Shown here: piece by piece, positions 1 through 64,000 of the stretch
How the letters are laid out: each line of letters opens with the position of its first letter
Position numbering within the stretch: the first letter of the stretch is position 1
Assembly (NCBI RefSeq): GCF_010728725.1
Contig: NZ_AP022606.1
Location: 372,001-436,000, forward strand
From: Mycobacterium branderi
Lineage (GTDB): Bacteria > Actinomycetota > Actinomycetes > Mycobacteriales > Mycobacteriaceae
Direction: 5' to 3'
Length of the DNA: 64,000 nt
Made by a program: the position numbers and the translations under genes
The notes under the pieces: generated by a model
What the model was told of the DNA's origin: nothing
Seen by the model: only the letters and a program-made list of their open reading frames with translations
Database searches by the model: none

Positions 1-414
1 CAGCAAGACTTTTCCGCCGCCGGACTCCTCGGCGGGGGTGCCGATCAGCGCGACGGTCAGCCCGAGCTCGTCGGCGACCTCGGCCAACGCCAGCGCGGTG
101 CCGACCGCCGACGCGGCGATGATGTTGTGGCCGCAGGCGTGTCCGATCTCGGGCAGCGCGTCATACTCGGCGCACACGCCGATAACCAGCGGGCCGCTGC
201 CGAAGTCGGCGCGAAACGCGGTGCCCAAACCACCGGCGGCGGCGGTGATCTCGAAGCCACGCTCGGCGACCAGCGCCTGCGTCTTGGCGCAGCTGCGGTG
301 CTCGTCGAACGCCAGCTCAGGTTCGGCGTGGATTGCGTGGGACAACGCGACCAGGTCGCTGCCACGGCGCCGCACCGCATTCTCGACGGCATCCAATGCG
401 GTGGCTGTGGGCAT
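1..414 (-). CDS. amiB1: M20-family amidohydrolase, N-terminal part
   Basis: The gene runs off the left edge, so only about 138 N-terminal residues are visible, starting at an ATG (complement of 412-414). The family comprises M20 zinc peptidases/amidohydrolases that split amide bonds of N-acyl amino acids or small peptides. The visible part has the M20 signature [17 protein letters not shown], with the metal-binding His and Asp, and ends in TPAEESGGG, where the catalytic Glu pair belongs. It is divergent from deoD with a 34-bp gap, as amiB1 (Rv3306c) is in M. tuberculosis. Family assignment is secure. The substrate is not known from sequence. Confidence 0.88.
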
Positions 415-448
415 TCTCGCAGTATCTCACCGGTTAGGCTGCCGCATT

Positions 449-1243
449 GTGACTGGTCCCGATGCCCTTGCGCAACGGGCGGCCGAGCTCATCGCCGAGG
501 GCACCGGCGTCGCCGACCACGATGTCGCGGTCGTGCTCGGGTCGGGGTGGGCGCCGGCCGTCGCCGCGCTGGGCTCGCCCACCGCGGTGTTGCCGATGGC
601 CGAGCTGCCCGGGTTCACTCCGCCCACCGCCGTCGGGCACACCGGTCAGGTGCTGTCGGTGCCGGTCGGTGAACACCGGGTGCTGGTGCTGGCGGGCCGC
701 ATTCATGCCTACGAGGGCCACGACCTGCTGCACGTCGTGCATCCGGTGCGAGCGGCGTGTGCGGCCGGGGCGCGCCTCGTCGTGCTGACCAACGCGGCCG
801 GCGGGCTGCGCGACGACTTCGAGGTCGGCCAGCCGGTGCTGATCAGCGACCACCTCAACCTGACCGCGCGCTCGCCGCTGGTCGGGCCGCAGTTCGTGGA
901 CCTGGTGGACGCGTACTCGCCGCGGCTGCGGGCGCTGGCCCGTGAGGTCGACCCCGGGCTAATCGAAGGCGTGTACGCCGGCCTGCCGGGCCCGCACTAC
1001 GAGACGCCGGCCGAGATCCGGATGCTGCGGGTGCTGGGCGCCGACCTGGTGGGTATGTCGACGGTGCACGAGACGATCGCGGCCCGGGCGGCCGGCGCCG
1101 AGGTGCTGGGGGTGTCGCTGGTGACCAACCTGGCGGCCGGGATCACCGGCGAGCCGCTCAGCCACGCCGAGGTGCTGGCGGCCGGCGCGGCGTCGGCAAC
1201 GCGGATGGGGTCGCTGCTGGCCGATGTGGTCGCGCGCGTGTGA
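449..1243 (+). CDS. deoD: Purine nucleoside phosphorylase
   Basis: This trimeric-type purine nucleoside phosphorylase (264 aa) splits inosine and guanosine with phosphate to base and ribose-1-phosphate in purine salvage. Visible motifs are the phosphate loop VLGSGW near residue 30, [28 protein letters not shown] and the base-binding VTNLAAG. The open frame extends far upstream, but that part overlaps amiB1 on the other strand. Homology begins at the GTG at 449, and a TAGGCT hexamer at 435-440 sits 8 nt before it, which suits a short or absent leader. The stop overlaps the pmmB start by 4 nt (GTGA), so the two are translationally coupled. Confidence 0.95.
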
Positions 1244-2832
1244 ACCCGCAAGAGTGGATTGCGCACGACCCGGACCCGGTGACGGCCGCCGAGCTGGCCG
1301 CCTGTGACGCCGACGAGCTGGCCGCGCGGTTCGCCCGGCCGCTGAGGTTCGGCACCGCCGGGCTGCGCGGACCGGTGCGCGGCGGTCCCGACGCCATGAA
1401 CCTCGCCGTGGTGCTGCGCGCGACGTGGGCGGTGGCGCAGGTCCGCCAAGCCGGCACCGTGGTTGTCGGCCGCGACGCGCGTCACGGGTCGGCCGAGTTC
1501 GCGGTGGCAGCAGCCGAAGTCCTTGCCGCCGCCGGGTTTTCGGTGGTGTTGCTGCCCGGCCCGGTGCCCACGCCGGTACTCGCGTTTGCGGTGCGCCACC
1601 TGGGCGCGGCAGCCGGCATCCAGATCACCGCGTCGCACAACCCGCCGGCCGACAACGGCTACAAGGTGTATTTCGACGGCGGCATCCAGATCGTCTCGCC
1701 CACCGACCACGACATCGAAACAGCCATGGCCGCGGCACCTTTCGCCGATCAGATACCCAGGCAGCCGGTTGAGCCCGCCGACACCGATCTGATCGACCGC
1801 TATATCGAGCGGGCCGCGGCGGTGCGACGCTCGATGGGTTCGGTGCGGGTGGCGCTGACGCCGTTGCACGGAGTGGGTGGCGCGGTGGCCGTCGAGACGC
1901 TGCGGCGCGCCGGCTTCGGCGAGGTACACACCGTCGGGGCCCAGTTCGCACCGGATCCCGACTTCCCCACCGTCGCGTTCCCCAACCCGGAAGAACCGGG
2001 CGCCACCGACGCGCTGCTGACGCTGGCCGCCGACGTGCACGCCGACGTGGCTATCGCGCTGGATCCCGACGCCGACCGCTGCGCGGTCGGGATTCGAAAC
2101 CCCGACAGCTCGTGGCGGATGCTCTCCGGCGACGAAACCGGTTGGCTGCTAGGCGATTACATCCTGTCGCACACTGAAAGCCCCGAGACCAGCGTGGTGG
2201 CCAGCACCGTGGTGTCGTCGCGCATGCTGGCTGCGATCGCCGCGCAGTACGGCGCGCGCCACGTCGAAACCCTGACCGGTTTCAAATGGCTGGCGCGTGC
2301 CGACGCGGACCTGCCCGGCAAAACGTTGGTCTACGCCTACGAGGAGGCGATCGGGCACTGCGTCGACCCGGACGCGGTTCGCGACAAGGACGGCATCAGC
2401 GCCGCGGTACTGGTCTGCGACCTGGTGGCATCGCTCAAGCAGCAGGGCCGCTCGGTGCCCGACATGCTCGACGACCTCGCTCGCCGCCACGGCGTGCACA
2501 TGATCGCGGCCGTATCATGGCCGGTCGCCGACCGGCACGAGGCGGCCTCCCTGATGACGCGGCTGCGAGAAGATCCGCCGACCCGGCTGGCCGGATTCGC
2601 GGCGACCATGACCACAAGCACCAATCTGCTGGTCTTCACCGGCGGTGACACCGACACATCGGTCCGGGTGGCACTGCGGCCGTCGGGAACCGAACCGAAA
2701 GTCAAGTGCTACATCGAGATTCGGTGCGGCGACCGCGACCGCGCGACTGCGCTACGTGACGAAGTGGTGTCCGAAATTCAGCGCGGCCCGAACTGGCGAT
2801 CACCGGCGTCGCCGAGACCCGGCACAATGTAG
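1240..2832 (+). CDS. pmmB: Phosphomannomutase/phosphoglucomutase family
   Basis: This is an alpha-D-phosphohexomutase of 530 aa, the usual length of the large PmmB class, which interconverts hexose- or pentose-1- and -6(5)-phosphates. The phosphoserine loop [13 protein letters not shown] lies near residue 130, the Mg-binding loop DPDADRC near 278, the sugar loop EEAIGH near 368, and the phosphate-binding [10 protein letters not shown] near 480. Coupling to deoD suggests that ribose-1-phosphate from nucleoside phosphorolysis is a plausible substrate (phosphopentomutase role); this is inference. The 3' end overlaps the convergent upp gene by 55 nt. Confidence 0.92.
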
Positions 2833-3401
2833 GCGTTTTCGTTGAGCCCGTCGTCGACCGCCGCGGTGAACACTCGAACATAGGGTGCTGTCTTCTCCAG
2901 CGCCGCAATCCCTTCCGGCGCCGCCACCACGCACAGCACGGTGATGTCGCGGGCGCCGCGGCGGTGCAGCAAGCCGATGGTGTGGGTCATGGACCCGCCG
3001 GTGGCCAGCATCGGGTCGAGAACCATCACCGGCTGGGCGCTCAAATCGTCGGGCAGCGCTTCGAGATACGGCACGGGCGAAAAGGTTTCCTCGTCGCGGA
3101 CCACGCCGACGAAGCCCACCCGGGCTTCCGGCAGCAGCGCGTGCGCCTGGTCGACCATCCCCAATCCGGCCCGCAGCACCGGCACCAGCAGCGGCGGCGT
3201 GGCCAGCCGCGCGCCGGACGTCTCGGCCAGTGGGGTGCGCACCGGGACGATGTCGCGCGGCGCATCACGGGTTGCCTCGTAGACCAGCATCAGCGTCAGG
3301 TCGCGCAACGCGGCGCGAAACGCGACGTTGTCGGTGCGTTCGTCGCGCAGTGTGGTCAGCCGGGCCGCGGCCAGCGGGTGGTCAACGACACGCACTTCCA
3401 C
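2778..3401 (-). CDS. upp: Uracil phosphoribosyltransferase
   Basis: The enzyme converts uracil and PRPP to UMP in pyrimidine salvage. At 207 aa it has the normal family length. The PRPP-binding loop [13 protein letters not shown] and the C-terminal uracil-binding [15 protein letters not shown] are present. The frame stays open to 3434, but the GTG at 3401 gives the family N-terminus ([11 protein letters not shown]), and 11 further residues would run into the sapM promoter. Divergent from sapM. The last 55 nt overlap the end of pmmB antiparallel. Confidence 0.94.
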
Positions 3402-3438
3402 GGGAAACGACCTTAGTATTTTCGGGCCGGACACGCCT

Positions 3439-3444
3439 TATACT
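3439..3444 (+). promoter_or_regulatory. -10 element of a leaderless sapM promoter
   Basis: TATACT, a near-perfect -10 hexamer, ends 6 nt before the sapM ATG at 3451. In mycobacteria this spacing places the transcription start on the A of the ATG, so sapM should be leaderless. No Shine-Dalgarno sequence precedes the start, which agrees. Confidence 0.7.
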
Positions 3445-3450
3445 CCCGGC

Positions 3451-4347
3451 ATGCGGCGCCGCGGCCGGCGACACGGCAGACGACAGCGAGCGGTCAGCCT
3501 GTTCGGCGTCTTGGCCGTGTTGACGGCGGTGATGTCTTGGCCGCCAGCACATTTCGAGCCTCCCGCGACGCCGGTGAACGTCGCCGCCGCTATTCCGACG
3601 CCCGCGCACGTCGTCGTCGTGGTGGAAGAGAACCGCTCCTACGCCAACATCATCGGCAACCCGGCTGCCCCCTACATCAACTCGTTGGCCGCCGGCGGCG
3701 CGTCGATGACGCAGTCCTTCGCCGAAGTGCATCCGAGCCAGCCGAATTACTTCGCGCTGTTCGCCGGCAGCACGCTGGGGGTCAAGGAGAACAACTGCCC
3801 GGTCAGCGGCGGCACCACCCCGAACCTGGGTTCGCAATTGCTCAGTACCGGACGCACTTTCGTGGGCTACGCCGAAAGCCTGCCGGCCGTCGGCTCGCAG
3901 GCATGCAGCTCGGCCAAATACGCCCGCAAGCACGCGCCGTGGGTCAACTTCACCAACATTCCCCCCGCCTACTCGCTGCCGTTTTCGGCATTCCCGGCCA
4001 ATTACGCCGCGCTGCCGACCGTCTCATTCGTCATCCCCAACGTCGACAACGACATGCACGACGGCTCGATAGCGCAAGGCGACACCTGGCTGTACCGCAA
4101 CCTGTCGCCCTATGCGGAATGGGCGAAGGCCAACAACAGCCTGCTGATCCTGACCTGGGACGAGGACGACAACTCCCAGCGAAACCAGATCCCGACCATC
4201 TTCTACGGCGCACACATCAGGCCGGGGACCTACAGCGAGCCGATCAGCCACTACAACGTGTTGTCCACCCTGGAGCAGATGTACGGGCTGCCCAAGCTCG
4301 GCCTGGCCGCGCGGGCCCCGGCGATCACCGACATTTGGGCCTCGTAA
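3451..4347 (+). CDS. sapM: Secreted acid phosphatase SapM
   Basis: This is a 298-aa phosphoesterase-family (PF04185-like) protein. An arginine-rich N-terminus followed by a hydrophobic stretch (about residues 15-30) and an Ala/Pro-rich segment forms a secretion signal. The catalytic domain starts with the metal/phosphate motif VVVEENRSY near residue 54 and later has SYL-type asparagine and histidine clusters (PNVDNDMHDG, WDEDDN). The M. tuberculosis orthologue Rv3310 is exported and dephosphorylates phosphatidylinositol-3-phosphate, stalling phagosome maturation. The ATG at 3451 is chosen because a -10 hexamer lies immediately upstream. Confidence 0.92.
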   Translation: MRRRGRRHGRRQRAVSLFGVLAVLTAVMSWPPAHFEPPATPVNVAAAIPTPAHVVVVVEENRSYANIIGNPAAPYINSLAAGGASMTQSFAEVHPSQPNYFALFAGSTLGVKENNCPVSGGTTPNLGSQLLSTGRTFVGYAESLPAVGSQACSSAKYARKHAPWVNFTNIPPAYSLPFSAFPANYAALPTVSFVIPNVDNDMHDGSIAQGDTWLYRNLSPYAEWAKANNSLLILTWDEDDNSQRNQIPTIFYGAHIRPGTYSEPISHYNVLSTLEQMYGLPKLGLAARAPAITDIWAS

Positions 4348-4367
4348 CCCGCTCGGGGCGGCGTCGT

Positions 4368-4373
4368 TATTCT
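4368..4373 (+). promoter_or_regulatory. -10 element, leaderless promoter of the Rv3311-like gene
   Basis: TATTCT ends 6 nt before the ATG at 4380, so transcription should start at the initiation codon. The gene therefore need not depend on read-through from sapM, which stops only 32 nt upstream. Confidence 0.6.
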
Positions 4374-4379
4374 GTGCCG

Positions 4380-5639
4380 ATGGCTGCTGACCTCGTGCCT
4401 ATCCGCCTGAGCCTGACCGCCGGCGACCGCTACACCGTGTGGGCGCCCCGCTGGCGCGACGCCGGCGACGAGTGGGAGGCGTTCCTGGGCCGCGACGAAG
4501 ACCTCTATGGCTTCGAAACCGTCGCCGACCTGGTTGCTTTCGTACGGACCAACACCGAGCACGACCTGGTCGACCACCCCGGTTGGCAGGAGTTCAGCAC
4601 GGCCAACGCACATAAGCTGGATCCCGCCGAGGACCAGCAATTCGACCTGATCGCGGTCGAGGAAGTGGTCGCGGAGAAGCCGACCGAGGAATCGGTCGCG
4701 GCGCTGGCGGGCACGCTCGCGATCGTGTCGTCGATCGGATCGGTGTGCGAGCTGCCGGCAGTGACGAAGTTCTTCAACGGCAACCCGACCCTGGGCACCG
4801 TGGCCGGCGGCATCGAGCACTTCACCGGCAAAGCCGGCCTCAAACGCTGGAACGCGATCGCCGAGATCATCGGGCGCGGCTGGGACGACGTGCTCGCCGC
4901 CGTCGACGGCATCGTCAGCACACCGGAGGTGGACAGCGCGGCGTCGGCGAAGGCGGCCGACGAATTGGCCGAACCGCCGGAGGAACCCGACGAGGTGGTG
5001 GCCGACGAGGACGCCGCCGAGGAGGAAACACCGGCCGAGGACGTCGAGGAGGATGCCCGCGCCGACGGCGACGCGGTGGTACTCGGCAGCGACGAGGACT
5101 TCTGGCTGAAGGTCGGCATCGACCCCGTCCGGATCATGACCGGCGCCGGCACGTTCTACACGCTGCGCTGCTATTTCGACGACCGGCCGATCTTCCTGGG
5201 CCGCAACGGGCGGATCAGCGTGTTCAGCTCCGAGCGGGCGCTGGCCCGCTATCTGGCCGACGAGCACGACCACGACCTGTCGGATCTGAGCACCTACGAC
5301 GACATCCGCACCGCCGCCACCGACGGCTCGCTGGAGGTCGACGTCACCGACGACAACGTCTACGTGCTGACCGGGCTGGCCGACGATTTCGCCGAGGGAC
5401 CCGATGCGGTGGACCGCGAGCAGCTCGAGCTGGCCGTCGAGCTGCTGCGCGACGTCGGCGACTACGCCGAGGACAACACCGTCGACAAGGCGCTGGCTAC
5501 CGAACGCGCGCTGGGCCAGCTGATCGCCTACGTGCTGGAGCCCGGCTCGGTCGACAAGCCCACACCGCCGTACGCCGAGGCGGTGCGGGAGTGGGAGGAA
5601 CTGGACCGGTTCGTGGAGTCGCGGCTAAGGCGCGAGTAG
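4380..5639 (+). CDS. Conserved mycobacterial acidic protein (Rv3311-like)
   Basis: The 419-aa protein has no signal peptide or membrane segment. Two related globular halves, each beginning with a tryptophan/tyrosine-rich strand pattern (YTVWAPRW near 20; FYTLRCYF near 257) and continuing with a FLGR(D/N) segment, flank a very acidic Glu/Asp/Ala linker at about residues 190-240. This looks like an internal duplication joined by a disordered acidic linker. It matches M. tuberculosis Rv3311 in length and position after sapM. The function is unknown, and I see no catalytic motif. Confidence 0.85.
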   Translation: MAADLVPIRLSLTAGDRYTVWAPRWRDAGDEWEAFLGRDEDLYGFETVADLVAFVRTNTEHDLVDHPGWQEFSTANAHKLDPAEDQQFDLIAVEEVVAEKPTEESVAALAGTLAIVSSIGSVCELPAVTKFFNGNPTLGTVAGGIEHFTGKAGLKRWNAIAEIIGRGWDDVLAAVDGIVSTPEVDSAASAKAADELAEPPEEPDEVVADEDAAEEETPAEDVEEDARADGDAVVLGSDEDFWLKVGIDPVRIMTGAGTFYTLRCYFDDRPIFLGRNGRISVFSSERALARYLADEHDHDLSDLSTYDDIRTAATDGSLEVDVTDDNVYVLTGLADDFAEGPDAVDREQLELAVELLRDVGDYAEDNTVDKALATERALGQLIAYVLEPGSVDKPTPPYAEAVREWEELDRFVESRLRRE

Positions 5640-5672
5640 CGCCGCGAGACGCCGACGACATTCTCGTGAGCG

Positions 5673-6452
5673 TCAAGGCTGCGGCGCGAGTAGCGGCAGC
5701 AGCCGGTGATCGCGGGTGAACACCCGCCGCACCAGGCCGAGCGCGACCACGACGGTGGTCACCGCCACTGAACCCAGGATCAAAAACATCACTACGGCCT
5801 GCACGAGCACGGCCTGCACCGGGGAGACCCCGGCGAGGATCAGCCCGGTCATCGCGCCGGGCAGAAACACCAGCCCGGTCGCCTTGGTGGTTTCGATCTG
5901 CGGGGATACCGCCGAGCGCAGCGCGATCCGCAGATACGGCGCGGCGGCTTGCCGGTAGGGCTGCCCGAGGGCCAGCCGCGCCTCGACCTCGGCGCGTTTG
6001 TCGCGCAGCTCGTCGACCAGTCGCCGGGCCACCAGCACGGTGGCCGTCATCGAGTTGCCGATCATCATCCCCGCGATCGGTACCAGGGTGCGCGGCTGCA
6101 GCGGAAATACCCGCAGCCCGAATATCACTCCCAGAGTGACCACCGCCGCGGCGGTGAACGCGGCGACGGCCAGCACGCCCAGCCGCGGCACCTCGGGCGC
6201 GCGCCGGCGTGCAACGTCGCCCGCGTAGGCGACCATGCCCGCGGTCCATGCCCACGACCACCACAGCGAGCGGCCGGGCGCAAACAGTAGCGTCAGCGCT
6301 CCGCCCACGAGCAGCAGCTGGGCCAGCGCGCGGGTCGCCGCCCACAGCACCTGCCGCTCCAGACCGAGGCGCTGCCACAGCGAGATCGCCGCCGCGAACG
6401 CCACCAGGGCCAGCGACGTCGCCAGTCCCACCCAGCCGACTTCGCCGTTCAT
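5673..6452 (-). CDS. ABC transporter permease, FetB/YbbM family
   Basis: The 259-aa integral membrane protein has about seven hydrophobic segments and the family motifs QLLLVGG (near 43), GMMIGNSMTAT (near 127) and LPGAMTGLILAG (near 195). FetB of E. coli works with FetA in iron export and oxidative-stress resistance. The substrate here is inferred only. The start codon overlaps the stop of the ATPase gene by 4 nt (ATGA), so the two form one operon and probably one complex. The open frame continues upstream, but that extension lies wholly inside the ATPase gene. Confidence 0.85.
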   Translation of the reverse strand: MNGEVGWVGLATSLALVAFAAAISLWQRLGLERQVLWAATRALAQLLLVGGALTLLFAPGRSLWWSWAWTAGMVAYAGDVARRRAPEVPRLGVLAVAAFTAAAVVTLGVIFGLRVFPLQPRTLVPIAGMMIGNSMTATVLVARRLVDELRDKRAEVEARLALGQPYRQAAAPYLRIALRSAVSPQIETTKATGLVFLPGAMTGLILAGVSPVQAVLVQAVVMFLILGSVAVTTVVVALGLVRRVFTRDHRLLPLLAPQP

Positions 6453-7117
6453 CGCGTCACCTCCTCCAGCCCGACACAGCGGCCGCGTTCGATGCGCAGC
6501 ACCCGGTCGGCGATCCGCTCGAGCTGCGCGGCGTCGTGAGTGACCCACAACGCCGGTATGCCGTCGTCGTGGGCGAGTTCCCGCACCGCGGCCTCGATCA
6601 CCGCCGCGGCGGCGGCGTCCACCGCGGAGGTCGGTTCGTCCAGCAGCAGCACCTGGGGTCGGGCAATCAGTGTGCGGGCCAGACACATTCGTTGCGCTTC
6701 CCCGCCGGACAGAGAGGCCGTGTCGCGGTCCAGCCACGAGCCGGTCAACGCCACCCGCGTCAATGTCTCGGCCATCGCAGACTCGGAGACCTGCGGGTCG
6801 GCGACACGCAAATTGTCGGCCACCGTGCCGGGAAACGGGGTGGGGCGCTGAAAGCACATGCCAACCCGGCGTCGCAGCCACAACGGATCGATGTCGGCAA
6901 TGTCCTTGCCGCAGAACGACACTCGGCCGCTGGTCGGCACCTCCAGCCGATTGCACAGTCGCAGCAGGGTCGACTTGCCCGAGCCCGACGGCCCGAACAC
7001 CACCGTGACGCCCTGCTGCGGAACAGCGGCGGTGAAGCCATCCAGCGCGCGGATTCCGCCCCGCTCCACCACGACGTCGGCGAAGTCGAACACCGTGTCG
7101 GGGTTCTTATCGACCAC
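6449..7117 (-). CDS. ABC transporter ATP-binding protein, FetA/YbbL-like
   Basis: This 222-aa single-domain ATPase has Walker A GPSGSGKST near residue 40, the signature LSGGEAQR and Walker B VLLLDEPTSAVD. The GTG at 7117 is chosen because a strong GAGGAGG Shine-Dalgarno lies 5 nt upstream and the protein start then fits the family; the frame stays open to 7288. It partners the permease downstream. The broken multicopper oxidase gene is divergent, 49 bp away, which hints at a shared metal-homeostasis theme. Confidence 0.87.
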   Translation of the reverse strand: MVDKNPDTVFDFADVVVERGGIRALDGFTAAVPQQGVTVVFGPSGSGKSTLLRLCNRLEVPTSGRVSFCGKDIADIDPLWLRRRVGMCFQRPTPFPGTVADNLRVADPQVSESAMAETLTRVALTGSWLDRDTASLSGGEAQRMCLARTLIARPQVLLLDEPTSAVDAAAAAVIEAAVRELAHDDGIPALWVTHDAAQLERIADRVLRIERGRCVGLEEVTR

Positions 7118-7153
7118 TGCGCCTCCTCGCCTGCAGACTGTATCGGGGTCGGT

Positions 7154-7159
7154 TAACGT
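7154..7159 (+). promoter_or_regulatory. -10 element before the multicopper oxidase
   Basis: TAACGT ends 7 nt before the GTG at 7167, the geometry of a leaderless promoter. No Shine-Dalgarno sequence is visible. The in-frame GTG at 7158 overlaps the hexamer and is therefore less likely to be the start. Confidence 0.45.
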
Positions 7160-7166
7160 GCTGCGA

Positions 7167-8643
7167 GTGCAAGCCGATGCGGCGCCGGTTGCTCGACGCG
7201 ACTTCCTCAAGTGGAGCAGCCTGGCCATCCTGACTGCCGGAGGTCTCGCGACGGGAACGGCGTCGAGCTGTCTGCGGTCGCCGGGCAAGGCCGACTACAC
7301 GTTGCGGATCGCGGTGACGGATGTGGAAGTTGCCCCGGGCAAGCTCATCACGACCGACCTACAACGGCCAATTCCCCGGACCGCTGCTGCGGTTCACCGC
7401 GGGCAAACCGACTCGGGTCGACGTGCACAACGACACCGACATTCCCCAACAGCTGCATTGGCACGGGCAGCGCCTGCCGGTGGATGTCGACGGTTCCGCC
7501 GAAGAAGGCACGCCGTTCATCCCGGCCCACGGCATGCGCCGAATTTCGTTCGTCCCAGGCCCGGCCGGTTTCCGCTTCTACCACACCCATCTCACTCCGG
7601 CCGCCGACATGACCGGCGGCCAGTACAGCGGCCTGGTCGGCCCGGTGTACATCGAGCCCAACAATGATCCCGGCTCCTATGACCGCGAAGCCTTCCTCAC
7701 GCTCAAGGAATTTGAGCCCAGCCTCACCCAGAGCGAAGAGATGGACAGCGACTTCCTGGCCGGAGACGCCGTTGCCGAGCTGCAGAACACCGGCGAGCAA
7801 GCGATGGCCACATCGGTGGCGGCCGGCACGCCGCACGGTTACGAGGTCGGCTACGACACCTTCACCGTCAACGGGCGCACACTCGGCCACGGCGAGCCGA
7901 TCCGGGTGAAAGCCGGTGAGCGGCTGCTGCTCCACGTGCTCAACGGCAGCGCAACGGAAAATCGAAGCCTCGCCCTGCCCGGCCACACGTTCACCGTCAT
8001 TGCCCTGGACGGCAACCCGGTGCCCAAGCCTGCCAGTGTGCCGGTGCTGTGGCTGGGCGCCGGCGAGCGTGTCTCGGCGATCGTCGAGCTGACCCACCCC
8101 GGCATCTGGGTCCTCGGCGACCTGTCCGACGAAGATCGCCGGCGCGGTATGGGTGTGGTGGTCGAGTACGCCGGGCGCACAGGCAGCCCAGAATGGGCAT
8201 CGCCACCTGTATTCCGATGGGACTACCGGTTATTCGCCGCAGCAGGCCAAACCCCGGCGCCCGTTGACCACGTCATCGACATGCTCATCGAAAAGCGCAA
8301 CGCGGCTCACGACGGGTTCAACGTCTGGACCATCAACGGGACGGCGTTCACGATGGACAGCAAGCAACCGGTGCTCGACATCTCCTCCGGTAAGCGGTAT
8401 CGGCTGCGGTTCCGCAACGCCAGCGACGACCTCCACCCCATGCACCTGCACCGGCACACCTTCGAAATCACCCATGTCGCAGGCACACCCACCGCCGGTA
8501 TCCGCAAGGACGTCGCCATGCTCGGCGGCTACCAGACCATGGACGTCGACTTCCTCGCCGACCAGCCCGGCTTGTCGCTACTGCACTGTCACCAACAGCT
8601 GCACATGGATTTCGGGTTCATGTTGTTGCTGCACTGCTCCTGA
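7167..8643 (+). pseudogene. Tat-exported multicopper oxidase, frameshifted
   Basis: The first 60-65 codons (from GTG 7167) encode a twin-arginine signal (RRDFLK, then a hydrophobic stretch ending near Cys-Leu-Arg). The rest of a three-domain laccase-like oxidase continues in the next frame from about 7352-7360 (YNGQFPGPLLR onward) to 8643. All four copper-ligand motifs are intact downstream: HWHG, HTHL, HPMHLHRH and HCHQQLHMDFGFM. One extra base (or two missing) near 7355 separates the halves. The gene is either newly broken or the base is a sequence error, because the rest shows no decay. Its relatives oxidise Cu(I), Fe(II) or phenols in the cell envelope. Confidence 0.8.
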
Positions 8644-8652
8644 TGCGGGCCA

Positions 8653-9741
8653 TCAGCCGATCAGGACGGCGAACCGCGGCTTGATCACCTCATCGATGAT
8701 CGCCAGCCGCTCGTCGAACGGAATGAACGCCGACTTCATCGCATTGATCGTGAACCGCTCGAGGTCGCTCCAGCCATAGCCGAATGCTTCTACCAGCCGG
8801 TGCATTTCGCGGCTCATCGACGTGTCGCTCATCAGCCGGTTATCGGTGTTGATGGTCACCCGGAACCGGGCCCGGGCCAGCAGGTCGAACGGGTGCTCGG
8901 CGATGCTGGCTACCACACCGGAATGCACGTTGGAGCTGGGGCACAGCTCCAGGGGAATTCGCTTGTCCCGCAAGATCGATGCCTGCTGGCCGAGCCGCAC
9001 GGTGCCGTCGTCGTCGACGTCGATGTCGTCGACGATGCGCACCCCGTGACCGAGCCGGTCGGCACTGCAGAACGCGATCGCCTCGTGAATCGACGGCAGC
9101 CCGAACGCCTCGCCGGCGTGAATCGTGAAGCGCGCGTTGTGGTCTCGCATGTATTCGAACGCGTCCAGGTGCCGGGTCGGCGGATAGCCGGCCTCCGCGC
9201 CGGCGATGTCGAAACCGACGACGCCCTTGTCCCGGAACCGGATCGCCAGCTCGGCGATCTCGCGGGACAGCGCGGCGTGGCGCATCGCGGTGACCAGGCA
9301 GCGGACGGTGATCGGACGGCCGGCCGCAGCGGCGGCCTTCTCGCCATCGGCGAATCCGGCCAGCACGGTGTCCACGACCTCGTCGAACGACAGCCCGCGG
9401 TTGATGTGCAGCTCGGGGGCGAACCGCACCTCGGCGTAGACGACGTTGTCGGCGGCCAGGTCCTCCACGCACTCGACGGCGACCCGGTGCAGCGCCTCGG
9501 GCGTCTGCATCACCGCCACGGTGTGCGCGAACGGCTCCAGGTAGCGCTCCAACGATCCGCTGTAGGAGCGAGTGTGAAACCAGCGAGCGAGCTCGTCGAC
9601 GTCGGTGGCGGGCAGGTCGTCGTAGCCCAGTTCCCCGGCAAGGTCCAACACGGTGGCCGGGCGCAGCCCGCCGTCGAGGTGATCGTGCAGCAGCGCTTTG
9701 GGTGCCTGCTGGATGGCCTCCAGGCTCAGCGGCGTCGTCAT
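8653..9741 (-). CDS. add: Adenosine deaminase
   Basis: The 362-aa enzyme hydrolyses adenosine and deoxyadenosine to inosines. The zinc ligands of HDHLDGG are near residue 20, HAGEAFG near 200, the GHG motif near 224 and NTDNRLMS near 290; these are the standard family motifs. The ATG at 9741 overlaps the deoA stop by 4 nt. It is the last gene of cdd-deoA-add, so the operon deaminates cytidine and adenosine and phosphorolyses pyrimidine nucleosides. Length matches M. tuberculosis Add. Confidence 0.95.
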
Positions 9742-11009
9742 CCGGTGATCCGATCGATGACCAGGGGCCGCGGGGCCGGCGGTACATCCCCGACGCTCCA
9801 GCCGCCGTCGAGCTCGGCCATTGCCGCGGGGAAGCGTTCGGGGGTGTCGGTGTACAGGGTGAACAGCGGCTCACCGGCGGCGACGGGCTCGCCGGGCCGG
9901 CGGTGGATGCGGATCCCGGCGCCGGGCTGCACCCGCTCGCCCGGGCGGGACCTGCCCGCGCCGAGCCGCCATGCCGTCATTCCCACTGCCATCGCGTCGA
10001 TATCGCCCATTGTGCCGCCCCGAGGCGCGGTGACGCTCTCCGAACACGCGCCGACGGGCAACGGCACCGACAAGTCGCCGCCTTGCGCGGCGATCAGCGC
10101 CCGGAACCGGTCCATAGCGGTGCCGTCGCGCAGAGTCTGCGCCGGGTCGCGGCCGTCGACGCCGGCGAGCCGCAGCATCTCGGTGGCCAGCGTCACCGTC
10201 AGCTCCACGACGTCGGGCGGACCGCCGCCGGCCAGCACGTCCAGCGCCTCGGCGACCTCCAGCGCGTTGCCGGCGGTAAGGCCCAGCGGACGGTTCATGT
10301 CGGTCAGCAGCGCGTGCGTCGGCACCCCGTGCGCCGCGCCGAGCCGGACCATCGTGTGCGCCAGCTCGCGGGCACGGTCCTCGGAGGTCATGAACGCTCC
10401 GGTGCCGACCTTCACGTCGAGCACCAGCGCCCCGGCGCCCTCGGCCAGTTTCTTGCTCATCACCGAGCTGGCGATCAGCGGCAGCGACTCGACGGTGCCG
10501 GTGATGTCGCGCAGCGCGTAGAGCTTTGCGTCAGCCGGCGCTAATCGCCCGGCCGCGAAGATGGCTGCGCCGACGTCGCGAAGTTGTTGGCGCACTTGGC
10601 TGTTGGTGAGGTCGGCGGTGAAGCCGGCGATGGATTCCAGCTTGTCGAGGGTGCCGCCGGTGTGGCCCAGCCCGCGGCCCGACGCCTGCGGCACCGCCGC
10701 GCCGCACGCCGCCACGACCGCCACCAAGGGCAGGGTGATCTTGTCGCCGACCCCGCCGGTGGAGTGCTTGTCGACGGTGAGGAGGTCGCTGAAGTCCAGC
10801 CGTTCGCCGGAGGCCATCATCGCCGCTGTCCACCGCGCGGTCTCGTCGGCGTCCATGCCGCGCAGAAAGATCGCCATCAACAGCGCCGACATCTGTTCCT
10901 CGGCGATCTGCCCGCCGGTGTAGGCGTCGATCACCCAGTCGATCGCGGCGTCGGAGAGCCGACCGCCGTCGCGTTTGGTCTTGATGACCGTCGGCGCGTC
11001 GAAACTCAC
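9738..11009 (-). CDS. deoA: Thymidine/pyrimidine nucleoside phosphorylase
   Basis: The 423-aa enzyme splits thymidine or uridine with phosphate. The phosphate-binding motif [10 protein letters not shown] lies near residue 80, the family signature [11 protein letters not shown] near 108, and [11 protein letters not shown] near 185. The GTG at 11009 overlaps the cdd stop by 4 nt (GTGA) and gives the family N-terminus; the longer open frame to 11222 lies inside cdd. Both junctions of this operon are 4-nt overlaps, indicating translational coupling. Confidence 0.95.
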
Positions 11010-11401
11010 GGGAGGCTGTCCGGGCCGAACGCGTCCGGCAGCAGGTCGCCGAGCCGGCGCGGCCCGTCGGGATGGCCGATCAGCAAGTCCGGCCCGCCGT
11101 GCTCCAACAACACCTGCCGGCAGCGCCCGCAGGGCATCAGCGTTGCCCCGTCGGCGTCGACGCACACCAGCGCCAGAAGCCGGCCGCCGCCGCTCGAATG
11201 CAGGGCGCACACCACACCGCACTCGGCGCAGAGACCTAGACCATATGAGACATTCTCCACATTGCAGCCGGTGATCACGCGGCGATCGTCGACCACCGCC
11301 GCCGCCCCGACCCGCAATCGCGAGTACGGCGCGTAAGCGCCCTGTGCAGCTTGGATTGCCATGTCCCGCAGGCTATTCCAGTCGATTGCGGCTGTCGTCA
11401 T
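11006..11401 (-). CDS. cdd: Cytidine deaminase
   Basis: The 131-aa homotetrameric-type cytidine deaminase has the zinc motifs CAECGVVCAL (catalytic Glu follows the Cys region) and PCGRCRQV. It converts (deoxy)cytidine to (deoxy)uridine. I prefer the ATG at 11401, which puts the start 3-4 residues before the conserved Asp-Trp, as in M. tuberculosis. An in-frame ATG at 11416 would add five residues but lies inside a palindrome. First gene of cdd-deoA-add, divergent from sdhCDAB. Confidence 0.93.
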   Translation of the reverse strand: MTTAAIDWNSLRDMAIQAAQGAYAPYSRLRVGAAAVVDDRRVITGCNVENVSYGLGLCAECGVVCALHSSGGGRLLALVCVDADGATLMPCGRCRQVLLEHGGPDLLIGHPDGPRRLGDLLPDAFGPDSLP

Positions 11402-11414
11402 GGCATTACCCGAC

Positions 11415-11429
11415 ATGTGTGGAACACAT
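11415..11429. promoter_or_regulatory. Palindrome ATGTGT-gga-ACACAT, candidate operator
   Basis: A perfect 6+6 inverted repeat with a 3-bp centre lies just upstream of cdd in the divergent cdd/sdhC gap. Short symmetric GTGT-N3-ACAC sites are typical of dimeric repressors such as GntR-type proteins. It does not fit the mycobacterial CRP pattern. Which regulator binds is unknown. Confidence 0.4.
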
Positions 11430-11448
11430 CAGCGAGCGCCGTTCACTG

Positions 11449-11477
11449 TTGGCCAATTCACAAGGCAACCCTAGGGT
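11449..11477 (+). promoter_or_regulatory. Candidate sigma-70-type promoter for sdhCDAB
   Basis: TTGGCC at 11449-11454 and TAGGGT at 11472-11477 are separated by 17 bp. A second -10-like hexamer, TAGAGT, lies at 11538-11543. Either could drive sdhC, leaving a leader of about 80-145 nt. The choice cannot be settled from sequence. Confidence 0.35.
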
Positions 11478-11629
11478 TTCTGGCCAGCGCCGACACCGGC
11501 AACCGCGAAGTGGTTTATCCGCAGCTACAAATGGGTTTAGAGTCCACCCGACGGTTCCATGTAGGAGGCGATCGCAAGCGCGGCGAAGCCGGGCGCAGCG
11601 GGTCGCCGACCAGCTACTGGAGGGGGCTG

Positions 11630-12046
11630 ATGACGACGACGTCCGCGGCGGCGCCAGAATCGCGCGCTCGACCGCCGCGCCGGACCCTGTATCGCGGCGA
11701 CCCGGGTATGTGGTCGTGGGTTCTGCACCGCATCACCGGCGCGACCATCTTCTTCTTCCTGTTCGTACACGTCCTGGACACCGCGCTGGTCCGGGTGGCC
11801 CCGCAGACCTACAACGAGGTCATCGACACGTACAAGACGCCGATCGTCGGGCTGATGGAACTCGGCCTGGTCGCCGCGGTGCTCTACCACGCACTCAACG
11901 GCGTGCGGGTCATCCTGATCGACTTCTGGGCGCAGGGTCCCCGCTACCAGCGGCTGATGTTCTGGGCGATCACCGCCGTCTGGCTGCTGGTGATGGTTCC
12001 GGCGACGGTCGTGATCGGTATCCACATGATCGGGCGCTTCCTATGA
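11630..12046 (+). CDS. sdhC: Succinate dehydrogenase cytochrome b subunit
   Basis: The 138-aa membrane anchor of the Sdh2-type complex has three hydrophobic helices (about 36-60, 78-100, 112-135). The conserved HRITG near residue 33 and the histidine of FVHVLD are typical quinone/haem-region residues. The ATG at 11630 is preceded by GGAGGGGG at a 4-nt distance, a strong ribosome site. The M. tuberculosis annotation of Rv3316 begins later, at the MWSW equivalent, so its N-terminal 25-30 residues may be missed there. The stop overlaps sdhD by 4 nt. Confidence 0.93.
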   Translation: MTTTSAAAPESRARPPRRTLYRGDPGMWSWVLHRITGATIFFFLFVHVLDTALVRVAPQTYNEVIDTYKTPIVGLMELGLVAAVLYHALNGVRVILIDFWAQGPRYQRLMFWAITAVWLLVMVPATVVIGIHMIGRFL

Positions 12047-12510
12047 CCACACCCGACCTCCAGCTGGGCCGCGGCGACATCGCCCCGGTGCGGCAGCGCA
12101 GCTACGACCGCCCGGCCGGACTGGACAACCCGCGGGCACCGCGCCGGCCCGGCGGAATGCCCAACTTCGAGAAGTACGCCTGGCTGTTCATGCGGTTCTC
12201 CGGCATCGTGCTGGTGTTTCTGGCGCTGGGGCATCTGTTCGTGATGCTGATGTGGGACGACGGCGTCTACCGCATCGACTTCAACTACGTGGCGCAGCGG
12301 TGGGCGTCGCCGTTCTGGCAGACGTGGGACCTGCTACTGCTGTGGCTGGCCCAGCTGCACGGCGGCAACGGCCTGCGCACGATCATCGGCGACTACACCC
12401 GCAAAGACTCCACCCGCTTCTGGCTGAACACCCTGCTGGCGCTGTCGATGATCTTCACGCTGGTGCTGGGCAGCTACGTCCTGCTGACCTTCGACCCGAA
12501 CATCTCATGA
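12043..12510 (+). CDS. sdhD: Succinate dehydrogenase membrane anchor subunit
   Basis: The 155-aa protein has a basic, proline-rich N-terminus and three transmembrane helices (about 48-70, 92-112, 128-150). It follows sdhC with an ATGA overlap and overlaps sdhA in the same way, so the complex subunits are made in step. It matches Rv3317 in position and sequence style (GGMPNFEKYAW, MRFSGIVLVFLALGH). Confidence 0.92.
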   Translation: MTTPDLQLGRGDIAPVRQRSYDRPAGLDNPRAPRRPGGMPNFEKYAWLFMRFSGIVLVFLALGHLFVMLMWDDGVYRIDFNYVAQRWASPFWQTWDLLLLWLAQLHGGNGLRTIIGDYTRKDSTRFWLNTLLALSMIFTLVLGSYVLLTFDPNIS

Positions 12511-14261
12511 TCCAACAACATCGATACGACGTGGTGATCGTCGGCGCCGGCGGTGCCGGGATGCGGGCCGCCGTCGAGGCCGGGCCCCGGGCGCGCACCG
12601 CGGTGCTGACCAAGCTCTACCCCACCCGCAGCCACACCGGCGCCGCCCAGGGCGGCATGTGCGCGGCGCTGGCCAACGTCGAGGACGACAACTGGGAATG
12701 GCACACCTTCGACACCGTCAAGGGCGGCGATTATCTCGCCGACCAGGACGCCGTCGAGATCATGTGCAAGGAAGCCATCGACGCCGTGCTGGACCTGGAA
12801 AAGATGGGGATGCCGTTCAACCGCACCCCCGAAGGCCGCATCGACCAGCGCCGCTTCGGCGGGCACACCCGCGACCACGGCAAAGCCCCGGTGCGCCGGT
12901 CCTGTTACGCCGCCGACCGCACCGGCCACATGATCCTGCAGACGCTGTACCAGAACTGCGTCAAGCACGACGTGCAGTTCTTCAACGAGTTCTACGTCCT
13001 GGACTTGGTGCTCACCGAAACAGGCAGCGGCCCGGTGACTTCCGGCGTCGTCGCCTACGAATTGGCTACCGGCGACATCCACGTCTTCCACGCCAAGGCG
13101 GTGGTGATCGCCACCGGCGGCTCGGGCCGGATGTACAAGACCACCTCCAACGCGCACACATTGACCGGCGACGGCATCGGGATCGTGTTCCGTAAGGGAC
13201 TTCCGTTGGAGGACATGGAGTTTCACCAGTTCCACCCGACTGGCCTGGCCGGGCTGGGCATCCTGATCTCCGAGGCGGTGCGCGGCGAGGGCGGCCGGCT
13301 GCTCAACGGCGAGGGTGAGCGGTTCATGGAGCGCTACGCGCCGACGATCGTCGACCTGGCGCCGCGCGACATTGTCGCCCGCTCGATGGTGCGCGAAGTG
13401 CTGGAGGGCCGCGGCGCCGGGCCTAACAAGGACTACGTCTACATCGACGTTCGCCACCTCGGCGAAGACGTGCTCAACGCCAAGCTGCCCGACATCACCG
13501 AGTTCGCCCGCACCTACCTCGGCGTTGACCCGGTCAACGAGCTGGTCCCGGTGTATCCGACGTGTCACTACGTGATGGGCGGCATCCCGACGACGGTCAC
13601 CGGACAGGTGTTGCGCGACAACACGAACACCGTGCCCGGCTTGTATGCGGCCGGGGAATGCGCGTGCGTGTCGGTGCACGGCGCGAACCGGCTGGGCACC
13701 AATTCCCTGTTGGATATCAACGTCTTTGGCCGCCGGGCCGGTATTGCCGCCGCGAATTACGCACTGGGCCATGACTTCGTCGACATGCCACCCGAGCCCG
13801 CGGGCATGGTCGTCGGCTGGGTCTCCGACATCCTGTCCGAGCACGGCAACGAGCGCGTCGCCGACATCCGCGGCGCGCTGCAGCAGACGATGGACAACAA
13901 CGCCGCGGTGTTCCGTACCGAGGAGACGCTGAAGCAGGCTTTGACGGACATCCATGCTCTCAAGGAGCGGTACTCCCGAATCACCGTGCACGACAAGGGA
14001 AAGCGGTTCAACAGCGACCTGCTGGAAGCCATCGAGCTGGGCTTCCTGCTGGAGCTGGCCGAGGTCACGGTCGTCGGTGCGTTGAACCGCAAGGAATCTC
14101 GTGGCGGGCACGCTCGCGAGGACTACCCCAACCGCGACGACACCAACTACATGCGCCACACGATGGCCTACAAGCAGAGCAGCGGACTGCTGTCCGACAT
14201 TCGGCTGGATTTCAAGCCCGTCGTGCAGACCCGCTACGAACCCAAGGAGCGGAAGTACTGA
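12507..14261 (+). CDS. sdhA: Succinate dehydrogenase flavoprotein subunit
   Basis: The 584-aa catalytic subunit oxidises succinate to fumarate. The FAD-binding GAGGAGMR is near residue 13, the covalent-FAD His43 lies in RSHTGAAQGG, the substrate loop HQFHPTG is near 238, and the C-terminal region carries the capping arginine environment. Length is normal for Rv3318. The ATG at 12507 overlaps the sdhD stop, and the stop shares one base with the sdhB start (TGATG). Confidence 0.96.
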   Translation: MIQQHRYDVVIVGAGGAGMRAAVEAGPRARTAVLTKLYPTRSHTGAAQGGMCAALANVEDDNWEWHTFDTVKGGDYLADQDAVEIMCKEAIDAVLDLEKMGMPFNRTPEGRIDQRRFGGHTRDHGKAPVRRSCYAADRTGHMILQTLYQNCVKHDVQFFNEFYVLDLVLTETGSGPVTSGVVAYELATGDIHVFHAKAVVIATGGSGRMYKTTSNAHTLTGDGIGIVFRKGLPLEDMEFHQFHPTGLAGLGILISEAVRGEGGRLLNGEGERFMERYAPTIVDLAPRDIVARSMVREVLEGRGAGPNKDYVYIDVRHLGEDVLNAKLPDITEFARTYLGVDPVNELVPVYPTCHYVMGGIPTTVTGQVLRDNTNTVPGLYAAGECACVSVHGANRLGTNSLLDINVFGRRAGIAAANYALGHDFVDMPPEPAGMVVGWVSDILSEHGNERVADIRGALQQTMDNNAAVFRTEETLKQALTDIHALKERYSRITVHDKGKRFNSDLLEAIELGFLLELAEVTVVGALNRKESRGGHAREDYPNRDDTNYMRHTMAYKQSSGLLSDIRLDFKPVVQTRYEPKERKY

Positions 14262-15043
14262 TGAGCTCGGTCGTCGACAAACCCGAACCCGGGGATCCGC
14301 CGCTGCCGCCGATCCCCGAGGGCGCGGTGATGGTGACGCTGAAGATCGCGCGGTTCAACCCGGAGAACCCCGACGCCGCCGGCTGGCAGAGCTTCCGGGT
14401 TCCGTGCCTGCCGAGCGACCGGCTGCTCAACCTGCTGATCTACGTCAAGAGCTATCTCGACGGGACGCTGACCTTCCGGCGCTCCTGTGCGCACGGGGTG
14501 TGCGGGTCGGACGCGATGCGGATCAACGGCGTGAACCGGTTGGCGTGCAAGGTGTTGATGCGCGACCTGCTGCCGAAAAAGCCGGGCAAGCAGCTGACCA
14601 TCACCGTCGAGCCGATCCGCGGGCTGCCGGTCGAAAAAGACCTCGTGGTCGACATGGAGCCGTTCTTCGACGCCTACCGCGCGGTGAAGCCCTACCTGAT
14701 CACCAGCGGCAACCCGCCGACCCGCGAACGCATCCAGAGCCAAACCGACCGCGCCCGCTACGACGACACCACTAAATGCATTCTGTGCGCGGCCTGCACG
14801 ACCAGCTGCCCGGTGTTCTGGAGCGAGGGTTCGTACTTCGGGCCGGCCGCGATCGTCAACGCGCACCGCTTCATCTTCGACAGCCGCGACGAGGGTGCGG
14901 CCGAGCGACTGGACATCCTCAACGAGGCCGACGGGGTGTGGCGCTGCCGCACCACGTTCAACTGCACCGAGGCCTGCCCGCGCGGCATCGAGGTGACCAA
15001 GGCCATCCAGGAGGTCAAGCGCGCGCTGATGTTCGCGCGCTAA
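14261..15043 (+). CDS. sdhB: Succinate dehydrogenase iron-sulfur subunit
   Basis: The 260-aa electron-transfer subunit has the [2Fe-2S] ligands in CAHGVCGSD plus a later Cys (near 70-90), the [4Fe-4S] motif CILCAACTTSCP near 168, and the [3Fe-4S] motif CRTTFNCTEACPRG near 228. All cluster ligands are present. Last gene of sdhCDAB. A different promoter type begins 12 nt after its stop. Confidence 0.96.
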   Translation: MSSVVDKPEPGDPPLPPIPEGAVMVTLKIARFNPENPDAAGWQSFRVPCLPSDRLLNLLIYVKSYLDGTLTFRRSCAHGVCGSDAMRINGVNRLACKVLMRDLLPKKPGKQLTITVEPIRGLPVEKDLVVDMEPFFDAYRAVKPYLITSGNPPTRERIQSQTDRARYDDTTKCILCAACTTSCPVFWSEGSYFGPAAIVNAHRFIFDSRDEGAAERLDILNEADGVWRCRTTFNCTEACPRGIEVTKAIQEVKRALMFAR

Positions 15044-15054
15044 AGGTTGCCGCT

Positions 15055-15081
15055 CGTCACACCCTGGCGGGTTGCCTCGTC
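15055..15081 (+). promoter_or_regulatory. ECF41 (SigJ-type) promoter candidate
   Basis: CGTCACA (one mismatch to TGTCACA) at 15055-15061 is followed, after exactly 16 bp, by CGTC at 15078-15081. This is the promoter pattern described for ECF41 sigma factors, TGTCACA-N16-CGTC. Transcription would begin close to the ATG at 15090. ECF41 sigma factors are typically linked to carboxymuconolactone decarboxylase genes, which is what follows. Confidence 0.55.
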
Positions 15082-15089
15082 TAACGGGT

Positions 15090-15665
15090 ATGACACAGAA
15101 AACCCGCATCGAACCGCTATCCCCCAAGCAAGCCAACCTGTTGACCCGCATCATGTACCGGGTTGCCAAGCGGCGCTTCGGTGAGGTCCCCGAACCCTTC
15201 ACCGTCGCTGCCCATCACCCGCGACTGCTGGTCGCCAACGCCGTACACGAGTCCATGCTGCAGTCCGCCTCACGCAAGCTGCCGGCGAGCGTGCGTGAGC
15301 TGGCGGTGTTTTGGACCGCCCGTACCATCGGCTGCTCGTGGTGTGTCGACTTCGGGTCGATGCTGCAGCGCCTCGACGGCCTGGACGTCGAAAGGCTCAA
15401 GAACATAGACGGTTACGCAACTTCTCCGCTTTTCACCGACGACGAGCGGGCCGCGATCGCCTACGCCGACGCGATGACCACCGATCCGCACTCCGTCACC
15501 GACGAGCAGGTCGCCGATTTACGGGCACGCTTCGGCGACGCCGGCGTGATCGAGCTGAGCTATCAGATCGGCGTAGAGAACATGCGGGCCCGGATGTATT
15601 CGGCACTCGGCATCACCGAACAGGGCTTCAATTCCGGTGATGCCTGCCGGGTGCCGTGGGCCTAG
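15090..15665 (+). CDS. Carboxymuconolactone decarboxylase/AhpD-like protein
   Basis: The 191-aa all-helical protein of the CMD/AhpD fold has the redox CxxC motif in GCSWCVDF near residue 82, preceded by the family pattern VRELAVFWTARTIG. Such proteins act as peroxidase or disulfide reductase partners, or as decarboxylases. The Cys pair favours a redox role. The start at 15090 is chosen because the ECF41-like -10 ends 8 nt upstream and the alternative 15072 start would fall inside that promoter. It is probably part of the SigJ stress response. Confidence 0.82.
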   Translation: MTQKTRIEPLSPKQANLLTRIMYRVAKRRFGEVPEPFTVAAHHPRLLVANAVHESMLQSASRKLPASVRELAVFWTARTIGCSWCVDFGSMLQRLDGLDVERLKNIDGYATSPLFTDDERAAIAYADAMTTDPHSVTDEQVADLRARFGDAGVIELSYQIGVENMRARMYSALGITEQGFNSGDACRVPWA

Positions 15666-15687
15666 CGACTCGCCGCGAAAACAGCGC

Positions 15688-15693
15688 TACAGT
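15688..15693 (+). promoter_or_regulatory. -10 element, leaderless AraC-type gene
   Basis: TACAGT ends 6 nt before the ATG at 15700, so the regulator gene is probably transcribed separately from the preceding CMD-like gene, with no 5' leader. Confidence 0.6.
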
Positions 15694-15699
15694 GACGCA

Positions 15700-16461
15700 A
15701 TGCGCGTCTGGGACCTGGGCTCGGGCCGGTTCATGGTTGCCGGCGCGTTCTCGGATCTCGCGCTCCACCATCACCCTGCCGTTCAGGTCACGGTCGGCGG
15801 GCAGGGTGTTTTAACGGTCGGCGACGCCGGTGATGCGCACGACGTCTGCCGGGTGGTCGTGGTGGCGAGCGGTGCACGCCATGCCGTGCGGTCGGATCCG
15901 GAATCCGACGCGCTGACACTGTATTTCGGGCCACATACACCGCAGGGCGATGCGCTGAACACGTTGAGCCGTAGCCGCGGTCGCCGAGGTGTGTGGATCA
16001 TCGACGACGGACAGCGACTGGCCGAGGCGACAGCCACGCTGCTCGACCGGAATGGTCCGCATGCCGCAGCCGACTTCCTCGTCGATCAGCTCCACGGAAT
16101 GCCAAACCAATGCTCCAGCGAGCCACCGACCGTCCATCCGCAGCTACGGCAAGCGATCGAAGTCGTTTCGAGCCGCGTGCCCGATCACATCGACCTGGCT
16201 TCGGTGGCGGGGGCCGTCGCGCTGTCGCCCGACTACCTCGGGCGGCTGTGCAAGCAGCAGACGGGCCTCTCGTTCTCGGCCGCCATCCGCTGGCAGCGCC
16301 TAGTGACCGCCATCGGCCACCTGGTCGACGGCCGCTCCGTCACCGATGCCGCCCACCTGGCCGGATTCGCCGACGGCTCGCACGCCAACAAAGTGTGCTG
16401 GGAGATGACCGGAGCGGCCCCACGCGAGTTCGCGCAAGCCGTTCGCAAAACCCAGATCTGA
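15700..16461 (+). CDS. AraC-family transcriptional regulator
   Basis: The 253-aa protein has an N-terminal cupin-like sensor half (LHHHPAVQVTVGGQG near 25-40, histidine-rich) and a C-terminal AraC double helix-turn-helix (about 155-250), with the typical LASVAGAVALSPDYLGRLCKQ-like first helix pair and the family signature VTDAAHLAGFADGSHANKVC. The target is unknown. It lies between the CMD-like gene and a decayed methyltransferase, any of which could be targets. Confidence 0.85.
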   Translation: MRVWDLGSGRFMVAGAFSDLALHHHPAVQVTVGGQGVLTVGDAGDAHDVCRVVVVASGARHAVRSDPESDALTLYFGPHTPQGDALNTLSRSRGRRGVWIIDDGQRLAEATATLLDRNGPHAAADFLVDQLHGMPNQCSSEPPTVHPQLRQAIEVVSSRVPDHIDLASVAGAVALSPDYLGRLCKQQTGLSFSAAIRWQRLVTAIGHLVDGRSVTDAAHLAGFADGSHANKVCWEMTGAAPREFAQAVRKTQI

Positions 16462-16507
16462 CGGATCCATACAAGCGTTCCCATCGTGGTTGACCCACGC
16501 TTGGGAC

Positions 16508-17034
16508 ATGCCCGTGATGTCACAATTCGAACGTGCCTACTGCTGCAGCGCCGCGTGGCGACTGGCCAGCTCGGCGATCGCGCGGGCACTTCGCGCCCAA
16601 CGACTGGGCCACGACATCCTGGAAATCGGCGCGGGCAGTGGCTCCGTTGCCCAACAGATCCTCTCAAAGGATCCCGAACTTGCCTGGGTGGCAATAGATA
16701 TCGACCCACACATGACGATTCGTTCGACTCCGTCGTCAGTTGTGTGATGCTGCATCACATCATCGATTGGGAACGCGCGGTCGCGGAGGTGGTACGCGTA
16801 TTGCGGCCGGGCGGAACATTCGTTGGCTATGACCTTGCCCGCACACCGCTGGCCAGTCTGTTTCGCCGCATAGACGGCTCTGCGCATATCGTGCCTCGCA
16901 AATTTCGCACCGAGTGCGCGCGACAAGGGCTCACCGTCAGCGTCCAGTCCCAACTTCTCGGCCACGTCATGCGATTCGTCGGCCGCAAAGACACCAACGT
17001 CCAGAACGGAGAAATCTCATGGCAGCACCGTTAG
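16508..17034 (+). pseudogene. Class I SAM-dependent methyltransferase, deleted and frameshifted
   Basis: The first piece (about 16508-16715) carries the SAM-binding motif DILEIGAGSGSVAQQ and ends at AIDIDPHM. The second piece, in another frame, resumes at DDSFDSVVSCVMLHHI (about 16716) and continues through VLRVLRPGGTFVGYD-type motifs to 17034. The segment that normally links motif I/II to motif IV (about 30-40 residues) is missing at the junction, so this is a real deletion rather than a single-base error. The end overlaps the esterase start by 16 nt. Confidence 0.8.
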
Positions 17035-18092
17035 GTACCCGCACTAAGGCAGCAGTCCTTCGCACGCTATTCAAGTTGCCCACGCCGGCACGCCGCCTAC
17101 TGGCAGGCCCGCCGGTCCGAATCGACGGGCAGGAACAAGCGCTCGATGCCCAGCTCATGATCCGGATCAAAAACCGTTCCGGCTCAGATGTTTTCACCGA
17201 CCCGATTGAGGAGGCGCGGATACGCTACGACGGCCTCCCGCGACTCCTCGGGTACCAATCGCCTTTACCTGTCGCGACGCGGGAGATCGTTATCCCCGCC
17301 GAGCACGGGTACATCCCGGCCACCTTGTACACCCCTGCCGGCCTCGCAACCCCGTCGGGCCTGCTGCTGTACTACCACGGCGGCGGCTTCTCCGTCGGCT
17401 CACGCATCAGCCACGACCCAGTCGCCCGTTTCTTTGCGATCAACGCCGCCGTGCAAGTGCTGTCGGTCGAGTATCGACGCGCGCCCGAGCACCGGTTCCC
17501 CGCTGCTGTAGAGGACGCGATGACCGCCTTCGACTATGCGTGCCAGCAGGCCGCTGACCTGGGTGCCGATCCGCACCGCATCGCGGTCGGCGGAGACAGC
17601 GCCGGCGGCAATCTTGCAGCGGTCACCGCGCAGCAGGCGACGCGACGTGGCGGTCCGCTTCCGAGGTTTCAGCTGCTGATGTATCCCCCGACCGACCTGA
17701 GCACCCGTCGGCCCTCGCGTGACCTTTTCAACCACAGCTCCACCTTCACCGACCAGAATTTGCAGTGGGCGCTGAGCAATTACCTGCCGCCGGGAACCGA
17801 TCTGAGCGATCCGCGATTGTCCCCACTGCACGGCGACGTCAAGGGCTTGCCGCCCGCCTATATCGCCACCGCGGGTTTTGATCCGCTGCGCGACGAGGGC
17901 GAGGCATACGCGAATAAACTGCGTGCCGGCGGAGTCCCGGTAGTGCTGAGCCGCCAGGCCGACCTACCCCACGCATTCCTCAACTTCGTGGCCCTCGGGG
18001 GTCGGTTCGCCCAAGCCGCCGCCGAGGCGGCCGAGGCGCTGAAACTCGGCCTCGCCGTCGCTACCGAGACCGCAGTGGAGAACCGGTACTAA
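17019..18092 (+). CDS. Alpha/beta hydrolase, hormone-sensitive-lipase family esterase
   Basis: The 357-aa carboxylesterase has the HSL oxyanion motif YYHGGGFSVGS near residue 115, the nucleophile in GGDSAGGN near 192, the acid D in FDPLRDEGE near 288 and the histidine in LPHAFLNF near 318. It resembles the Lip esterases of mycobacteria, acting on short acyl esters. The ATG at 17019 has an upstream ACGGAG. Its stop is 2 nt from the convergent PPOX gene stop. Confidence 0.88.
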   Translation: MAAPLGTRTKAAVLRTLFKLPTPARRLLAGPPVRIDGQEQALDAQLMIRIKNRSGSDVFTDPIEEARIRYDGLPRLLGYQSPLPVATREIVIPAEHGYIPATLYTPAGLATPSGLLLYYHGGGFSVGSRISHDPVARFFAINAAVQVLSVEYRRAPEHRFPAAVEDAMTAFDYACQQAADLGADPHRIAVGGDSAGGNLAAVTAQQATRRGGPLPRFQLLMYPPTDLSTRRPSRDLFNHSSTFTDQNLQWALSNYLPPGTDLSDPRLSPLHGDVKGLPPAYIATAGFDPLRDEGEAYANKLRAGGVPVVLSRQADLPHAFLNFVALGGRFAQAAAEAAEALKLGLAVATETAVENRY

Positions 18093-18094
18093 TG

Positions 18095-18577
18095 CTAACC
18101 AGCAGGCGTGATTTCGATGTAGGCCATCGGGATGTGCAGCGCTTCGCTGCTTTTGTCGAGGCTGTGCTCCAACGCCTTCATGGGCCTGCTCCAGTTCGCC
18201 GCAATCACCTCGTTCGCATGCGCGTGTTCGGACTCCGGCAGGATTCGGGCGACCCCGGCGACGGCCGGGCCCTTCGGTTTCCCGCGCAGATTGCTCGGTG
18301 CGACGACGACGCGCGGATTGTTGCGGATCCGCTTGACCTTGCCGGTGGAGGCATCGGTGCGCACGTAGATCTTCCCGTCGGCGACACCATGATTGATCGG
18401 GCTCGGCATCGCCTCGCCAGAACGCTTGAACGTCACGAGCACGATCTGACGCGTCTTGTCGAAACCGGTGAAATCGGCGCCCTGAGGATCACCAAGGTCG
18501 AAGGCGCTGCGATGGCGCAGCTTGTCCATGCCGCGAAACATCAACGCATTCATCTTCTTTACGGCGTTACTGGTCAT
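18095..18577 (-). CDS. PPOX-class F420/FMN-dependent protein
   Basis: The 160-aa split-barrel flavin/F420-binding family protein has the core strands IVLVTFKRSGEAMPSPI and KIYVRTDASTGKVKRIRNNPRV, the latter a common F420-family pattern. The start at 18577 is preceded by a GAAGGG ribosome site. An in-frame ATG at 18598 would overlap sigJ more. It overlaps the sigJ 3' end by 11 nt and follows it in the same direction, so it is co-transcribed with sigJ; small oxidoreductases are typical neighbours of ECF41 sigma factors. Confidence 0.8.
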   Translation of the reverse strand: MTSNAVKKMNALMFRGMDKLRHRSAFDLGDPQGADFTGFDKTRQIVLVTFKRSGEAMPSPINHGVADGKIYVRTDASTGKVKRIRNNPRVVVAPSNLRGKPKGPAVAGVARILPESEHAHANEVIAANWSRPMKALEHSLDKSSEALHIPMAYIEITPAG

Positions 18578-19490
18578 GCTCACCCTTCCATTCGTCACGC
18601 AGCGGAGAGCCGGTGAACTTGTCGGGATTGGCGATATCCCATATCGCGCAAACCTTTCCGTCGCGCACCGTCATCGCGGTGATGCGGGGCATCATCTCCC
18701 AATACTCGCCGTATCCCGGCGCCCCCGCGGTATAGGTGCCCAATTCGCCGTTGACCAGCGCCAGCTGGTTCGCCGCCACGAACGACGGCCCGTAGCGTTG
18801 CGCCAACCCGAACAGGAAGCGCGCCACCTTGTCGGCCCCGTGGATGACCCTGGCGGCCGTCGGCGCCCTGCGGTTGGAGTCGCCGGTGAACGTCACGTCC
18901 GGGTGCAGCAGGGCCACCGCACCGGCCATGTCGCCGGACGCGATGGCCGCCATCAGCTTGCCCACCACCTCGTTGTGGGTCGGGTCCGGTTCCGGTGGCG
19001 GCGCGTCGGCGACGGCCTTGCGGGCCCGCGACGCCAGCTGCCGGGCGGCGGCCGCACTGGTGCCCAGCACCTCGGCGACTTCGGGGAACGGCACCGAGAA
19101 CCCGTCGTGCAGCACGAACGCCACCCGCTGGTCGGGGGAAAGCCGCTCCAGCACCACCATCGCGACAAATCGCGCGTCCTCCCCGGCGACGACGGTACAC
19201 AACGGGTCGGCGCCGTCGAAACCGGTCACCACCGGCTCGGGCAGCCACTGGCCGACATAGGTCTCGCGACGACGCGCCGCCGACCGCAACCGGTCCAGCG
19301 CGAGTCGGCTCACCACCGTGGTCAACCACGCTCGCAGGTCCGCAATATCGGTATCGGCGGCATTCCACCGAAGCCAGGCTTCTTGCACCATGTCCTCGGC
19401 GTCGGCCACCGTCCCGGTCAGCCGATACGCGACCGCCAGCAGATGCGGTCGCAACGCTTCGAATTCGTCGACCTGCTGGGCCGAGGTCAT
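18567..19490 (-). CDS. sigJ: ECF41-type RNA polymerase sigma factor SigJ
   Basis: The 307-aa extracytoplasmic-function sigma factor has region 2 (RLTGTVADAEDMVQEAWLRW) near residues 23-45, region 4 (LSPDQRVAFVLHDGFSVPFPEVAEVL) near 115-145, and a SnoaL-like C-terminal domain (about 175-300) that replaces a separate anti-sigma factor. The linker motif WLPEP, diagnostic of ECF41, is present near 83. It corresponds to Rv3328c. The ATG at 19490 (one codon after an in-frame GTG) sits 6 nt after a TACGCT -10. It is divergent from the aminotransferase. Confidence 0.94.
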   Translation of the reverse strand: MTSAQQVDEFEALRPHLLAVAYRLTGTVADAEDMVQEAWLRWNAADTDIADLRAWLTTVVSRLALDRLRSAARRRETYVGQWLPEPVVTGFDGADPLCTVVAGEDARFVAMVVLERLSPDQRVAFVLHDGFSVPFPEVAEVLGTSAAAARQLASRARKAVADAPPPEPDPTHNEVVGKLMAAIASGDMAGAVALLHPDVTFTGDSNRRAPTAARVIHGADKVARFLFGLAQRYGPSFVAANQLALVNGELGTYTAGAPGYGEYWEMMPRITAMTVRDGKVCAIWDIANPDKFTGSPLRDEWKGEHDQ

Positions 19491-19496
19491 CACCCG

Positions 19497-19502
19497 AGCG
19501 TA
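19497..19502 (-). promoter_or_regulatory. -10 element, leaderless sigJ
   Basis: On the minus strand TACGCT ends 6 nt before the ATG at 19490. It overlaps the TAACGT (19501-19506) that may serve the divergent aminotransferase, so the two promoters probably interfere. No ECF41-type site precedes sigJ, so autoregulation by SigJ is not evident. Confidence 0.5.
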
Positions 19503-19516
19503 ACGTTCGCGGCACG

Positions 19517-20866
19517 ATGACCGAGAACCTCTGGCTCCACTTTGCCCGGCACGGCCCCGGGATCACCCCACCGATCATCGCCCGCGGCGAGGGTGTCCGG
19601 ATCTTCGACGACCGCGGCAAAAGCTACCTCGACGCGCTATCCGGATTGTTCGTCGTGCAAGTCGGCCATGGACGCGACGAGCTCGCCGAGGCCGCCGCCA
19701 AACAAGCCCGCACACTGGCCTACTTCCCGCTGTGGTCGTATGCCACCCCGCCCGCGATCGAGCTCGCCGAGCGCGTCGCCCACTATGCGCCGGGCGATCT
19801 GAACCGGGTCTTTTTCACCACCGGCGGCGGCGAAGCCGTCGAGACCGCGTGGAAACTCGCCAAGCAGTACTTCAAGCTGACCGGCAAACCCGGGAAATAC
19901 AAAGTGATTTCACGGGCCGTCGCCTACCACGGCACGCCGCAGGGCGCACTGGCCATCACCGGCGTGCCGGCACAGAAGGCGCCGTTCGAGCCGCTGACAC
20001 CGGGCGCGGTGAAAGTACCCAACACCAACTTCTACCGCGCACCCGAGCCGTTCAACACCGACCTCAAGGCCTTCGGCCAGTGGGCGGCCGACCGTATCGG
20101 CGAGGCAATCGAATTCGAGCGACCCGACACCGTCGCCGCGGTGTTTCTCGAACCCGTGCAGAACGCCGGCGGCAGCATCCCGCCGCCGCCCGGCTACTTC
20201 GAACGAGTCCGCCAGATCTGCGACGACTACGACGTGCTGCTGGTCTCTGACGAGGTCATCTGCGCCTTCGGCCGGATCGGGTCGATGTTCGCCTGCGACG
20301 ACTTCGGTTACGTGCCAGACATCATCACCTGCGCCAAGGGATTGACGTCGGGCTACTCGCCGCTCGGCGCGATGATCGCCAGCGACAGGTTGTTCGAGCC
20401 CTTCAACAACGGCACGACGACGTTCCCGCACGGCTACACGTTCGGCGGTCACCCGGTGTCGGCGGCGGTCGCGCTGGTCAATCTCGACATCTTCGAGCGC
20501 GAAGGCCTGTGCGACCGCGTCAAACACCAAGCGCCCCAACTTGGCAGCACCTTAGAGCGGCTGTACGACCTGCCCATCGTCGGCGATGTCCGCGGGGAGG
20601 GCTACTTCTACTCGATCGAACTGGTCAAAGACCAGACCAGCCGCCAGACCTTCACCGCCGACGAACGCCGCCGGCTGCTCCCTGCCTTGTCTTCGGCGCT
20701 GTACGACGCCGGACTGTACTGCCGCATCGACGACCGCGGCGACCCGGTGATCCAGCTGGCGCCGCCGCTGATCAGCGGCCAGGCCGAGTTCGACGAGATC
20801 GAGTCGATCCTGCGCGCAGTGTTGTCTGGCCGCGAAAGTGCAACTGGCGACGTGTTTCTCGAGTAA
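19517..20866 (+). CDS. Class III PLP-dependent aminotransferase
   Basis: The 449-aa omega-aminotransferase family enzyme has the PLP phosphate cup [11 protein letters not shown] near residue 98, the Asp of [11 protein letters not shown] near 248 and the Schiff-base lysine in [14 protein letters not shown] near 277. It is the positional counterpart of Rv3329, between sigJ and dacB1. It transfers an amino group from an omega-amino acid or diamine to a keto acid; the physiological substrate is unknown. The N-terminus [15 protein letters not shown] supports the ATG at 19517. Confidence 0.9.
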
Positions 20867-20893
20867 CACCGTCGCGGAATGCACTTTCGCGGC
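20829..20893. repeat. Compound hairpin element C
   Basis: A perfect 14-bp inverted repeat (20829-20842 with 20880-20893, core CGAAAGTGCA/TGCACTTTCG) encloses a nested imperfect stem (GCGACgTGTT pairing with AACAcCGTCGC). It covers the 3' end of the aminotransferase gene and stops just before the SMP-30-like gene. Outer AGTG arms and an inner ACGTGT loop resemble the elements at 31465, 38757 and 51279. Confidence 0.65.
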
Positions 20894-20896
20894 AAG

Positions 20897-21907
20897 ATGC
20901 GCATTGTGAGCAAACCACGTATCGACCCGGTGCGGTGGCAACCGCCACCGGTCGAGCCGCTGCCCGATGTCCCGTCGCCGGACGTCACCATCGTCCCGCT
21001 GCCGGGCAAGGGCCCCGAAGACGTCGTCGCCGACGCTGCCGGCCACATCTTGGCGGGCCTGGAAGACGGTTGCATCGTGCGGATTTCGCCCGACGGCGGC
21101 GAGCCCGTCGTCGTCGCCGACACCGGAGGCCGGCCACTGGGCCTGCACGTGGGCCGCGACGGGCGAGTGCTCATCTGCGACAGCTACAAAGGCCTGCTGG
21201 CATTGGACGCCGACAGCGGCGCGTTGGACGTGCTGGCCGATTCGGTGGCGGGCAGACCGCTGATGTTCTGCTCCAACGTCACCGAAACATCCGACAGCAC
21301 AATCTATTTCACCGAATCGACGCGCGACTTCCGGTTCGAGCACTACACCGCCGCGGTCATCGAGGCACGCGGACGCGGCGGCCTGTTCGAGCTCGGCGCC
21401 GACGGCACCGTTACTCAGCTGCTCGACGGGCTGTACTTCGCCAACGGGGTGACGCCGACGGCCGACGAGTCGGCGCTGGTCTTCGCCGAAACCCAGGCAC
21501 GACGGCTCTCGAAGTACTGGCTTTCCGGCCCGCAAGCCGGGTCGGTGACCCCGCTGGCCAGCCATCTGCCCGGGATGCCCGACAACATCTCCACCGGCGC
21601 CGACGGCCGGATCTGGGTCGCCATGGTGGCCGAGGTCAACACCGCGCTGGAATGGCTGGTGCCGCGGGCGCCGGTTCTGCGCAAGCTGGCGTGGCGGCTG
21701 CCCGAGCGGCTGCAACCGCAAATCAAGCCCGAAGTGTGGGCGGTCGCCTTCGACCCCGACAGCGGCCACGTCGTCGCCGGTCTGCGCACCAAACATCCCG
21801 ATTTCGGCGTCGTCACCGGGGTCGTGGAGAGCGCCGGCAGGCTGTGGTTGGGCACGATCAACTACCCGGCGGTTGCCTACGTGGACGTGGCGGCCACCAG
21901 CGTGTAA
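20897..21907 (+). CDS. SMP-30/gluconolactonase/strictosidine synthase-like beta-propeller
   Basis: The protein of about 336 aa has repeated blade motifs ([16 protein letters not shown] near 50, [23 protein letters not shown] near 90, [17 protein letters not shown] near 230), as in six-bladed Ca-dependent lactonases. The motif [10 protein letters not shown] carries the usual metal-proximal Asn. The start is uncertain: ATG 20879, ATG 20897 and GTG 20906 are all in frame. 20897 is taken because it clears the hairpin. The substrate is unknown; a lactonase or esterase role is the family default. Confidence 0.78.
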
Positions 21908-21990
21908 GCCGAAGTCTTAGTAACTTCTGCAACATTAGTCACAGCGCGGCTCCGCGGAAAAACGCCGCCCATCGCCTAATCTGCACGACG

Positions 21991-23208
21991 ATGGCCCTCT
22001 TACGATCCGCATTGTGCCTGGCAGGGGCGCTTTTCCTGGCGGCTGCGCCGAGCATGCCCGCCGCCGCTGCCGAGCCCAACGCCGCGACCGGCACCTGCCC
22101 GTACCGGGTGACCACGCCACCGGCGGTCGACTCCTCGGAGGTGCCGCAGGCCGGCGATCCGCCGGCTCCGCTGCCGGTACCCGCCGCGCCGGTCGGCGGC
22201 AACGCGCTGGGTGGCTGCGGCGTCATCGCGGCACCCGATACGCCGCCGGTACCCGGCGACGTCTCCGCCGAGGCATGGCTGGTCGCCGACCTGGACAGCG
22301 GCGCCGTCCTCGCCGCCAAAGACCCGCACGGTCGTCACCGCCCGGCCAGCGTCATCAAGGTGCTGGTCGCGATGGCGTCGCTTAACGAGCTGAGCCTCAA
22401 CAAGACGGTGGACGGCACCCCGGAGGACGCCGCCGCGGAGGGCACCAAGGTCGGCGTCGCGCCCGGCGGCAGCTACACGATCAACCAATTGCTGCACGGG
22501 CTGCTGATGCATTCGGGCAACGACGCCGCGCACGCACTGGCCATGCAACTCGGCGGCATGCCGGTGGCGTTGGAGAAGATCAACACGCTGGCCCGCAAGC
22601 TCGGCGGCGGCGACACCCGCGTCGCGACTCCCTCCGGGCTGGACGGGCCCGGCATGAGCACGTCGGCGTATGACATCGGGCTGTTCTACCGATACGCCTG
22701 GCAGAACCCGACATTCGCCGACATCGTGGCCACCCGCACCTTCGACTTCCCCGGCCATGCCGACCATCCGGGGTACGAACTGGAGAACGACAACCAGCTG
22801 CTCTACCACTACCCCGGCGCGCTGGGCGGCAAGACCGGCTACACCGACGACGCCGGGCAGACGTTCGTGGGCGCGGCCAACCGGGACGGGCGGCGGCTGA
22901 TGGCGGTGCTGCTGCACGGCACCCGCCAGCCGATAGCGCCGTGGGAACAGGCCGCGCACCTGCTCGACTACGGGTTCGCCACCTCCCCCGGCACCCGGGT
23001 GGGAACGCTGATCGAGCCCGACCCCGCGCTGGTGGCCGCCAAGCCTGATGCCGCCGACGACGGCACCACCAACCGGGCCGCGCCCATCGTGCCGCCCGCC
23101 GACGCGCTGCCGGTGCGGGTGGGCGTGGCGGTCATCGGAACGATCATCGTGTTCGGCTTGATGATGGCCGCACGGTCGCTGAACCGCCGACCCCAGCGCG
23201 AGTGCTGA
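21991..23208 (+). CDS. dacB1: D-alanyl-D-alanine carboxypeptidase
   Basis: The 405-aa low-molecular-weight penicillin-binding protein trims pentapeptides of peptidoglycan. It has an N-terminal signal (about residues 1-27), a proline-rich segment, and the catalytic triad motifs SVIK near 120, SGN near 173 and KTG near 283. A C-terminal membrane anchor lies at about 375-395. Length equals Rv3330. The ATG at 21991 is preceded by TAATCT 8 nt upstream, consistent with a nearly leaderless start. Confidence 0.95.
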
Positions 23209-23444
23209 TGGCAACCCCCGTCGTCTCCGCTTCGACCGAGCGCTGGACCAGCGCCAATGGATTCGGCGCGTGCGAGTGGTGGCTACTCTCGACGAGCACC
23301 GGCCTGCTGCCGCTGGCCGTTGTCATCGCCACCGCGCTGGGAATCTTGCCGCATCGCTCATCGTGGGCGGGCGGCCGCAACGCTGCCGAAGACGTCGCCC
23401 GCGACCCGCGAGATGCGCTGAGCGACGGCCCGATCAGCCACTAA
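23208..23444 (+). CDS. Small hypothetical membrane protein
   Basis: The 78-aa protein begins at an ATG that shares one base with the dacB1 stop (TGATG), which argues for translational coupling. One hydrophobic segment (about 25-47, from WWLLSTSTG to ALGIL) is followed by a hydrophilic tail. No recognised domain. It could assist or anchor DacB1, but that rests only on coupling. Confidence 0.5.
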   Translation: MATPVVSASTERWTSANGFGACEWWLLSTSTGLLPLAVVIATALGILPHRSSWAGGRNAAEDVARDPRDALSDGPISH

Positions 23445-23454
23445 GCTTGACGGT

Positions 23455-23793
23455 GTGACTGACGCCCTCTACGACGACGGCGGCCTTCGGCTTGATGAAG
23501 ATGGGGTTACGATCCGGCGCTACTACTTCCCCTGGGCCGGGCCAAAGCGGTTCGGCTACAACGCAATCCGTCATGTCGAGGTGCGACCGCTGAACTGGCT
23601 GAGCGGAAAGGGCCGCGGATGGGGAACAGCACATCCGGGCTATTGGTTTCCACTCGACATGCGCCGGCACGGCAAAAGCACCCTGCTGATATTCGATCTC
23701 GGCAGCCGGGTCAAGCCGTGCGTCACCCCTGACGAACCCGATCACGTGATGCAATTGCTTCGCAGCCGGGCTTCTGTTGGCGGTGACGGCTGA
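23455..23793 (+). CDS. Small PH-domain-like hypothetical protein
   Basis: The 112-aa protein has alternating beta-strand patterns (VTIRRYYFPWAGPKRFGYNAIRHVEV) resembling bacterial PH-like domains that start with a short pleckstrin-type sheet. No membrane segment or catalytic motif. The GTG at 23455 lies 7 nt after TAAGCT (23442-23447), a possible leaderless promoter that overlaps the stop of the preceding small gene. Confidence 0.6.
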   Translation: MTDALYDDGGLRLDEDGVTIRRYYFPWAGPKRFGYNAIRHVEVRPLNWLSGKGRGWGTAHPGYWFPLDMRRHGKSTLLIFDLGSRVKPCVTPDEPDHVMQLLRSRASVGGDG

Positions 23794-23844
23794 GCTCGCC
23801 GATAAGCAGCCGGCTTGCCGCTCGGGGACCTACCATCCTCTGAT

Positions 23845-23991
23845 ATGCAGCGGCTCAGCGGTCTCGACGCCAGTTTCCCCTACCTCGAAACATCCACCAC
23901 ACCACTGCATGAGCTGGAGTTGCGGGTCAAGGGAATACCCGAGTTCGGTCGCGCACTCGACGAATTGCTCGCCGCCAAGCCGCGTCGGTGA
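23845..23991 (+). pseudogene. Remnant of a wax ester synthase/diacylglycerol acyltransferase
   Basis: This 48-codon frame begins like the mycobacterial WS/DGAT family (MQRLSGLDASFPYLET, with the LDASF motif), then jumps to a short piece reading LELRVKGIPEF and stops. A functional enzyme needs about 450 residues including HHxxxDG, which is absent. It is best read as the collapsed 5' end of a tgs-type gene after internal deletion. It ends by overlapping the sugI start codon (GTGA). Confidence 0.65.
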
Positions 23992-25352
23992 GCGGCAAGG
24001 GATTACTAATCGGTCTCGCCGCGGCCAGCCTCGGGGTCATCTACGGCTACGACATCTCCAACATCGCCGGCGCGCTATTGTTCGTCACCGACGATTTCGG
24101 CCTGTCCACCGGCCAACAGGAGCTGGTGACGACGGCGGTGGTGGTCGGTGAAATCGCCGGCTCGCTGGCCGGCGGAGTATTGGCCAACGCGATTGGACGC
24201 CAACGCACGATGGTGCTGGTGGCCGCGGGGTACGCGGCTTTCGCGCTGGCCGGCGCGGTGTCGGTGTCGGTGCCGATGCTGCTTGCGGCGCGGTTGCTGC
24301 TGGGCGTGACGATCGGCGTCTCGGTGGTGGTGGTTCCCGTGTTCGTCGCGGAATCCACGCCGGCCAGAGTCCGCGGCTCGCTATTGGTCGCCTATCAGGT
24401 GGCGACCGTCGTCGGGATTATTTGCGGCTACCTTGCCGCCTATCTGCTGGCCGGTCTGCACGCCTGGAGATTGATGCTGGGTCTGGCCGCGCTGCCGGCG
24501 GTGCTGACGATGCTGCTTTTGCTGCGGATGCCGGACACCGCACGGTGGTATGCCTTCAAAGGCCGCACCGAGGAAGCCCGCCGGGTGTTGCAGCGGGTGG
24601 AACCGGACACCGATGTCGACCGTGAACTCGCGGAGATCCGCAGCGCGCTAAGGGAAGAAAGCTCCGGCACGGTAGCGGAGATGCTACGACCGCCTTACCT
24701 GCGCGCCACCGCCTTTGTGATCGTGCTCGGGTTTTTCATCCAGATCACCGGCATCAACGCGATCGTGTATTACAGCCCGCGGCTGTTCGCAGCGATGGGG
24801 TTCACGGGCAACTTCGCGCTGCTGATTCTTCCGGCCTTGGTGCAGACCGCCGCACTAGTCGCGGTGCTCGTCTCGCTGGTTCTCGTCGACCGGCTGGGGC
24901 GGCGCCCAATTCTGTTGACTGGCATCGCAATGATGATCGCCGCCGATGTAATGCTTACCGGTGTGTTTGCGACGGGTTCCGGGCCGATGTTCGGATTGGT
25001 CGGGGTGTTGATGTTCACGGTCGGGTTCACCTCTGGTTTCGGCGCACTGGTCTGGGTGTTTGCCGGCGAAAGCTTCCCGACGCGGCTTCGTTCGATGGGT
25101 TCGAGCGTCATGCTCACCGCGAACCACACCGCCCACGCCGTCGTCGCCGCGATATTTCTGACGATATTGCAAACAGTCGGCGGGGCAACAACTTTCGCAG
25201 GGTTGGCCAGCCTTGCGTTGGCCGCGTTCGCCTTCGTCTACCGGTTTGCGCCGGAGACCAAGGGCCGCCAGCTCGAGGAGATCCGGCACTTCTGGGAAAA
25301 CGGCGGCCGCTGGCCCGACGAGACGCCGACGGGTGCGCGGACATGCCCCTGA
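23988..25352 (+). CDS. sugI: Sugar-transporter-family MFS permease
   Basis: The 454-aa major facilitator protein has 12 predicted membrane helices. Sugar-porter signatures are visible: GYDISNIAGAL in helix 1 (near 22), GRQRTMVL after helix 2, PVFVAESTPARVRGSL (the PESPR-like motif) near 112, DRLGRRPILL near 300, and PETKGRQLEEI at the end. Counterpart of Rv3331. It is somewhat shorter than the M. tuberculosis protein. The GTG start overlaps the WS/DGAT remnant. It is followed by nagA with a 10-nt overlap, so uptake of an amino sugar is plausible but inferred. Confidence 0.9.
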   Translation: MSGKGLLIGLAAASLGVIYGYDISNIAGALLFVTDDFGLSTGQQELVTTAVVVGEIAGSLAGGVLANAIGRQRTMVLVAAGYAAFALAGAVSVSVPMLLAARLLLGVTIGVSVVVVPVFVAESTPARVRGSLLVAYQVATVVGIICGYLAAYLLAGLHAWRLMLGLAALPAVLTMLLLLRMPDTARWYAFKGRTEEARRVLQRVEPDTDVDRELAEIRSALREESSGTVAEMLRPPYLRATAFVIVLGFFIQITGINAIVYYSPRLFAAMGFTGNFALLILPALVQTAALVAVLVSLVLVDRLGRRPILLTGIAMMIAADVMLTGVFATGSGPMFGLVGVLMFTVGFTSGFGALVWVFAGESFPTRLRSMGSSVMLTANHTAHAVVAAIFLTILQTVGGATTFAGLASLALAAFAFVYRFAPETKGRQLEEIRHFWENGGRWPDETPTGARTCP

Positions 25353-26455
25353 TCGCAGCCGGCACAACGGTTCTCGGGCAGCAGGTCTGTCGGCCCGGGT
25401 GGGTGGACGTGTCCGGCCCGCGCATCGTCGACTGCGGGCCCGGTTTGCCGCCGCGCCCACCCGACGTTGACCTGCCCGACGCCGTGCTGGTGCCGGGATT
25501 CGTCGACATGCACGTGCACGGCGGCGGCGGAGCCTCCTACAGCGGACCGGACATCGTGCGGGCGGCCGAGTTTCACCGCCGCCACGGCACTACCACGACA
25601 CTGGCCAGCCTGCTCACCGCGTCGCCCGGCGATCTTCTGACCAGCGTGCGGGCGCTCGCGGAGGCAACCCGGGCGGGCACCGTCGCGGGCATCCACCTCG
25701 AGGGGCCGTGGCTGAGTGCACAGCATTGCGGAGCACACGACCCCAGGCAGTGCCGCGACCCGCAGCCGGCCGAGATCGACGCGCTGCTTGCCGCAGGCGG
25801 CGGCGCGATCCGCATGGTCACCCTGGCACCGGAACGCCCCGGCGGCGACGACGCCATCACGCGTTTCGCCGACGCGGGAGTGGTTGTGGCCGTGGGACAC
25901 ACGGATGCCAGCTACGAGCAGACGCGGCACGCGGTCGCGCTCGGGGCGACGGTCGGCACCCATCTGTTCAACGCGATGCGGCCGCTGCACCACCGCGAAC
26001 CGGGGCCGGTCCTCGCGCTGCTACAGGATGCCCGAGTGACCGTCGAGCTGATCGCCGACGGCGTGCACGTCCATCCCGCCGTGCTGCATGCGGTGATCGA
26101 GGCGGCAGGACCCGAGCGAGTGGCGCTGGTCACCGACGCCACCGCCGCGGCGGGCCGGGGCGACGGCTCGTTTCGCCTGGGAACACTCGACGTCGACGTC
26201 GTCTCCGGCGTGGCGCGGGTGCGCGGCACGTCGACCATCGCGGGCAGCACCGCCACCATGGATCAGCTCTTCCGTACGGTGGCGGCCGAGGCCGGGCTGG
26301 GCGCAGCGGTGCAGATGACGTCGACGACGCCGGCCCGCGCGCTGGGACTCGGCGAGGTCGGCCTCTTGCGCGCGGGTCTTTACGCCAATCTCGTTGTGCT
26401 GGACCGGGATCTAGAAGTGACAGCCGTGATGGCGGGCGGGCAGTGGCTCGGTTGA
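25343..26455 (+). CDS. nagA: N-acetylglucosamine-6-phosphate deacetylase
   Basis: The 370-aa amidohydrolase removes acetyl from GlcNAc-6-P in cell-wall sugar recycling. Metal and substrate motifs are VDMHVHGGGG near residue 54, the Glu of GIHLEGPWLS near 118, VAVGHTDASYEQ near 185, HLFNAMRPLHHREPG near 208, and the catalytic Asp in LVTDATAAAG near 263. It overlaps sugI by 10 nt (same operon) and the convergent methyltransferase gene by 45 nt at its 3' end. Confidence 0.93.
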   Translation: MPLIAAGTTVLGQQVCRPGWVDVSGPRIVDCGPGLPPRPPDVDLPDAVLVPGFVDMHVHGGGGASYSGPDIVRAAEFHRRHGTTTTLASLLTASPGDLLTSVRALAEATRAGTVAGIHLEGPWLSAQHCGAHDPRQCRDPQPAEIDALLAAGGGAIRMVTLAPERPGGDDAITRFADAGVVVAVGHTDASYEQTRHAVALGATVGTHLFNAMRPLHHREPGPVLALLQDARVTVELIADGVHVHPAVLHAVIEAAGPERVALVTDATAAAGRGDGSFRLGTLDVDVVSGVARVRGTSTIAGSTATMDQLFRTVAAEAGLGAAVQMTSTTPARALGLGEVGLLRAGLYANLVVLDRDLEVTAVMAGGQWLG

Positions 26456-26986
26456 CGCGTCCCAACCCGAGATTCGCGGTATCCACCGCGGAACATTGTG
26501 ACGGTAGGTGTCGTATTCGTCCCCGTAGCGTTCGGCGAGATGCGGCTCTTCCCAGAACCGGATGGCGGTCGCCTGAAACGCCAGGAAGACCGCGAACCAG
26601 GCCAGCAGCGACGCCGACGCGGTAACCGCCGCTTCGCCCAGCAGGATGCACAGCACGCCGGTGATCATCGGATTGCGCACATGCCGGTACGGCCCGCGCA
26701 CCACGAGGTGAACCGGTTCGCCCATCACGTTGCCCAGGCCGAGGGTGCCCTCGCCTACCCGGTCGAACAGCACCACCGTCCAGATCAGCATCCCCACCCC
26801 GCCGGTGATCAGCAACACGCCGGCGACCGCCAGCACGATGCCCAGCCCAGAACCGAAATCCGGCCCGCGCACGTCGCCGCCGCTCACGAGTAGCGCCGGG
26901 ACGACGAGCGTGACCGTGGCGGGGAACAGCAGCACCGAGATCGCATGCCGCCACCACAGCCGTCGTTCGCGGGTGCCTGCCATCAT
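26411..26986 (-). CDS. Isoprenylcysteine carboxyl methyltransferase-family membrane protein
   Basis: The 191-aa membrane protein has four to five helices and the ICMT/PEMT C-terminal signature RGPYRHVRNPMITG near residue 98 and FWEEPHLAERYGDEYDTYRHNVPRWIPR near 145-172, which bind SAM. The substrate is unknown in bacteria. The start has GAGGAGGA 4 nt upstream; a second ATG follows directly. It is divergent from the tetR-like gene across two matching operators, so it is the likely repressor target. Confidence 0.85.
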   Translation of the reverse strand: MMAGTRERRLWWRHAISVLLFPATVTLVVPALLVSGGDVRGPDFGSGLGIVLAVAGVLLITGGVGMLIWTVVLFDRVGEGTLGLGNVMGEPVHLVVRGPYRHVRNPMITGVLCILLGEAAVTASASLLAWFAVFLAFQATAIRFWEEPHLAERYGDEYDTYRHNVPRWIPRISGWDASTEPLPARHHGCHF

Positions 26987-27002
26987 CTCGTCCTCCTCAA
27001 CT

Positions 27003-27061
27003 TCAACGCCTGCTGAAGAACTAACGTACGCCGCGGCGGCTCATAGGTCAACGCTTGTTGA
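27003..27061. promoter_or_regulatory. Pair of TetR-type operators
   Basis: Two near-identical 14-bp sites, TCAACGCCTGCTGA (27003-27016) and TCAACGCTTGTTGA (27048-27061), lie 45 bp apart in the divergent gap. The second is a palindrome TCAAC-N4-GTTGA, and the first deviates by one base. One covers the start region of the methyltransferase promoter, the other abuts the -10 of the tetR gene. This is the layout expected for autoregulation and repression of the neighbour. Confidence 0.6.
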
Positions 27062-27063
27062 AG

Positions 27064-27069
27064 TATGCT
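27064..27069 (+). promoter_or_regulatory. -10 element of the tetR-like gene
   Basis: TATGCT ends 7 nt before the ATG at 27077, indicating a leaderless mRNA. The downstream operator ends 2 bp before this hexamer, so bound repressor would block RNA polymerase. Confidence 0.6.
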
Positions 27070-27076
27070 GCCGGGC

Positions 27077-27670
27077 ATGTCAGAGGGCCGCCGCACGGGC
27101 CGGTGGCGCACCGGTCAGCAGAGCAGACAGCGCATTGTCGACGCCGCGCGCGAACGTTTCATGCACGACGGGTATGAGCGGGCCACTGTCCGCGCAATCG
27201 CCGCCGACGCGGGCGTCGACGTTGCGATGGTCTACTACTTCTTCGGCAATAAAGAGGGGCTGTTCGCCGCGTCGGCCCTGACGGGCCCCGAACACCCGCT
27301 GCATCAGCTGGCCACGCTGCTCGACGAAAGCAGCGAGCAGATCGGCCCGAGGCTGGTACGCCGCTTCCTGGAACACTGGGACCGGGGCGACACGTTCGAG
27401 CCGCTGCTCACCGTGTGGAAGTCGGCCGCTATACAACCCTTGGCGCGAAAAGTGTTGTACGACAGTCTCGCCGGCCCCATCGCCAACCGGGTCGCCGCCG
27501 AATTCGGGGTAGCCGACGCTGAGCTGCGAGCCGAGTTGGTGGCCAGTCACCTGATGGGCTTGGCATTCGCCCGCTACCAGCTGCGCATCGAGCCGCTCGC
27601 CTCGGCGTCCGTCGACGACTTGGTCGATTGGATCGGACCGACGATGCAGCGCTATCTCACCGGTACGTGA
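27077..27670 (+). CDS. TetR-family repressor
   Basis: The 197-aa protein has an N-terminal helix-turn-helix (about residues 15-60: RIVDAARERF, VRAIAADAGVDVAMVYYFFGNKEGL) and a helical ligand domain ending in a TetR C-terminal pattern. The ATG at 27077 rather than 27065 fits the leaderless promoter and the basic N-terminus MSEGRRTGRWR. It most likely represses itself and the divergent ICMT-family gene through the paired operators. The ligand is unknown. Confidence 0.88.
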   Translation: MSEGRRTGRWRTGQQSRQRIVDAARERFMHDGYERATVRAIAADAGVDVAMVYYFFGNKEGLFAASALTGPEHPLHQLATLLDESSEQIGPRLVRRFLEHWDRGDTFEPLLTVWKSAAIQPLARKVLYDSLAGPIANRVAAEFGVADAELRAELVASHLMGLAFARYQLRIEPLASASVDDLVDWIGPTMQRYLTGT

Positions 27671-27678
27671 CGACGGCA

Positions 27679-27705
27679 TGTCACATGTGCGTGCGCTGCG
27701 GCGTC
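27679..27705 (+). promoter_or_regulatory. ECF41 (SigJ-type) promoter, exact match
   Basis: TGTCACA at 27679-27685, exactly 16 bp, then CGTC at 27702-27705 is a perfect match to the described ECF41 promoter pattern. It lies in the 73-bp gap before the SnoaL-like gene, starts 8 nt after the tetR stop, and would yield a leader of about 30 nt containing the gene's ribosome site. Confidence 0.65.
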
Positions 27706-27743
27706 TTATCTAGGAATCACGCCCGATCCGGAGGTCCCAAGAA

Positions 27744-28121
27744 ATGTCCGTGCACCCGTTCCGCGCCGTTGTCGAAGCCGGCGAAGTCAGCACCATCGGA
27801 AGACTGTTCACCGACGACGTGGTGCTGCACAGCCCCGTCGCACACCGCCCCTACACGGGCCGGGAGACGGTCGCGGCCATCGTCTCGGCGGTCGCAACCG
27901 TGCTGGACGGCTTTCACTTCGAGAGGGAAATCAGCGCCGACACCGCGGCTTTGATGTTCCGCGCCACGGTCGACGGCCTGGACATCCAGGGCTGTGACTT
28001 CATCCACAGACGGAACGACGGCTTGATCGACGAGTTGACCGTGATGGTCCGGCCGCTCAAGGCCGCTACGGTGTTCGCCGAGAAGATGGCCGCGGAACTC
28101 GCAAAAGGCGGGCGCCCGTAG
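27744..28121 (+). CDS. SnoaL/NTF2-like protein
   Basis: The 125-aa single-domain protein of the NTF2 cone fold has motifs LFTDDVVLHSPVAHRPYTGRETV near 22-45 and the last strands DGLIDELTVMVRPLKA near 95, typical of SnoaL-like polyketide cyclase/isomerase relatives. Catalytic residues cannot be assigned. GGAGG lies 9 nt before the ATG. An exact ECF41-type promoter precedes it; SigJ itself carries a SnoaL-like domain, so this small protein may bind the same kind of ligand. Confidence 0.78.
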   Translation: MSVHPFRAVVEAGEVSTIGRLFTDDVVLHSPVAHRPYTGRETVAAIVSAVATVLDGFHFEREISADTAALMFRATVDGLDIQGCDFIHRRNDGLIDELTVMVRPLKAATVFAEKMAAELAKGGRP

Positions 28122-28156
28122 GGTTTTGCTATCGTCGACCCGGTCGGCAATCGACA

Positions 28157-28199
28157 CCGGACGAGGGGCACCGTACCCGGCCAGCGACAAGACGGCGCC
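28157..28199 (+). ncRNA. Guanidine-III riboswitch (ykkC-III)
   Basis: The aptamer has CCGGACGAGG at its 5' end, ACCCGG at 28175-28180, the bulge ACAAG at 28187-28191 and ACGGCGCC at 28192-28199, the conserved order of the class. P1 pairs CCGG 28157-28160 with CCGG 28177-28180. P2 pairs 28167-28174 with 28192-28199, with one A-C mismatch, giving the class III pseudoknot. The GGAGG ribosome site of sugE begins 3 nt after the aptamer, so guanidine binding should control translation of the exporter. Confidence 0.9.
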
Positions 28200-28212
28200 G
28201 TGGAGGTGTGTG

Positions 28213-28523
28213 ATGGCCTGGCTGGTGTTGGTGGTGTCCGGTGCACTGGAGGCGGTTTGGGCGACCGCGTTGAACCGCTCTGACGGCTTCTCGAGATTGG
28301 CGCCGTCGCTGGTTTTCGCCGTGTCACTGACGTTGTCGATGGCCGGTCTGGCGTTCGCGATGCGAAGTCTGCCGACCGGAACCAGCTACGCGGTGTGGGT
28401 GGGCATCGGCGCCGCACTCACCGTTGCCTACGCCATGCTGACCGGCGACGAAGCCGCATCCCTGGTGAAGATCGCGCTGATCACCGGCGTGGTCGGCTGC
28501 ATCGTCGGTTTGAAGCTGGTCAG

Positions 28524-28527
<4 letters not shown>
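28213..28527 (+). CDS. sugE: Guanidinium exporter, small multidrug resistance (SugE/Gdx) family
   Basis: The 104-aa protein has four membrane helices. The essential glutamate E13 and W16 in GALEAVWATALNRSDGF mark the Gdx subtype of SMR proteins, which exchanges guanidinium for protons rather than exporting broad drugs. GGAGG lies 6 nt before the ATG at 28213. The upstream guanidine-III riboswitch confirms the subtype. It works as a homodimer in Gdx relatives, and no partner gene is seen here. The stop overlaps the convergent YihY gene by 4 nt. Confidence 0.92.
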
Positions 28528-30559
<2,032 letters not shown>

Positions 30560-30613
30560 TCACGCCGCCGCGCGGCCGCATGCCGCCTGCTTGCGGTACC
30601 GCCGGTATCACCT

Positions 30614-30619
30614 TACTGT
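30614..30619 (+). promoter_or_regulatory. -10 element, leaderless hydrolase gene
   Basis: TACTGT ends 7 nt before the ATG at 30627, so the hydrolase mRNA should lack a leader. The gap to the divergent trpS is only 82 bp. Confidence 0.55.
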
Positions 30620-30626
30620 CAGCTCC

Positions 30627-31460
30627 ATGACGACGCGCGCACCGATCCACCTGGGCTCCGGCGAACCGGTCGTATTGCTGCACCCGTTCCTGATCTCGCA
30701 GATCGTGTGGGACACGGTGGCCCAGCAGCTCGCCGACACCGGCCGCTACGAGGTGTTCGCACCCACGATGGCCGGCCACAACGGCGGCCCCTACGCCGGC
30801 ACGTGGTTCCTGAGCTCGTCGGTGCTGGCTGACCACGTCGAGCGGCAACTCGACGAGCTGGGCTGGAACACCGCCCACATCGTCGGCAACTCGCTGGGCG
30901 GCTGGGTGGCCTTCGAGCTGGAGAGTCGCGGGCGGGCACGCACCGTCACCGGCATCGCCCCCGCGGGCGGCTGGAGCCGGTGGACCCCGACGAAGTTCGA
31001 GGTGATCGCGAAGTTCGTGCTGGGCATGCCGGTCTGGGCGCTGGCCCGCTGGCTGGGGCCGCGGGCGCTGCGGCTGCCGCTGGCACGCCGGTTGGCCACG
31101 CTGCCGATCAGCGCAACACCGGACGGGGTCAGCGAGACCGAACTGCACGCGATCATCGACGACGTCGCGCACTGCCCGGCCTACTTCCAGCTTCTGCTCA
31201 AAGCGCTGGTGGGGCCCGGGCTGGTGGACTTGGCCCACACCGCGGTTCCCGCGCACCTGGTGATCTGCCAGAAGGACCGCGTGTTTCCCGGGCCCAGGTC
31301 CCACCGCTACTTCCGCTCCCACCTGCCCGAGGGAACGCAAGTGACCGAGCTCGACGGCCTGGGGCACATCCCGATGTTCGAGGCGCCGGGCCGGATCACC
31401 GAGGTCATCATCGACTTCCTCGATCAGTACAGCTGGCCGCCGATCCGGGCCGCCAACTAG
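30627..31460 (+). CDS. Alpha/beta hydrolase (intact form of Rv3337-Rv3338)
   Basis: The 277-aa hydrolase has the oxyanion region LLHPFLIS near residue 18, the nucleophile elbow GNSLGGWVA near 88, the acid in CQKDRVFPG near 214 and the histidine in GLGHIPMFEAPG near 244. In M. tuberculosis H37Rv this sequence is annotated as two adjoining pieces, Rv3337 and Rv3338; here the reading frame is unbroken with a full triad. The substrate is unknown. Confidence 0.88.
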   Translation: MTTRAPIHLGSGEPVVLLHPFLISQIVWDTVAQQLADTGRYEVFAPTMAGHNGGPYAGTWFLSSSVLADHVERQLDELGWNTAHIVGNSLGGWVAFELESRGRARTVTGIAPAGGWSRWTPTKFEVIAKFVLGMPVWALARWLGPRALRLPLARRLATLPISATPDGVSETELHAIIDDVAHCPAYFQLLLKALVGPGLVDLAHTAVPAHLVICQKDRVFPGPRSHRYFRSHLPEGTQVTELDGLGHIPMFEAPGRITEVIIDFLDQYSWPPIRAAN

Positions 31461-31464
31461 ACCG

Positions 31465-31520
31465 CGACTGTGAACGCTGCGACGCGTTCTCGGCGTGTCG
31501 CGTCGCGAAATTCACACTCG
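31465..31520. repeat. Compound hairpin element A
   Basis: The outer arms are CGACTGTGAA (31465-31474) and TTCACACTCG (31511-31520), 9 of 10 paired. The inner arms GCGACGCG (31479-31486) and CGCGTCGC (31499-31506) are perfect. The element fills the gap between the convergent hydrolase and icd1 stops, so a bidirectional terminator is likely. It aligns without gaps to element B at 51283-51338 (40 of 56 bases by hand). Confidence 0.65.
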
Positions 31521-31528
31521 GCGGGCAA

Positions 31529-32746
31529 TTAGCTCAAGGCCTTGGCCAGGTTGTCGGCGATCGTGTTGAGGAACTCCTCGCTGGTCTGCCACTCCTGGTC
31601 GTCGCCGATCAGCAGCGCGAGGTCCTTGGTCATCTGCCCGCCCTCGACCGTGGAAACCACGACGTCTTCCAGCTTCTGGGCGAAGTCGATCACCTCGGGG
31701 GTGTCGTCGAGCTTGCCGCGGTGCTGCAATCCGCGGGTCCACGCGTAGATCGAGGCGATCGGGTTGGTGGAGGTCGGCTTGCCCTCCTGGTATTGCCGGA
31801 AGTGCCGGGTGACGGTGCCGTGGGCGGCTTCGGCCTCCACCGTCTGGCCGTCGGCCGTCATCAGCACCGACGTCATCAGCCCCAGCGAACCGTAACCCTG
31901 AGCGATCGCGTCGGATTGCACGTCGCCGTCGTAGTTCTTACAGGCCCACACGTAGCCGCCCTCCCACTTGAGGCAGGCGGCAACCATGTCGTCGATCAGC
32001 CGGTGCTCGTAGGTCAGTCCGGCTTCTTCGAACTTGTCCTTGAACTCCTCGTCGTAGATGCGCTGGAACTCGTCTTTGAACATGCCGTCGTAGGTCTTGA
32101 GGATGGTGTTCTTGGTCGACAGATACACCGGGTAGTTCTCTTGCAGCCCATAGGCGAACGATGCGCGGGCGAAATCCTCGATGGATCGCTTGAAGTTGTA
32201 CATGCCCATCACGACCCCGCCGTCTTCGGGGATCGACACCATCTCGTGCACGATCGGCTCACTGCCGTCGTTCGGGGTGAAGGTCAAAGTGACGCGCCCG
32301 GGCTTGTCCACCGCGAAGTTGGTCGCCCGGTACTGGTCACCGAAAGCGTGGCGGCCGATGATGATTGGCTTCTTCCAGCCGGGCACCAGTCGCGGAATAT
32401 TCGAGATGATGATCGGCTCGCGAAAGATTGTGCCGCCGAGGATGTTTCGGATGGTCCCGTTGGGCGAGGACCACATGTGCTTGAGGCCGAATTCCTTGAC
32501 CCGGGCCTCGTCGGGGGTGATCGTGGCGCATTTGACGCCGACGCCGTGTTTTTTGATCGCGTACGCCGAGTCGATCGTCACCTGGTCGTCGGTGGCGTCG
32601 CGGTTCTCGATGCCCAGGTCGTAGTAGGCCAGGTCGATGTCGAGGTGCGGGAAGATCAGCAGATCCTTGATCCAGGCCCAGATGACGCGCGTCATCTCGT
32701 CACCGTCGAGCTCGACAACCGTGCCTTCGACCTTGATCTTGGACAT
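31529..32746 (-). CDS. icd1: NADP-dependent isocitrate dehydrogenase, homodimeric type
   Basis: The 405-aa eukaryote-like NADP-ICDH oxidises isocitrate to 2-oxoglutarate. Substrate loop [18 protein letters not shown] near residue 91, metal-binding [10 protein letters not shown] near 268 and [10 protein letters not shown] near 307 are intact. The ATG at 32746 lies 7 nt after a -10 hexamer; an in-frame GTG at 32755 lies inside that hexamer. Counterpart of Rv3339c. It is immediately downstream of the unrelated monomeric enzyme icd2 but has its own promoter. Confidence 0.95.
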
Positions 32747-32753
32747 GAAGCCC

Positions 32754-32759
32754 ACAGTA
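32754..32759 (-). promoter_or_regulatory. -10 element, leaderless icd1
   Basis: On the minus strand TACTGT ends 7 nt before the icd1 ATG at 32746. This allows icd1 to be expressed independently of icd2, whose stop lies 22 bp further upstream. Confidence 0.6.
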
Positions 32760-32781
32760 CAAGCGGGCGGGACGCGGCAAA

Positions 32782-35016
32782 CTAGCCCGCGGCGGCGAGT
32801 GCGGCGTTGAACGTTTTGCTCGGCCGCATGACCGCGGTGGTCATCGCGGCGTCCGGCGCGTAGTAGCCGCCGATGTCCACCGGCTTGCCCTGCGCCTCGT
32901 TGAGTTCGGCCACGATGTCGTCTTCGTTTGCGGTCAGCGCATCGGCCAGCGCGGCGAAGTGCTCGGCCAGCTGCTGGTCATCGGTCTGCGCGGCGAGTTC
33001 CTGCGCCCAATACATGGCGAGGTAGAACTGGCTGCCGCGGTTGTCGAGCTCGCCGGTCTTGCGCGACGGGCTCTTGTTGTTGTCCAGCAGCTTGCCGATC
33101 GCCGCATCCAGTGTGGTGCCCAGGACCTTGGCCCGCTCATTGCCGGTCTTGATCCCGATGTCTTCGAAACAGGCGCCCAGCGCGAGGAATTCGCCCAGCG
33201 AATCCCAGCGCAGGTGGTTCTCCTCCACCAGTTGGTGAACGTGCTTGGGCGCAGAACCGCCGGCCCCTGTTTCGTACATGCCGCCGCCGGCCATCAGCGG
33301 CACGATGGACAGCATCTTGGCGCTAGTGCCCAACTCCAGAATCGGGAACAGGTCGGTGAGGTAGTCCCGCAGGATGTTGCCGGTGGCGGCGATGGTGTCC
33401 TTGCCTCGGATCAGCCGCTCCAGGGTGTACCGCATGGCCCACACCTGCGGCATGATGCGGATGTCCAGGCCCTCGATGTCGTGGTCCTTGAGATAGGTCT
33501 GGACTTTTTTGCGCAGCTCGTTCTCGTGCGGGCGCTCGTCGTCGAGCCAAAACACCACCGGCATACCGGAATTGCGTGCCCGGGTAACGGCCAGCTTGAC
33601 CCAGTCGCGGATCGGCGCGTCCCGCACGATCGGCATGCGCCAGATGTCGCCGGCTTCCACGTTCTGGCTCAGCAGCACTTCGCCGGTGGTGAGGTCGACG
33701 ATGTTGGCGACGCCGTCCTCGGGGATCTCGAATGTCTTGTCGTGGCTGCCGTATTCCTCGGCTTGCTGGGCCATCAGGCCGACGTTGGGGACGGTGCCCA
33801 TGGTGGCCGGGTCGAACGCGCCGTTGGTCTTGCAGAAGTTGATGATCTCCTGATAGATCCGGGCGAACGTGGATTCCGGGTTGACCGCCTTGGTGTCCTT
33901 TTGCCGCCCGTCGGCGCCGTACATCTTGCCGCCGGCGCGGATCATCGCGGGCATCGACGCGTCGACGATCACGTCGGACGGCGAATGGAAGTTCGAGATC
34001 CCCTTGGCCGAATCGACCATGGCCAGCTCGGGCCGGTGTTCGTGGCAGGCGTGCAGGTCTCGGATGATCTCCTCGTGTTGCGACGCGGGCAGCGACTCGA
34101 TCTTGCTGTAGAGGTCGACGAGCCCGTTGTTGACGTTGACACCCAGTTCGTCGAACAGCTTCTGGTGCTTGGCGAAGGCGTCCTTGTAGAAGACCTTGAC
34201 GGCGTGGCCGAACACGATGGGGTGGCTGACCTTCATCATGGTCGCCTTGACGTGCAGTGAGAACATCACGCCGGTTTTGCGCGCGTCCTCCATCTGCTCC
34301 TCGTAGAACTCGCAGAGCGCCTTTTTGCTCATGAACATCGAGTCGATGATGTCGCCGTCGAGCAGCGACACCTGGGGCTTGAGCACAATCGTCTCGCCGC
34401 CCTTGGTCTCCAGCACCATCTTCACGCCGCGCGCCCGGTCCAGCGTCATCGACTTCTCACCGTGGTAGAAGTCGCCGTGCTTCATGGTCGCCACATGGGT
34501 GCGCGACGCCATCGACCACTCACCCATGCTGTGGGGGTGCTTGCGCGCGTACTCCTTGACCGCCTTCGGTGCACGACGGTCCGAGTTACCTTGCCGCAGA
34601 ACAGGGTTGACCGCGCTGCCCAAGACGTTGGCGTAGCGCTTGCGGACCTCTCGTTCCGCATCGGTCTTCGGGTTCTCCGGGTAGTCCGGAACCTTGAACC
34701 CTTTCTCCTGCAGCTCCCGGATTGCGGCCACGAGCTGCGGCACCGAGGCGCTGATGTTGGGCAGCTTGATGATGTTGGTGTCCGGCGACTGCGTCAGCTG
34801 ACCCAACTCGGCCAGGTTGTCCGGCACGCGCTGCTCTTCGGTCAGGTGATCGGGAAACTCGGCCAGGATGCGCGTCGCGACCGAGATGTCGCTGGTCCGC
34901 ACCTTGATGCCGGCCGGCTCGGTGAAGGCGCGCACGATCGGCAGGAAGGAGTACGTCGCGAGCAGCGGCGCCTCGTCGGTCAGCGTGTAGATGATGGTCG
35001 GCTGCTCGGCGCTCAT
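32782..35016 (-). CDS. icd2: NADP-dependent isocitrate dehydrogenase, monomeric type
   Basis: The 744-aa monomeric IDH family enzyme has the same reaction as icd1 but an unrelated large fold. Family segments include [19 protein letters not shown] near 130, [23 protein letters not shown] near 345 and [16 protein letters not shown] near 545. The open frame reaches 35310, but homology to M. tuberculosis Icd2 (Rv0066c) starts at MSAEQPTI, the ATG at 35016, with GGGAGAG 6 nt upstream. In M. tuberculosis icd2 is far from icd1; here they are neighbours. Confidence 0.95.
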
Positions 35017-35147
35017 TGGTTGCTCTCCCGGCGTTGGGTCGGATTCGAGGGCTCCCGCGGTGGGGTACGACGACCAGTATCGCGCACGGGGTGGTTGTCG
35101 AGCATTGCTGGCCACTGGGGCTAGACGGGGCTTGGCGCCGAAACCGG

Positions 35148-35186
35148 CGTTTTGCAGGCCATCTGTCGCGATTTGCCTGCAAAACG
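35148..35186. repeat. 12-bp inverted repeat between icd2 and metC
   Basis: CGTTTTGCAGGC (35148-35159) and GCCTGCAAAACG (35175-35186) are perfect complements with a 15-nt loop. It sits 131 bp upstream of icd2 and 61 bp upstream of the metC -10 in a divergent gap, so it is either an operator, a structured RNA end or a relic element. The rest of 35017-35246 shows nothing else I can name. Confidence 0.5.
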
Positions 35187-35246
35187 TCGATCTGGGCGAT
35201 GCGTCGCCACCAAATAGCCCAGTGGCATCAGGTCGCCGACGTGCGA

Positions 35247-35252
35247 TAAGCT
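35247..35252 (+). promoter_or_regulatory. -10 element of the metC operon
   Basis: TAAGCT lies 7 nt before the first base of the SAM-IV aptamer at 35260, which is where transcription would begin. The riboswitch thus forms the very 5' end of the mRNA. Confidence 0.6.
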
Positions 35253-35259
35253 GCGAATC

Positions 35260-35381
35260 GGTCATGAGCGCCAGCGCTAAGCCCCGGCTTGCTGGCCGGC
35301 AACCCTCCAACCGCGGTGGGGTGCCCCGGGTGATGACCAGGTTGATGTAGCCGAGAACCGGTTACGCGGCAAGCGCGGGTC
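35260..35381 (+). ncRNA. SAM-IV riboswitch
   Basis: About 122 nt match the actinobacterial SAM-IV class: 5' GGTCATGAG pairing with the GATGACC at 35333-35339, the SAM core segments CAAGCCCCGG-like (here TAAGCCCCGG) and CCGGCAACCCTCC, the GGTGGGGTGCC stretch, then a variable hairpin (TAGCCGagaaCCGGTTA-like) and the 3' pseudoknot GCGGCAAGCGCGGGTC. SAM-IV aptamers precede sulfur-amino-acid genes in actinobacteria. Here metC-metX follow at 35549, so expression should fall when S-adenosylmethionine is abundant. Confidence 0.93.
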
Positions 35382-35418
35382 CGCCGTGACGGGCCCCCCG
35401 AGTAGACAGGGAAACCTG

Positions 35419-35463
35419 ATGCGCGCCTATTTGGGCCGGCCCATCGTGTCTCGCAGTTGCTGA
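35419..35463 (+). CDS. Possible leader peptide between riboswitch and metC
   Basis: A 14-codon ORF (MRAYLGRPIVSRSC) has an AGGGAA ribosome site 5 nt upstream and ends in Ser-Cys-stop. The 85 nt that follow can fold in two exclusive ways: CTCGCAG 35450-35456 with CTGCGAG 35511-35517, or GTTGCT 35456-35461 with AGCAAC 35516-35521. The Cys codon and stop lie in the switching strand. This resembles an attenuator, but no poly-U terminator is present and the ORF may be fortuitous. Confidence 0.35.
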   Translation: MRAYLGRPIVSRSC

Positions 35464-35548
35464 ACGCAGGCCTGCCGGTTGACGTCGTCTTGCGATGGCG
35501 TCCCGCAGCCCTGCGAGCAACCCGAACCTTCCAGCAGAAAGCATCCAG

Positions 35549-36901
35549 ATGAGCGCTGAGCACACCACCGACGACGACCCGGCCTCGCACTGGTCATTCG
35601 AGACCAAGCAGATCCACGCCGGCCAGCGGCCCGACCCGGCCACCCACGCCCGGGCACTGCCGATCTACCAGACCACCTCCTACACCTTCGACGACACCGC
35701 GCACGCCGCGGCGCTGTTCGGGCTGGAGGTGCCCGGCAACATCTACACCCGGATCATGAACCCGACCACCGACGTCGTCGAGCAGCGCATTGCCGCGCTC
35801 GAGGGCGGGGTGGCCGCGCTGTTTCTGGCCTCCGGCCAGGCCGCAGCGACGTTCGCGATCCTGAACCTGGCCGGCGCCGGCGACCACGTCGTGTCCAGCC
35901 CGCGGCTCTACGGCGGCACCTACAACCTGTTCCACCATTCACTGGCCAAGCTCGGCGTCGACGTCACGTTCATCGACGACCCCGATGACCTGGAGTCCTG
36001 GCGTTCGGCGGTGCGGCCGAACACCAAGGCGTTTTTCGCCGAGACCATCTCCAACCCGCAGATCGACATCCTCGACACCCCTGCGGTGTCGGCGGTGGCC
36101 CACGAGCACGGCCTGCCGCTGATCGTCGACAACACCATCGCCACCCCGTACCTGATCCAGCCGATCGCGCAGGGCGCCGACATCGTGGTGCATTCGGCCA
36201 CCAAGTACCTCGGCGGGCACGGCTCGGCGATCGCCGGGGTGATCGTCGACGGCGGCACCTTCGACTGGACCAGCGGCCGCTTCCCCGGCTTCACCACCCC
36301 CGACCCCAGCTACCACGGCGTGGTGTACGCCGAACTGGGTGCGCCGGCGTTCGCGCTCAAGGCCCGGGTGCAGCTGCTGCGCGACTACGGGTCGGCCGCC
36401 TCGCCGTTCAACGCGTTCCTGGTGGCCCAGGGCCTGGAGACGTTGAGCTTGCGCATCGAGCGGCATGTCGCCAACGCCCAGCGGGTGGCCGAGTTCCTCG
36501 CCGGCCACGACGACGTGGTGTCGGTCAACTACGCCGGGCTGCCCAGCTCGCCGTGGCATGAGCGGGCAAAGAAGTTGGCGCCCAAGGGTGTTGGCGCGGT
36601 GCTGGCCTTCGAATTGGCCGGCGGGGCGGCGGCGGGCAAGGCGTTCGTCAACGCGCTGAAACTGCACAGCCACGTCGCCAACATCGGCGACGTGCGGTCG
36701 CTGGTGATCCATCCGGCCTCGACGACGCACTCCCAGCTCAGTCCGGAGGAGCAGCTGTCCACCGGCGTCAGCCCGGGGTTGGTGCGGCTGGCCGTCGGCA
36801 TCGAAGGCATCGACGACATCCTGGCCGACCTCGAGCTGGGTTTCGCCGCGGCCCGCGCGCACCGGGACTCCGCCGATCCGCAAGCCGTGGCGGCGTTCTG
36901 A
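35549..36901 (+). CDS. metC: O-acetylhomoserine sulfhydrylase
   Basis: The 450-aa PLP enzyme of the Cys/Met metabolism family makes homocysteine from O-acetylhomoserine and sulfide. The PLP lysine is in [11 protein letters not shown] near residue 217, and other family motifs are [25 protein letters not shown] near 70 and [11 protein letters not shown] near 417. The ATG at 35549 gives the same N-terminus as Rv3340; the frame opens at 35495 without support. It is controlled by the SAM-IV riboswitch. metX follows after 11 nt. Confidence 0.95.
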
Positions 36902-36912
36902 GGAGGCTACAG

Positions 36913-38028
36913 GTGACGATCTCCGACGTGCCAACCCAGACGCTGCCCGCCGAAGGCGAGGTGGGGGTTGTCGACATCGGCTCGCTGAAACTGGAAAACG
37001 GCGAGGTGATCGACGACGTCTGTATCGCCGTGCAGCGCTGGGGCGAGTTGTCGCCGGCGCGCGACAACGTCGTGGTGGTGCTGCATGCGCTCACCGGCGA
37101 TTCGCACATCACGGGGCCCGCCGGTCCCGGGCATCCGACACCCGGCTGGTGGGACGGTATCGCCGGGCCGGGCGCCCCGATCGACACCAACCGCTGGTGT
37201 GCGGTGGCCACCAATGTGCTGGGCGGCTGTCGCGGCTCGACAGGACCCAGCTCGCTGGCCCGCGACGGAAAGCCCTGGGGCTCAAGGTTTCCGCTGATCT
37301 CGGTGCGCGACCAGGTGGAGGCCGACGTGGCCGCACTGGCCGCGCTCGGGATCACCGAGGTGGCCGCCGTGGTCGGGGGTTCGATGGGCGGCGCCCGGGC
37401 GCTGGAGTGGATCGTCAGCCATCCCGACCGCGTCCGTTCCGGGCTGCTGCTGGCGGTCGGCGCGCGCGCCACCGCCGACCAGATCGGCACGCAAAGCACC
37501 CAGATCGCGGCGATCAAGGCCGACCCCAACTGGCAGGGCGGCGACTACTACGACACCGGGCGCACACCCGACGCCGGACTGCAGATCGCCCGGCGCTTCG
37601 CGCATCTGACGTATCGCGGCGAAGTCGAACTGGACACCAGGTTCGCCAACGACCTTCAGGACGACGGCCGGTATGCCGTACAGAGCTACCTAGAGCACCA
37701 GGGCGCCAAGCTGGTGTCGCGGTTCGACGCCGGCAGCTACGTGGTGCTCACCGAGGCTTTGAGCCGCCACGACGTCGGCCGCGACCGCGGCGGGGTGGCC
37801 GCGGCGCTGCGCGGCTGCCCGGTTCCGGTGGTGGTCGGCGGCATCACCTCCGACCGGCTTTACCCGCTACGCCTGCAGGAGGAACTCGCCTCGCTCTTGC
37901 CTGGCTGCACGGGCCTGCAGGTCGTCGACTCCATCTACGGGCACGACGGCTTTCTGGTGGAGTCCGAGGCCGTCGGCGACTTGGTGCGCCAGACGCTTGC
38001 GCTGACCGACGGGGTGCGGCCACGGTGA
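36913..38028 (+). CDS. metX: Homoserine O-acetyltransferase
   Basis: The 371-aa alpha/beta hydrolase-fold acetyltransferase (named metA in M. tuberculosis, Rv3341) makes O-acetylhomoserine for MetC. The nucleophile serine is in [13 protein letters not shown] near residue 158, and the catalytic Asp/His are near the C-terminus ([17 protein letters not shown]). GAGGAGG spans the metC stop and precedes the GTG start. The stop overlaps the methyltransferase start by 3 nt. Confidence 0.95.
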
Positions 38029-38756
38029 CTCGCTCCCGGCAAGAGCGCTCGCTGTCGTTCGGCGCGGAGGCGGCGGCCTACGAGCGGGGCCGCCCGTCGT
38101 ACCCGCCGGAGGCGATCGACTGGCTGCTGCCGACGGACGCCCGCGACGTGCTCGACCTAGGCGCGGGAACAGGCAAGCTGACCACCCGGCTGGTGGAGCG
38201 CGGGCTGGATGTGGTGGCCGTCGACCCGATCCCCGAGATGCTCGACGTGCTGCGCAGCTCGCTGCCCGACACCCCGGCGCTGCTGGGGACCGCAGAAGAA
38301 ATTCCGTTGGCCGACAACAGTGTTGACGCGGTGCTCGTTGCCCAGGCGTGGCATTGGTTCGAACCGTCGCGGGCAATCCCCGAAGTGGCCCGGGTATTGC
38401 GCCCGGGCGGGCGACTGGGCCTGGTGTGGAACACCCGCGACGAGCGGCTCGGCTGGGTGCGCGAGCTGGGCCGCATCATCGGCAGCGACGGCGATCCCGC
38501 CCGCGGCCGGGCTACACTCACGGCGCCGTTCACCGGCGTGGAGCGTCATCAGGTCGAATGGACGAATTACCTGACGCCGCAAGCGCTTATCGACCTGGTG
38601 GCGTCGCGCAGCTACTGCATCACCTCACCGACCGAGGTGCGCACCAAGACTCTGGACCAGGTTCGGGAATTGCTGGCCACCCATCCGGCGCTGGCCAACA
38701 ACAACGGCCTGGCCCTGCCGTACGTCACGGTATGCGTGCGGGCAACGCTGTCGTAG
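38025..38756 (+). CDS. SAM-dependent methyltransferase (Rv3342-like)
   Basis: The 243-aa class I methyltransferase has motif [16 protein letters not shown] near residue 45, motif [12 protein letters not shown] near 65 and motif [16 protein letters not shown] near 125. The GTG at 38025 overlaps the metX stop, so it belongs to the SAM-IV-controlled operon. A methyltransferase that consumes SAM in an operon repressed by SAM is a logical grouping. The substrate is unknown. Confidence 0.88.
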
Positions 38757-38821
38757 CGCCGAGTGGCCAGTTATTGCACGCTTTTTGGTGATTTGCGTGT
38801 CATAGGTGGCCACTCGGTGCC
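38757..38821. repeat. Compound hairpin element D
   Basis: Perfect outer arms CCGAGTGGCCA (38759-38769) and TGGCCACTCGG (38807-38817) enclose an inner stem of TTGCACGC against GCGTGTCA. It fills the gap between the convergent methyltransferase and FAD-oxidase stops and is a good bidirectional terminator candidate. Architecture matches elements A-C. Confidence 0.65.
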
Positions 38822-40279
38822 TTAGAAGTTCAAGCCCGAGAACATGATTCGGCCGGGGTCGTACTTTTGCCGCACCGCAGCGAGCCGGCCCAGGTTCGGG
38901 CCGAAGTATCGCGACGCGGGCTGGTTCGCCTCGAGGTAGTTCACATAGCCGCCGACCGAATACGGCCGCACCGCTTGGTGTGCGGTGCCCAGCCAGCCGG
39001 TAGCCGCCGAAGGGTCACCGGATGTCTCGACGTACCACTGGACCAGCGCGGACTGCCGCCGCCACGGGAACGCGGTGGCCGTCGGCGCCGCACTGGCGAG
39101 CGCGCCGTCGAGGGCATGCATGATCGCCAACATGCGGCCGGCGCCACGCGGAAACGCGTCGACCGCCGACGCGATCCCCTGCGCGGCGGCCGGCGTGATC
39201 GTCGTGAAAACATCGGACCCGCCGACATATCCCAGCGGCGACGGGTTGAGGTTGCCGACGGCCAGGTAGTTGACCAGGTCCAAGTAGTTGAAGGTGTGGT
39301 TCTCGATCCCGGTTGGTTGCATCCCAACGGCTTTGGTGATTGCGCCCGCCACGCTGCTGCCCGACCCTGCCGGGCAGGTGGCGAGGATACGACAGTGTGT
39401 GCCCATCGCGTCGACGGTGGCGTCGGCCAGCGCCCAGCTGCTTGCGTCGGCGGTCCGCAGCCAGTTCTGCCAACCGACCAGAACCTGCGCGAACGACTGC
39501 GGCGGGAAGTTGAGGTTCACCGCGTCGACGTCGCCGGCGGGGAACGTGGCGAAGGTCAACGACGTTGTCACGCCGAAGTTTCCGCCGCCGCCACCACGCA
39601 ACGCCCAAAACAGGTCAGGATTATCGGTGGGCGATGCGGTGACCGCCTGGCCGTTGGGCAGCACAACCGTCGCCGATCTCAGCGCGTCGCACATCAGGCC
39701 CGCGTGCCGGGACTGCGCACCGAGCCCGCCGCCCAGGGCGTGCCCCGAGGCGCCGACGGACGGGCACGTGCCGGTCGGGATTCCGCGGCCGGCCGCGGCC
39801 AGCGCCTGGTGTATCGCGTGCAAACTGGTCGCCGGCGTCACCGTGACCAACCCGGTTCCGGCGTCGTAGTTGATTCCGCCGGGCAGCTGACGCAGATCGA
39901 GGACCATCGCGCCGTTGGCCGTGGACGCCCCCACATAGGAGTGCCCACCCCCGCGCGGGGCGACCTTCAGGTTGTGGGCGGTGGCGAACGCCATTGCCTT
40001 CTGGACATCGGCCGCCGAGGAAGGAACAACGACGGCCGCGGGGGTCGAGTCGTTGTAGTTGGTGTTGAAAACCTGCTTGGCCGCGGCGAATTGGCCGCCG
40101 TCGCCCGGTGTGAGCACCTGCCCGCCGATAGCGGACGAAAGACCGCTCCAGCCAGCGGGATTCGGCTCCGCCCGGGCCCGCACCGGGCCGAATACCGCAC
40201 CGGCGGCCAATGCTCCGGCTGCACCGCGTAGAAATGTCTTGCGTGAGAACTCACGAGCCACCGCCGCATTGTCGACCAC
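38822..40279 (-). CDS. Berberine-bridge-type FAD-linked oxidase, exported
   Basis: This is a 485-aa VAO-family oxidase. The N-terminus SRKTFLRGAAGALAAG is an RK-type (near-canonical) Tat signal ending around residue 37. The FAD-binding domain has both bicovalent attachment residues: His of GGGHSYVG near 110 and Cys of GTCPSVGASGHALGGG near 168. The C-terminal BBE motif reads KYDPGRIMFS. Such enzymes oxidise carbohydrates or secondary metabolites. The substrate is unknown. Confidence 0.86.
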   Translation of the reverse strand: MVDNAAVAREFSRKTFLRGAAGALAAGAVFGPVRARAEPNPAGWSGLSSAIGGQVLTPGDGGQFAAAKQVFNTNYNDSTPAAVVVPSSAADVQKAMAFATAHNLKVAPRGGGHSYVGASTANGAMVLDLRQLPGGINYDAGTGLVTVTPATSLHAIHQALAAAGRGIPTGTCPSVGASGHALGGGLGAQSRHAGLMCDALRSATVVLPNGQAVTASPTDNPDLFWALRGGGGGNFGVTTSLTFATFPAGDVDAVNLNFPPQSFAQVLVGWQNWLRTADASSWALADATVDAMGTHCRILATCPAGSGSSVAGAITKAVGMQPTGIENHTFNYLDLVNYLAVGNLNPSPLGYVGGSDVFTTITPAAAQGIASAVDAFPRGAGRMLAIMHALDGALASAAPTATAFPWRRQSALVQWYVETSGDPSAATGWLGTAHQAVRPYSVGGYVNYLEANQPASRYFGPNLGRLAAVRQKYDPGRIMFSGLNF

Positions 40280-40420
40280 GGGACTGGCAAAAACCGGGCT
40301 GACGCATACCGTGTCAGGCGTGTCGGGCCAACCGTAGGCGAACCTTTACCTCGCCGTGTCGTAGACGTGATGCGGGTGACTCAGTGTTCGTTGGAACCCC
40401 TAACAGATGAGGAGCGCGAC

Positions 40421-40792
40421 ATGCGTCGCAATTGGACATCACCAGCAGCTGCCGCCGGCCTGCTTGCGGCGGCTGCGGCCATCGCGGCGCCGGCGCAAGC
40501 GGATTCGATCGACGAGTCATTTCTTTCGGCGCTGGGCGGCGCCGGGGTCAACTATCAGGACCCGGCGGGCACGGCCGCACTCGGCCAGTCGATTTGTCCG
40601 ATGCTGTCGCAGCCGGGCGGATCATTCGCTTCCGCCGCGTCGAGCGTGGTCGGCCACAACGGCATGTCGCCGGCCATGGCGCAGATGTTCACCAGCATCG
40701 CCATTTCCATGTATTGCCCGTCGATGATGGCGTCGATCGCCAACGGCCAGATGCCGAATCTGCCGCAGGTGCCGGGGATGCCCAATATCTAA
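40421..40792 (+). CDS. Small secreted DUF732-like protein
   Basis: The 123-aa protein has a signal peptide (about residues 1-29, cleaving after an AQA motif) and a small helical domain with two cysteines (SICPML near 61; MYCPSM near 104). The spacing and the FLSALGGAGVNYQDP start are typical of mycobacterial DUF732 secreted proteins, whose function is unknown. GAGGAG lies 7 nt before the ATG at 40421, which rules out the longer frame from 40367. Confidence 0.82.
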   Translation: MRRNWTSPAAAAGLLAAAAAIAAPAQADSIDESFLSALGGAGVNYQDPAGTAALGQSICPMLSQPGGSFASAASSVVGHNGMSPAMAQMFTSIAISMYCPSMMASIANGQMPNLPQVPGMPNI

Positions 40793-41070
40793 CGCGTGCC
40801 CAGCGGGTCGATCGTCGACGCGATGTAGACCATCGCCGTCGCCACCACCGCCGTCGTCGCGAAGTCAATTCCCTTGCTGCGCACCACCAGAAGACCCGCG
40901 CGGTCGTCGGATAGCACCAACCGCAGCACGGCGGCCGCCCCCACCCCGATACCGATCAGCAGCGCGCCGCGGCGCCAGAAGTTCAAGCCCGCCAACGTGA
41001 ATGCCGCCACGAAGATCAGCCCGACCGAGAGGATCGGCCACTGCGCCTGCAACCGTGCGCGCAGACTCAC
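40789..41070 (-). CDS. Small membrane protein, DUF3017-like
   Basis: The 93-aa protein has three hydrophobic helices (about 11-29, 33-52, 65-82). The GTG at 41070 overlaps the folD stop by 4 nt, so the two are coupled, as for Rv3356c-Rv3355c in M. tuberculosis. Function unknown. The 3' end overlaps the DUF732 gene by 4 nt. Confidence 0.8.
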
Positions 41071-41915
41071 CGGGTGGCCTCGGCCAGTTCGACGACATTG
41101 GTCAGCAGAAATGCCCGGGTCAGCGGGCCAACCCCGCCGGGATTCGGCGACACGTGACCGGCCACCTCCCACACGTCCGGGTGCACGTCACCGACCAAGC
41201 CGTCGTCGGTGCGGCTGACGCCGACGTCGACGACGGCCGCGCCCGGGCGCACCATGTCGGCGGTCAACAGGTGCGGCACGCCCACACCGGCCACGACGAT
41301 GTCGGCTTGACGAGTCAACTTGGCCAGATCACGAGTTGCGGTGTGGCACAACGTCACTGTGGCATTCTCGGAGCGACGGGTGAGCAGCAGGCCCAACGGC
41401 CGGCCCACCGTCACACCGCGGCCGATCACCACCACGTGCGCCCCGGCGATCTCGACGTCGTAGCGGCGCAGCAGGTGCACGATGCCGCGAGGGGTGCATG
41501 GCAGCGGGCCCGGCGTGTTCAGTACCAGCCGGCCCAGATTGGTCGGATGCAGCCCGTCGGCGTCCTTACCCGGATCGACGCGTTCCAGGGCGGCGTTCTC
41601 GTCAAGATGCTTGGGCAGCGGCAACTGCACGATGTAGCCGGTGCACTCCGGGTTGTTGTTGAGCTCGTCGATGGTCTCGTCGAGCTTGGCCTGGCTGATG
41701 TCGGCGGGCAGGTCGCGGCGGATCGAGGTGATGCCGACCTTGGCGCAGTCGGCGTGTTTGCCGCGAACGTAGGCTTGTGACCCGGGATCGTCGCCGACCA
41801 GAATGGTGCCCAGCCCTGGTGTGCGGCCTTGCGCGGTCAGGGCGGCCACTCTTTGCTTGAGGTCGACGAAGATCTCGTCGCGTGTCGCCTTGCCGTCTAG
41901 CGTGATCGCACCCAC
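41067..41915 (-). CDS. folD: Methylenetetrahydrofolate dehydrogenase/cyclohydrolase
   Basis: The 282-aa bifunctional enzyme interconverts 5,10-methylene-THF, methenyl-THF and 10-formyl-THF with NADP. The catalytic lysine is in [12 protein letters not shown] near residue 54, [10 protein letters not shown] is near 99 and the dinucleotide motif [13 protein letters not shown] near 163. The GTG at 41915 gives the M. tuberculosis start ([14 protein letters not shown]). The frame stays open to 42461 only through the OYE gene on the other strand. Confidence 0.95.
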
Positions 41916-41942
41916 GCCTGACAGTGTGTCACGGCGCATAAG

Positions 41943-41948
41943 TACGCT
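41943..41948 (+). promoter_or_regulatory. -10 element, leaderless OYE-family gene
   Basis: TACGCT ends 6 nt before the ATG at 41955; no ribosome site is present. The gap to the divergent folD start is only 39 bp. Confidence 0.6.
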
Positions 41949-41954
41949 GCCCGT

Positions 41955-43142
41955 ATGTCTGCCGCCCCGGACGTGTTCGCCCCGGCCAAGCTCGGTCCGC
42001 TGACGCTGCGCAACCGCATCATCAAGGCCGCGACGTTCGAGGCCCGCACACCCGACGCGCTGGTGACCGACGACCTGATCGAATACCACCGGCTGCCGGC
42101 GGCCGGCGGTGTCGGAATGACGACGGTGGCCTACTGCGCGGTCTCCCCCGGCGGTCGCACGTCGGGCGACCAGATTTGGATGCGGCCGGAAGCCGTTGCC
42201 GGGCTGCGCCGGCTCACCGACGCCGTGCACGCCGAAGGCGCGGCGGTCAGCGCGCAGATCGGCCACGCCGGGCCGGTGGCCGACGCCCGCTCCAACAAGG
42301 CCACCGCGCTGGCGCCGGTGCGGTTCTTCAATCCGATCGGGATGCGGTTCGCCCGCAAGGCCACCCGCGACGACATCGACCACGTCATCGCCGCCCACGC
42401 CACCGCGGCGAAGCTGGCGATCGACGCCGGATTCGACGCAGTCGAAATCCATTTGGGCCACAACTATTTGGCGAGTTCATTTCTCAGCCCGCTGATCAAC
42501 CGCCGCGACGACGAATTCGGCGGATCGCTGGAGAACCGCGCCAAGGTCGCCCGCGGGCTGGTCCAGGCCGTGCGCCGCGCCGTCGAGGGCCAGATCGCCG
42601 TCACCGCCAAACTCAACATGGCCGACGGCGTGCGCGGGGGTATCACTGTCGAGGAGGCGCTGACCACCGCCAGATGGCTGCAGGACGACGGCGGGCTGGA
42701 CGCCATCGAGTTGACCGCGGGCAGTTCGCTGGTCAACCCGATGTATCTGTTTCGCGGCGATGCGCCGGTCAAGGAGTTCGCCGGTGCGTTCAAGCCGCCG
42801 CTGCGCTGGGGTATCCGGATGACCGGCCACAAGTTCCTGCGTGAATACCCCTACCGCGACGCCTATCTGCTGCGCGATGCCCGGTTGTTTCGCGCCGAGC
42901 TGACCATGCCGCTGATCCTGCTCGGCGGCATCACCAACCGCGAGTCGATGGAGCTGGCGATGGCCGAGGGCTTCGACTTCGTCGCGATGGCCCGTGCGTT
43001 GCTGGCCGAGCCGGATCTGGTCAACCGGATTCGCGACGAGCGCGACGTGCGCTCGGCGTGCATCCACTGCAACCGCTGCATGCCGACGATCTACAGCCGC
43101 ACCCGCTGCGTCGTCACCGGCGCACCGGACAGCGCTGCGTGA
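41955..43142 (+). CDS. Old yellow enzyme-family NADH:flavin oxidoreductase
   Basis: The 395-aa FMN-binding TIM barrel has the conserved [20 protein letters not shown] near residue 158, with [10 protein letters not shown] following, and an FMN-phosphate region [12 protein letters not shown] near 347. The tail CIHCNRCM near 362-370 resembles the cluster cysteines of longer DCR/TMADH relatives but no second domain follows, so a full Fe-S cluster is doubtful. It corresponds to Rv3359. The substrate is unknown; relatives reduce enones. Confidence 0.87.
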
Positions 43143-43202
43143 CGGCCGCGTCAAACCCGACTGCGCCACAATGGATACAGTCGGTTCGGTGAACCAACCA
43201 GC

Positions 43203-43208
43203 TACAGT
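43203..43208 (+). promoter_or_regulatory. -10 element deciding the ABC transporter start
   Basis: TACAGT ends 7 nt before the ATG at 43216. An earlier TACAGT at 43175-43180 is similarly spaced from a GTG at 43189, in another register, so two leaderless starts are conceivable. Homology favours 43216. Confidence 0.5.
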
Positions 43209-43215
43209 TGTCTCG

Positions 43216-45822
43216 ATGAGTCAAGCAGCACCGCCGGCGCTGACGGTTCGGTATGACGGATCCCAACGCACGTTCGCACCGGGCCATGACGTGGTTGTCG
43301 GACGCGACCTTCGCGCCGACATGCGCATCACCCACCCGCTGATTTCGCGTGCGCATCTGTTGCTGCGCTTCGACCAGGGCCGGTGGCTGGCGATCGACAA
43401 CGGTTCGCTGAACGGCACCTTCGTCAACGGCCGCCGCGTGCCCGTCGTCGACATCCACGACGGCCAGAGCATCAACATCGGCAATCCCGACGGGCCGCGG
43501 CTGACCTTCGAAGTCGGGCGGCATGCCGGAATGGCCGGCCGGCCACCGCGAACCGCGTCGATGCGCGTCGTGCAACCGTCCGCGGCCCCCCGCCCGTCGC
43601 ACCCGCAGCCGGCGCGCCAGCCGGGCGGGTCGTGGCCGTCGCAGCCGGCCCCGATGCGTCCCCACCCCCCGGGCAGCCACCCGCATACCGCGCCGGCGCC
43701 GCCACAGCCGATGTATCCGCCCAGCGGCGGACAGCGACCGGCGGCGGCATATCCAAGCAGCCCCCCGCCGCCTCCGAGCGTTCAGCCACAGACCCGGATG
43801 GCTCCCGCCCAAGCCAAGCCGCCCGAGGTGGGCAACCTGGCGACCAAAATGATCCAGGTCTTGCGCCCGTCGGCCGCGACGCCGGAGAAGCCGAGCGGGT
43901 CGCTGACCATCGGCCGCGCGACCGACAACGACATCGTCATCCAGGACGTGCTGGCGTCGCGCCATCACGCGTTCCTCGTGCCATCGCCACTGGGCACCGA
44001 GATCCGCGACGCACGCAGCATCAACGGAACGTTCGTCAACGGCGTGCGGGTCGGGTCCGCGGTGCTCAACGAGGGCGACGTGGTCACGATCGGCAACGTC
44101 GACCTGGTCTTCACCGACGGCACCCTGGTCCGCCAGACCGAGGCCGCGACGCGGACCGGCGGTCTCGAGGTCAACGGCGTGCACTTCAAGGTCGACGGCA
44201 AGCAGCTGATCGACAACATCTCGCTGACGGCTCGGCCCGGCACGCTGACCGCGATCATCGGCGGATCCGGCGCCGGCAAGACCACGCTGTCGCGGCTGAT
44301 CGCCGGCTACACCCGACCCAGCCAGGGCACGATCCTGTTCGAAGGGCACGACATCCATCGCGAGTACGCGACCATGCGCAGCCGGATCGGCATGGTCCCG
44401 CAGGACGACGTCGTGCACCGCCAGCTGACGGTCAACCAGGCGCTCGGCTATGCCGCCGAGCTGCGGCTCCCGCCGGACACCAGCAAAGAAGAACGCGCCC
44501 AGGTGGTAGCCGGGGTGCTCGAGGAGCTCGACCTGACCAAGCAGGCCGACACCCGCGTGGACAAACTCTCCGGCGGCCAGCGCAAACGCGCGTCGGTCGC
44601 GCTGGAGCTGCTCACCCAGCCGTCGCTGCTGCTGCTCGACGAGCCGACCTCCGGCCTTGACCCGGCGCTGGACCGCCAGGTCATGTTGATGCTGCGGCAG
44701 CTGGCCGACGCCGGCCGCACCGTGCTGGTCGTCACCCACTCCGTGTCCTACCTCGACGTGTGCGACCAGATCTTGCTGGTGGCCCCCGGCGGAAAGACGG
44801 CGTTCTGCGGTCCGCCCAGCCAAGTCGAATCGGCCTTTGGTACCCGGAACTGGGCGGAAATCTTCGCCAGCGTGGGCGCGGACCCCGACGAGGCCAACCG
44901 GCGCTTCATGGAGCGGGAGGGCCGGCGTCCCGAACAGCCGCTGCGAGCCACCACCACCGAGCCCGGGGACTTGGGCGAGCCGGTGCACACCGACAGGTTG
45001 CGCCAGCTGTCCACGATCGCCCGACGGCAGGTCCGGCTCGTCCTTTCCGACCGTGGCTACACGGTGTTCCTGGCGGTATTGCCGTTCCTGATGGGCGCGT
45101 TGGCGCTGACCGTGAAAGGGCCAAAACCGGGACTCGGTGTCGCCGACCCACAGGGGCCCGCACCCACCGAGCCCCAGTACATCATGGTGCTGCTCTGCAT
45201 CGGGGCTGTCTTCATGGGCACCGCGCTGACGATCCGTGACCTGATCGGCGAGCGCCCGATCTTCCGCCGGGAACAGGCGGTGGGCCTGTCCACCACGGCC
45301 TACCTGCTGGCCAAGGTCGTCGTCTTCTCCATTTTCGCGACCATCCAGGCAGCGATTGCGACCATCATCGTCAGACTCGGCAAGGGGGCGCCCACCGCGC
45401 ATCCGCCGTTTTTCGACAATTCGACGTTCTCGCTCTTCCTGACCGTCGCGGCAACCTGTGTCGCGTCGGCTATGCTCGGCCTGCTGCTGTCGGCGCTCGC
45501 CCAATCCAACGAGCAGATCATGCCGCTGCTGGTGGTGTCGATCATGTCGCAGCTGGTGCTCTGCGGCGGGATGGGGATCCCGGTCACCGGCCGGTTCGGG
45601 CTCAACCAGCTGTCCTTTGTCACGCCGGGACGGTGGGGATTCGCCGCCGGGGCGTCGTCGATCGACTTCCCGAGCCTGGTTAAAGTCCCGCAAATCCCGA
45701 CCAACGACCGCTGGTGGCAACACACCAAGCACATCTACGTGATCGACATGGCGATGCTGGCGGCGTTGTCGATCGCCTACACCGTTTACATCCGCTGGCA
45801 CATCCGGCTCAAGCGGAAATAG
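43216..45822 (+). CDS. FHA-FHA-ABC transporter (Rv1747-like)
   Basis: In this 868-aa protein two FHA phosphothreonine-binding domains (about residues 25-100, with SRAH and NGTFVNG; and 228-300, with SRHH and the same NGTFVNG) flank a Pro-rich linker (110-200). The ABC ATPase has Walker A GGSGAGKTT at 349-357, LSGGQ at 451-455 and LLLLDEP near 471-477. A six-helix ABC-2 membrane domain forms the last 210 residues. In M. tuberculosis, Rv1747 exports cell-envelope glycolipid precursors and is phosphorylated by PknF. Here the gene is at a different locus and no kinase is adjacent. Confidence 0.93.
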   Translation: MSQAAPPALTVRYDGSQRTFAPGHDVVVGRDLRADMRITHPLISRAHLLLRFDQGRWLAIDNGSLNGTFVNGRRVPVVDIHDGQSINIGNPDGPRLTFEVGRHAGMAGRPPRTASMRVVQPSAAPRPSHPQPARQPGGSWPSQPAPMRPHPPGSHPHTAPAPPQPMYPPSGGQRPAAAYPSSPPPPPSVQPQTRMAPAQAKPPEVGNLATKMIQVLRPSAATPEKPSGSLTIGRATDNDIVIQDVLASRHHAFLVPSPLGTEIRDARSINGTFVNGVRVGSAVLNEGDVVTIGNVDLVFTDGTLVRQTEAATRTGGLEVNGVHFKVDGKQLIDNISLTARPGTLTAIIGGSGAGKTTLSRLIAGYTRPSQGTILFEGHDIHREYATMRSRIGMVPQDDVVHRQLTVNQALGYAAELRLPPDTSKEERAQVVAGVLEELDLTKQADTRVDKLSGGQRKRASVALELLTQPSLLLLDEPTSGLDPALDRQVMLMLRQLADAGRTVLVVTHSVSYLDVCDQILLVAPGGKTAFCGPPSQVESAFGTRNWAEIFASVGADPDEANRRFMEREGRRPEQPLRATTTEPGDLGEPVHTDRLRQLSTIARRQVRLVLSDRGYTVFLAVLPFLMGALALTVKGPKPGLGVADPQGPAPTEPQYIMVLLCIGAVFMGTALTIRDLIGERPIFRREQAVGLSTTAYLLAKVVVFSIFATIQAAIATIIVRLGKGAPTAHPPFFDNSTFSLFLTVAATCVASAMLGLLLSALAQSNEQIMPLLVVSIMSQLVLCGGMGIPVTGRFGLNQLSFVTPGRWGFAAGASSIDFPSLVKVPQIPTNDRWWQHTKHIYVIDMAMLAALSIAYTVYIRWHIRLKRK

Positions 45823-45825
45823 CCC

Positions 45826-46407
45826 TCAGCCGCCGGCCGGTTCCAGGGTTGCCAGCGCGTATTCGCTGATGGCGATCAGCGCGTCGGTGGCCGACCGGCG
45901 ATCGCGGGCATCGATGTTGATGATCGGGATGTGCTCGGGCAACGTCAGCGCCTTGCGCACCTCGGCAACGGGATACCTTGGGGCGCCCTCGAATTCGTTG
46001 ACCGCGATCAGGAACGGCAGGTTGCGATGCTCGAAGAAGTCGACGGCGGCGAAGCTGTCCTGCAGACGACGGCAGTCGACCAGGATGATCGCGCCGATGG
46101 CGCCGCGCACCAGGTCGTCCCACATGAACCAGAAGCGCCGCTGCCCCGGCGTGCCGAACAGATAGAGCACCAGATCCTCATAGAGGGTGATCCGGCCGAA
46201 GTCCATTGCCACCGTGGTGGTCCGCTTGTCGGGGGTGGCCTCGAGCATGTCCACCCCGGCGGACGCATCGGTGACCATCGCCTCGGTGCGCAGCGGCATG
46301 ATTTCCGACACCGCGCCCACAAAGGTCGTCTTGCCGGCGCCGAACCCGCCCGCGATGACGATCTTCGTCGAGGCGGTCTCCCGCGTCTCAGAGCGCTCGT
46401 AAGCCAC
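45826..46407 (-). CDS. Small GTPase of the conservon operon (Rv3362c/MfpB-like)
   Basis: The 193-aa GTPase has P-loop GGFGAGKTT near residue 20, switch region DFGRITL near 69, LFGTPGQRRFWF near 83 in place of DxxG, and NEFEGA near 137 where NKxD normally stands. This pattern marks the Roc/CvnD family. It is the last gene of a four-gene operon and overlaps the DUF742 gene by 20 nt. In relatives, a pentapeptide-repeat mfpA follows; here the next gene, 3 bp away, is the convergent ABC transporter. Confidence 0.92.
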   Translation of the reverse strand: MAYERSETRETASTKIVIAGGFGAGKTTFVGAVSEIMPLRTEAMVTDASAGVDMLEATPDKRTTTVAMDFGRITLYEDLVLYLFGTPGQRRFWFMWDDLVRGAIGAIILVDCRRLQDSFAAVDFFEHRNLPFLIAVNEFEGAPRYPVAEVRKALTLPEHIPIINIDARDRRSATDALIAISEYALATLEPAGG

Positions 46408-46759
46408 GCAGCGTCCTTCCTATGAGTTCGCGGCGTTCATCGCGGGTCGAACGCTCAGTCAAAGTCCGGCTCACCTGAAGGTAGCCCGAAGTCACCAAGT
46501 CGCCGACCAGGACGCGCGTAACCCCCAGCGGCAAATCCAGCCGGGCCGAGATCTCGGCGACCGACGGACTTTTGATGCACAGCTGGACGATCTTGCCTCG
46601 CAAGTCACTGGCAGGCCATTTGTGAAACAGCGCCGACTGCAGCGTCTGCACCGGCGCCTCCATGGGCAGGTCGACGGTGGTGTCGGTCCGTCCGGCCGTG
46701 AGGGTGTACGGGCGGACAAGGCTCGCTTCAGTTGCGGGCGGCGGCTCGGGTCTTTCCAT
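46388..46759 (-). CDS. DUF742 conservon protein (Rv3363c-like)
   Basis: The 123-aa protein of the DUF742 family has a winged-helix-like core with VRPYTLTAGRT near 15, EISARLDLPLGVTRVLVGDLVTSG near 70 and GLRAL at the end. In conservons this protein is thought to link the sensor kinase and GTPase. It starts 17 nt after the roadblock gene ends and overlaps the GTPase gene. Confidence 0.9.
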   Translation of the reverse strand: MERPEPPPATEASLVRPYTLTAGRTDTTVDLPMEAPVQTLQSALFHKWPASDLRGKIVQLCIKSPSVAEISARLDLPLGVTRVLVGDLVTSGYLQVSRTLTERSTRDERRELIGRTLRGLRAL

Positions 46760-46776
46760 CGCGGCTCACGAGTGCT

Positions 46777-47193
46777 TCACGAGGGTTGCGGGGCTCGCCG
46801 GGACGACTGCACGACGCCGCCCACCCGTTCGACAAGGACCGCCATTTCGTATCCGATCTGGCCGATATCGCACGACGTCGCGGCCAGCGTGGCCAGATGC
46901 GAGCCGTCGCCGACGCGCATCAGCAGCAGATAGCCGTTCTGCATTTCCACCACCGACTGCAGCACCTGGCCGCCGTCGAACAGCTGCGCGGCGCCGGTGG
47001 CCAGGCTGGCAAGGCCGGATGCCACCGCGGCCAGCTGGTCGGCCCGCTCGCGCGGCAGATGCTCACTGGCGGCCATCAGCAGCCCGTCGACGGACACCAG
47101 CACCGCATGTGACACCCCGGGCACTTCGCGGGCGAAGTTCGACACCAGCCAGTCCAGCGAGTTGTCGTGGGACTGGCGTGACGGATAGCTCAT
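46777..47193 (-). CDS. Roadblock/LC7 conservon protein (Rv3364c-like)
   Basis: The 138-aa protein has the roadblock fold with [29 protein letters not shown] near residue 13-41. Roadblock proteins act as GTPase-activating or scaffold partners of Ras-like GTPases. The M. tuberculosis orthologue has been reported as a secreted protease inhibitor, but I see no signal peptide. It overlaps the kinase stop by 4 nt. Confidence 0.92.
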
Positions 47194-49907
47194 TCGTGAT
47201 CAGGTCCTTGATTACTCTCGCGGGCGTGCGACCGTCCGGCCCGCACACCGCCGAAGTGGCTGCTGATGGAAGCGCGGATCGCTTCGGGGTCCGGGGCTTG
47301 GTGCCGACCGGCACCAAATCCGCCGTTCGATGCTACCCCGTTGCCCTCGTCGGCCCGGTGGTGCGCTGCGCCGTTGACACGGTCGCCGGCCGGCTCGGGC
47401 ATTGCCCCGCCGGGTACCAGGCGCGCGCCGGGTTCGCGCACCGGCAGGCCCGTGTCGGTGTGCGTGGAGACCGGCAGGCTCTCGGCCTCGGCGGCCGCCG
47501 ACCAGCCGCGGTCCCACACCGTCTGCCAGTCCAGGTCGGCACTGTGGGCCAGCTCGTGCGGGTCGACCAGCCACTCGGAAAGCATCCGCTGATAGATCAG
47601 GTCCTCGGGCTCGGCCGGCTGGCTGACCGGCGCGGCGGCCTCGGTCGGCCAGTATTCGTCGGCCTCCTGGGGTTCCGACGCCTCGACCCGGGGCCGCGAG
47701 AAGAACGACGACGTATTCGAAACCGGTTGTGCCGCAGGCGCTTCGGTAGGCTGCTCCTGCTCGCCCCACCACTGCTGCTCCGGGGGTTCGGCCGGACGCG
47801 CCGGCGCGCCGGTGATGCCGCTGGAGCCGGGGGTGCGCCGCGGCAACAAGCTGGCCGGTGCTTCGGGCGGGTGCGACCCGTTGCGCTCGGCGGGTTCGGG
47901 CGGGGCGGCGAACTCGGCGGAGTCGTCGTAGTCCGCGGCGGCCACCGCCTCCTCGACCGTGGCCATCCGCCCCTGCGCCGGAGCCGGTCGCGGCCCGACG
48001 TAGTCGGCGCCCACCAGCACCGCCGGCGGCAGATACACCTCGGCCGTCGTGCCCGGACGGTGCCCGTCGCGCGAGGAATTGCGCAGCCGGACCCGAATCC
48101 CGTGCCGGTCGGCCAGCCGGCCAACCACGAACAGGCCCATGTGGCGCGCGTTGTCCGGGGTGACCTCGCCGCCGGCGCGCAGCCGCATGTTGGCGATGCG
48201 CCGGTCTCCGTCGGTCATGCCCAGGCCGGCGTCGACGACCTGGATGAGCACCCCACCGTCGTTGCGCCGCGTCGCCGACACCCGGACCGGTGACATCGGC
48301 GGCGAATAACGCAGCGCGTTGTCGATCAGCTCGGCGAGCAGGTGGACGATGTCGCCGGCAGCGGTGCCGAGGACGGTGCTGTCGGGCACGGTCGGCGTCT
48401 CGACCCGGCGGTAGTCCTCGACCTCCGAGGTGGCGGCGTTGATCAGCGTCGAGAGTGACTGCGGTGCGCGCTGGTCGCCCCGGGAGGTCTGCGCGCCGGC
48501 CAGCACCAGCAGGTTGGCGCCGATGCGGCGCATCCGGGCGGCCAGGTGGTCCAGCCGGAACAGGCTGTCCAGCCGCTCGGGGTCCTGCTCGTTGCGTTCC
48601 AGCCGGTCGATCAGCGACAGCTGTTGGTCGACCAGCGAGCGGTTGCGCCGCGACATGGTTTCGAACATGTCGTTGACCAGCAGCCGCAGCCGGGCCTCGT
48701 CGCCGGCCAGCAGCAGCGCCTGCGTGTGCAGCTCGTCGACCGCGTGCGCCACCTGGCCGATCTCCTCGCTGGTGTAGACCGGCAGCGGCTCCGGGGCCCG
48801 CTCGTCGCCGGCGCGTACCCGGGCGATCTCACGCTCGAGGTCTTCGTGGGCGACCTTGAGCGCGCCGTCGCGCAGCACCCGCAGCGGCTGGATCAGCGAG
48901 CGCGCCACCAGCAGCACGATCACCAGCGCGGCCACGATGGCCGCCAGCACCAGCACGGTGTCGCGGATCGCGGCGTCGCGCCGATCGTTGGCGCGATCCT
49001 CGACTGCCTTGGTCACCGACGAGGTGGTGTCCTTGATGATTTGCGCGGCGATCGCGTCGGTGGTCTGGATCGAGCGCAGCAACGCCGGGTTGTTGACCAG
49101 CAGGCTGGCCGGGTCGGACATGACCGCCATCCGCGTCACCATCTGCTGCTGCAGCTTCTTGGCCTCCGGTGAGCCGACGCCGAGCACCTCGGCCATCCCG
49201 AACAGCGTCGACGGCTCGGTGCCGGCCAGGGTCATCATCGAGGTGCGCAGCTCCGGCTCGGGCAGGTCCCCGCCGCGGGTCACCAATAGTTGCTGCATCA
49301 TCATCTGGCCGCGGGCCCCGATCGCCCGGCTCAGCCCCTGCGCGGCGGCCCGAATCTTCTCGTTGTCGACGCGGACGGACCCGTCGATGGCGTTCTCGGC
49401 GGTCAGCAGGATCGGCGCATAGCCGGTCACCCGGTCGCGCAAACCGATGCTGTTCGACGCGACCTTGTCCAGCAATGCCTGGCCGCCATTGAGCAGGACG
49501 CCGACGCCGTTGCGCACGTCGGCGGCCACGTCGGTGTCCGCCAGCCGCGACTGCAGCTCGAATTTGCGGGCCTCGTAGTTTTTCTTCGCGCCCTCGGCAT
49601 CACCACCGTTGGACGCCGACAACAACGCCACGTCGAGCGCCGACATGTATTTGGTAATGGCCGGAACCACTTCGGCGCGGTCGGCGGCCAATCGCAGTTC
49701 GCTGGCCTCGTTCAGCGCGCCATAGATGCGCAATCCACCGAAAACCATTGCCAGTATCAGTGGCACCGCGACAATCGCGACGACTTTCCATCGGACCGGC
49801 CAATTTCGCAGCGACCATGTCGGCGGCCGTTTAACCGGAGCAGTGGTTTCCGGGGTTTCGTCTATAGCCGGCGACACCGCCCGAGTCGGGCGGGCAAACA
49901 GGGTCAT
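47190..49907 (-). CDS. Conservon sensor histidine kinase-like protein (Rv3365c-like)
   Basis: This 905-aa membrane sensor has TM1 at about 43-62, an extracytoplasmic nitrate/sulfonate-type sensor (NIT, about 80-310), TM2 at 315-340, a HAMP region, then a dimerisation helix and HATPase_c domain ([15 protein letters not shown] near 545, DAGLGMTD near 580, [14 protein letters not shown] near 607). A Pro-rich disordered tail of about 250 residues follows. No classic phospho-acceptor His box is clear, as is usual for this family. It heads the operon kinase-roadblock-DUF742-GTPase. Confidence 0.92.
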
Positions 49908-50160
49908 CGGACCGCGGTCGTGCTACCGACCGCTCCGCTGATATGCAGTGTTCGCGCGTCGTTCATAAGGCTTCCTGCTTATTGCACCCGCGCTCAGGGC
50001 AGACGGGCGAGCGATATGCGCCTGGCAATTCGACGAGTATGACAGCCTGCGGCCGCACTGACCACAATTCTTACTGAACAGACAGAGTTCGCCGGACCGT
50101 GCCAGACGCCGCAAAGGATAGCTGAGCAAATTGGTGACGGACAACTGCGATGATCGTCAG
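49908..50160. other. Divergent gap between the conservon operon and trmL
   Basis: This 253-bp region must hold both promoters. It is AT-richer than its surroundings. I see no clear -10/-35 pair with correct spacing, no palindrome longer than 6 bp, and no small ORF with a good ribosome site. Confidence 0.4.
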
Positions 50161-50622
50161 ATGTTCCGGCTGCTGTTTTACTCGCCGCGGATAGCGCCTA
50201 ACACCGGCAATGCGATCCGGACCGCGGCGGCGACCGGCGCTGAGCTCCACCTGGTTGAGCCGTTGGGCTTCGACCTGTCCGAACCCAAGCTGCGCCGGGC
50301 CGGGCTCGACTATCACGACCTGGCGTCGGTCACCGTGCACGCGTCGTTGGATGCGGCGTGGCACGCGTTGTCGCCGCGGCGAGTGTTTGCGTTCACCTCG
50401 CATGCGACGACGTTGTTCACCGACGTGGCTTATCAGGCCGGCGACGTGTTGATGTTCGGGCCGGAGCCCACCGGACTGGATGCGGCGACGCTGGCCGACG
50501 CGCACATCACCGAGCGGGTGCGCATCCCGATGCTGGCCGGACGACGGTCACTGAACCTCTCGAATGCTGCCACCGTCGCCGTCTACGAGGCGTGGCGGCA
50601 GCACGGCTTTGCCGGAGCTTGA
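50161..50622 (+). CDS. spoU: tRNA (cytidine-34-2'-O)-methyltransferase, SPOUT family
   Basis: The 153-aa TrmL-type SPOUT enzyme has its trefoil-knot motifs FGPEPTGL near residue 100, IPMLAGRRSLNLSNAATVAVYE near 122 and the N-terminal SPRIAPNTGNAIRTAAATG near 8. It 2'-O-methylates the wobble base of certain leucine tRNAs in relatives. The ATG at 50161 gives the same start as Rv3366 (MFRLLF); the upstream GTG at 50131 is in frame but unsupported. Confidence 0.93.
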   Translation: MFRLLFYSPRIAPNTGNAIRTAAATGAELHLVEPLGFDLSEPKLRRAGLDYHDLASVTVHASLDAAWHALSPRRVFAFTSHATTLFTDVAYQAGDVLMFGPEPTGLDAATLADAHITERVRIPMLAGRRSLNLSNAATVAVYEAWRQHGFAGA

Positions 50623-50625
50623 GGT

Positions 50626-51267
50626 TTACCAGCTGTTCCAGTGCGTGACCTGCTCGGCGGGCAGTCGCTTGGCCGGCTTGAAGTCGGTGCCCTTGGTGTA
50701 AGCGATCGGGAACAGCCCGCCCTGGCTGTACTCGTCGAAGGGAATGCCGAGCACCTCGGCGGCCTGCTTCTCACCGTCGCCGACCAGATGCAGCGTCGTC
50801 CACGCCGAACCCAGCCCGCGCGAGCGCAACGCCAGCATGAAGCTCCACACCGCGGGCAGTAGCGATCCCCAGAACGACGCGCTCATGCCGGCGGGCGAAT
50901 TGTCCGGTCGCCCTTGCAGACACGGGACGAGCATGACCGGCACCTCGTGGAAGTGCTCGTTGAGATACTTGGCCGACTCGTACACCAGCGGCCGGCGTTC
51001 GTCGCGACTATCGCCGTACTTGGGCTTGGGCAGGTCGAGGTATGCGGTCGCGTTGGCGCGATAGATATCGGCCAGCGCCTTCTTCTTGTCGGGGTCATCG
51101 ACGAAGACCCACTGCCAGCCCTGGGCGTTGGAACCGGTCGGCGCCTGTAAGGCCAATTCGAGGCATTCCATCAGCACCTCGCGCGGCACCGGCTTTTCCA
51201 GGTCGAGGCGTTTGCGGACCGAGCGGGTAGTGGTGAGGACTTCGTCGAAGGACAAATTCAGGGACAT
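50626..51267 (-). CDS. Nitroreductase-family FMN protein (Rv3368c-like)
   Basis: The 213-aa protein has the FMN-binding N-terminal pattern TTRSVRKRLDLEKPVPREVL near 13, QAPTGSNAQGWQWVF near 39 and the C-terminal GLGSAWTTLHL near 150. Family members reduce nitro compounds or quinones with NAD(P)H or F420. The start ATG is at 51267; a hairpin (element B) occupies its upstream region. It is convergent with spoU, 3 bp between stops. Confidence 0.9.
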   Translation of the reverse strand: MSLNLSFDEVLTTTRSVRKRLDLEKPVPREVLMECLELALQAPTGSNAQGWQWVFVDDPDKKKALADIYRANATAYLDLPKPKYGDSRDERRPLVYESAKYLNEHFHEVPVMLVPCLQGRPDNSPAGMSASFWGSLLPAVWSFMLALRSRGLGSAWTTLHLVGDGEKQAAEVLGIPFDEYSQGGLFPIAYTKGTDFKPAKRLPAEQVTHWNSW

Positions 51268-51278
51268 GGCCTCATCTT

Positions 51279-51343
51279 GCCGCGAACGTGAATTTCACGA
51301 CGCGGTTTGGGCGTGTCGTGTCGTACGTTTCACACTCGACGGC
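51279..51343. repeat. Compound hairpin element B
   Basis: Outer arms GCCGCGAACGTGAA (51279-51292) and TTCACACTCGACGGC (51329-51343) pair imperfectly, with a partly paired inner stem (CACGACGCG against CGTGTCGTA). It sits between the dnaE2 stop and the nitroreductase start, both on the minus strand, so it can act as the dnaE2 terminator and lies in the nitroreductase 5' region. Its 56-bp core aligns with element A without gaps, sharing GGCGTGTCG and TTCACACTCG. Confidence 0.65.
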
Positions 51344-54300
51344 TAGCGGAAATCGCGGGACTTCGAGGCCATTCTTAAGGTGAGCTTGCCCAACCGCTCG
51401 GCCACGACAGTGACTGCGCCGCTGGCGTTTTGGACCTGACCGCGAACCAGTAGCGCCGACGCCGTCTGCGCCAGCTTGCGATGCCGCGCCCACACTCCCG
51501 GCGTGCAGAGCACGTTGACCATCCCCGTCTCGTCTTCGAGGTTGACAAACGTCACTCCCTGCGCCGTCGCCGGCCGCTGCCGATGGGTTACCGCCCCCGC
51601 GATCAGCACCCGGTCGCCGTCGGGAACGCTGGACAGCTTTTCGGCGGGGATCACCCCCATGGCGTCTAAGTCCTCGCGCAGGAACTGCGTCGGGTAGCTG
51701 TCCGGGGAGACGCCGGTGGCCCACACGTCGGCGGCGGCCAGCTCCAGTTCGCTCATCCCCGGCAGTTCCGGGATGTGCGACGACGAGCCCACCCCGGGTA
51801 GCCGGTCCGGCCGTTGAGTGGCCGCCGCCCCCGCCGCCCACAGCGCTTCCCGCCGCGACATCCCGAAGCAGGCCAGCGCACCGGCGGTGGCCAGCGCCTC
51901 GGTCTGCGGCACCGAGAGCTGCACCCGGGCCGTCAAATCCAGCAGAGACATGAACGGCCCGTTGGCTTTTCGCTCCTCGACCAGTTTCTCGGCCAGGTCG
52001 TCGCCGATATGGCGGACACTGCCCAGCCCTAATCTGACGGCGTTCCCCCCATCTTCCAAGGTGGCGTGGGCCAGGCTGGCGTTGACGTCGGGCCCGTGTA
52101 CCGCCACACCGTGCCGGCGGGCGTCGGCCACCAGCGACTGCGGCGAGTAGAAGCCCATCGGCTGGGCGCGCAGCAGCGCCGCGCAGAACGCCGCCGGGTG
52201 GTGCAGCTTGAACCACGACGAGTAGAACACCAGCGACGCGAAGCTCAGCGCGTGGCTTTCCGGAAAGCCGAAATTTGCGAAGGCTTCCAGCTTTTCGTAC
52301 ACCCGGTCGATCACCTCGTCGGGTGCGCCGTGCAGTGCGCGCATGCCGTCGTAGAACCGGCCGCGCAGCCGTCGCATCCGTTCGGCCGAGCGCTTGGAGC
52401 CCATGGCGCGCCGCAGCTGGTCGGCCTCGGCGGCGGAAAACCCGGCGCAGTCCACCGCGAGCTGCATCAGCTGCTCCTGAAACAGCGGCACGCCAAGGGT
52501 TTTCCGCAACGCCGTCTCCATCGACGGGTGGTCGTAGACAACCGGGTCGATTTCGTTGCGCCGCCGGATGTACGGGTGCACCGAGCCGCCCTGGATGGGC
52601 CCGGGACGGATCAGCGCGACCTCCACCACCAGGTCGTAGAACTTGCGGGGCTTAAGTCTCGGCAGGGTGGCCATCTGCGCCCGCGACTCCACCTGGAACA
52701 CCCCGACGGAATCGGCGCGGGCCAGCATCTCGTAGACCGCGGGCTCTGTCAGGTCCAGCTTGGCCAGGTCCACCTCGATGCCCTTGTGTTCGGCCACCAG
52801 GTCGATCGCATAGTGCAGCGCAGAGAGCATGCCGAGTCCGAGCAGGTCGAACTTCACCAAACCGATTGCCGCACAGTCGTCTTTGTCCCACTGCAACACG
52901 CTGCGGTTTTCCATCCGGGCCCACTCCACCGGGCACACGTCGGCGATCGGGCGGTCGCAGATCACCATGCCACCGGAGTGAATACCCATGTGCCGCGGCA
53001 GGTTGGCGATCTGGGTGGCCAGGTCGATCACCTGCTCGGGGATATCTTCCACATCCGGCGAATCGGCCAACCCGTTCCAGCGGCTGATCTGCTTACTCCA
53101 CGCGTCCTGCTGGCCTTGCGAAAACCCGAGTGCACGGGCCATGTCGCGCACCGCGATTCGCCCTCGATAGGTGATGACGTTGGCGACCTGCGCGGCATAG
53201 TCGCGACCGTATTTGTCGTAGACGTACTGGATGACCTTTTCGCGCTGATCCGACTCGATGTCGATGTCGATGTCGGGCGGCCCGTCACGCACCGGCGACA
53301 GGAAGCGCTCGAACAGCAACTCGTTGGCCACCGGGTCGACGGCGGTGACACCGAGCGCATAGCAGACCGCCGAGTTGGCCGCCGAGCCGCGGCCCTGACA
53401 CAAGATATTGTTTTCGTGGCAGAACCGGGTGATGTCGTGCACCACCAGGAAATAGCCCGGGAACTTCAGTTGCTCAATGACTTTCAGCTCGTGCTCGATC
53501 TGCGCATAGGCCTTTCGCGCCTGAGACGGCGGGCCGTAGCGATTGCGGGCGCCAGCCAGAGTCAGCTCGCGCAGCCAGCTGTCTTCCGTGTGCCCGGGCG
53601 GCACGTCGAAGGGCGGCAGCTGCGGGGCGATCAGTGCCAGGCCGAACGCGCACTGCTCGCCGAGTTCGGCCGCGGCACTCACCGCCTGGGGATGCCAGGC
53701 GAACAGCCGGGCCATCTCCTCACCCGAGCGCAAGTGCGAACCTCCCAGCGGGGCAAGCCATCCGGCGGCGTCGTCCAGGGATTGCCGGGCCCGGATTGCG
53801 CCCATCGCCATCGCCAGCCGAGCACGCGACGGCTCGGCGAAATGCGCGCCGGTGGTGGCGACCACGCTGACGCCGAATCGCGGCGCCAGTGCCGCCAACG
53901 TGACGTTGCGTTCGTCGTCGAGCGGCTGGCCATGGTGGGTCAGCTCAATGCTGACCCGGTGGGCGCCGAACCGGTCCACCAGATCGGCCAGCGCGTCGGC
54001 GGCGGCTTCCGGTCCTTGAGTGTAAAGTGCTTGCCGCACATGACCTTTGCGGCATCCGGTCAGGATGTGCCAGTGCCCGCCCGCCGCCTCGGTCAACGCG
54101 TCGAAATCGAAGCGCGGCTTACCCTTCTCGCCGCCGGCCAGGTGCGCGGCGGCCAGCTGTCGCGACAACCGCCGATAGCCTTCCGCTCCGCGGGCCAGCA
54201 CCAGCAGATGCGGGCCCGGCGGATCGGGCGCCTCGGTGCGGGCGCCGGACCCTAAGGACAACTCGGCACCGAACACGGTGGCCATGTCCAATTCCGCGGC

Positions 54301-54624
54301 GGCCTCGGCGAACCGCACCGCCCCGTACAGGCCGTTGTGGTCGGTCAGCGCAATGGCGCGCAGATCCAGCCGCACCGCCTCCTCCACCAGCTCCTCCGGC
54401 GTGCTGGCCCCGTCGAGAAAGCTGTACGCCGAATGCGCGTGCAACTCGGCATACGGGACCGACGAGCGAACCGTCTGCCTGTCGCCGGGCGGCTGGTACT
54501 TTCCGCGCTTGCGCGACCACGGGCCGTCGTCGGGTGGTCCAGAAGACGCGCCGGGGCGACGCGGCTTGCCGTCGAGCACCCGCTCCATTTCCGCCCAGCT
54601 CGGCGGGCCATTACCCCAGCCCAC
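51343..54624 (-). CDS. dnaE2: Error-prone DNA polymerase DnaE2
   Basis: The 1093-aa C-family polymerase performs damage-induced mutagenesis. A PHP domain starts at AELHAHSAYSFLDGAS (about 59-74), the catalytic aspartates are D451 and D453 in PDIDIDIESD, helix-hairpin-helix segments are near 880-950, and a C-terminal OB fold (RVLIAGAVTHRQRPATAQG near 985) follows. The GTG at 54624 gives the M. tuberculosis N-terminus (MGWxNGPPSWAEM). It is SOS-controlled by a LexA box immediately upstream. Its partners imuA'/imuB are not in this window. Confidence 0.96.
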   Translation of the reverse strand: MGWGNGPPSWAEMERVLDGKPRRPGASSGPPDDGPWSRKRGKYQPPGDRQTVRSSVPYAELHAHSAYSFLDGASTPEELVEEAVRLDLRAIALTDHNGLYGAVRFAEAAAELDMATVFGAELSLGSGARTEAPDPPGPHLLVLARGAEGYRRLSRQLAAAHLAGGEKGKPRFDFDALTEAAGGHWHILTGCRKGHVRQALYTQGPEAAADALADLVDRFGAHRVSIELTHHGQPLDDERNVTLAALAPRFGVSVVATTGAHFAEPSRARLAMAMGAIRARQSLDDAAGWLAPLGGSHLRSGEEMARLFAWHPQAVSAAAELGEQCAFGLALIAPQLPPFDVPPGHTEDSWLRELTLAGARNRYGPPSQARKAYAQIEHELKVIEQLKFPGYFLVVHDITRFCHENNILCQGRGSAANSAVCYALGVTAVDPVANELLFERFLSPVRDGPPDIDIDIESDQREKVIQYVYDKYGRDYAAQVANVITYRGRIAVRDMARALGFSQGQQDAWSKQISRWNGLADSPDVEDIPEQVIDLATQIANLPRHMGIHSGGMVICDRPIADVCPVEWARMENRSVLQWDKDDCAAIGLVKFDLLGLGMLSALHYAIDLVAEHKGIEVDLAKLDLTEPAVYEMLARADSVGVFQVESRAQMATLPRLKPRKFYDLVVEVALIRPGPIQGGSVHPYIRRRNEIDPVVYDHPSMETALRKTLGVPLFQEQLMQLAVDCAGFSAAEADQLRRAMGSKRSAERMRRLRGRFYDGMRALHGAPDEVIDRVYEKLEAFANFGFPESHALSFASLVFYSSWFKLHHPAAFCAALLRAQPMGFYSPQSLVADARRHGVAVHGPDVNASLAHATLEDGGNAVRLGLGSVRHIGDDLAEKLVEERKANGPFMSLLDLTARVQLSVPQTEALATAGALACFGMSRREALWAAGAAATQRPDRLPGVGSSSHIPELPGMSELELAAADVWATGVSPDSYPTQFLREDLDAMGVIPAEKLSSVPDGDRVLIAGAVTHRQRPATAQGVTFVNLEDETGMVNVLCTPGVWARHRKLAQTASALLVRGQVQNASGAVTVVAERLGKLTLRMASKSRDFR

Positions 54625-54631
54625 CCGGGCG

Positions 54632-54653
54632 AGTATATCGAATCTTTGTTCGA
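54632..54653 (-). promoter_or_regulatory. SOS box and leaderless -10 of dnaE2
   Basis: TCGAATCTTTGTTCGA at 54638-54653 fits the mycobacterial LexA box (TCGAAC-N4-GTTCGA) with one mismatch. On the minus strand TATACT (54632-54637) follows it directly and ends 7 nt before the GTG at 54624. LexA would therefore sit in the -10/-35 spacer and block transcription until DNA damage. Confidence 0.85.
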
Positions 54654-54821
54654 ATAGCTACAGCGGCCGTAACCCTCAAAACACCTGTGAAGTTTCGTGA
54701 ACTGCATTGCCACACAACCGACCCCAGTTGTTTACGTGATTTAATCCCGCGGCCACCTCCCGCCCGCGGCCACAGCGGATACTCGTACGAAGTGCCAAGG
54801 ACCGAACGGCGGTGATGAGTC

Positions 54822-56210
54822 GTGGAGCAACTCAAGACGCTGGATGCGAGTTTCCTGATGGCGGAAGATTCGGACCGCAACGTCAGCCTGGCGATCGGCG
54901 GGATCGCCATTGTCGACGGCGCAGCACCGAATCGCGATCAGTTCAAAGATACGCTTGCACAACGGATTAGAGCGATCCCCCGGTGCACTCAGATGCTGAG
55001 AACCCAGCCGTTCGACGTCGGCGCTCCGCAGTGGGTCGACGATCCGGGTTTCGACGTCAACCATCACCTGCGCCGAGTTGCGCTTCCCCGACCCGGCGGT
55101 GACGCCGAGCTCTACCGGGTTGCCGCCGACATCTTGGAGCGCCGCTTGGACCGGAACCGCCCACTATGGGAATGCTGGGTCATCGAGGGTCTGAAGGGCA
55201 ATCGCTGGGCAGTGCTGATGAAGATCCATCACTGCGTGGCCGATGGAATATCGGCGACCCGCATCCTCACCCGGCTGTGCGATGACGTCGGCGGTGATGC
55301 GTTCGCTCGGCCCGTAGCCGCCAAGCGGACCCCTGTCGCACGGCCATATCTGAAACCTGTGCCTGATATTGCACCGCGCAGCAACCCGATTGACGATTTC
55401 TGGCGAACGATCGCCCGCATTGCCGATACAGCGGTGCGGACCGCCAGCGGCGCCGCAGAAATTGCAGGCGGCTTGATCCGACCATCCGCCGGCTCGTCGC
55501 TGGTAGGCCCGGTCACGGCAATGCGGCGTTACCGCGCGGTTCGCGTCCCCCTCGCCGACGTCGAACAGATACGCCGAAAATTCGACGTGACCATCAACGA
55601 CGTTGCGCTCACGGCGATTACAGCAGGCTTCCGATCGGTATTGCTGCATCGCGGCGAGCAGCCCCGTGTGGACTCATTGCGAACCCTGGTACCGGCATCG
55701 GTGCGCTCCACGGACACGCTCGAGGAGCCCGGCAATCGCATCTCGATCATGCTGCCCTATCTTCCTGTCGAACAGGATGACCCGATCCAGCAATTGCGGG
55801 CCGTACACAGCCGATTGGCCCGCACCAAACACGGCGGGCAGCGCCAAGCCGCCAACGTGGTATCTTCGGCGGCCGACTACGTCCCGTTCATGTTGTCGTC
55901 GTGGCTGATTCGGATCCTCACCCGGCTGCCACAACGCGGCATCGTGACGCTGGCGACCAATGTCCCGGGACCGCGCCGCCAGTTAGAGATGATGGGCCAC
56001 CAGGTAGCGCGGCTGCTGCCGATTCCACCGATCGCGCTGCGATTGCGCACGGGTGTCGCGGTTTTGAGCTATGCCGACGACCTGGTGTTCGGCATCACCA
56101 CCGACTACGACGCTGGAGCCGATATCGAAACACTCGCCAACGGCATCGAAACGGCCGTAGCGCGTTTGGCAATGCTCAGCCAGGACTCCGTCTTGCTCTT
56201 CGCCAAGTGA
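54822..56210 (+). CDS. Wax ester synthase/diacylglycerol acyltransferase
   Basis: This 462-aa WS/DGAT makes triacylglycerol or wax esters from acyl-CoA. The active-site motif HHCVADG lies near residue 135 and the second family motif near 375 (TNVPGPRRQLEMMG). The N-terminal LDASF motif is present. Position after dnaE2 matches Rv3371. The GTG at 54822 is the only start that keeps the family N-terminus. The 197-bp upstream gap contains a weak ACAAC-N8-GTTGT repeat and no clear promoter. Confidence 0.92.
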   Translation: MEQLKTLDASFLMAEDSDRNVSLAIGGIAIVDGAAPNRDQFKDTLAQRIRAIPRCTQMLRTQPFDVGAPQWVDDPGFDVNHHLRRVALPRPGGDAELYRVAADILERRLDRNRPLWECWVIEGLKGNRWAVLMKIHHCVADGISATRILTRLCDDVGGDAFARPVAAKRTPVARPYLKPVPDIAPRSNPIDDFWRTIARIADTAVRTASGAAEIAGGLIRPSAGSSLVGPVTAMRRYRAVRVPLADVEQIRRKFDVTINDVALTAITAGFRSVLLHRGEQPRVDSLRTLVPASVRSTDTLEEPGNRISIMLPYLPVEQDDPIQQLRAVHSRLARTKHGGQRQAANVVSSAADYVPFMLSSWLIRILTRLPQRGIVTLATNVPGPRRQLEMMGHQVARLLPIPPIALRLRTGVAVLSYADDLVFGITTDYDAGADIETLANGIETAVARLAMLSQDSVLLFAK

Positions 56211-57077
56211 TCAGCTTCGTCGGGCCACGATCACCGGCGTGCGCGAGGCCTGCACGACCGCCAGGCTGACCGACCCCAGCAGCATCCCCGCGAAGCCGCC
56301 CCGGCCGTGGCTGCCCACGACAACCAGCTGCGCCGAGTGCGACTGCTCGATCAGCTGGTCGGCCGGCCGATCACCCACGACCACCCGCCGCACCGACACA
56401 TCGGGGTAGCGCTCCTGCCAGCCCGCCATCTGCTCGGCCAGCACCCGCTCGCCGTCGGCCTGCATCGTGGCGAGGTCGATTCCCGGCACGTCGAACACGC
56501 CCGTGTCGCGCCAGGCGTAGACCGCGACGAGCTCCACGTCCCGCAACGACGCTTCCTCGAACGCCAGCGCCGTCGCCGCATCGGAGACCGGCGAACCGTC
56601 GACACCCACGACGACCGGGGAGCCGACAGGGTGAGCCGCCGGGTCTTCGTCATGGATGACCGCCACCGGGCAATGCGCATGCCGGACCAGGTTGGCACTG
56701 ACCGACCCCAGCAGCGTGCGCCGCAACCAGCCATGCCCGCGGCAGCCGACGACGATCATCGCGGCTTCTTTGCTCAGGTCCACCAACGTAGGGACGGTGT
56801 GTCCGACCACGGTCTCGGCGTCGACCTGCGGCGGGTCGGCCGTGCCCTGCTCGACGATCGCGAACGCGTCCTGCAGATGGCGCTGGCCCTGCTCCTCCTG
56901 CCATTGCATATACCCGGGCGGCATCGGGGTCTCGGGGAACGTCATCACGACGGGCGGGGCGAGCACATGGACCAAGCTGAGCGGAACGCCACGCATCGCC
57001 GCATCGTGTGCCGCCCAGTCCACCGCCACCTTCGACGACGGTGATCCGTCGACACCGACCACAATTCCGCCACGCAT
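56211..57077 (-). CDS. Tandem universal stress protein
   Basis: The 288-aa protein has two USP domains (about 3-145 and 155-285). Both have the ATP-binding pattern: [10 protein letters not shown] near 6 with [17 protein letters not shown] near 115, and [12 protein letters not shown] near 157 with [17 protein letters not shown] near 255. This layout equals the dormancy-related USPs of M. tuberculosis, but I see no DosR-type box upstream. The ATG at 57077 is preceded by GGTGAGGAG; an in-frame GTG/ATG further up would overlap the otsB2 promoter. Confidence 0.9.
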
Positions 57078-57114
57078 CTCCTCACCTGCTCCCACGCTAA
57101 TTCGCCGGCGCACC

Positions 57115-57120
57115 TAATGT
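57115..57120 (+). promoter_or_regulatory. -10 element, leaderless otsB2
   Basis: TAATGT ends 7 nt before the ATG at 57128. The divergent USP gene starts 50 bp away. Confidence 0.55.
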
Positions 57121-57127
57121 CATTGGC

Positions 57128-58234
57128 ATGTCGGTCATCATCGACCCGCGCCGTCACGACGCGGTGCTGTTCGACGTGAACGATCCGTCGACCGACGCGT
57201 TGACCGAGCAACTGCGCGACGCCGGTGTCGGGGCCGAGCGGATCGGGGCGGCGGTGCGGCCGGGCCGCTGTGCGGTCATCACCGCCACCGCGGATGGCGT
57301 CGCGAAAGCTCGGGCCGGCGGATTCGCGCTGGTGATCGGGGTCGACGCGACGGGATCGGGCGACGAGTTGCGCCGCCGCGGCGCCGACGCGGTGGTCGCC
57401 GATCTGCGCGACGTGCAGGTGCGCACCGGGGATCGCCGTATGTCGGAGCTGCCCGACGCCGCTGCGGCCCTCGACCTGATGGCCTCGCGACAACCCGCGG
57501 TGTTCTTCGACTTCGACGGGACGCTGTCGGAGATCGTCGACGACCCCGCCTCGGCCCGGCTCGCCGACGGCGCGGCCGACGCGCTCACATCGCTGACGGC
57601 GCGCTGCCCGGTCGCGATCCTGTCCGGTCGCGACCTTGCCGATGTCCGGCGGCGGATCGGCCTGCCGGGTATCTGGTATGCGGGCAGCCACGGTTTCGAG
57701 CTGACCGGACCCGACGGCGAACACCACCAAAACGAGGCGGCGGCGGCCGCAATCCCGGTGCTGGAGCAGGCCGCCGGACAGTTACGCGATCAGCTGCACC
57801 GGATCACCGGTGTTGCGGTGGAACACAAGCGATTTGGCGTGGCCGTGCATTACCGTAACGCCGCACGGGACCAGGTAGGCGCGGTGACCGCGGCGGTCCG
57901 CGCGGCCGGTCAGCACACCGGGCTGCGGGTGACCACCGGCCGGGAGGTCATCGAGCTTCGCCCAAACGTCGACTGGGACAAGGGAAGAACGCTGCGCTGG
58001 GTGCTCGACCACGTCCGCGACGTCGCACGCGACCCTGTGCTACCGATCTATCTCGGGGACGACATCACCGACGAGGATGCGTTCGACGCGGTGCACGACG
58101 ACGGCATCGGAATCGTCGTGCGCCACACCGAAGATGGGGATCGCGCCACCGCGGCGCACTATGCGCTGGACAGCCCGGCCCGCGTCGTCGCATTCACCGA
58201 GCAACTGGCAGGCCAGATAGGACACCATCGATGA
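57128..58234 (+). CDS. otsB2: Trehalose-6-phosphate phosphatase
   Basis: The 368-aa protein has an N-terminal HAD-like accessory domain (about 1-110), as in mycobacterial OtsB2, followed by the catalytic HAD domain with nucleophile DFDGTL at 128-133 (D128, D130), ILSGRDLADVR near 160, and the Mg-binding YLGDDITDEDAF near 310. It removes phosphate from trehalose-6-phosphate, an essential step in mycobacteria. The stop overlaps the lipoprotein start by 4 nt. Confidence 0.94.
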   Translation: MSVIIDPRRHDAVLFDVNDPSTDALTEQLRDAGVGAERIGAAVRPGRCAVITATADGVAKARAGGFALVIGVDATGSGDELRRRGADAVVADLRDVQVRTGDRRMSELPDAAAALDLMASRQPAVFFDFDGTLSEIVDDPASARLADGAADALTSLTARCPVAILSGRDLADVRRRIGLPGIWYAGSHGFELTGPDGEHHQNEAAAAAIPVLEQAAGQLRDQLHRITGVAVEHKRFGVAVHYRNAARDQVGAVTAAVRAAGQHTGLRVTTGREVIELRPNVDWDKGRTLRWVLDHVRDVARDPVLPIYLGDDITDEDAFDAVHDDGIGIVVRHTEDGDRATAAHYALDSPARVVAFTEQLAGQIGHHR

Positions 58235-59391
58235 CGACATTCTTCCGGCGGTTGGGTTCCGTGCTGTGCGCGGTTGCTGTGGTCGCGACGGGCTGCACGT
58301 CGAAGAGCCAGGCTCCCGCTCCCCCGTCGTCGGTCGATCCGGCCAAGGCCCAGGCGGTGCTGAAGGTCGTCCGCGACACGATGACGCAGGCTCATCTGAA
58401 AGCCGCGCTCGTCCGGGTCACAGTGGACGGCAAGGAGATCGTCACCCAGGCGCTCGGCGAGTCGATGACCGGCGTGCCCGCGACGACGAGCATGTTCTTG
58501 CGCAACGGCGACGTCGCGATGTCCTACGTCTCGACGCTGCTACTCAAACTGGTCGACGAGAAGAAGCTGCACCTCGAGGACAAGCTGTCCACTTGGCTCT
58601 CCGACATCCCCAACGCCGACCGGGTAACACTGGGCCAGCTCGCGCACATGACTTCGGGCTACCAGGACTACGTGCATGCCGATTTCGAAGCGGCCCGCGA
58701 CGCAGACCCGTTCCGGCAGTGGAAACCCGAAGAACTGCTCGGGTATGCGGTGCACAAGCCGTTGCTCTACGAACCGGGCACCGATTGGAACTACGCCCGC
58801 ACCAATTACGTGCTGCTCGGCATGGCGCTGGAAAAGGCCACCGGCACCGAGTTGCCGAAGCTGTTGGGCGACAAGGTACTTGTGCCTCTCGCGCTGATCA
58901 ACACTGCCAACTCGTACACGCCGCAGATTCCGGTGCCAACCCTGCACGCGTTCAGCTCGGAGCGTCGCCGAGCGCTCAAGATTCCCGCCGGCACACCGTT
59001 TTACGAAGACGCCACGTTCTGGAACCCGTCCTGGACGATGCCCCGCGGTGCGGTCCAGACCACCAACGTCTACGACCTGGAGGCCACCGCGGTGGGCATC
59101 GGCTCGGGCAAGCTGCTCTCGCCCGAGTCGTACAAGGCGATGGTGACACCGGATCACGGCTACGGATTGGGAATCGTCGTCTCCGGTAAGTGGCTGCTGC
59201 AACATACGACGTTCGCCGGCGAGTCCGCCGTCGAGGGCTACCTGCCGTCGCAGAAGATCGCGATCGCCGTTGCAGTCACCTACGACTCCAACGCGTTTGA
59301 CGACCAGGGCAACTACCGCAACGAGGCCGACGGCCTGTTCCGGAAGATCGGCGCCGAGCTGGCCCCCAACGACGCCCCGCCGGAGCGCTAA
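58231..59391 (+). CDS. Beta-lactamase-fold lipoprotein with degenerate active site
   Basis: The 386-aa protein has a lipoprotein signal with lipobox VATGC (Cys near 22). The serine beta-lactamase/esterase fold is clear (FLRNGDVAMSYVSTLLLKLVDE, LTSGY-like HMTSGY, EPGTDWNYARTNYVLLG). However, the position of the SxxK nucleophile reads DVAM, the YxN position reads YAR, and no HxG/KTG motif is visible. It is therefore probably not a beta-lactamase but a binding or scaffold protein. It is coupled to otsB2 by an ATGA overlap. Confidence 0.82.
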   Translation: MTTFFRRLGSVLCAVAVVATGCTSKSQAPAPPSSVDPAKAQAVLKVVRDTMTQAHLKAALVRVTVDGKEIVTQALGESMTGVPATTSMFLRNGDVAMSYVSTLLLKLVDEKKLHLEDKLSTWLSDIPNADRVTLGQLAHMTSGYQDYVHADFEAARDADPFRQWKPEELLGYAVHKPLLYEPGTDWNYARTNYVLLGMALEKATGTELPKLLGDKVLVPLALINTANSYTPQIPVPTLHAFSSERRRALKIPAGTPFYEDATFWNPSWTMPRGAVQTTNVYDLEATAVGIGSGKLLSPESYKAMVTPDHGYGLGIVVSGKWLLQHTTFAGESAVEGYLPSQKIAIAVAVTYDSNAFDDQGNYRNEADGLFRKIGAELAPNDAPPER

Positions 59392-59392
59392 C

Positions 59393-59566
59393 TCAGCTCT
59401 CGTCGTCTTGCGCTATTTCCAGGGTGGCCCAGTGACTGGGCGAGAGCAGCACCGTCCACTTGCCGGCCTCGCGGCCCATCTTCAGGACGCCGTTGTCGAC
59501 TTCCCACTTGGTGTCGTCGTCGTAGTCGGTCTCTTGACCGTCGCTGTAGGTGAGTTTGAACGCCAT
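59393..59566 (-). CDS. Small conserved hypothetical protein
   Basis: The 57-aa acidic protein starts MAFKLTYSDG and consists of alternating strands (KWEVDNGVLKMG, KWTVLLSPSHWATLEI), consistent with a small beta-barrel. The ATG at 59566 is chosen over 59584 because it begins the conserved region. It is convergent with the lipoprotein gene (1 bp between stops) and lies downstream of htdY's end in reverse order. No function can be assigned. Confidence 0.6.
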   Translation of the reverse strand: MAFKLTYSDGQETDYDDDTKWEVDNGVLKMGREAGKWTVLLSPSHWATLEIAQDDES

Positions 59567-59595
59567 GGCCGCAGAGTGCCGCAATGGCGGCCTCG

Positions 59596-60468
59596 TTAAA
59601 CCTCGGTGTATTCCACCGCGCCGTCCTCGAGCACCAGCCGCGCGTCGCTGCCGTCGGCGCCAGCAGCCTCGGTCTGGAACACCGCCTTGCCGGGTTCGGT
59701 GCGCCAGATCAAGGTGGTCAGCGTCTCCCCCGGAAAGACCGGCTTGGTGAACCGTGCGCTAATCGCGGTGATCGCGGCCGCGTCGCCCTTGCCGAGCTCG
59801 GCGACCAGCGCGCGGCCGGACACTCCGTACGTGCACAGCCCGTGCATGATCGGCTTGGGGAAGCCTGCCAGCTCGCGGGCGAACCACGGGTCGCTGTGCA
59901 GCGGGTTGCGGTCGCCGGAGAGCCGATAGATCAGCGGCTGATCTTCCCGGGTGGGCAAGGGGATTCGGGCGTCGGGCTCGCGGTCGGGGATTTCCGGCGC
60001 GACGGGACGCTGACCCGGCTCGCCGCCGAAGCCACCTGCGCCCCGGATGACGAGCGTCGTGAGCGTCTCGGCGACCAGGGTCCCCGAATCGGGGTCGGTG
60101 CCGCGGCCGCGCAGCATGACGACGGCGTTCTTGCCTTCGCCCTTGTCCTGGATGTCGGCCACCTCGGTGACCACCGACAGCTTGCCGGCGGGCGGCAGCG
60201 GCTGGTGCAGGCGAATGCCCTGCGAACCGTGTAAGAGCATGGCCCAGTTGAACGTTCCGATCTTCCCGGCCGCCCCGAACGCGGGGCAACAGATCACCGC
60301 ATAGGTGGGCAACACTTGCTGGGTGATGCCGTGGCTGTTCTCGGTGGTGAACGACAGATCCTCGGTCCCACAGCCCACACCGAGCGCGTAGAGCATGGTG
60401 TCGCGGTCGGTCCACTCGAACAGCATCGGCTCGGTCGTCGCGCCCACGGCCTTCGGGTCGATCGCCAT
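59596..60468 (-). CDS. htdY: (3R)-hydroxyacyl-thioester dehydratase
   Basis: The 290-aa double hot-dog MaoC-type hydratase has the hydratase-2 motif YRLSGDRNPLHSDPWFA with the catalytic Asp/His near residue 183 and PIMHGLCTYG near 210. It dehydrates (3R)-hydroxyacyl-CoA/ACP in fatty-acid or mycolate metabolism. It matches Rv3389c in length and neighbours (lpqD, acrA1). The ATG at 60468 has GGAG 6 nt upstream; the frame stays open to 60531 without support. Confidence 0.93.
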   Translation of the reverse strand: MAIDPKAVGATTEPMLFEWTDRDTMLYALGVGCGTEDLSFTTENSHGITQQVLPTYAVICCPAFGAAGKIGTFNWAMLLHGSQGIRLHQPLPPAGKLSVVTEVADIQDKGEGKNAVVMLRGRGTDPDSGTLVAETLTTLVIRGAGGFGGEPGQRPVAPEIPDREPDARIPLPTREDQPLIYRLSGDRNPLHSDPWFARELAGFPKPIMHGLCTYGVSGRALVAELGKGDAAAITAISARFTKPVFPGETLTTLIWRTEPGKAVFQTEAAGADGSDARLVLEDGAVEYTEV

Positions 60469-60545
60469 GCGGTCTCCTAATCTCTCTTCGCCCCAACCTT
60501 GGCAAACCCGCCACGTCGAGGCCCCTGACAAGGCAGGCTATCGCC

Positions 60546-61250
60546 ATGCGCAACCGCAGCTACATCTGGAAGGTGGCGGCCGCACTCGTCGCCGCCGTTG
60601 TCATCAGCGCCTGCTCGGGAACACCGCACGTGCGCACGATCACCCTGACCTTCGTCCGGCACGCCGAGTCCGAGGCCAACGCGGCGGAGATCATCGACAC
60701 CGACGTGCCGGGACCGGGGCTCACCGAGCAAGGCGAGGGTCAGGCCGAACAGCTCGCCCGCCAGCTTGCCCGCAACAAATACGACGGCGTGTACGCCTCG
60801 AACATGACCCGCGCCGAGCAGACCGCCGCGCCATTGGCCAGACAACTCCACGAACACGTCCAGATCCTGCCCGGGTTGCGAGAAATCGACGCCGGCTGGT
60901 ATCAGGGCACCCCGAAGAAGCGGGCCGACCTCACCTATCTGCTGGCACCCGCGGATTGGCTGAACGGCGACATTCAGGACGCCATCCCGGGCTCGATCAG
61001 CGGAAAACAGTTCAACGACCAGTTCACGGCCGCCGTCCAAAAGATCTACGACAGCGGCAACAACAAACCGATCGCGTTCTCCCACGGCACCGCGATCGCG
61101 TACTGGACGTTGATGAACGTCAAGAACCCCAACGACAGCCTGGCCAAGACCCACCCACTGCCCAATACCGGCCGCGTCGTGGTCACCGGTAGCCCCGGGA
61201 CGGGGTGGACGCTGGTGGACTGGGACGGCATCCGCGACTTCAACTACTAA
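60546..61250 (+). CDS. lpqD: Lipoprotein with histidine-phosphatase domain
   Basis: The 234-aa protein has a signal peptide with lipobox VISAC (Cys near 23). A phosphoglycerate-mutase-like domain follows with the catalytic FVRHAESEAN near 36, MTRAEQTA near 90, the Glu in LREIDAGWYQG near 117 and the second His in AFSHGTAIAYW near 178. It is an extracytoplasmic phosphatase of unknown substrate. Counterpart of Rv3390. It is divergent from htdY. Confidence 0.9.
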   Translation: MRNRSYIWKVAAALVAAVVISACSGTPHVRTITLTFVRHAESEANAAEIIDTDVPGPGLTEQGEGQAEQLARQLARNKYDGVYASNMTRAEQTAAPLARQLHEHVQILPGLREIDAGWYQGTPKKRADLTYLLAPADWLNGDIQDAIPGSISGKQFNDQFTAAVQKIYDSGNNKPIAFSHGTAIAYWTLMNVKNPNDSLAKTHPLPNTGRVVVTGSPGTGWTLVDWDGIRDFNY

Positions 61251-61314
61251 CCCGGTAGACGATCACGTCACAGGGCATTGACGATTACCGGTACCAGCGG
61301 TCACGATTGCATGC

Positions 61315-63315
61315 ATGCGTTATGTCGTTACCGGCGGTACCGGGTTTATCGGGCGCCGCGTCGTGTCACGCCTGCTGGCTGCTGCGCCCGAAGCCGAGGT
61401 ATGGGTGCTGGTCCGCCGCGGGTCGGTCGGCCGCTTCGAACGGCTGGCAGCCGAGTGGGGTGAACGGGCAAAGCCGCTGGTCGGCGAATTGCCAGACCTC
61501 GAACTGAGCGATGAAGCGCTCCCGGCGGACGTCGAGCACGTCGTGCACTGCGCGGCTGTCTACGACATCACCGCCTCCGACGCCGAGCAGCGCGCCGCCA
61601 ACGTCGACGGCACCCGCGCGGTGATCGAGCTGGCACGCCGGCTCGATGCGACGCTGCACCACGTGTCGTCGATCGCGGTGGCCGGCAACTTCCGCGGCGA
61701 GTACACCGAAGCCGATTTCGACGTGGGCCAGGAGCTGCCGACGCCGTATCACCAGACCAAGTTCGAAGCCGAGCAGCTGGTGCGCTCGGCGTCCGGGTTG
61801 CGGTATCGCGTGTACCGGCCCGCGGTGGTGGTCGGCGATTCACGCACCGGCGAGATGGACAAGATCGACGGCCCCTACTACTTCTTTCCGGTCTTGGCTC
61901 GGCTGGCCGTGTTGCCCCGGTTCACCCCGATCATGTTGCCCGACACCGGGCGCACCAACATCGTGCCGGTCGACTATGTTGTCGACGCGCTGGTGTGGCT
62001 GATGCATGCGGAGGGTCGCGACGGCCAGACGTTCCACTTGACGGCCCCGAAAACCATTGGGCTGCGCGGCATTTACCGTGGTGTCGCCGCCGAGGCGGGC
62101 CTGCCGCCGCTGCGCGGATCGCTGCCGCGGTCGGTGGCAGCGCCGGTGCTCAAGGTGCGCGGCCGAGCCAAGGTGTGGCGCAACATGGCGGCCACCCAAC
62201 TCGGCATACCCGGCGAAGTACTCGACGTCGTCGACCTGGCACCCACCTTCGTATCCGACGAGACGCGGAAAGCGTTGCGCGGCAGCGGAATCGACGTGCC
62301 GGAGTTCACGTCCTACGCACCGAAGCTGTGGCGGTACTGGGCCGAGCACCTGGACCCGGACCGGGCGCGGCGCAGCGATCCGGCCGGCCCGCTGGTCGGC
62401 AAGCACGTGATCATCACGGGCGCGTCCAGCGGCATCGGCCGGGCATCGGCAATCGCGGTTGCCGAGCGGGGCGCGACGGTGTTCGCCCTGGCCCGCAACG
62501 GTGAGGCGCTCGACGATCTGGTCGCCGAGATCCGCGCCGCGGGCGGTCAGGCCTACGCGTTCACCTGCGACGTCACCGATTCCGCGTCGGTGGAGCACAC
62601 CGTCAAGGACATTTTGGGCCGGTTCGACCATGTCGACTATCTGGTCAACAACGCGGGCCGTTCGATTCGCCGCTCGGTGGTCAATTCCGTTGACCGCCTG
62701 CACGACTACGAGCGGGTGATGGCAGTCAACTACTTCGGCGCGGTGCGGATGGTGCTGGCGTTGTTGCCGCACTGGCGGGAGCGGCGGTTCGGTCACGTCG
62801 TCAACGTGTCCAGCGCCGGGGTGCAGGCCCGCAGCCCCAAGTACAGCTCGTATCTGCCGTCCAAGGCGGCGCTGGACGCGTTCGCCGAGGTGGTGTCGTC
62901 CGAGACGCTGTCGGACCACATCACGTTCACCAACATCCACATGCCGCTGGTGGCCACCCCGATGATCGCGCCGTCGCGGCGGCTCAACCCGATGCGCGCG
63001 ATCAGCCCCGAGCACGCGGCGGCCATGGTGGTGCGCGGTCTGATCGAGAAGCCGGCGCGCATCGACACGCCGCTGGGCACGCTGGCCGAGGCCGGCCACT
63101 ACTTCACGCCCAAGTTGTCGCGGCGGATCCTGCACCAGCTCTATCTCGGCTACCCGGATTCGCCGGCCGCGCTGGGTATCGAGCCCGCGGATTCTGTTGC
63201 CCCGCAGCCGTCGTCGCAGCGGCGGCCGAAGCGCCCGGTGCGCGCCGTCACTCGCGTGCGGGTGCCCCGGCCGGTCCGGCGGGCGGTGCGTTTGGTACCC
63301 GGGGTGCATTGGTAA
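61315..63315 (+). CDS. acrA1: Fatty acyl reductase, two Rossmann domains
   Basis: The 666-aa fusion has an N-terminal extended SDR/thioester-reductase-like domain with GGTGFIG at 7-13 and Y145/K149 (YHQTK). The C-terminal classical SDR has GASSGIG at 369-375 and Y513/K517 (YLPSK), followed by a basic Pro/Arg tail. This order is typical of mycobacterial fatty acyl-CoA reductases, which produce aldehydes or alcohols for wax esters. It matches Rv3391. A TTGACG (61278-61283) could be its -35, but a matching -10 is weak. Confidence 0.92.
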   Translation: MRYVVTGGTGFIGRRVVSRLLAAAPEAEVWVLVRRGSVGRFERLAAEWGERAKPLVGELPDLELSDEALPADVEHVVHCAAVYDITASDAEQRAANVDGTRAVIELARRLDATLHHVSSIAVAGNFRGEYTEADFDVGQELPTPYHQTKFEAEQLVRSASGLRYRVYRPAVVVGDSRTGEMDKIDGPYYFFPVLARLAVLPRFTPIMLPDTGRTNIVPVDYVVDALVWLMHAEGRDGQTFHLTAPKTIGLRGIYRGVAAEAGLPPLRGSLPRSVAAPVLKVRGRAKVWRNMAATQLGIPGEVLDVVDLAPTFVSDETRKALRGSGIDVPEFTSYAPKLWRYWAEHLDPDRARRSDPAGPLVGKHVIITGASSGIGRASAIAVAERGATVFALARNGEALDDLVAEIRAAGGQAYAFTCDVTDSASVEHTVKDILGRFDHVDYLVNNAGRSIRRSVVNSVDRLHDYERVMAVNYFGAVRMVLALLPHWRERRFGHVVNVSSAGVQARSPKYSSYLPSKAALDAFAEVVSSETLSDHITFTNIHMPLVATPMIAPSRRLNPMRAISPEHAAAMVVRGLIEKPARIDTPLGTLAEAGHYFTPKLSRRILHQLYLGYPDSPAALGIEPADSVAPQPSSQRRPKRPVRAVTRVRVPRPVRRAVRLVPGVHW

Positions 63316-63325
63316 TCCTCTTGGC

Positions 63326-64000
63326 GTGACCGCTGAGCTGTTGGCCGCGACGGGCGTGTGCGTGATGTCGCCTGCTGACGTGGCGCGCGGCCTCGGCGTC
63401 GACGAGGACGTGTGGACCGGGTTCGCCGCGCACTGGGAGGAGTTGGCCCCGGATCCCTACGCGGCAGAATTGGGCATTCAGCGGCTGCGGCGCTACGGCC
63501 ATTACACGTTCACCGACGGCGTCGCCACGCCGATGCCCACCGGGGCGTTCGTGCAGCCACACGACTCCAACCCGCTCTACGTCGAGCGGGATCGCCACTT
63601 CGAGCCGCTGACAGAGGCGTTCGCTCGCGATCCGGTGTTGCGGCGGCTGCTGCGGCTGCTGGGCCGGTTCGCGACGGCGCTTGACGACGTTGCGCAGTGG
63701 ACGGTCAAGGTGCATCCGTTCCGGGTCGTCGCATCGGCGGATGGCGACGGGCGGCCCACGCCCGAGGGGCTGCACCGCGACGGGGTCACGCTGGTCACCT
63801 CGCTGCTGATCGACCGCCGCAACGCGATCGGTGGCGAAAGCACGGTGTTCGACGGTGCGGGCCGGCAACTGCTGGCGACCACGCTGTCCGAGCCGGGCAC
63901 GCTGCTGCTGGGCGACGACCGTCGCACCGTGCACGGCGTCTCGCCGATCCGGCCGGTTGACCGGTCAGCGCCCGCAGTGCGCGACGTTCTGGTAATCACG
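63326..64000 (+). CDS. 2OG-Fe(II) dioxygenase family protein, C-terminus cut off
   Basis: 225 residues are visible before the window ends. The iron-binding motif HRD in EGLHRDGVTLVTSLLIDR lies near residue 154, and the distal His is in TVHGVSPI near 205, the pattern of the PF10014-type family that includes amino acid hydroxylases. The GTG at 63326 is 10 nt after the acrA1 stop with no clear ribosome site. Free amino acid hydroxylation is the family precedent; the substrate is not known. Confidence 0.8.
   Translation, partial: MTAELLAATGVCVMSPADVARGLGVDEDVWTGFAAHWEELAPDPYAAELGIQRLRRYGHYTFTDGVATPMPTGAFVQPHDSNPLYVERDRHFEPLTEAFARDPVLRRLLRLLGRFATALDDVAQWTVKVHPFRVVASADGDGRPTPEGLHRDGVTLVTSLLIDRRNAIGGESTVFDGAGRQLLATTLSEPGTLLLGDDRRTVHGVSPIRPVDRSAPAVRDVLVIT

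Follow-up and report, generated by a model that had tools for sequence, protein, structure and literature searches.

The window analysed here, a 64,000-nucleotide stretch of the Mycobacterium branderi genome, carries two promoter-like sites that, judged by their sequence and by their retention in related genomes, are supported as conserved ECF41-type promoters, and we consider it probable that both are working promoters of one small redox regulon. The original prediction had proposed a regulon of the sigma factor SigJ from the same two sites; the sites themselves have stood, and exclusive control by SigJ is not supported.

The gene for SigJ (18567..19493, minus strand) encodes a protein of 308 residues with a sigma2 region, a WLPEP linker, a sigma4 region and a C-terminal SnoaL_2-like domain. 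Its product matches the full-length NCBIfam SigJ model with 422 bits (cut-off 271) and the Pfam r2 and r4 models, and it shows the WLPEP motif in translation, the core of an ECF41 assignment. The best solved-structure match (491 bits over residues 5-300) is 5xe7, which we take to be SigJ of Mycobacterium tuberculosis. Residues 179-282 reach 26.8 bits against Pfam SnoaL_2, marginally below the cut-off of 27, and form the SnoaL-like C-terminal extension of about 100 residues expected of this group, so that both hallmarks named in the original prediction are present. Two further ECF41 features are found, a COE-type partner gene nearby (cmd, close to sigJ and convergent with it) and the pattern TGTCACA-N16(+/-1)-CGTC before that partner. 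No anti-sigma gene was seen among the nine window proteins covered by the Pfam search; an aminotransferase-like gene, not one of the nine, flanks sigJ on the other side. The evidence supports SigJ as an ECF41-type factor. A gene for an F420-dependent PPOX-class oxidoreductase (18095..18577, minus strand, ATG at 18577; TIGR03666, 119 bits, cut-off 84.9) shares 11 nt with the 3' end of sigJ, an overlap that had been noted, and is probably cotranscribed with it. Autoregulation of sigJ through the motif was rejected: 210 sigJ upstream regions hold no match with one mismatch or fewer, a figure that comes from overlapping sets in which several genomes are counted more than once and does not stand for 210 genomes.

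Site 1 (15055..15081, plus strand) consists of a -35 element CGTCACA (15055-15061), a 16-nt spacer and a -10 element CGTC (15078-15081), and a pattern scan of the window places it, just as predicted, one mismatch from TGTCACA-N16-CGTC. It lies 8 nt upstream of the ATG of an AhpD/CMD-like gene (cmd; 15090..15665, plus strand, 191 residues), identified by profiles, solved-structure matches and orthologues. Because of this short distance the cmd mRNA, with a start predicted at or adjoining 15090, is probably leaderless. The translation contains a CxxC motif, GCSWC, and the solved-structure matches include AhpD, CMD-family and peroxidase-related proteins as well as a debrominase. The protein scores 19.4 bits against Pfam CMD (PF02627), below the cut-off of 23, and is likewise below the cut-off of TIGR01926; the label CMD/AhpD-like is therefore a distant assignment without formal CMD family membership, and the predicted carboxymuconolactone decarboxylase-like gene holds as to its CxxC motif and only distantly as to its family. 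Site 1 and cmd are an ordinary ECF41 pair.

The motif search upstream of orthologues that had been suggested as a check was run, and it shows conservation of site 1 before cmd and of site 2 before doxX-snoaL or snoaL. Among 148 genomes, 118 carry both sigJ and cmd, one sigJ alone, ten cmd alone and 19 neither, with three sigJ genes that are fragmented or truncated at the edge of a contig scored as present. Of 128 CMD orthologues, 127 were examined for site 1, and all 118 cmd loci of the sigJ-bearing genomes retain it. When these were rescanned without any requirement on the -10 letters, 117 of the 118 showed GTCAC-N16-CGTC, the remaining one (L133) having a spacer of N17, and in the 117 N16 loci the site-to-ATG distance is 8 nt (112 loci) or 9 nt (5 loci). 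The first base of the -35 element is T in 68, C in 45 and G in 5 of 118 rows (one row being a duplicate genome), so the single mismatch of site 1 is a common variant among cmd orthologues. These rows represent related genomes and not independent events. Set against shuffles of the same upstream regions, the site occurs in 113 of 118 loci of the genome set (shuffles: 5/2360) and, at up to one mismatch, in 78 of 80 cmd loci from named records (shuffles: 2/1600), the latter being the best 80 of 238, with sigJ found within 79 of the 80; the two sets probably overlap and are not independent. Relatives with a damaged sigJ differ: G089, where sigJ and cmd are both fragmented, reads CGCC at the cmd -10 element, and G133 and G076, with a fragmented sigJ, nonetheless retain the cmd site.

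Site 2 (27679..27705, plus strand; -35 TGTCACA at 27679-27685, -10 CGTC at 27702-27705) matches the pattern without mismatch, in agreement with the prediction, and would start an mRNA near position 27713. Its CGTC precedes the start codon of snoaL (27744..28121, plus strand, 125 residues) by 38 nt and, like the 8 nt at site 1, this is the short gap that had been described. The intervening leader stretch (27722..27736, plus strand), with the ribosome-binding site GGAGG at 27730-27734, is identical to the doxX leader of the relative G071. The snoaL product belongs to SnoaL_2 (PF12680; 38 bits, cut-off 27), and its best solved-structure matches are isomerase-like. Directly upstream of site 2 lies a TetR-family gene (27065..27670, plus strand) that is absent from this position in G071.

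Six of nine scanned SnoaL loci of relatives, namely the six closest, retain site 2; it is missing upstream of snoaL at the other three. Five of the six closest have doxX next to the promoter and snoaL second in the operon; in G047 the promoter stands directly before snoaL, as in M. branderi. The DoxX protein of G071 is a member of DoxX_2 (PF13564; 76.3 bits, cut-off 26.3), and no match to doxX was found in the M. branderi genome at E up to 1e-12. On these comparisons site 2 is the predicted promoter of a DoxX_2-SnoaL operon without doxX in this genome. We infer that doxX was lost here rather than never gained; as it is absent, snoaL would now use the doxX promoter and ribosome-binding site. 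Among close full-length DoxX genes, 19 of 21 have the site at N16, versus 10/2100 shuffles; L365 (55% identical, matching only from residue 16) was left out of the 21, and with it the count is 19/22. The site is absent from nine DoxX loci, L365-L373 (2 to 5 mismatches). Of 251 family genomes sampled, nine have a DoxX match at E up to 1e-25, four of them in-genus; the five out-of-genus genomes hold seven such matches, every one with three or more mismatches to the site.

The free SnoaL protein had also been proposed to echo the ligand-binding fold of SigJ. This idea is not borne out: BLASTP detects no likeness between the two sequences (E 0.73), the structure matches of SnoaL are isomerase-like, and the promoter-adjacent gene in most of the closest relatives is doxX.

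At site 2, SigJ itself is the likely driver, but other ECF41 factors share the motif, and it may be that site 1 belongs to SigJ and site 2 mainly to another ECF41 paralogue, such as the oxidoreductase-linked one, the shared -35 element mimicking a single regulon. At E up to 1e-40 the M. branderi genome yields four matches resembling SigJ, one of them SigJ itself; another follows an oxidoreductase gene and has an exact TGTCACA-N17-CGTC of its own. In five relatives (L354, L359, L360, L362 and L363), DoxX is transcribed divergently from another ECF41-like factor, and all five loci have sites pointing in both directions. G093 lacks sigJ, yet its DoxX gene is preceded by an exact site and adjoins another ECF41-like factor, so such sites do not need SigJ. 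These observations leave exclusive SigJ control unsupported. Against a paralogue as the main user of site 2, eight of the nine closest doxX genes share a contig with sigJ at about 6-22 kb, and the -10 element of site 2 is CGTC, versus an apparent TGTC at the oxidoreductase-linked paralogues of relatives, where promoter positions were chosen for their agreement with TGTCTTGAGGG and the uniform TGTC is partly circular. On balance we regard this reading as unlikely. SigI-type loci show the same motif before the gene in 5 of 30 cases; the M. branderi SigI, L402, which scores 423.9 bits with the SigI model (cut-off 317), carries TGTAACT as its -35 element instead, and L385 also exceeds that cut-off. 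Two small CxxC genes (L382, L383) exceed the Pfam CMD cut-off, and the membrane-type proteins L387 and L393 have no Pfam family match.

Less probable still is that the sites are ECF41 promoters of which site 2 has been decaying since doxX disappeared, snoaL having become useless. The missing doxX and the TetR-family gene directly 5' of the site would fit such decay, but site 2 is exact, the ribosome-binding site is intact, G047 likewise has its promoter directly before snoaL, and the snoaL frame is open, with a dN of 0.079 and a dS of 0.315 relative to G071, values that span more than the time since the loss. That both sites are chance matches has a negligible probability: a pair of sites with no more than one mismatch each does arise in 49 of 100 window shuffles, yet conservation at a fixed position before orthologous genes in many genomes greatly exceeds what shuffling those upstream regions gives. 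An exact site appears in 5/100 window shuffles (mean 0.05), and the argument from chance had been put more strongly than the window bears; the window alone would have proved nothing, and it is conservation across relatives, not window statistics, that proves both sites and rejects chance. When the pattern was relaxed and the whole genome scanned, 168 matches appeared versus 127 for a reversed control, too many for this pattern to define the regulon from one genome.

In the preferred reading of one small regulon, SigJ would become active once its own SnoaL-like C-terminal domain no longer inhibits it, and its RNA polymerase would act at site 1 to yield the leaderless mRNA of the AhpD/CMD-like gene. 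The same holoenzyme, perhaps alongside a second ECF41 factor such as that at G000:C1:4981763-4982608, would produce a short-leader mRNA from site 2, which in relatives would encode a DoxX-like membrane protein and then the SnoaL protein. The comparisons establish the sites with their conservation and spacing, the association of site 1 with sigJ and the absence of doxX; SigJ binding at both sites, the mRNA starts, the inducing signal and the redox role are all inferred.

Nine sigJ-less genomes bear on this model. Their cmd promoter was not lost, a possibility we rejected: it reads TGTCACA-N16-CATC in 9/9, at the same distance from the ATG. In the cmd tree the nine group as a single clade with one change (SH-aLRT 99, quick method) and hence represent one event, not nine; as the -35 element and the spacing are retained, the promoter stayed in use after SigJ was lost, a point against the model. 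Each genome has exactly one CATC-variant site, the cmd promoter, and no factor gene with the variant was found. It is possible, at somewhat less than even chances, that the mycobacterial ECF41 system is a multi-operon membrane/thiol-redox regulon (AhpD/CMD-like genes, DoxX alone or together with SnoaL, a small hydrophobic protein that belongs to no known family, and sigI in some species; several leaderless) rather than a single target, and that in the sigJ-less clade the cmd promoter was re-tuned, CATC replacing CGTC and the discriminator resembling the one used by the oxidoreductase-linked ECF41, and taken over by another factor. This clade offers a natural test of promoter hand-over between sigma factors.

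The founding ECF41 study reports footprinting without conserved regulon members besides the COE and ECF41 genes and concludes on a single target (PMC3426412). The ECF41-COE pairs it describes, Ecf41Bli-ydfG and Ecf41Rsp-RSP_0606 (Wecke et al., 2012, PMC3426412), share with M. branderi the WLPEP linker, the C-terminal extension and a CxxC CMD-like partner preceded by TGTCACA-N16-CGTC. They differ in that cmd is predicted to be leaderless here, versus a leader of 22/23 nt, that cmd and sigJ lie 2.9 kb apart in this genome, and that DoxX, whether or not SnoaL accompanies it, forms a second conserved class of targets here. RpoE9 of Sinorhizobium meliloti, also an ECF41 factor, likewise acts on a CMD-like gene that has the CxxC motif and an ECF41 promoter, and a single target is reported for it (PMC6180224), in contrast to at least two conserved target classes here. 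SigJ of Mycobacterium tuberculosis falls in the same named subfamily as ours; its reported link is to sigI (PMC4821874), whereas the evidence here points to cmd and snoaL. An association of DoxX with ECF41 is apparently undescribed in the literature searched, and DoxX may figure among the neighbouring genes tabulated in the 2021 ECF reclassification. Site 2 adds a conserved second target family to the ECF41 factors, and the conserved DoxX(-SnoaL) class provides a testable second output for SigJ-like factors, both outputs pointing to redox balance.

Two matches to the ECF41 promoter consensus, TGTCACA-N16-CGTC (−35 TGTCACA, −10 CGTC), precede genes in the window (G000:C1:372001-436000 of the 5.98 Mb Mycobacterium branderi genome, G000). 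Site 1 (CGTCACA-N16-CGTC, 15055-15081, plus strand) lies before cmd, an AhpD/CMD-like gene with a CxxC motif (15090-15665; top match of its product among named records Mycobacterium shimoidei, 94%), 11 nt past the stop codon of a gene for an iron-sulfur protein (14261-15043; Pfam Fer2_3), which we take to be sdhB, and 8 nt upstream of the ATG at 15090. Site 2 (TGTCACA-N16-CGTC, 27679-27705, plus strand) lies 38 nt upstream of the ATG (27744) of the SnoaL_2 gene snoaL (27744-28121), with GGAGG in the gap. In the window on its own the sites barely exceed chance, with an exact site in 5 of 100 window shuffles and two sites at up to one mismatch in 49 of 100; in relatives' genomes they clearly do.

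By our own count, a search for cmd in 148 genomes (E up to 1e-20) yielded 128 orthologues, since three of the 131 genomes with matches held only distant paralogues; 127 promoters were examined together and the last, from G089, separately. Site 1 is kept at all 118 cmd orthologues from genomes with a sigJ orthologue. With the −10 letters left free, GTCAC-N16-CGTC is found in 117 of these (L133 has N17), where the ATG follows CGTC by 8 nt in 112 and by 9 nt in 5, the −35 carries two mismatches in four, and spacer positions are not constant. Among the best 80 of 238 named cmd loci, the site occurs at up to one mismatch in 78, versus 2 of 1600 shuffles. Site 1 is an ordinary example of an ECF41 partner promoter. 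Because ECF promoters begin RNA a few bases past the −10, its position makes it very likely that the cmd mRNA starts at the start codon. Published work describes leaderless mRNAs as frequent in mycobacteria. Of 127 cmd loci, 17 (e.g., L011, L013-L016 and L020-L022) also carry two T[TC]CTTG[GA] repeats, 11 nt apart, ahead of the ECF41 promoter and 45-74 nt from the start; the window's own locus (L010) lacks this pair, which is possibly an activator site.

The sigJ gene (18567-19493, minus strand) bears the ECF41 hallmarks in its translation, Pfam/NCBIfam profiles and structure match, and its 3′ end indeed overlaps, by 11 nt (18567-18577), a PPOX gene of F420-dependent type. PPOX homologues are present at 37 cmd/sigJ loci, some probably representing one genome counted twice. 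In relatives, sigJ often directly adjoins cmd in convergent orientation (e.g., <20 nt between them in G030, by match coordinates), and it lies inside 79 of the best 80 of 238 named cmd loci; in the window the two are 2.9 kb apart, and AraC-type, esterase and PPOX genes lie in between. A methyltransferase-like fragment (16486-17034, seen by eye in the ORF list) sits between the AraC-type and esterase genes. Across the 148 genomes we count 118 with both genes, one with sigJ alone (G147), ten with cmd alone and 19 with neither, scoring as sigJ-bearing G076 and G133 (sigJ in pieces) and G086 (sigJ cut by a contig end). The ten comprise nine genomes of one clade in the cmd tree and the small genome G089, which has sigJ and cmd in fragments and CGCC as the −10 of its cmd promoter (L229). 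The nine-genome clade (L100-L108) keeps the −35, spacing and ATG distance, with CATC as −10, followed by TTGAG in six, TAGAG in two and TCAAG in one; relatives' oxidoreductase-linked ECF41 promoters mostly have TTGAG just past the −10 by per-column counts. Eight of these nine cmd promoters, and 2 of the 117 of sigJ type, score closer to the oxidoreductase-linked than to the sigJ type, a partly circular comparison as oxidoreductase promoters were placed by consensus match. One reading is that the promoter may have been handed over to another factor; each genome of the clade holds one CATC-variant site, cmd's own, and no second gene with it was found there.

SnoaL homologues are widespread (116 of 148 genomes, E up to 1e-15), few of them at site 2's location. 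Of nine relatives' SnoaL loci scanned, the six closest (L041-L046) keep site 2, and L047-L049 have no such motif upstream of snoaL. The site is followed by doxX and then snoaL in five of the six and directly by snoaL in L045. The leader in G071, CCCGATCCGGAGGTC, is identical in the window, which has no doxX; DoxX gave no match in the M. branderi genome at E up to 1e-12. Matches occur in 31 of 148 genomes, and among the 21 close members (full-length, at least 47% identity) of 30 DoxX loci fetched, 19 have the N16 site at up to one mismatch, versus 10 of 2100 shuffles; of the other two, L364 carries an N17 version and L351 one with two mismatches. The site is missing from the other nine fetched loci and from seven DoxX-like genes outside the genus. 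Five loci have doxX in divergent orientation to the gene of another ECF41-like factor and, in each direction, a site with no more than one mismatch; ECF41 factors of this genus, SigJ not being the sole one, therefore have DoxX as a recurrent partner or target. In L241 (by Pfam) and L395 (by likeness) it is divergent to an enoyl-CoA hydratase gene, with the exact motif in both directions.

Fifteen further regions were picked by eye among the listed exact sites of other genomes. Behind the motif lie small CxxC genes above the Pfam CMD cut-off (L382, L383), a hydrophobic protein that matches no Pfam family (L386-L388; motif at up to one mismatch in 9 of 24 such loci), a second hydrophobic type, also of no Pfam family (L392, L393), and SigI (L385); L384 and L391 are ambiguous, and L389, L390 and L394 have no gene start behind the site. 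Five of 30 SigI-type loci carry the ECF41 motif and the other 25, including L402 of M. branderi, GTAACT-N16-CGTC. In L402 (G000:C1:1588433-1589287) and L403-L426 the latter stands directly before the ATG, with GTAACTT in 24, and is likely a leaderless self-promoter with a different −35. Of nine exact consensus matches in M. branderi (spacer 15-17), only site 2 and that of an oxidoreductase-ECF41 operon clearly precede genes by eye.

Sites 1 and 2 likely form a mini-regulon; for site 2, SigJ is the leading candidate among more than one. Because of the CxxC motif, DoxX and PPOX, we infer a redox role for the regulon. SigJ would be inhibited by its own C-terminal domain and, once released, would transcribe cmd and snoaL. 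Such control by their own C-terminal domain is described for ECF41 factors in PMC8999054 and in the abstract of PMC3426412; the target class of site 2 is conserved and apparently undescribed in the literature.
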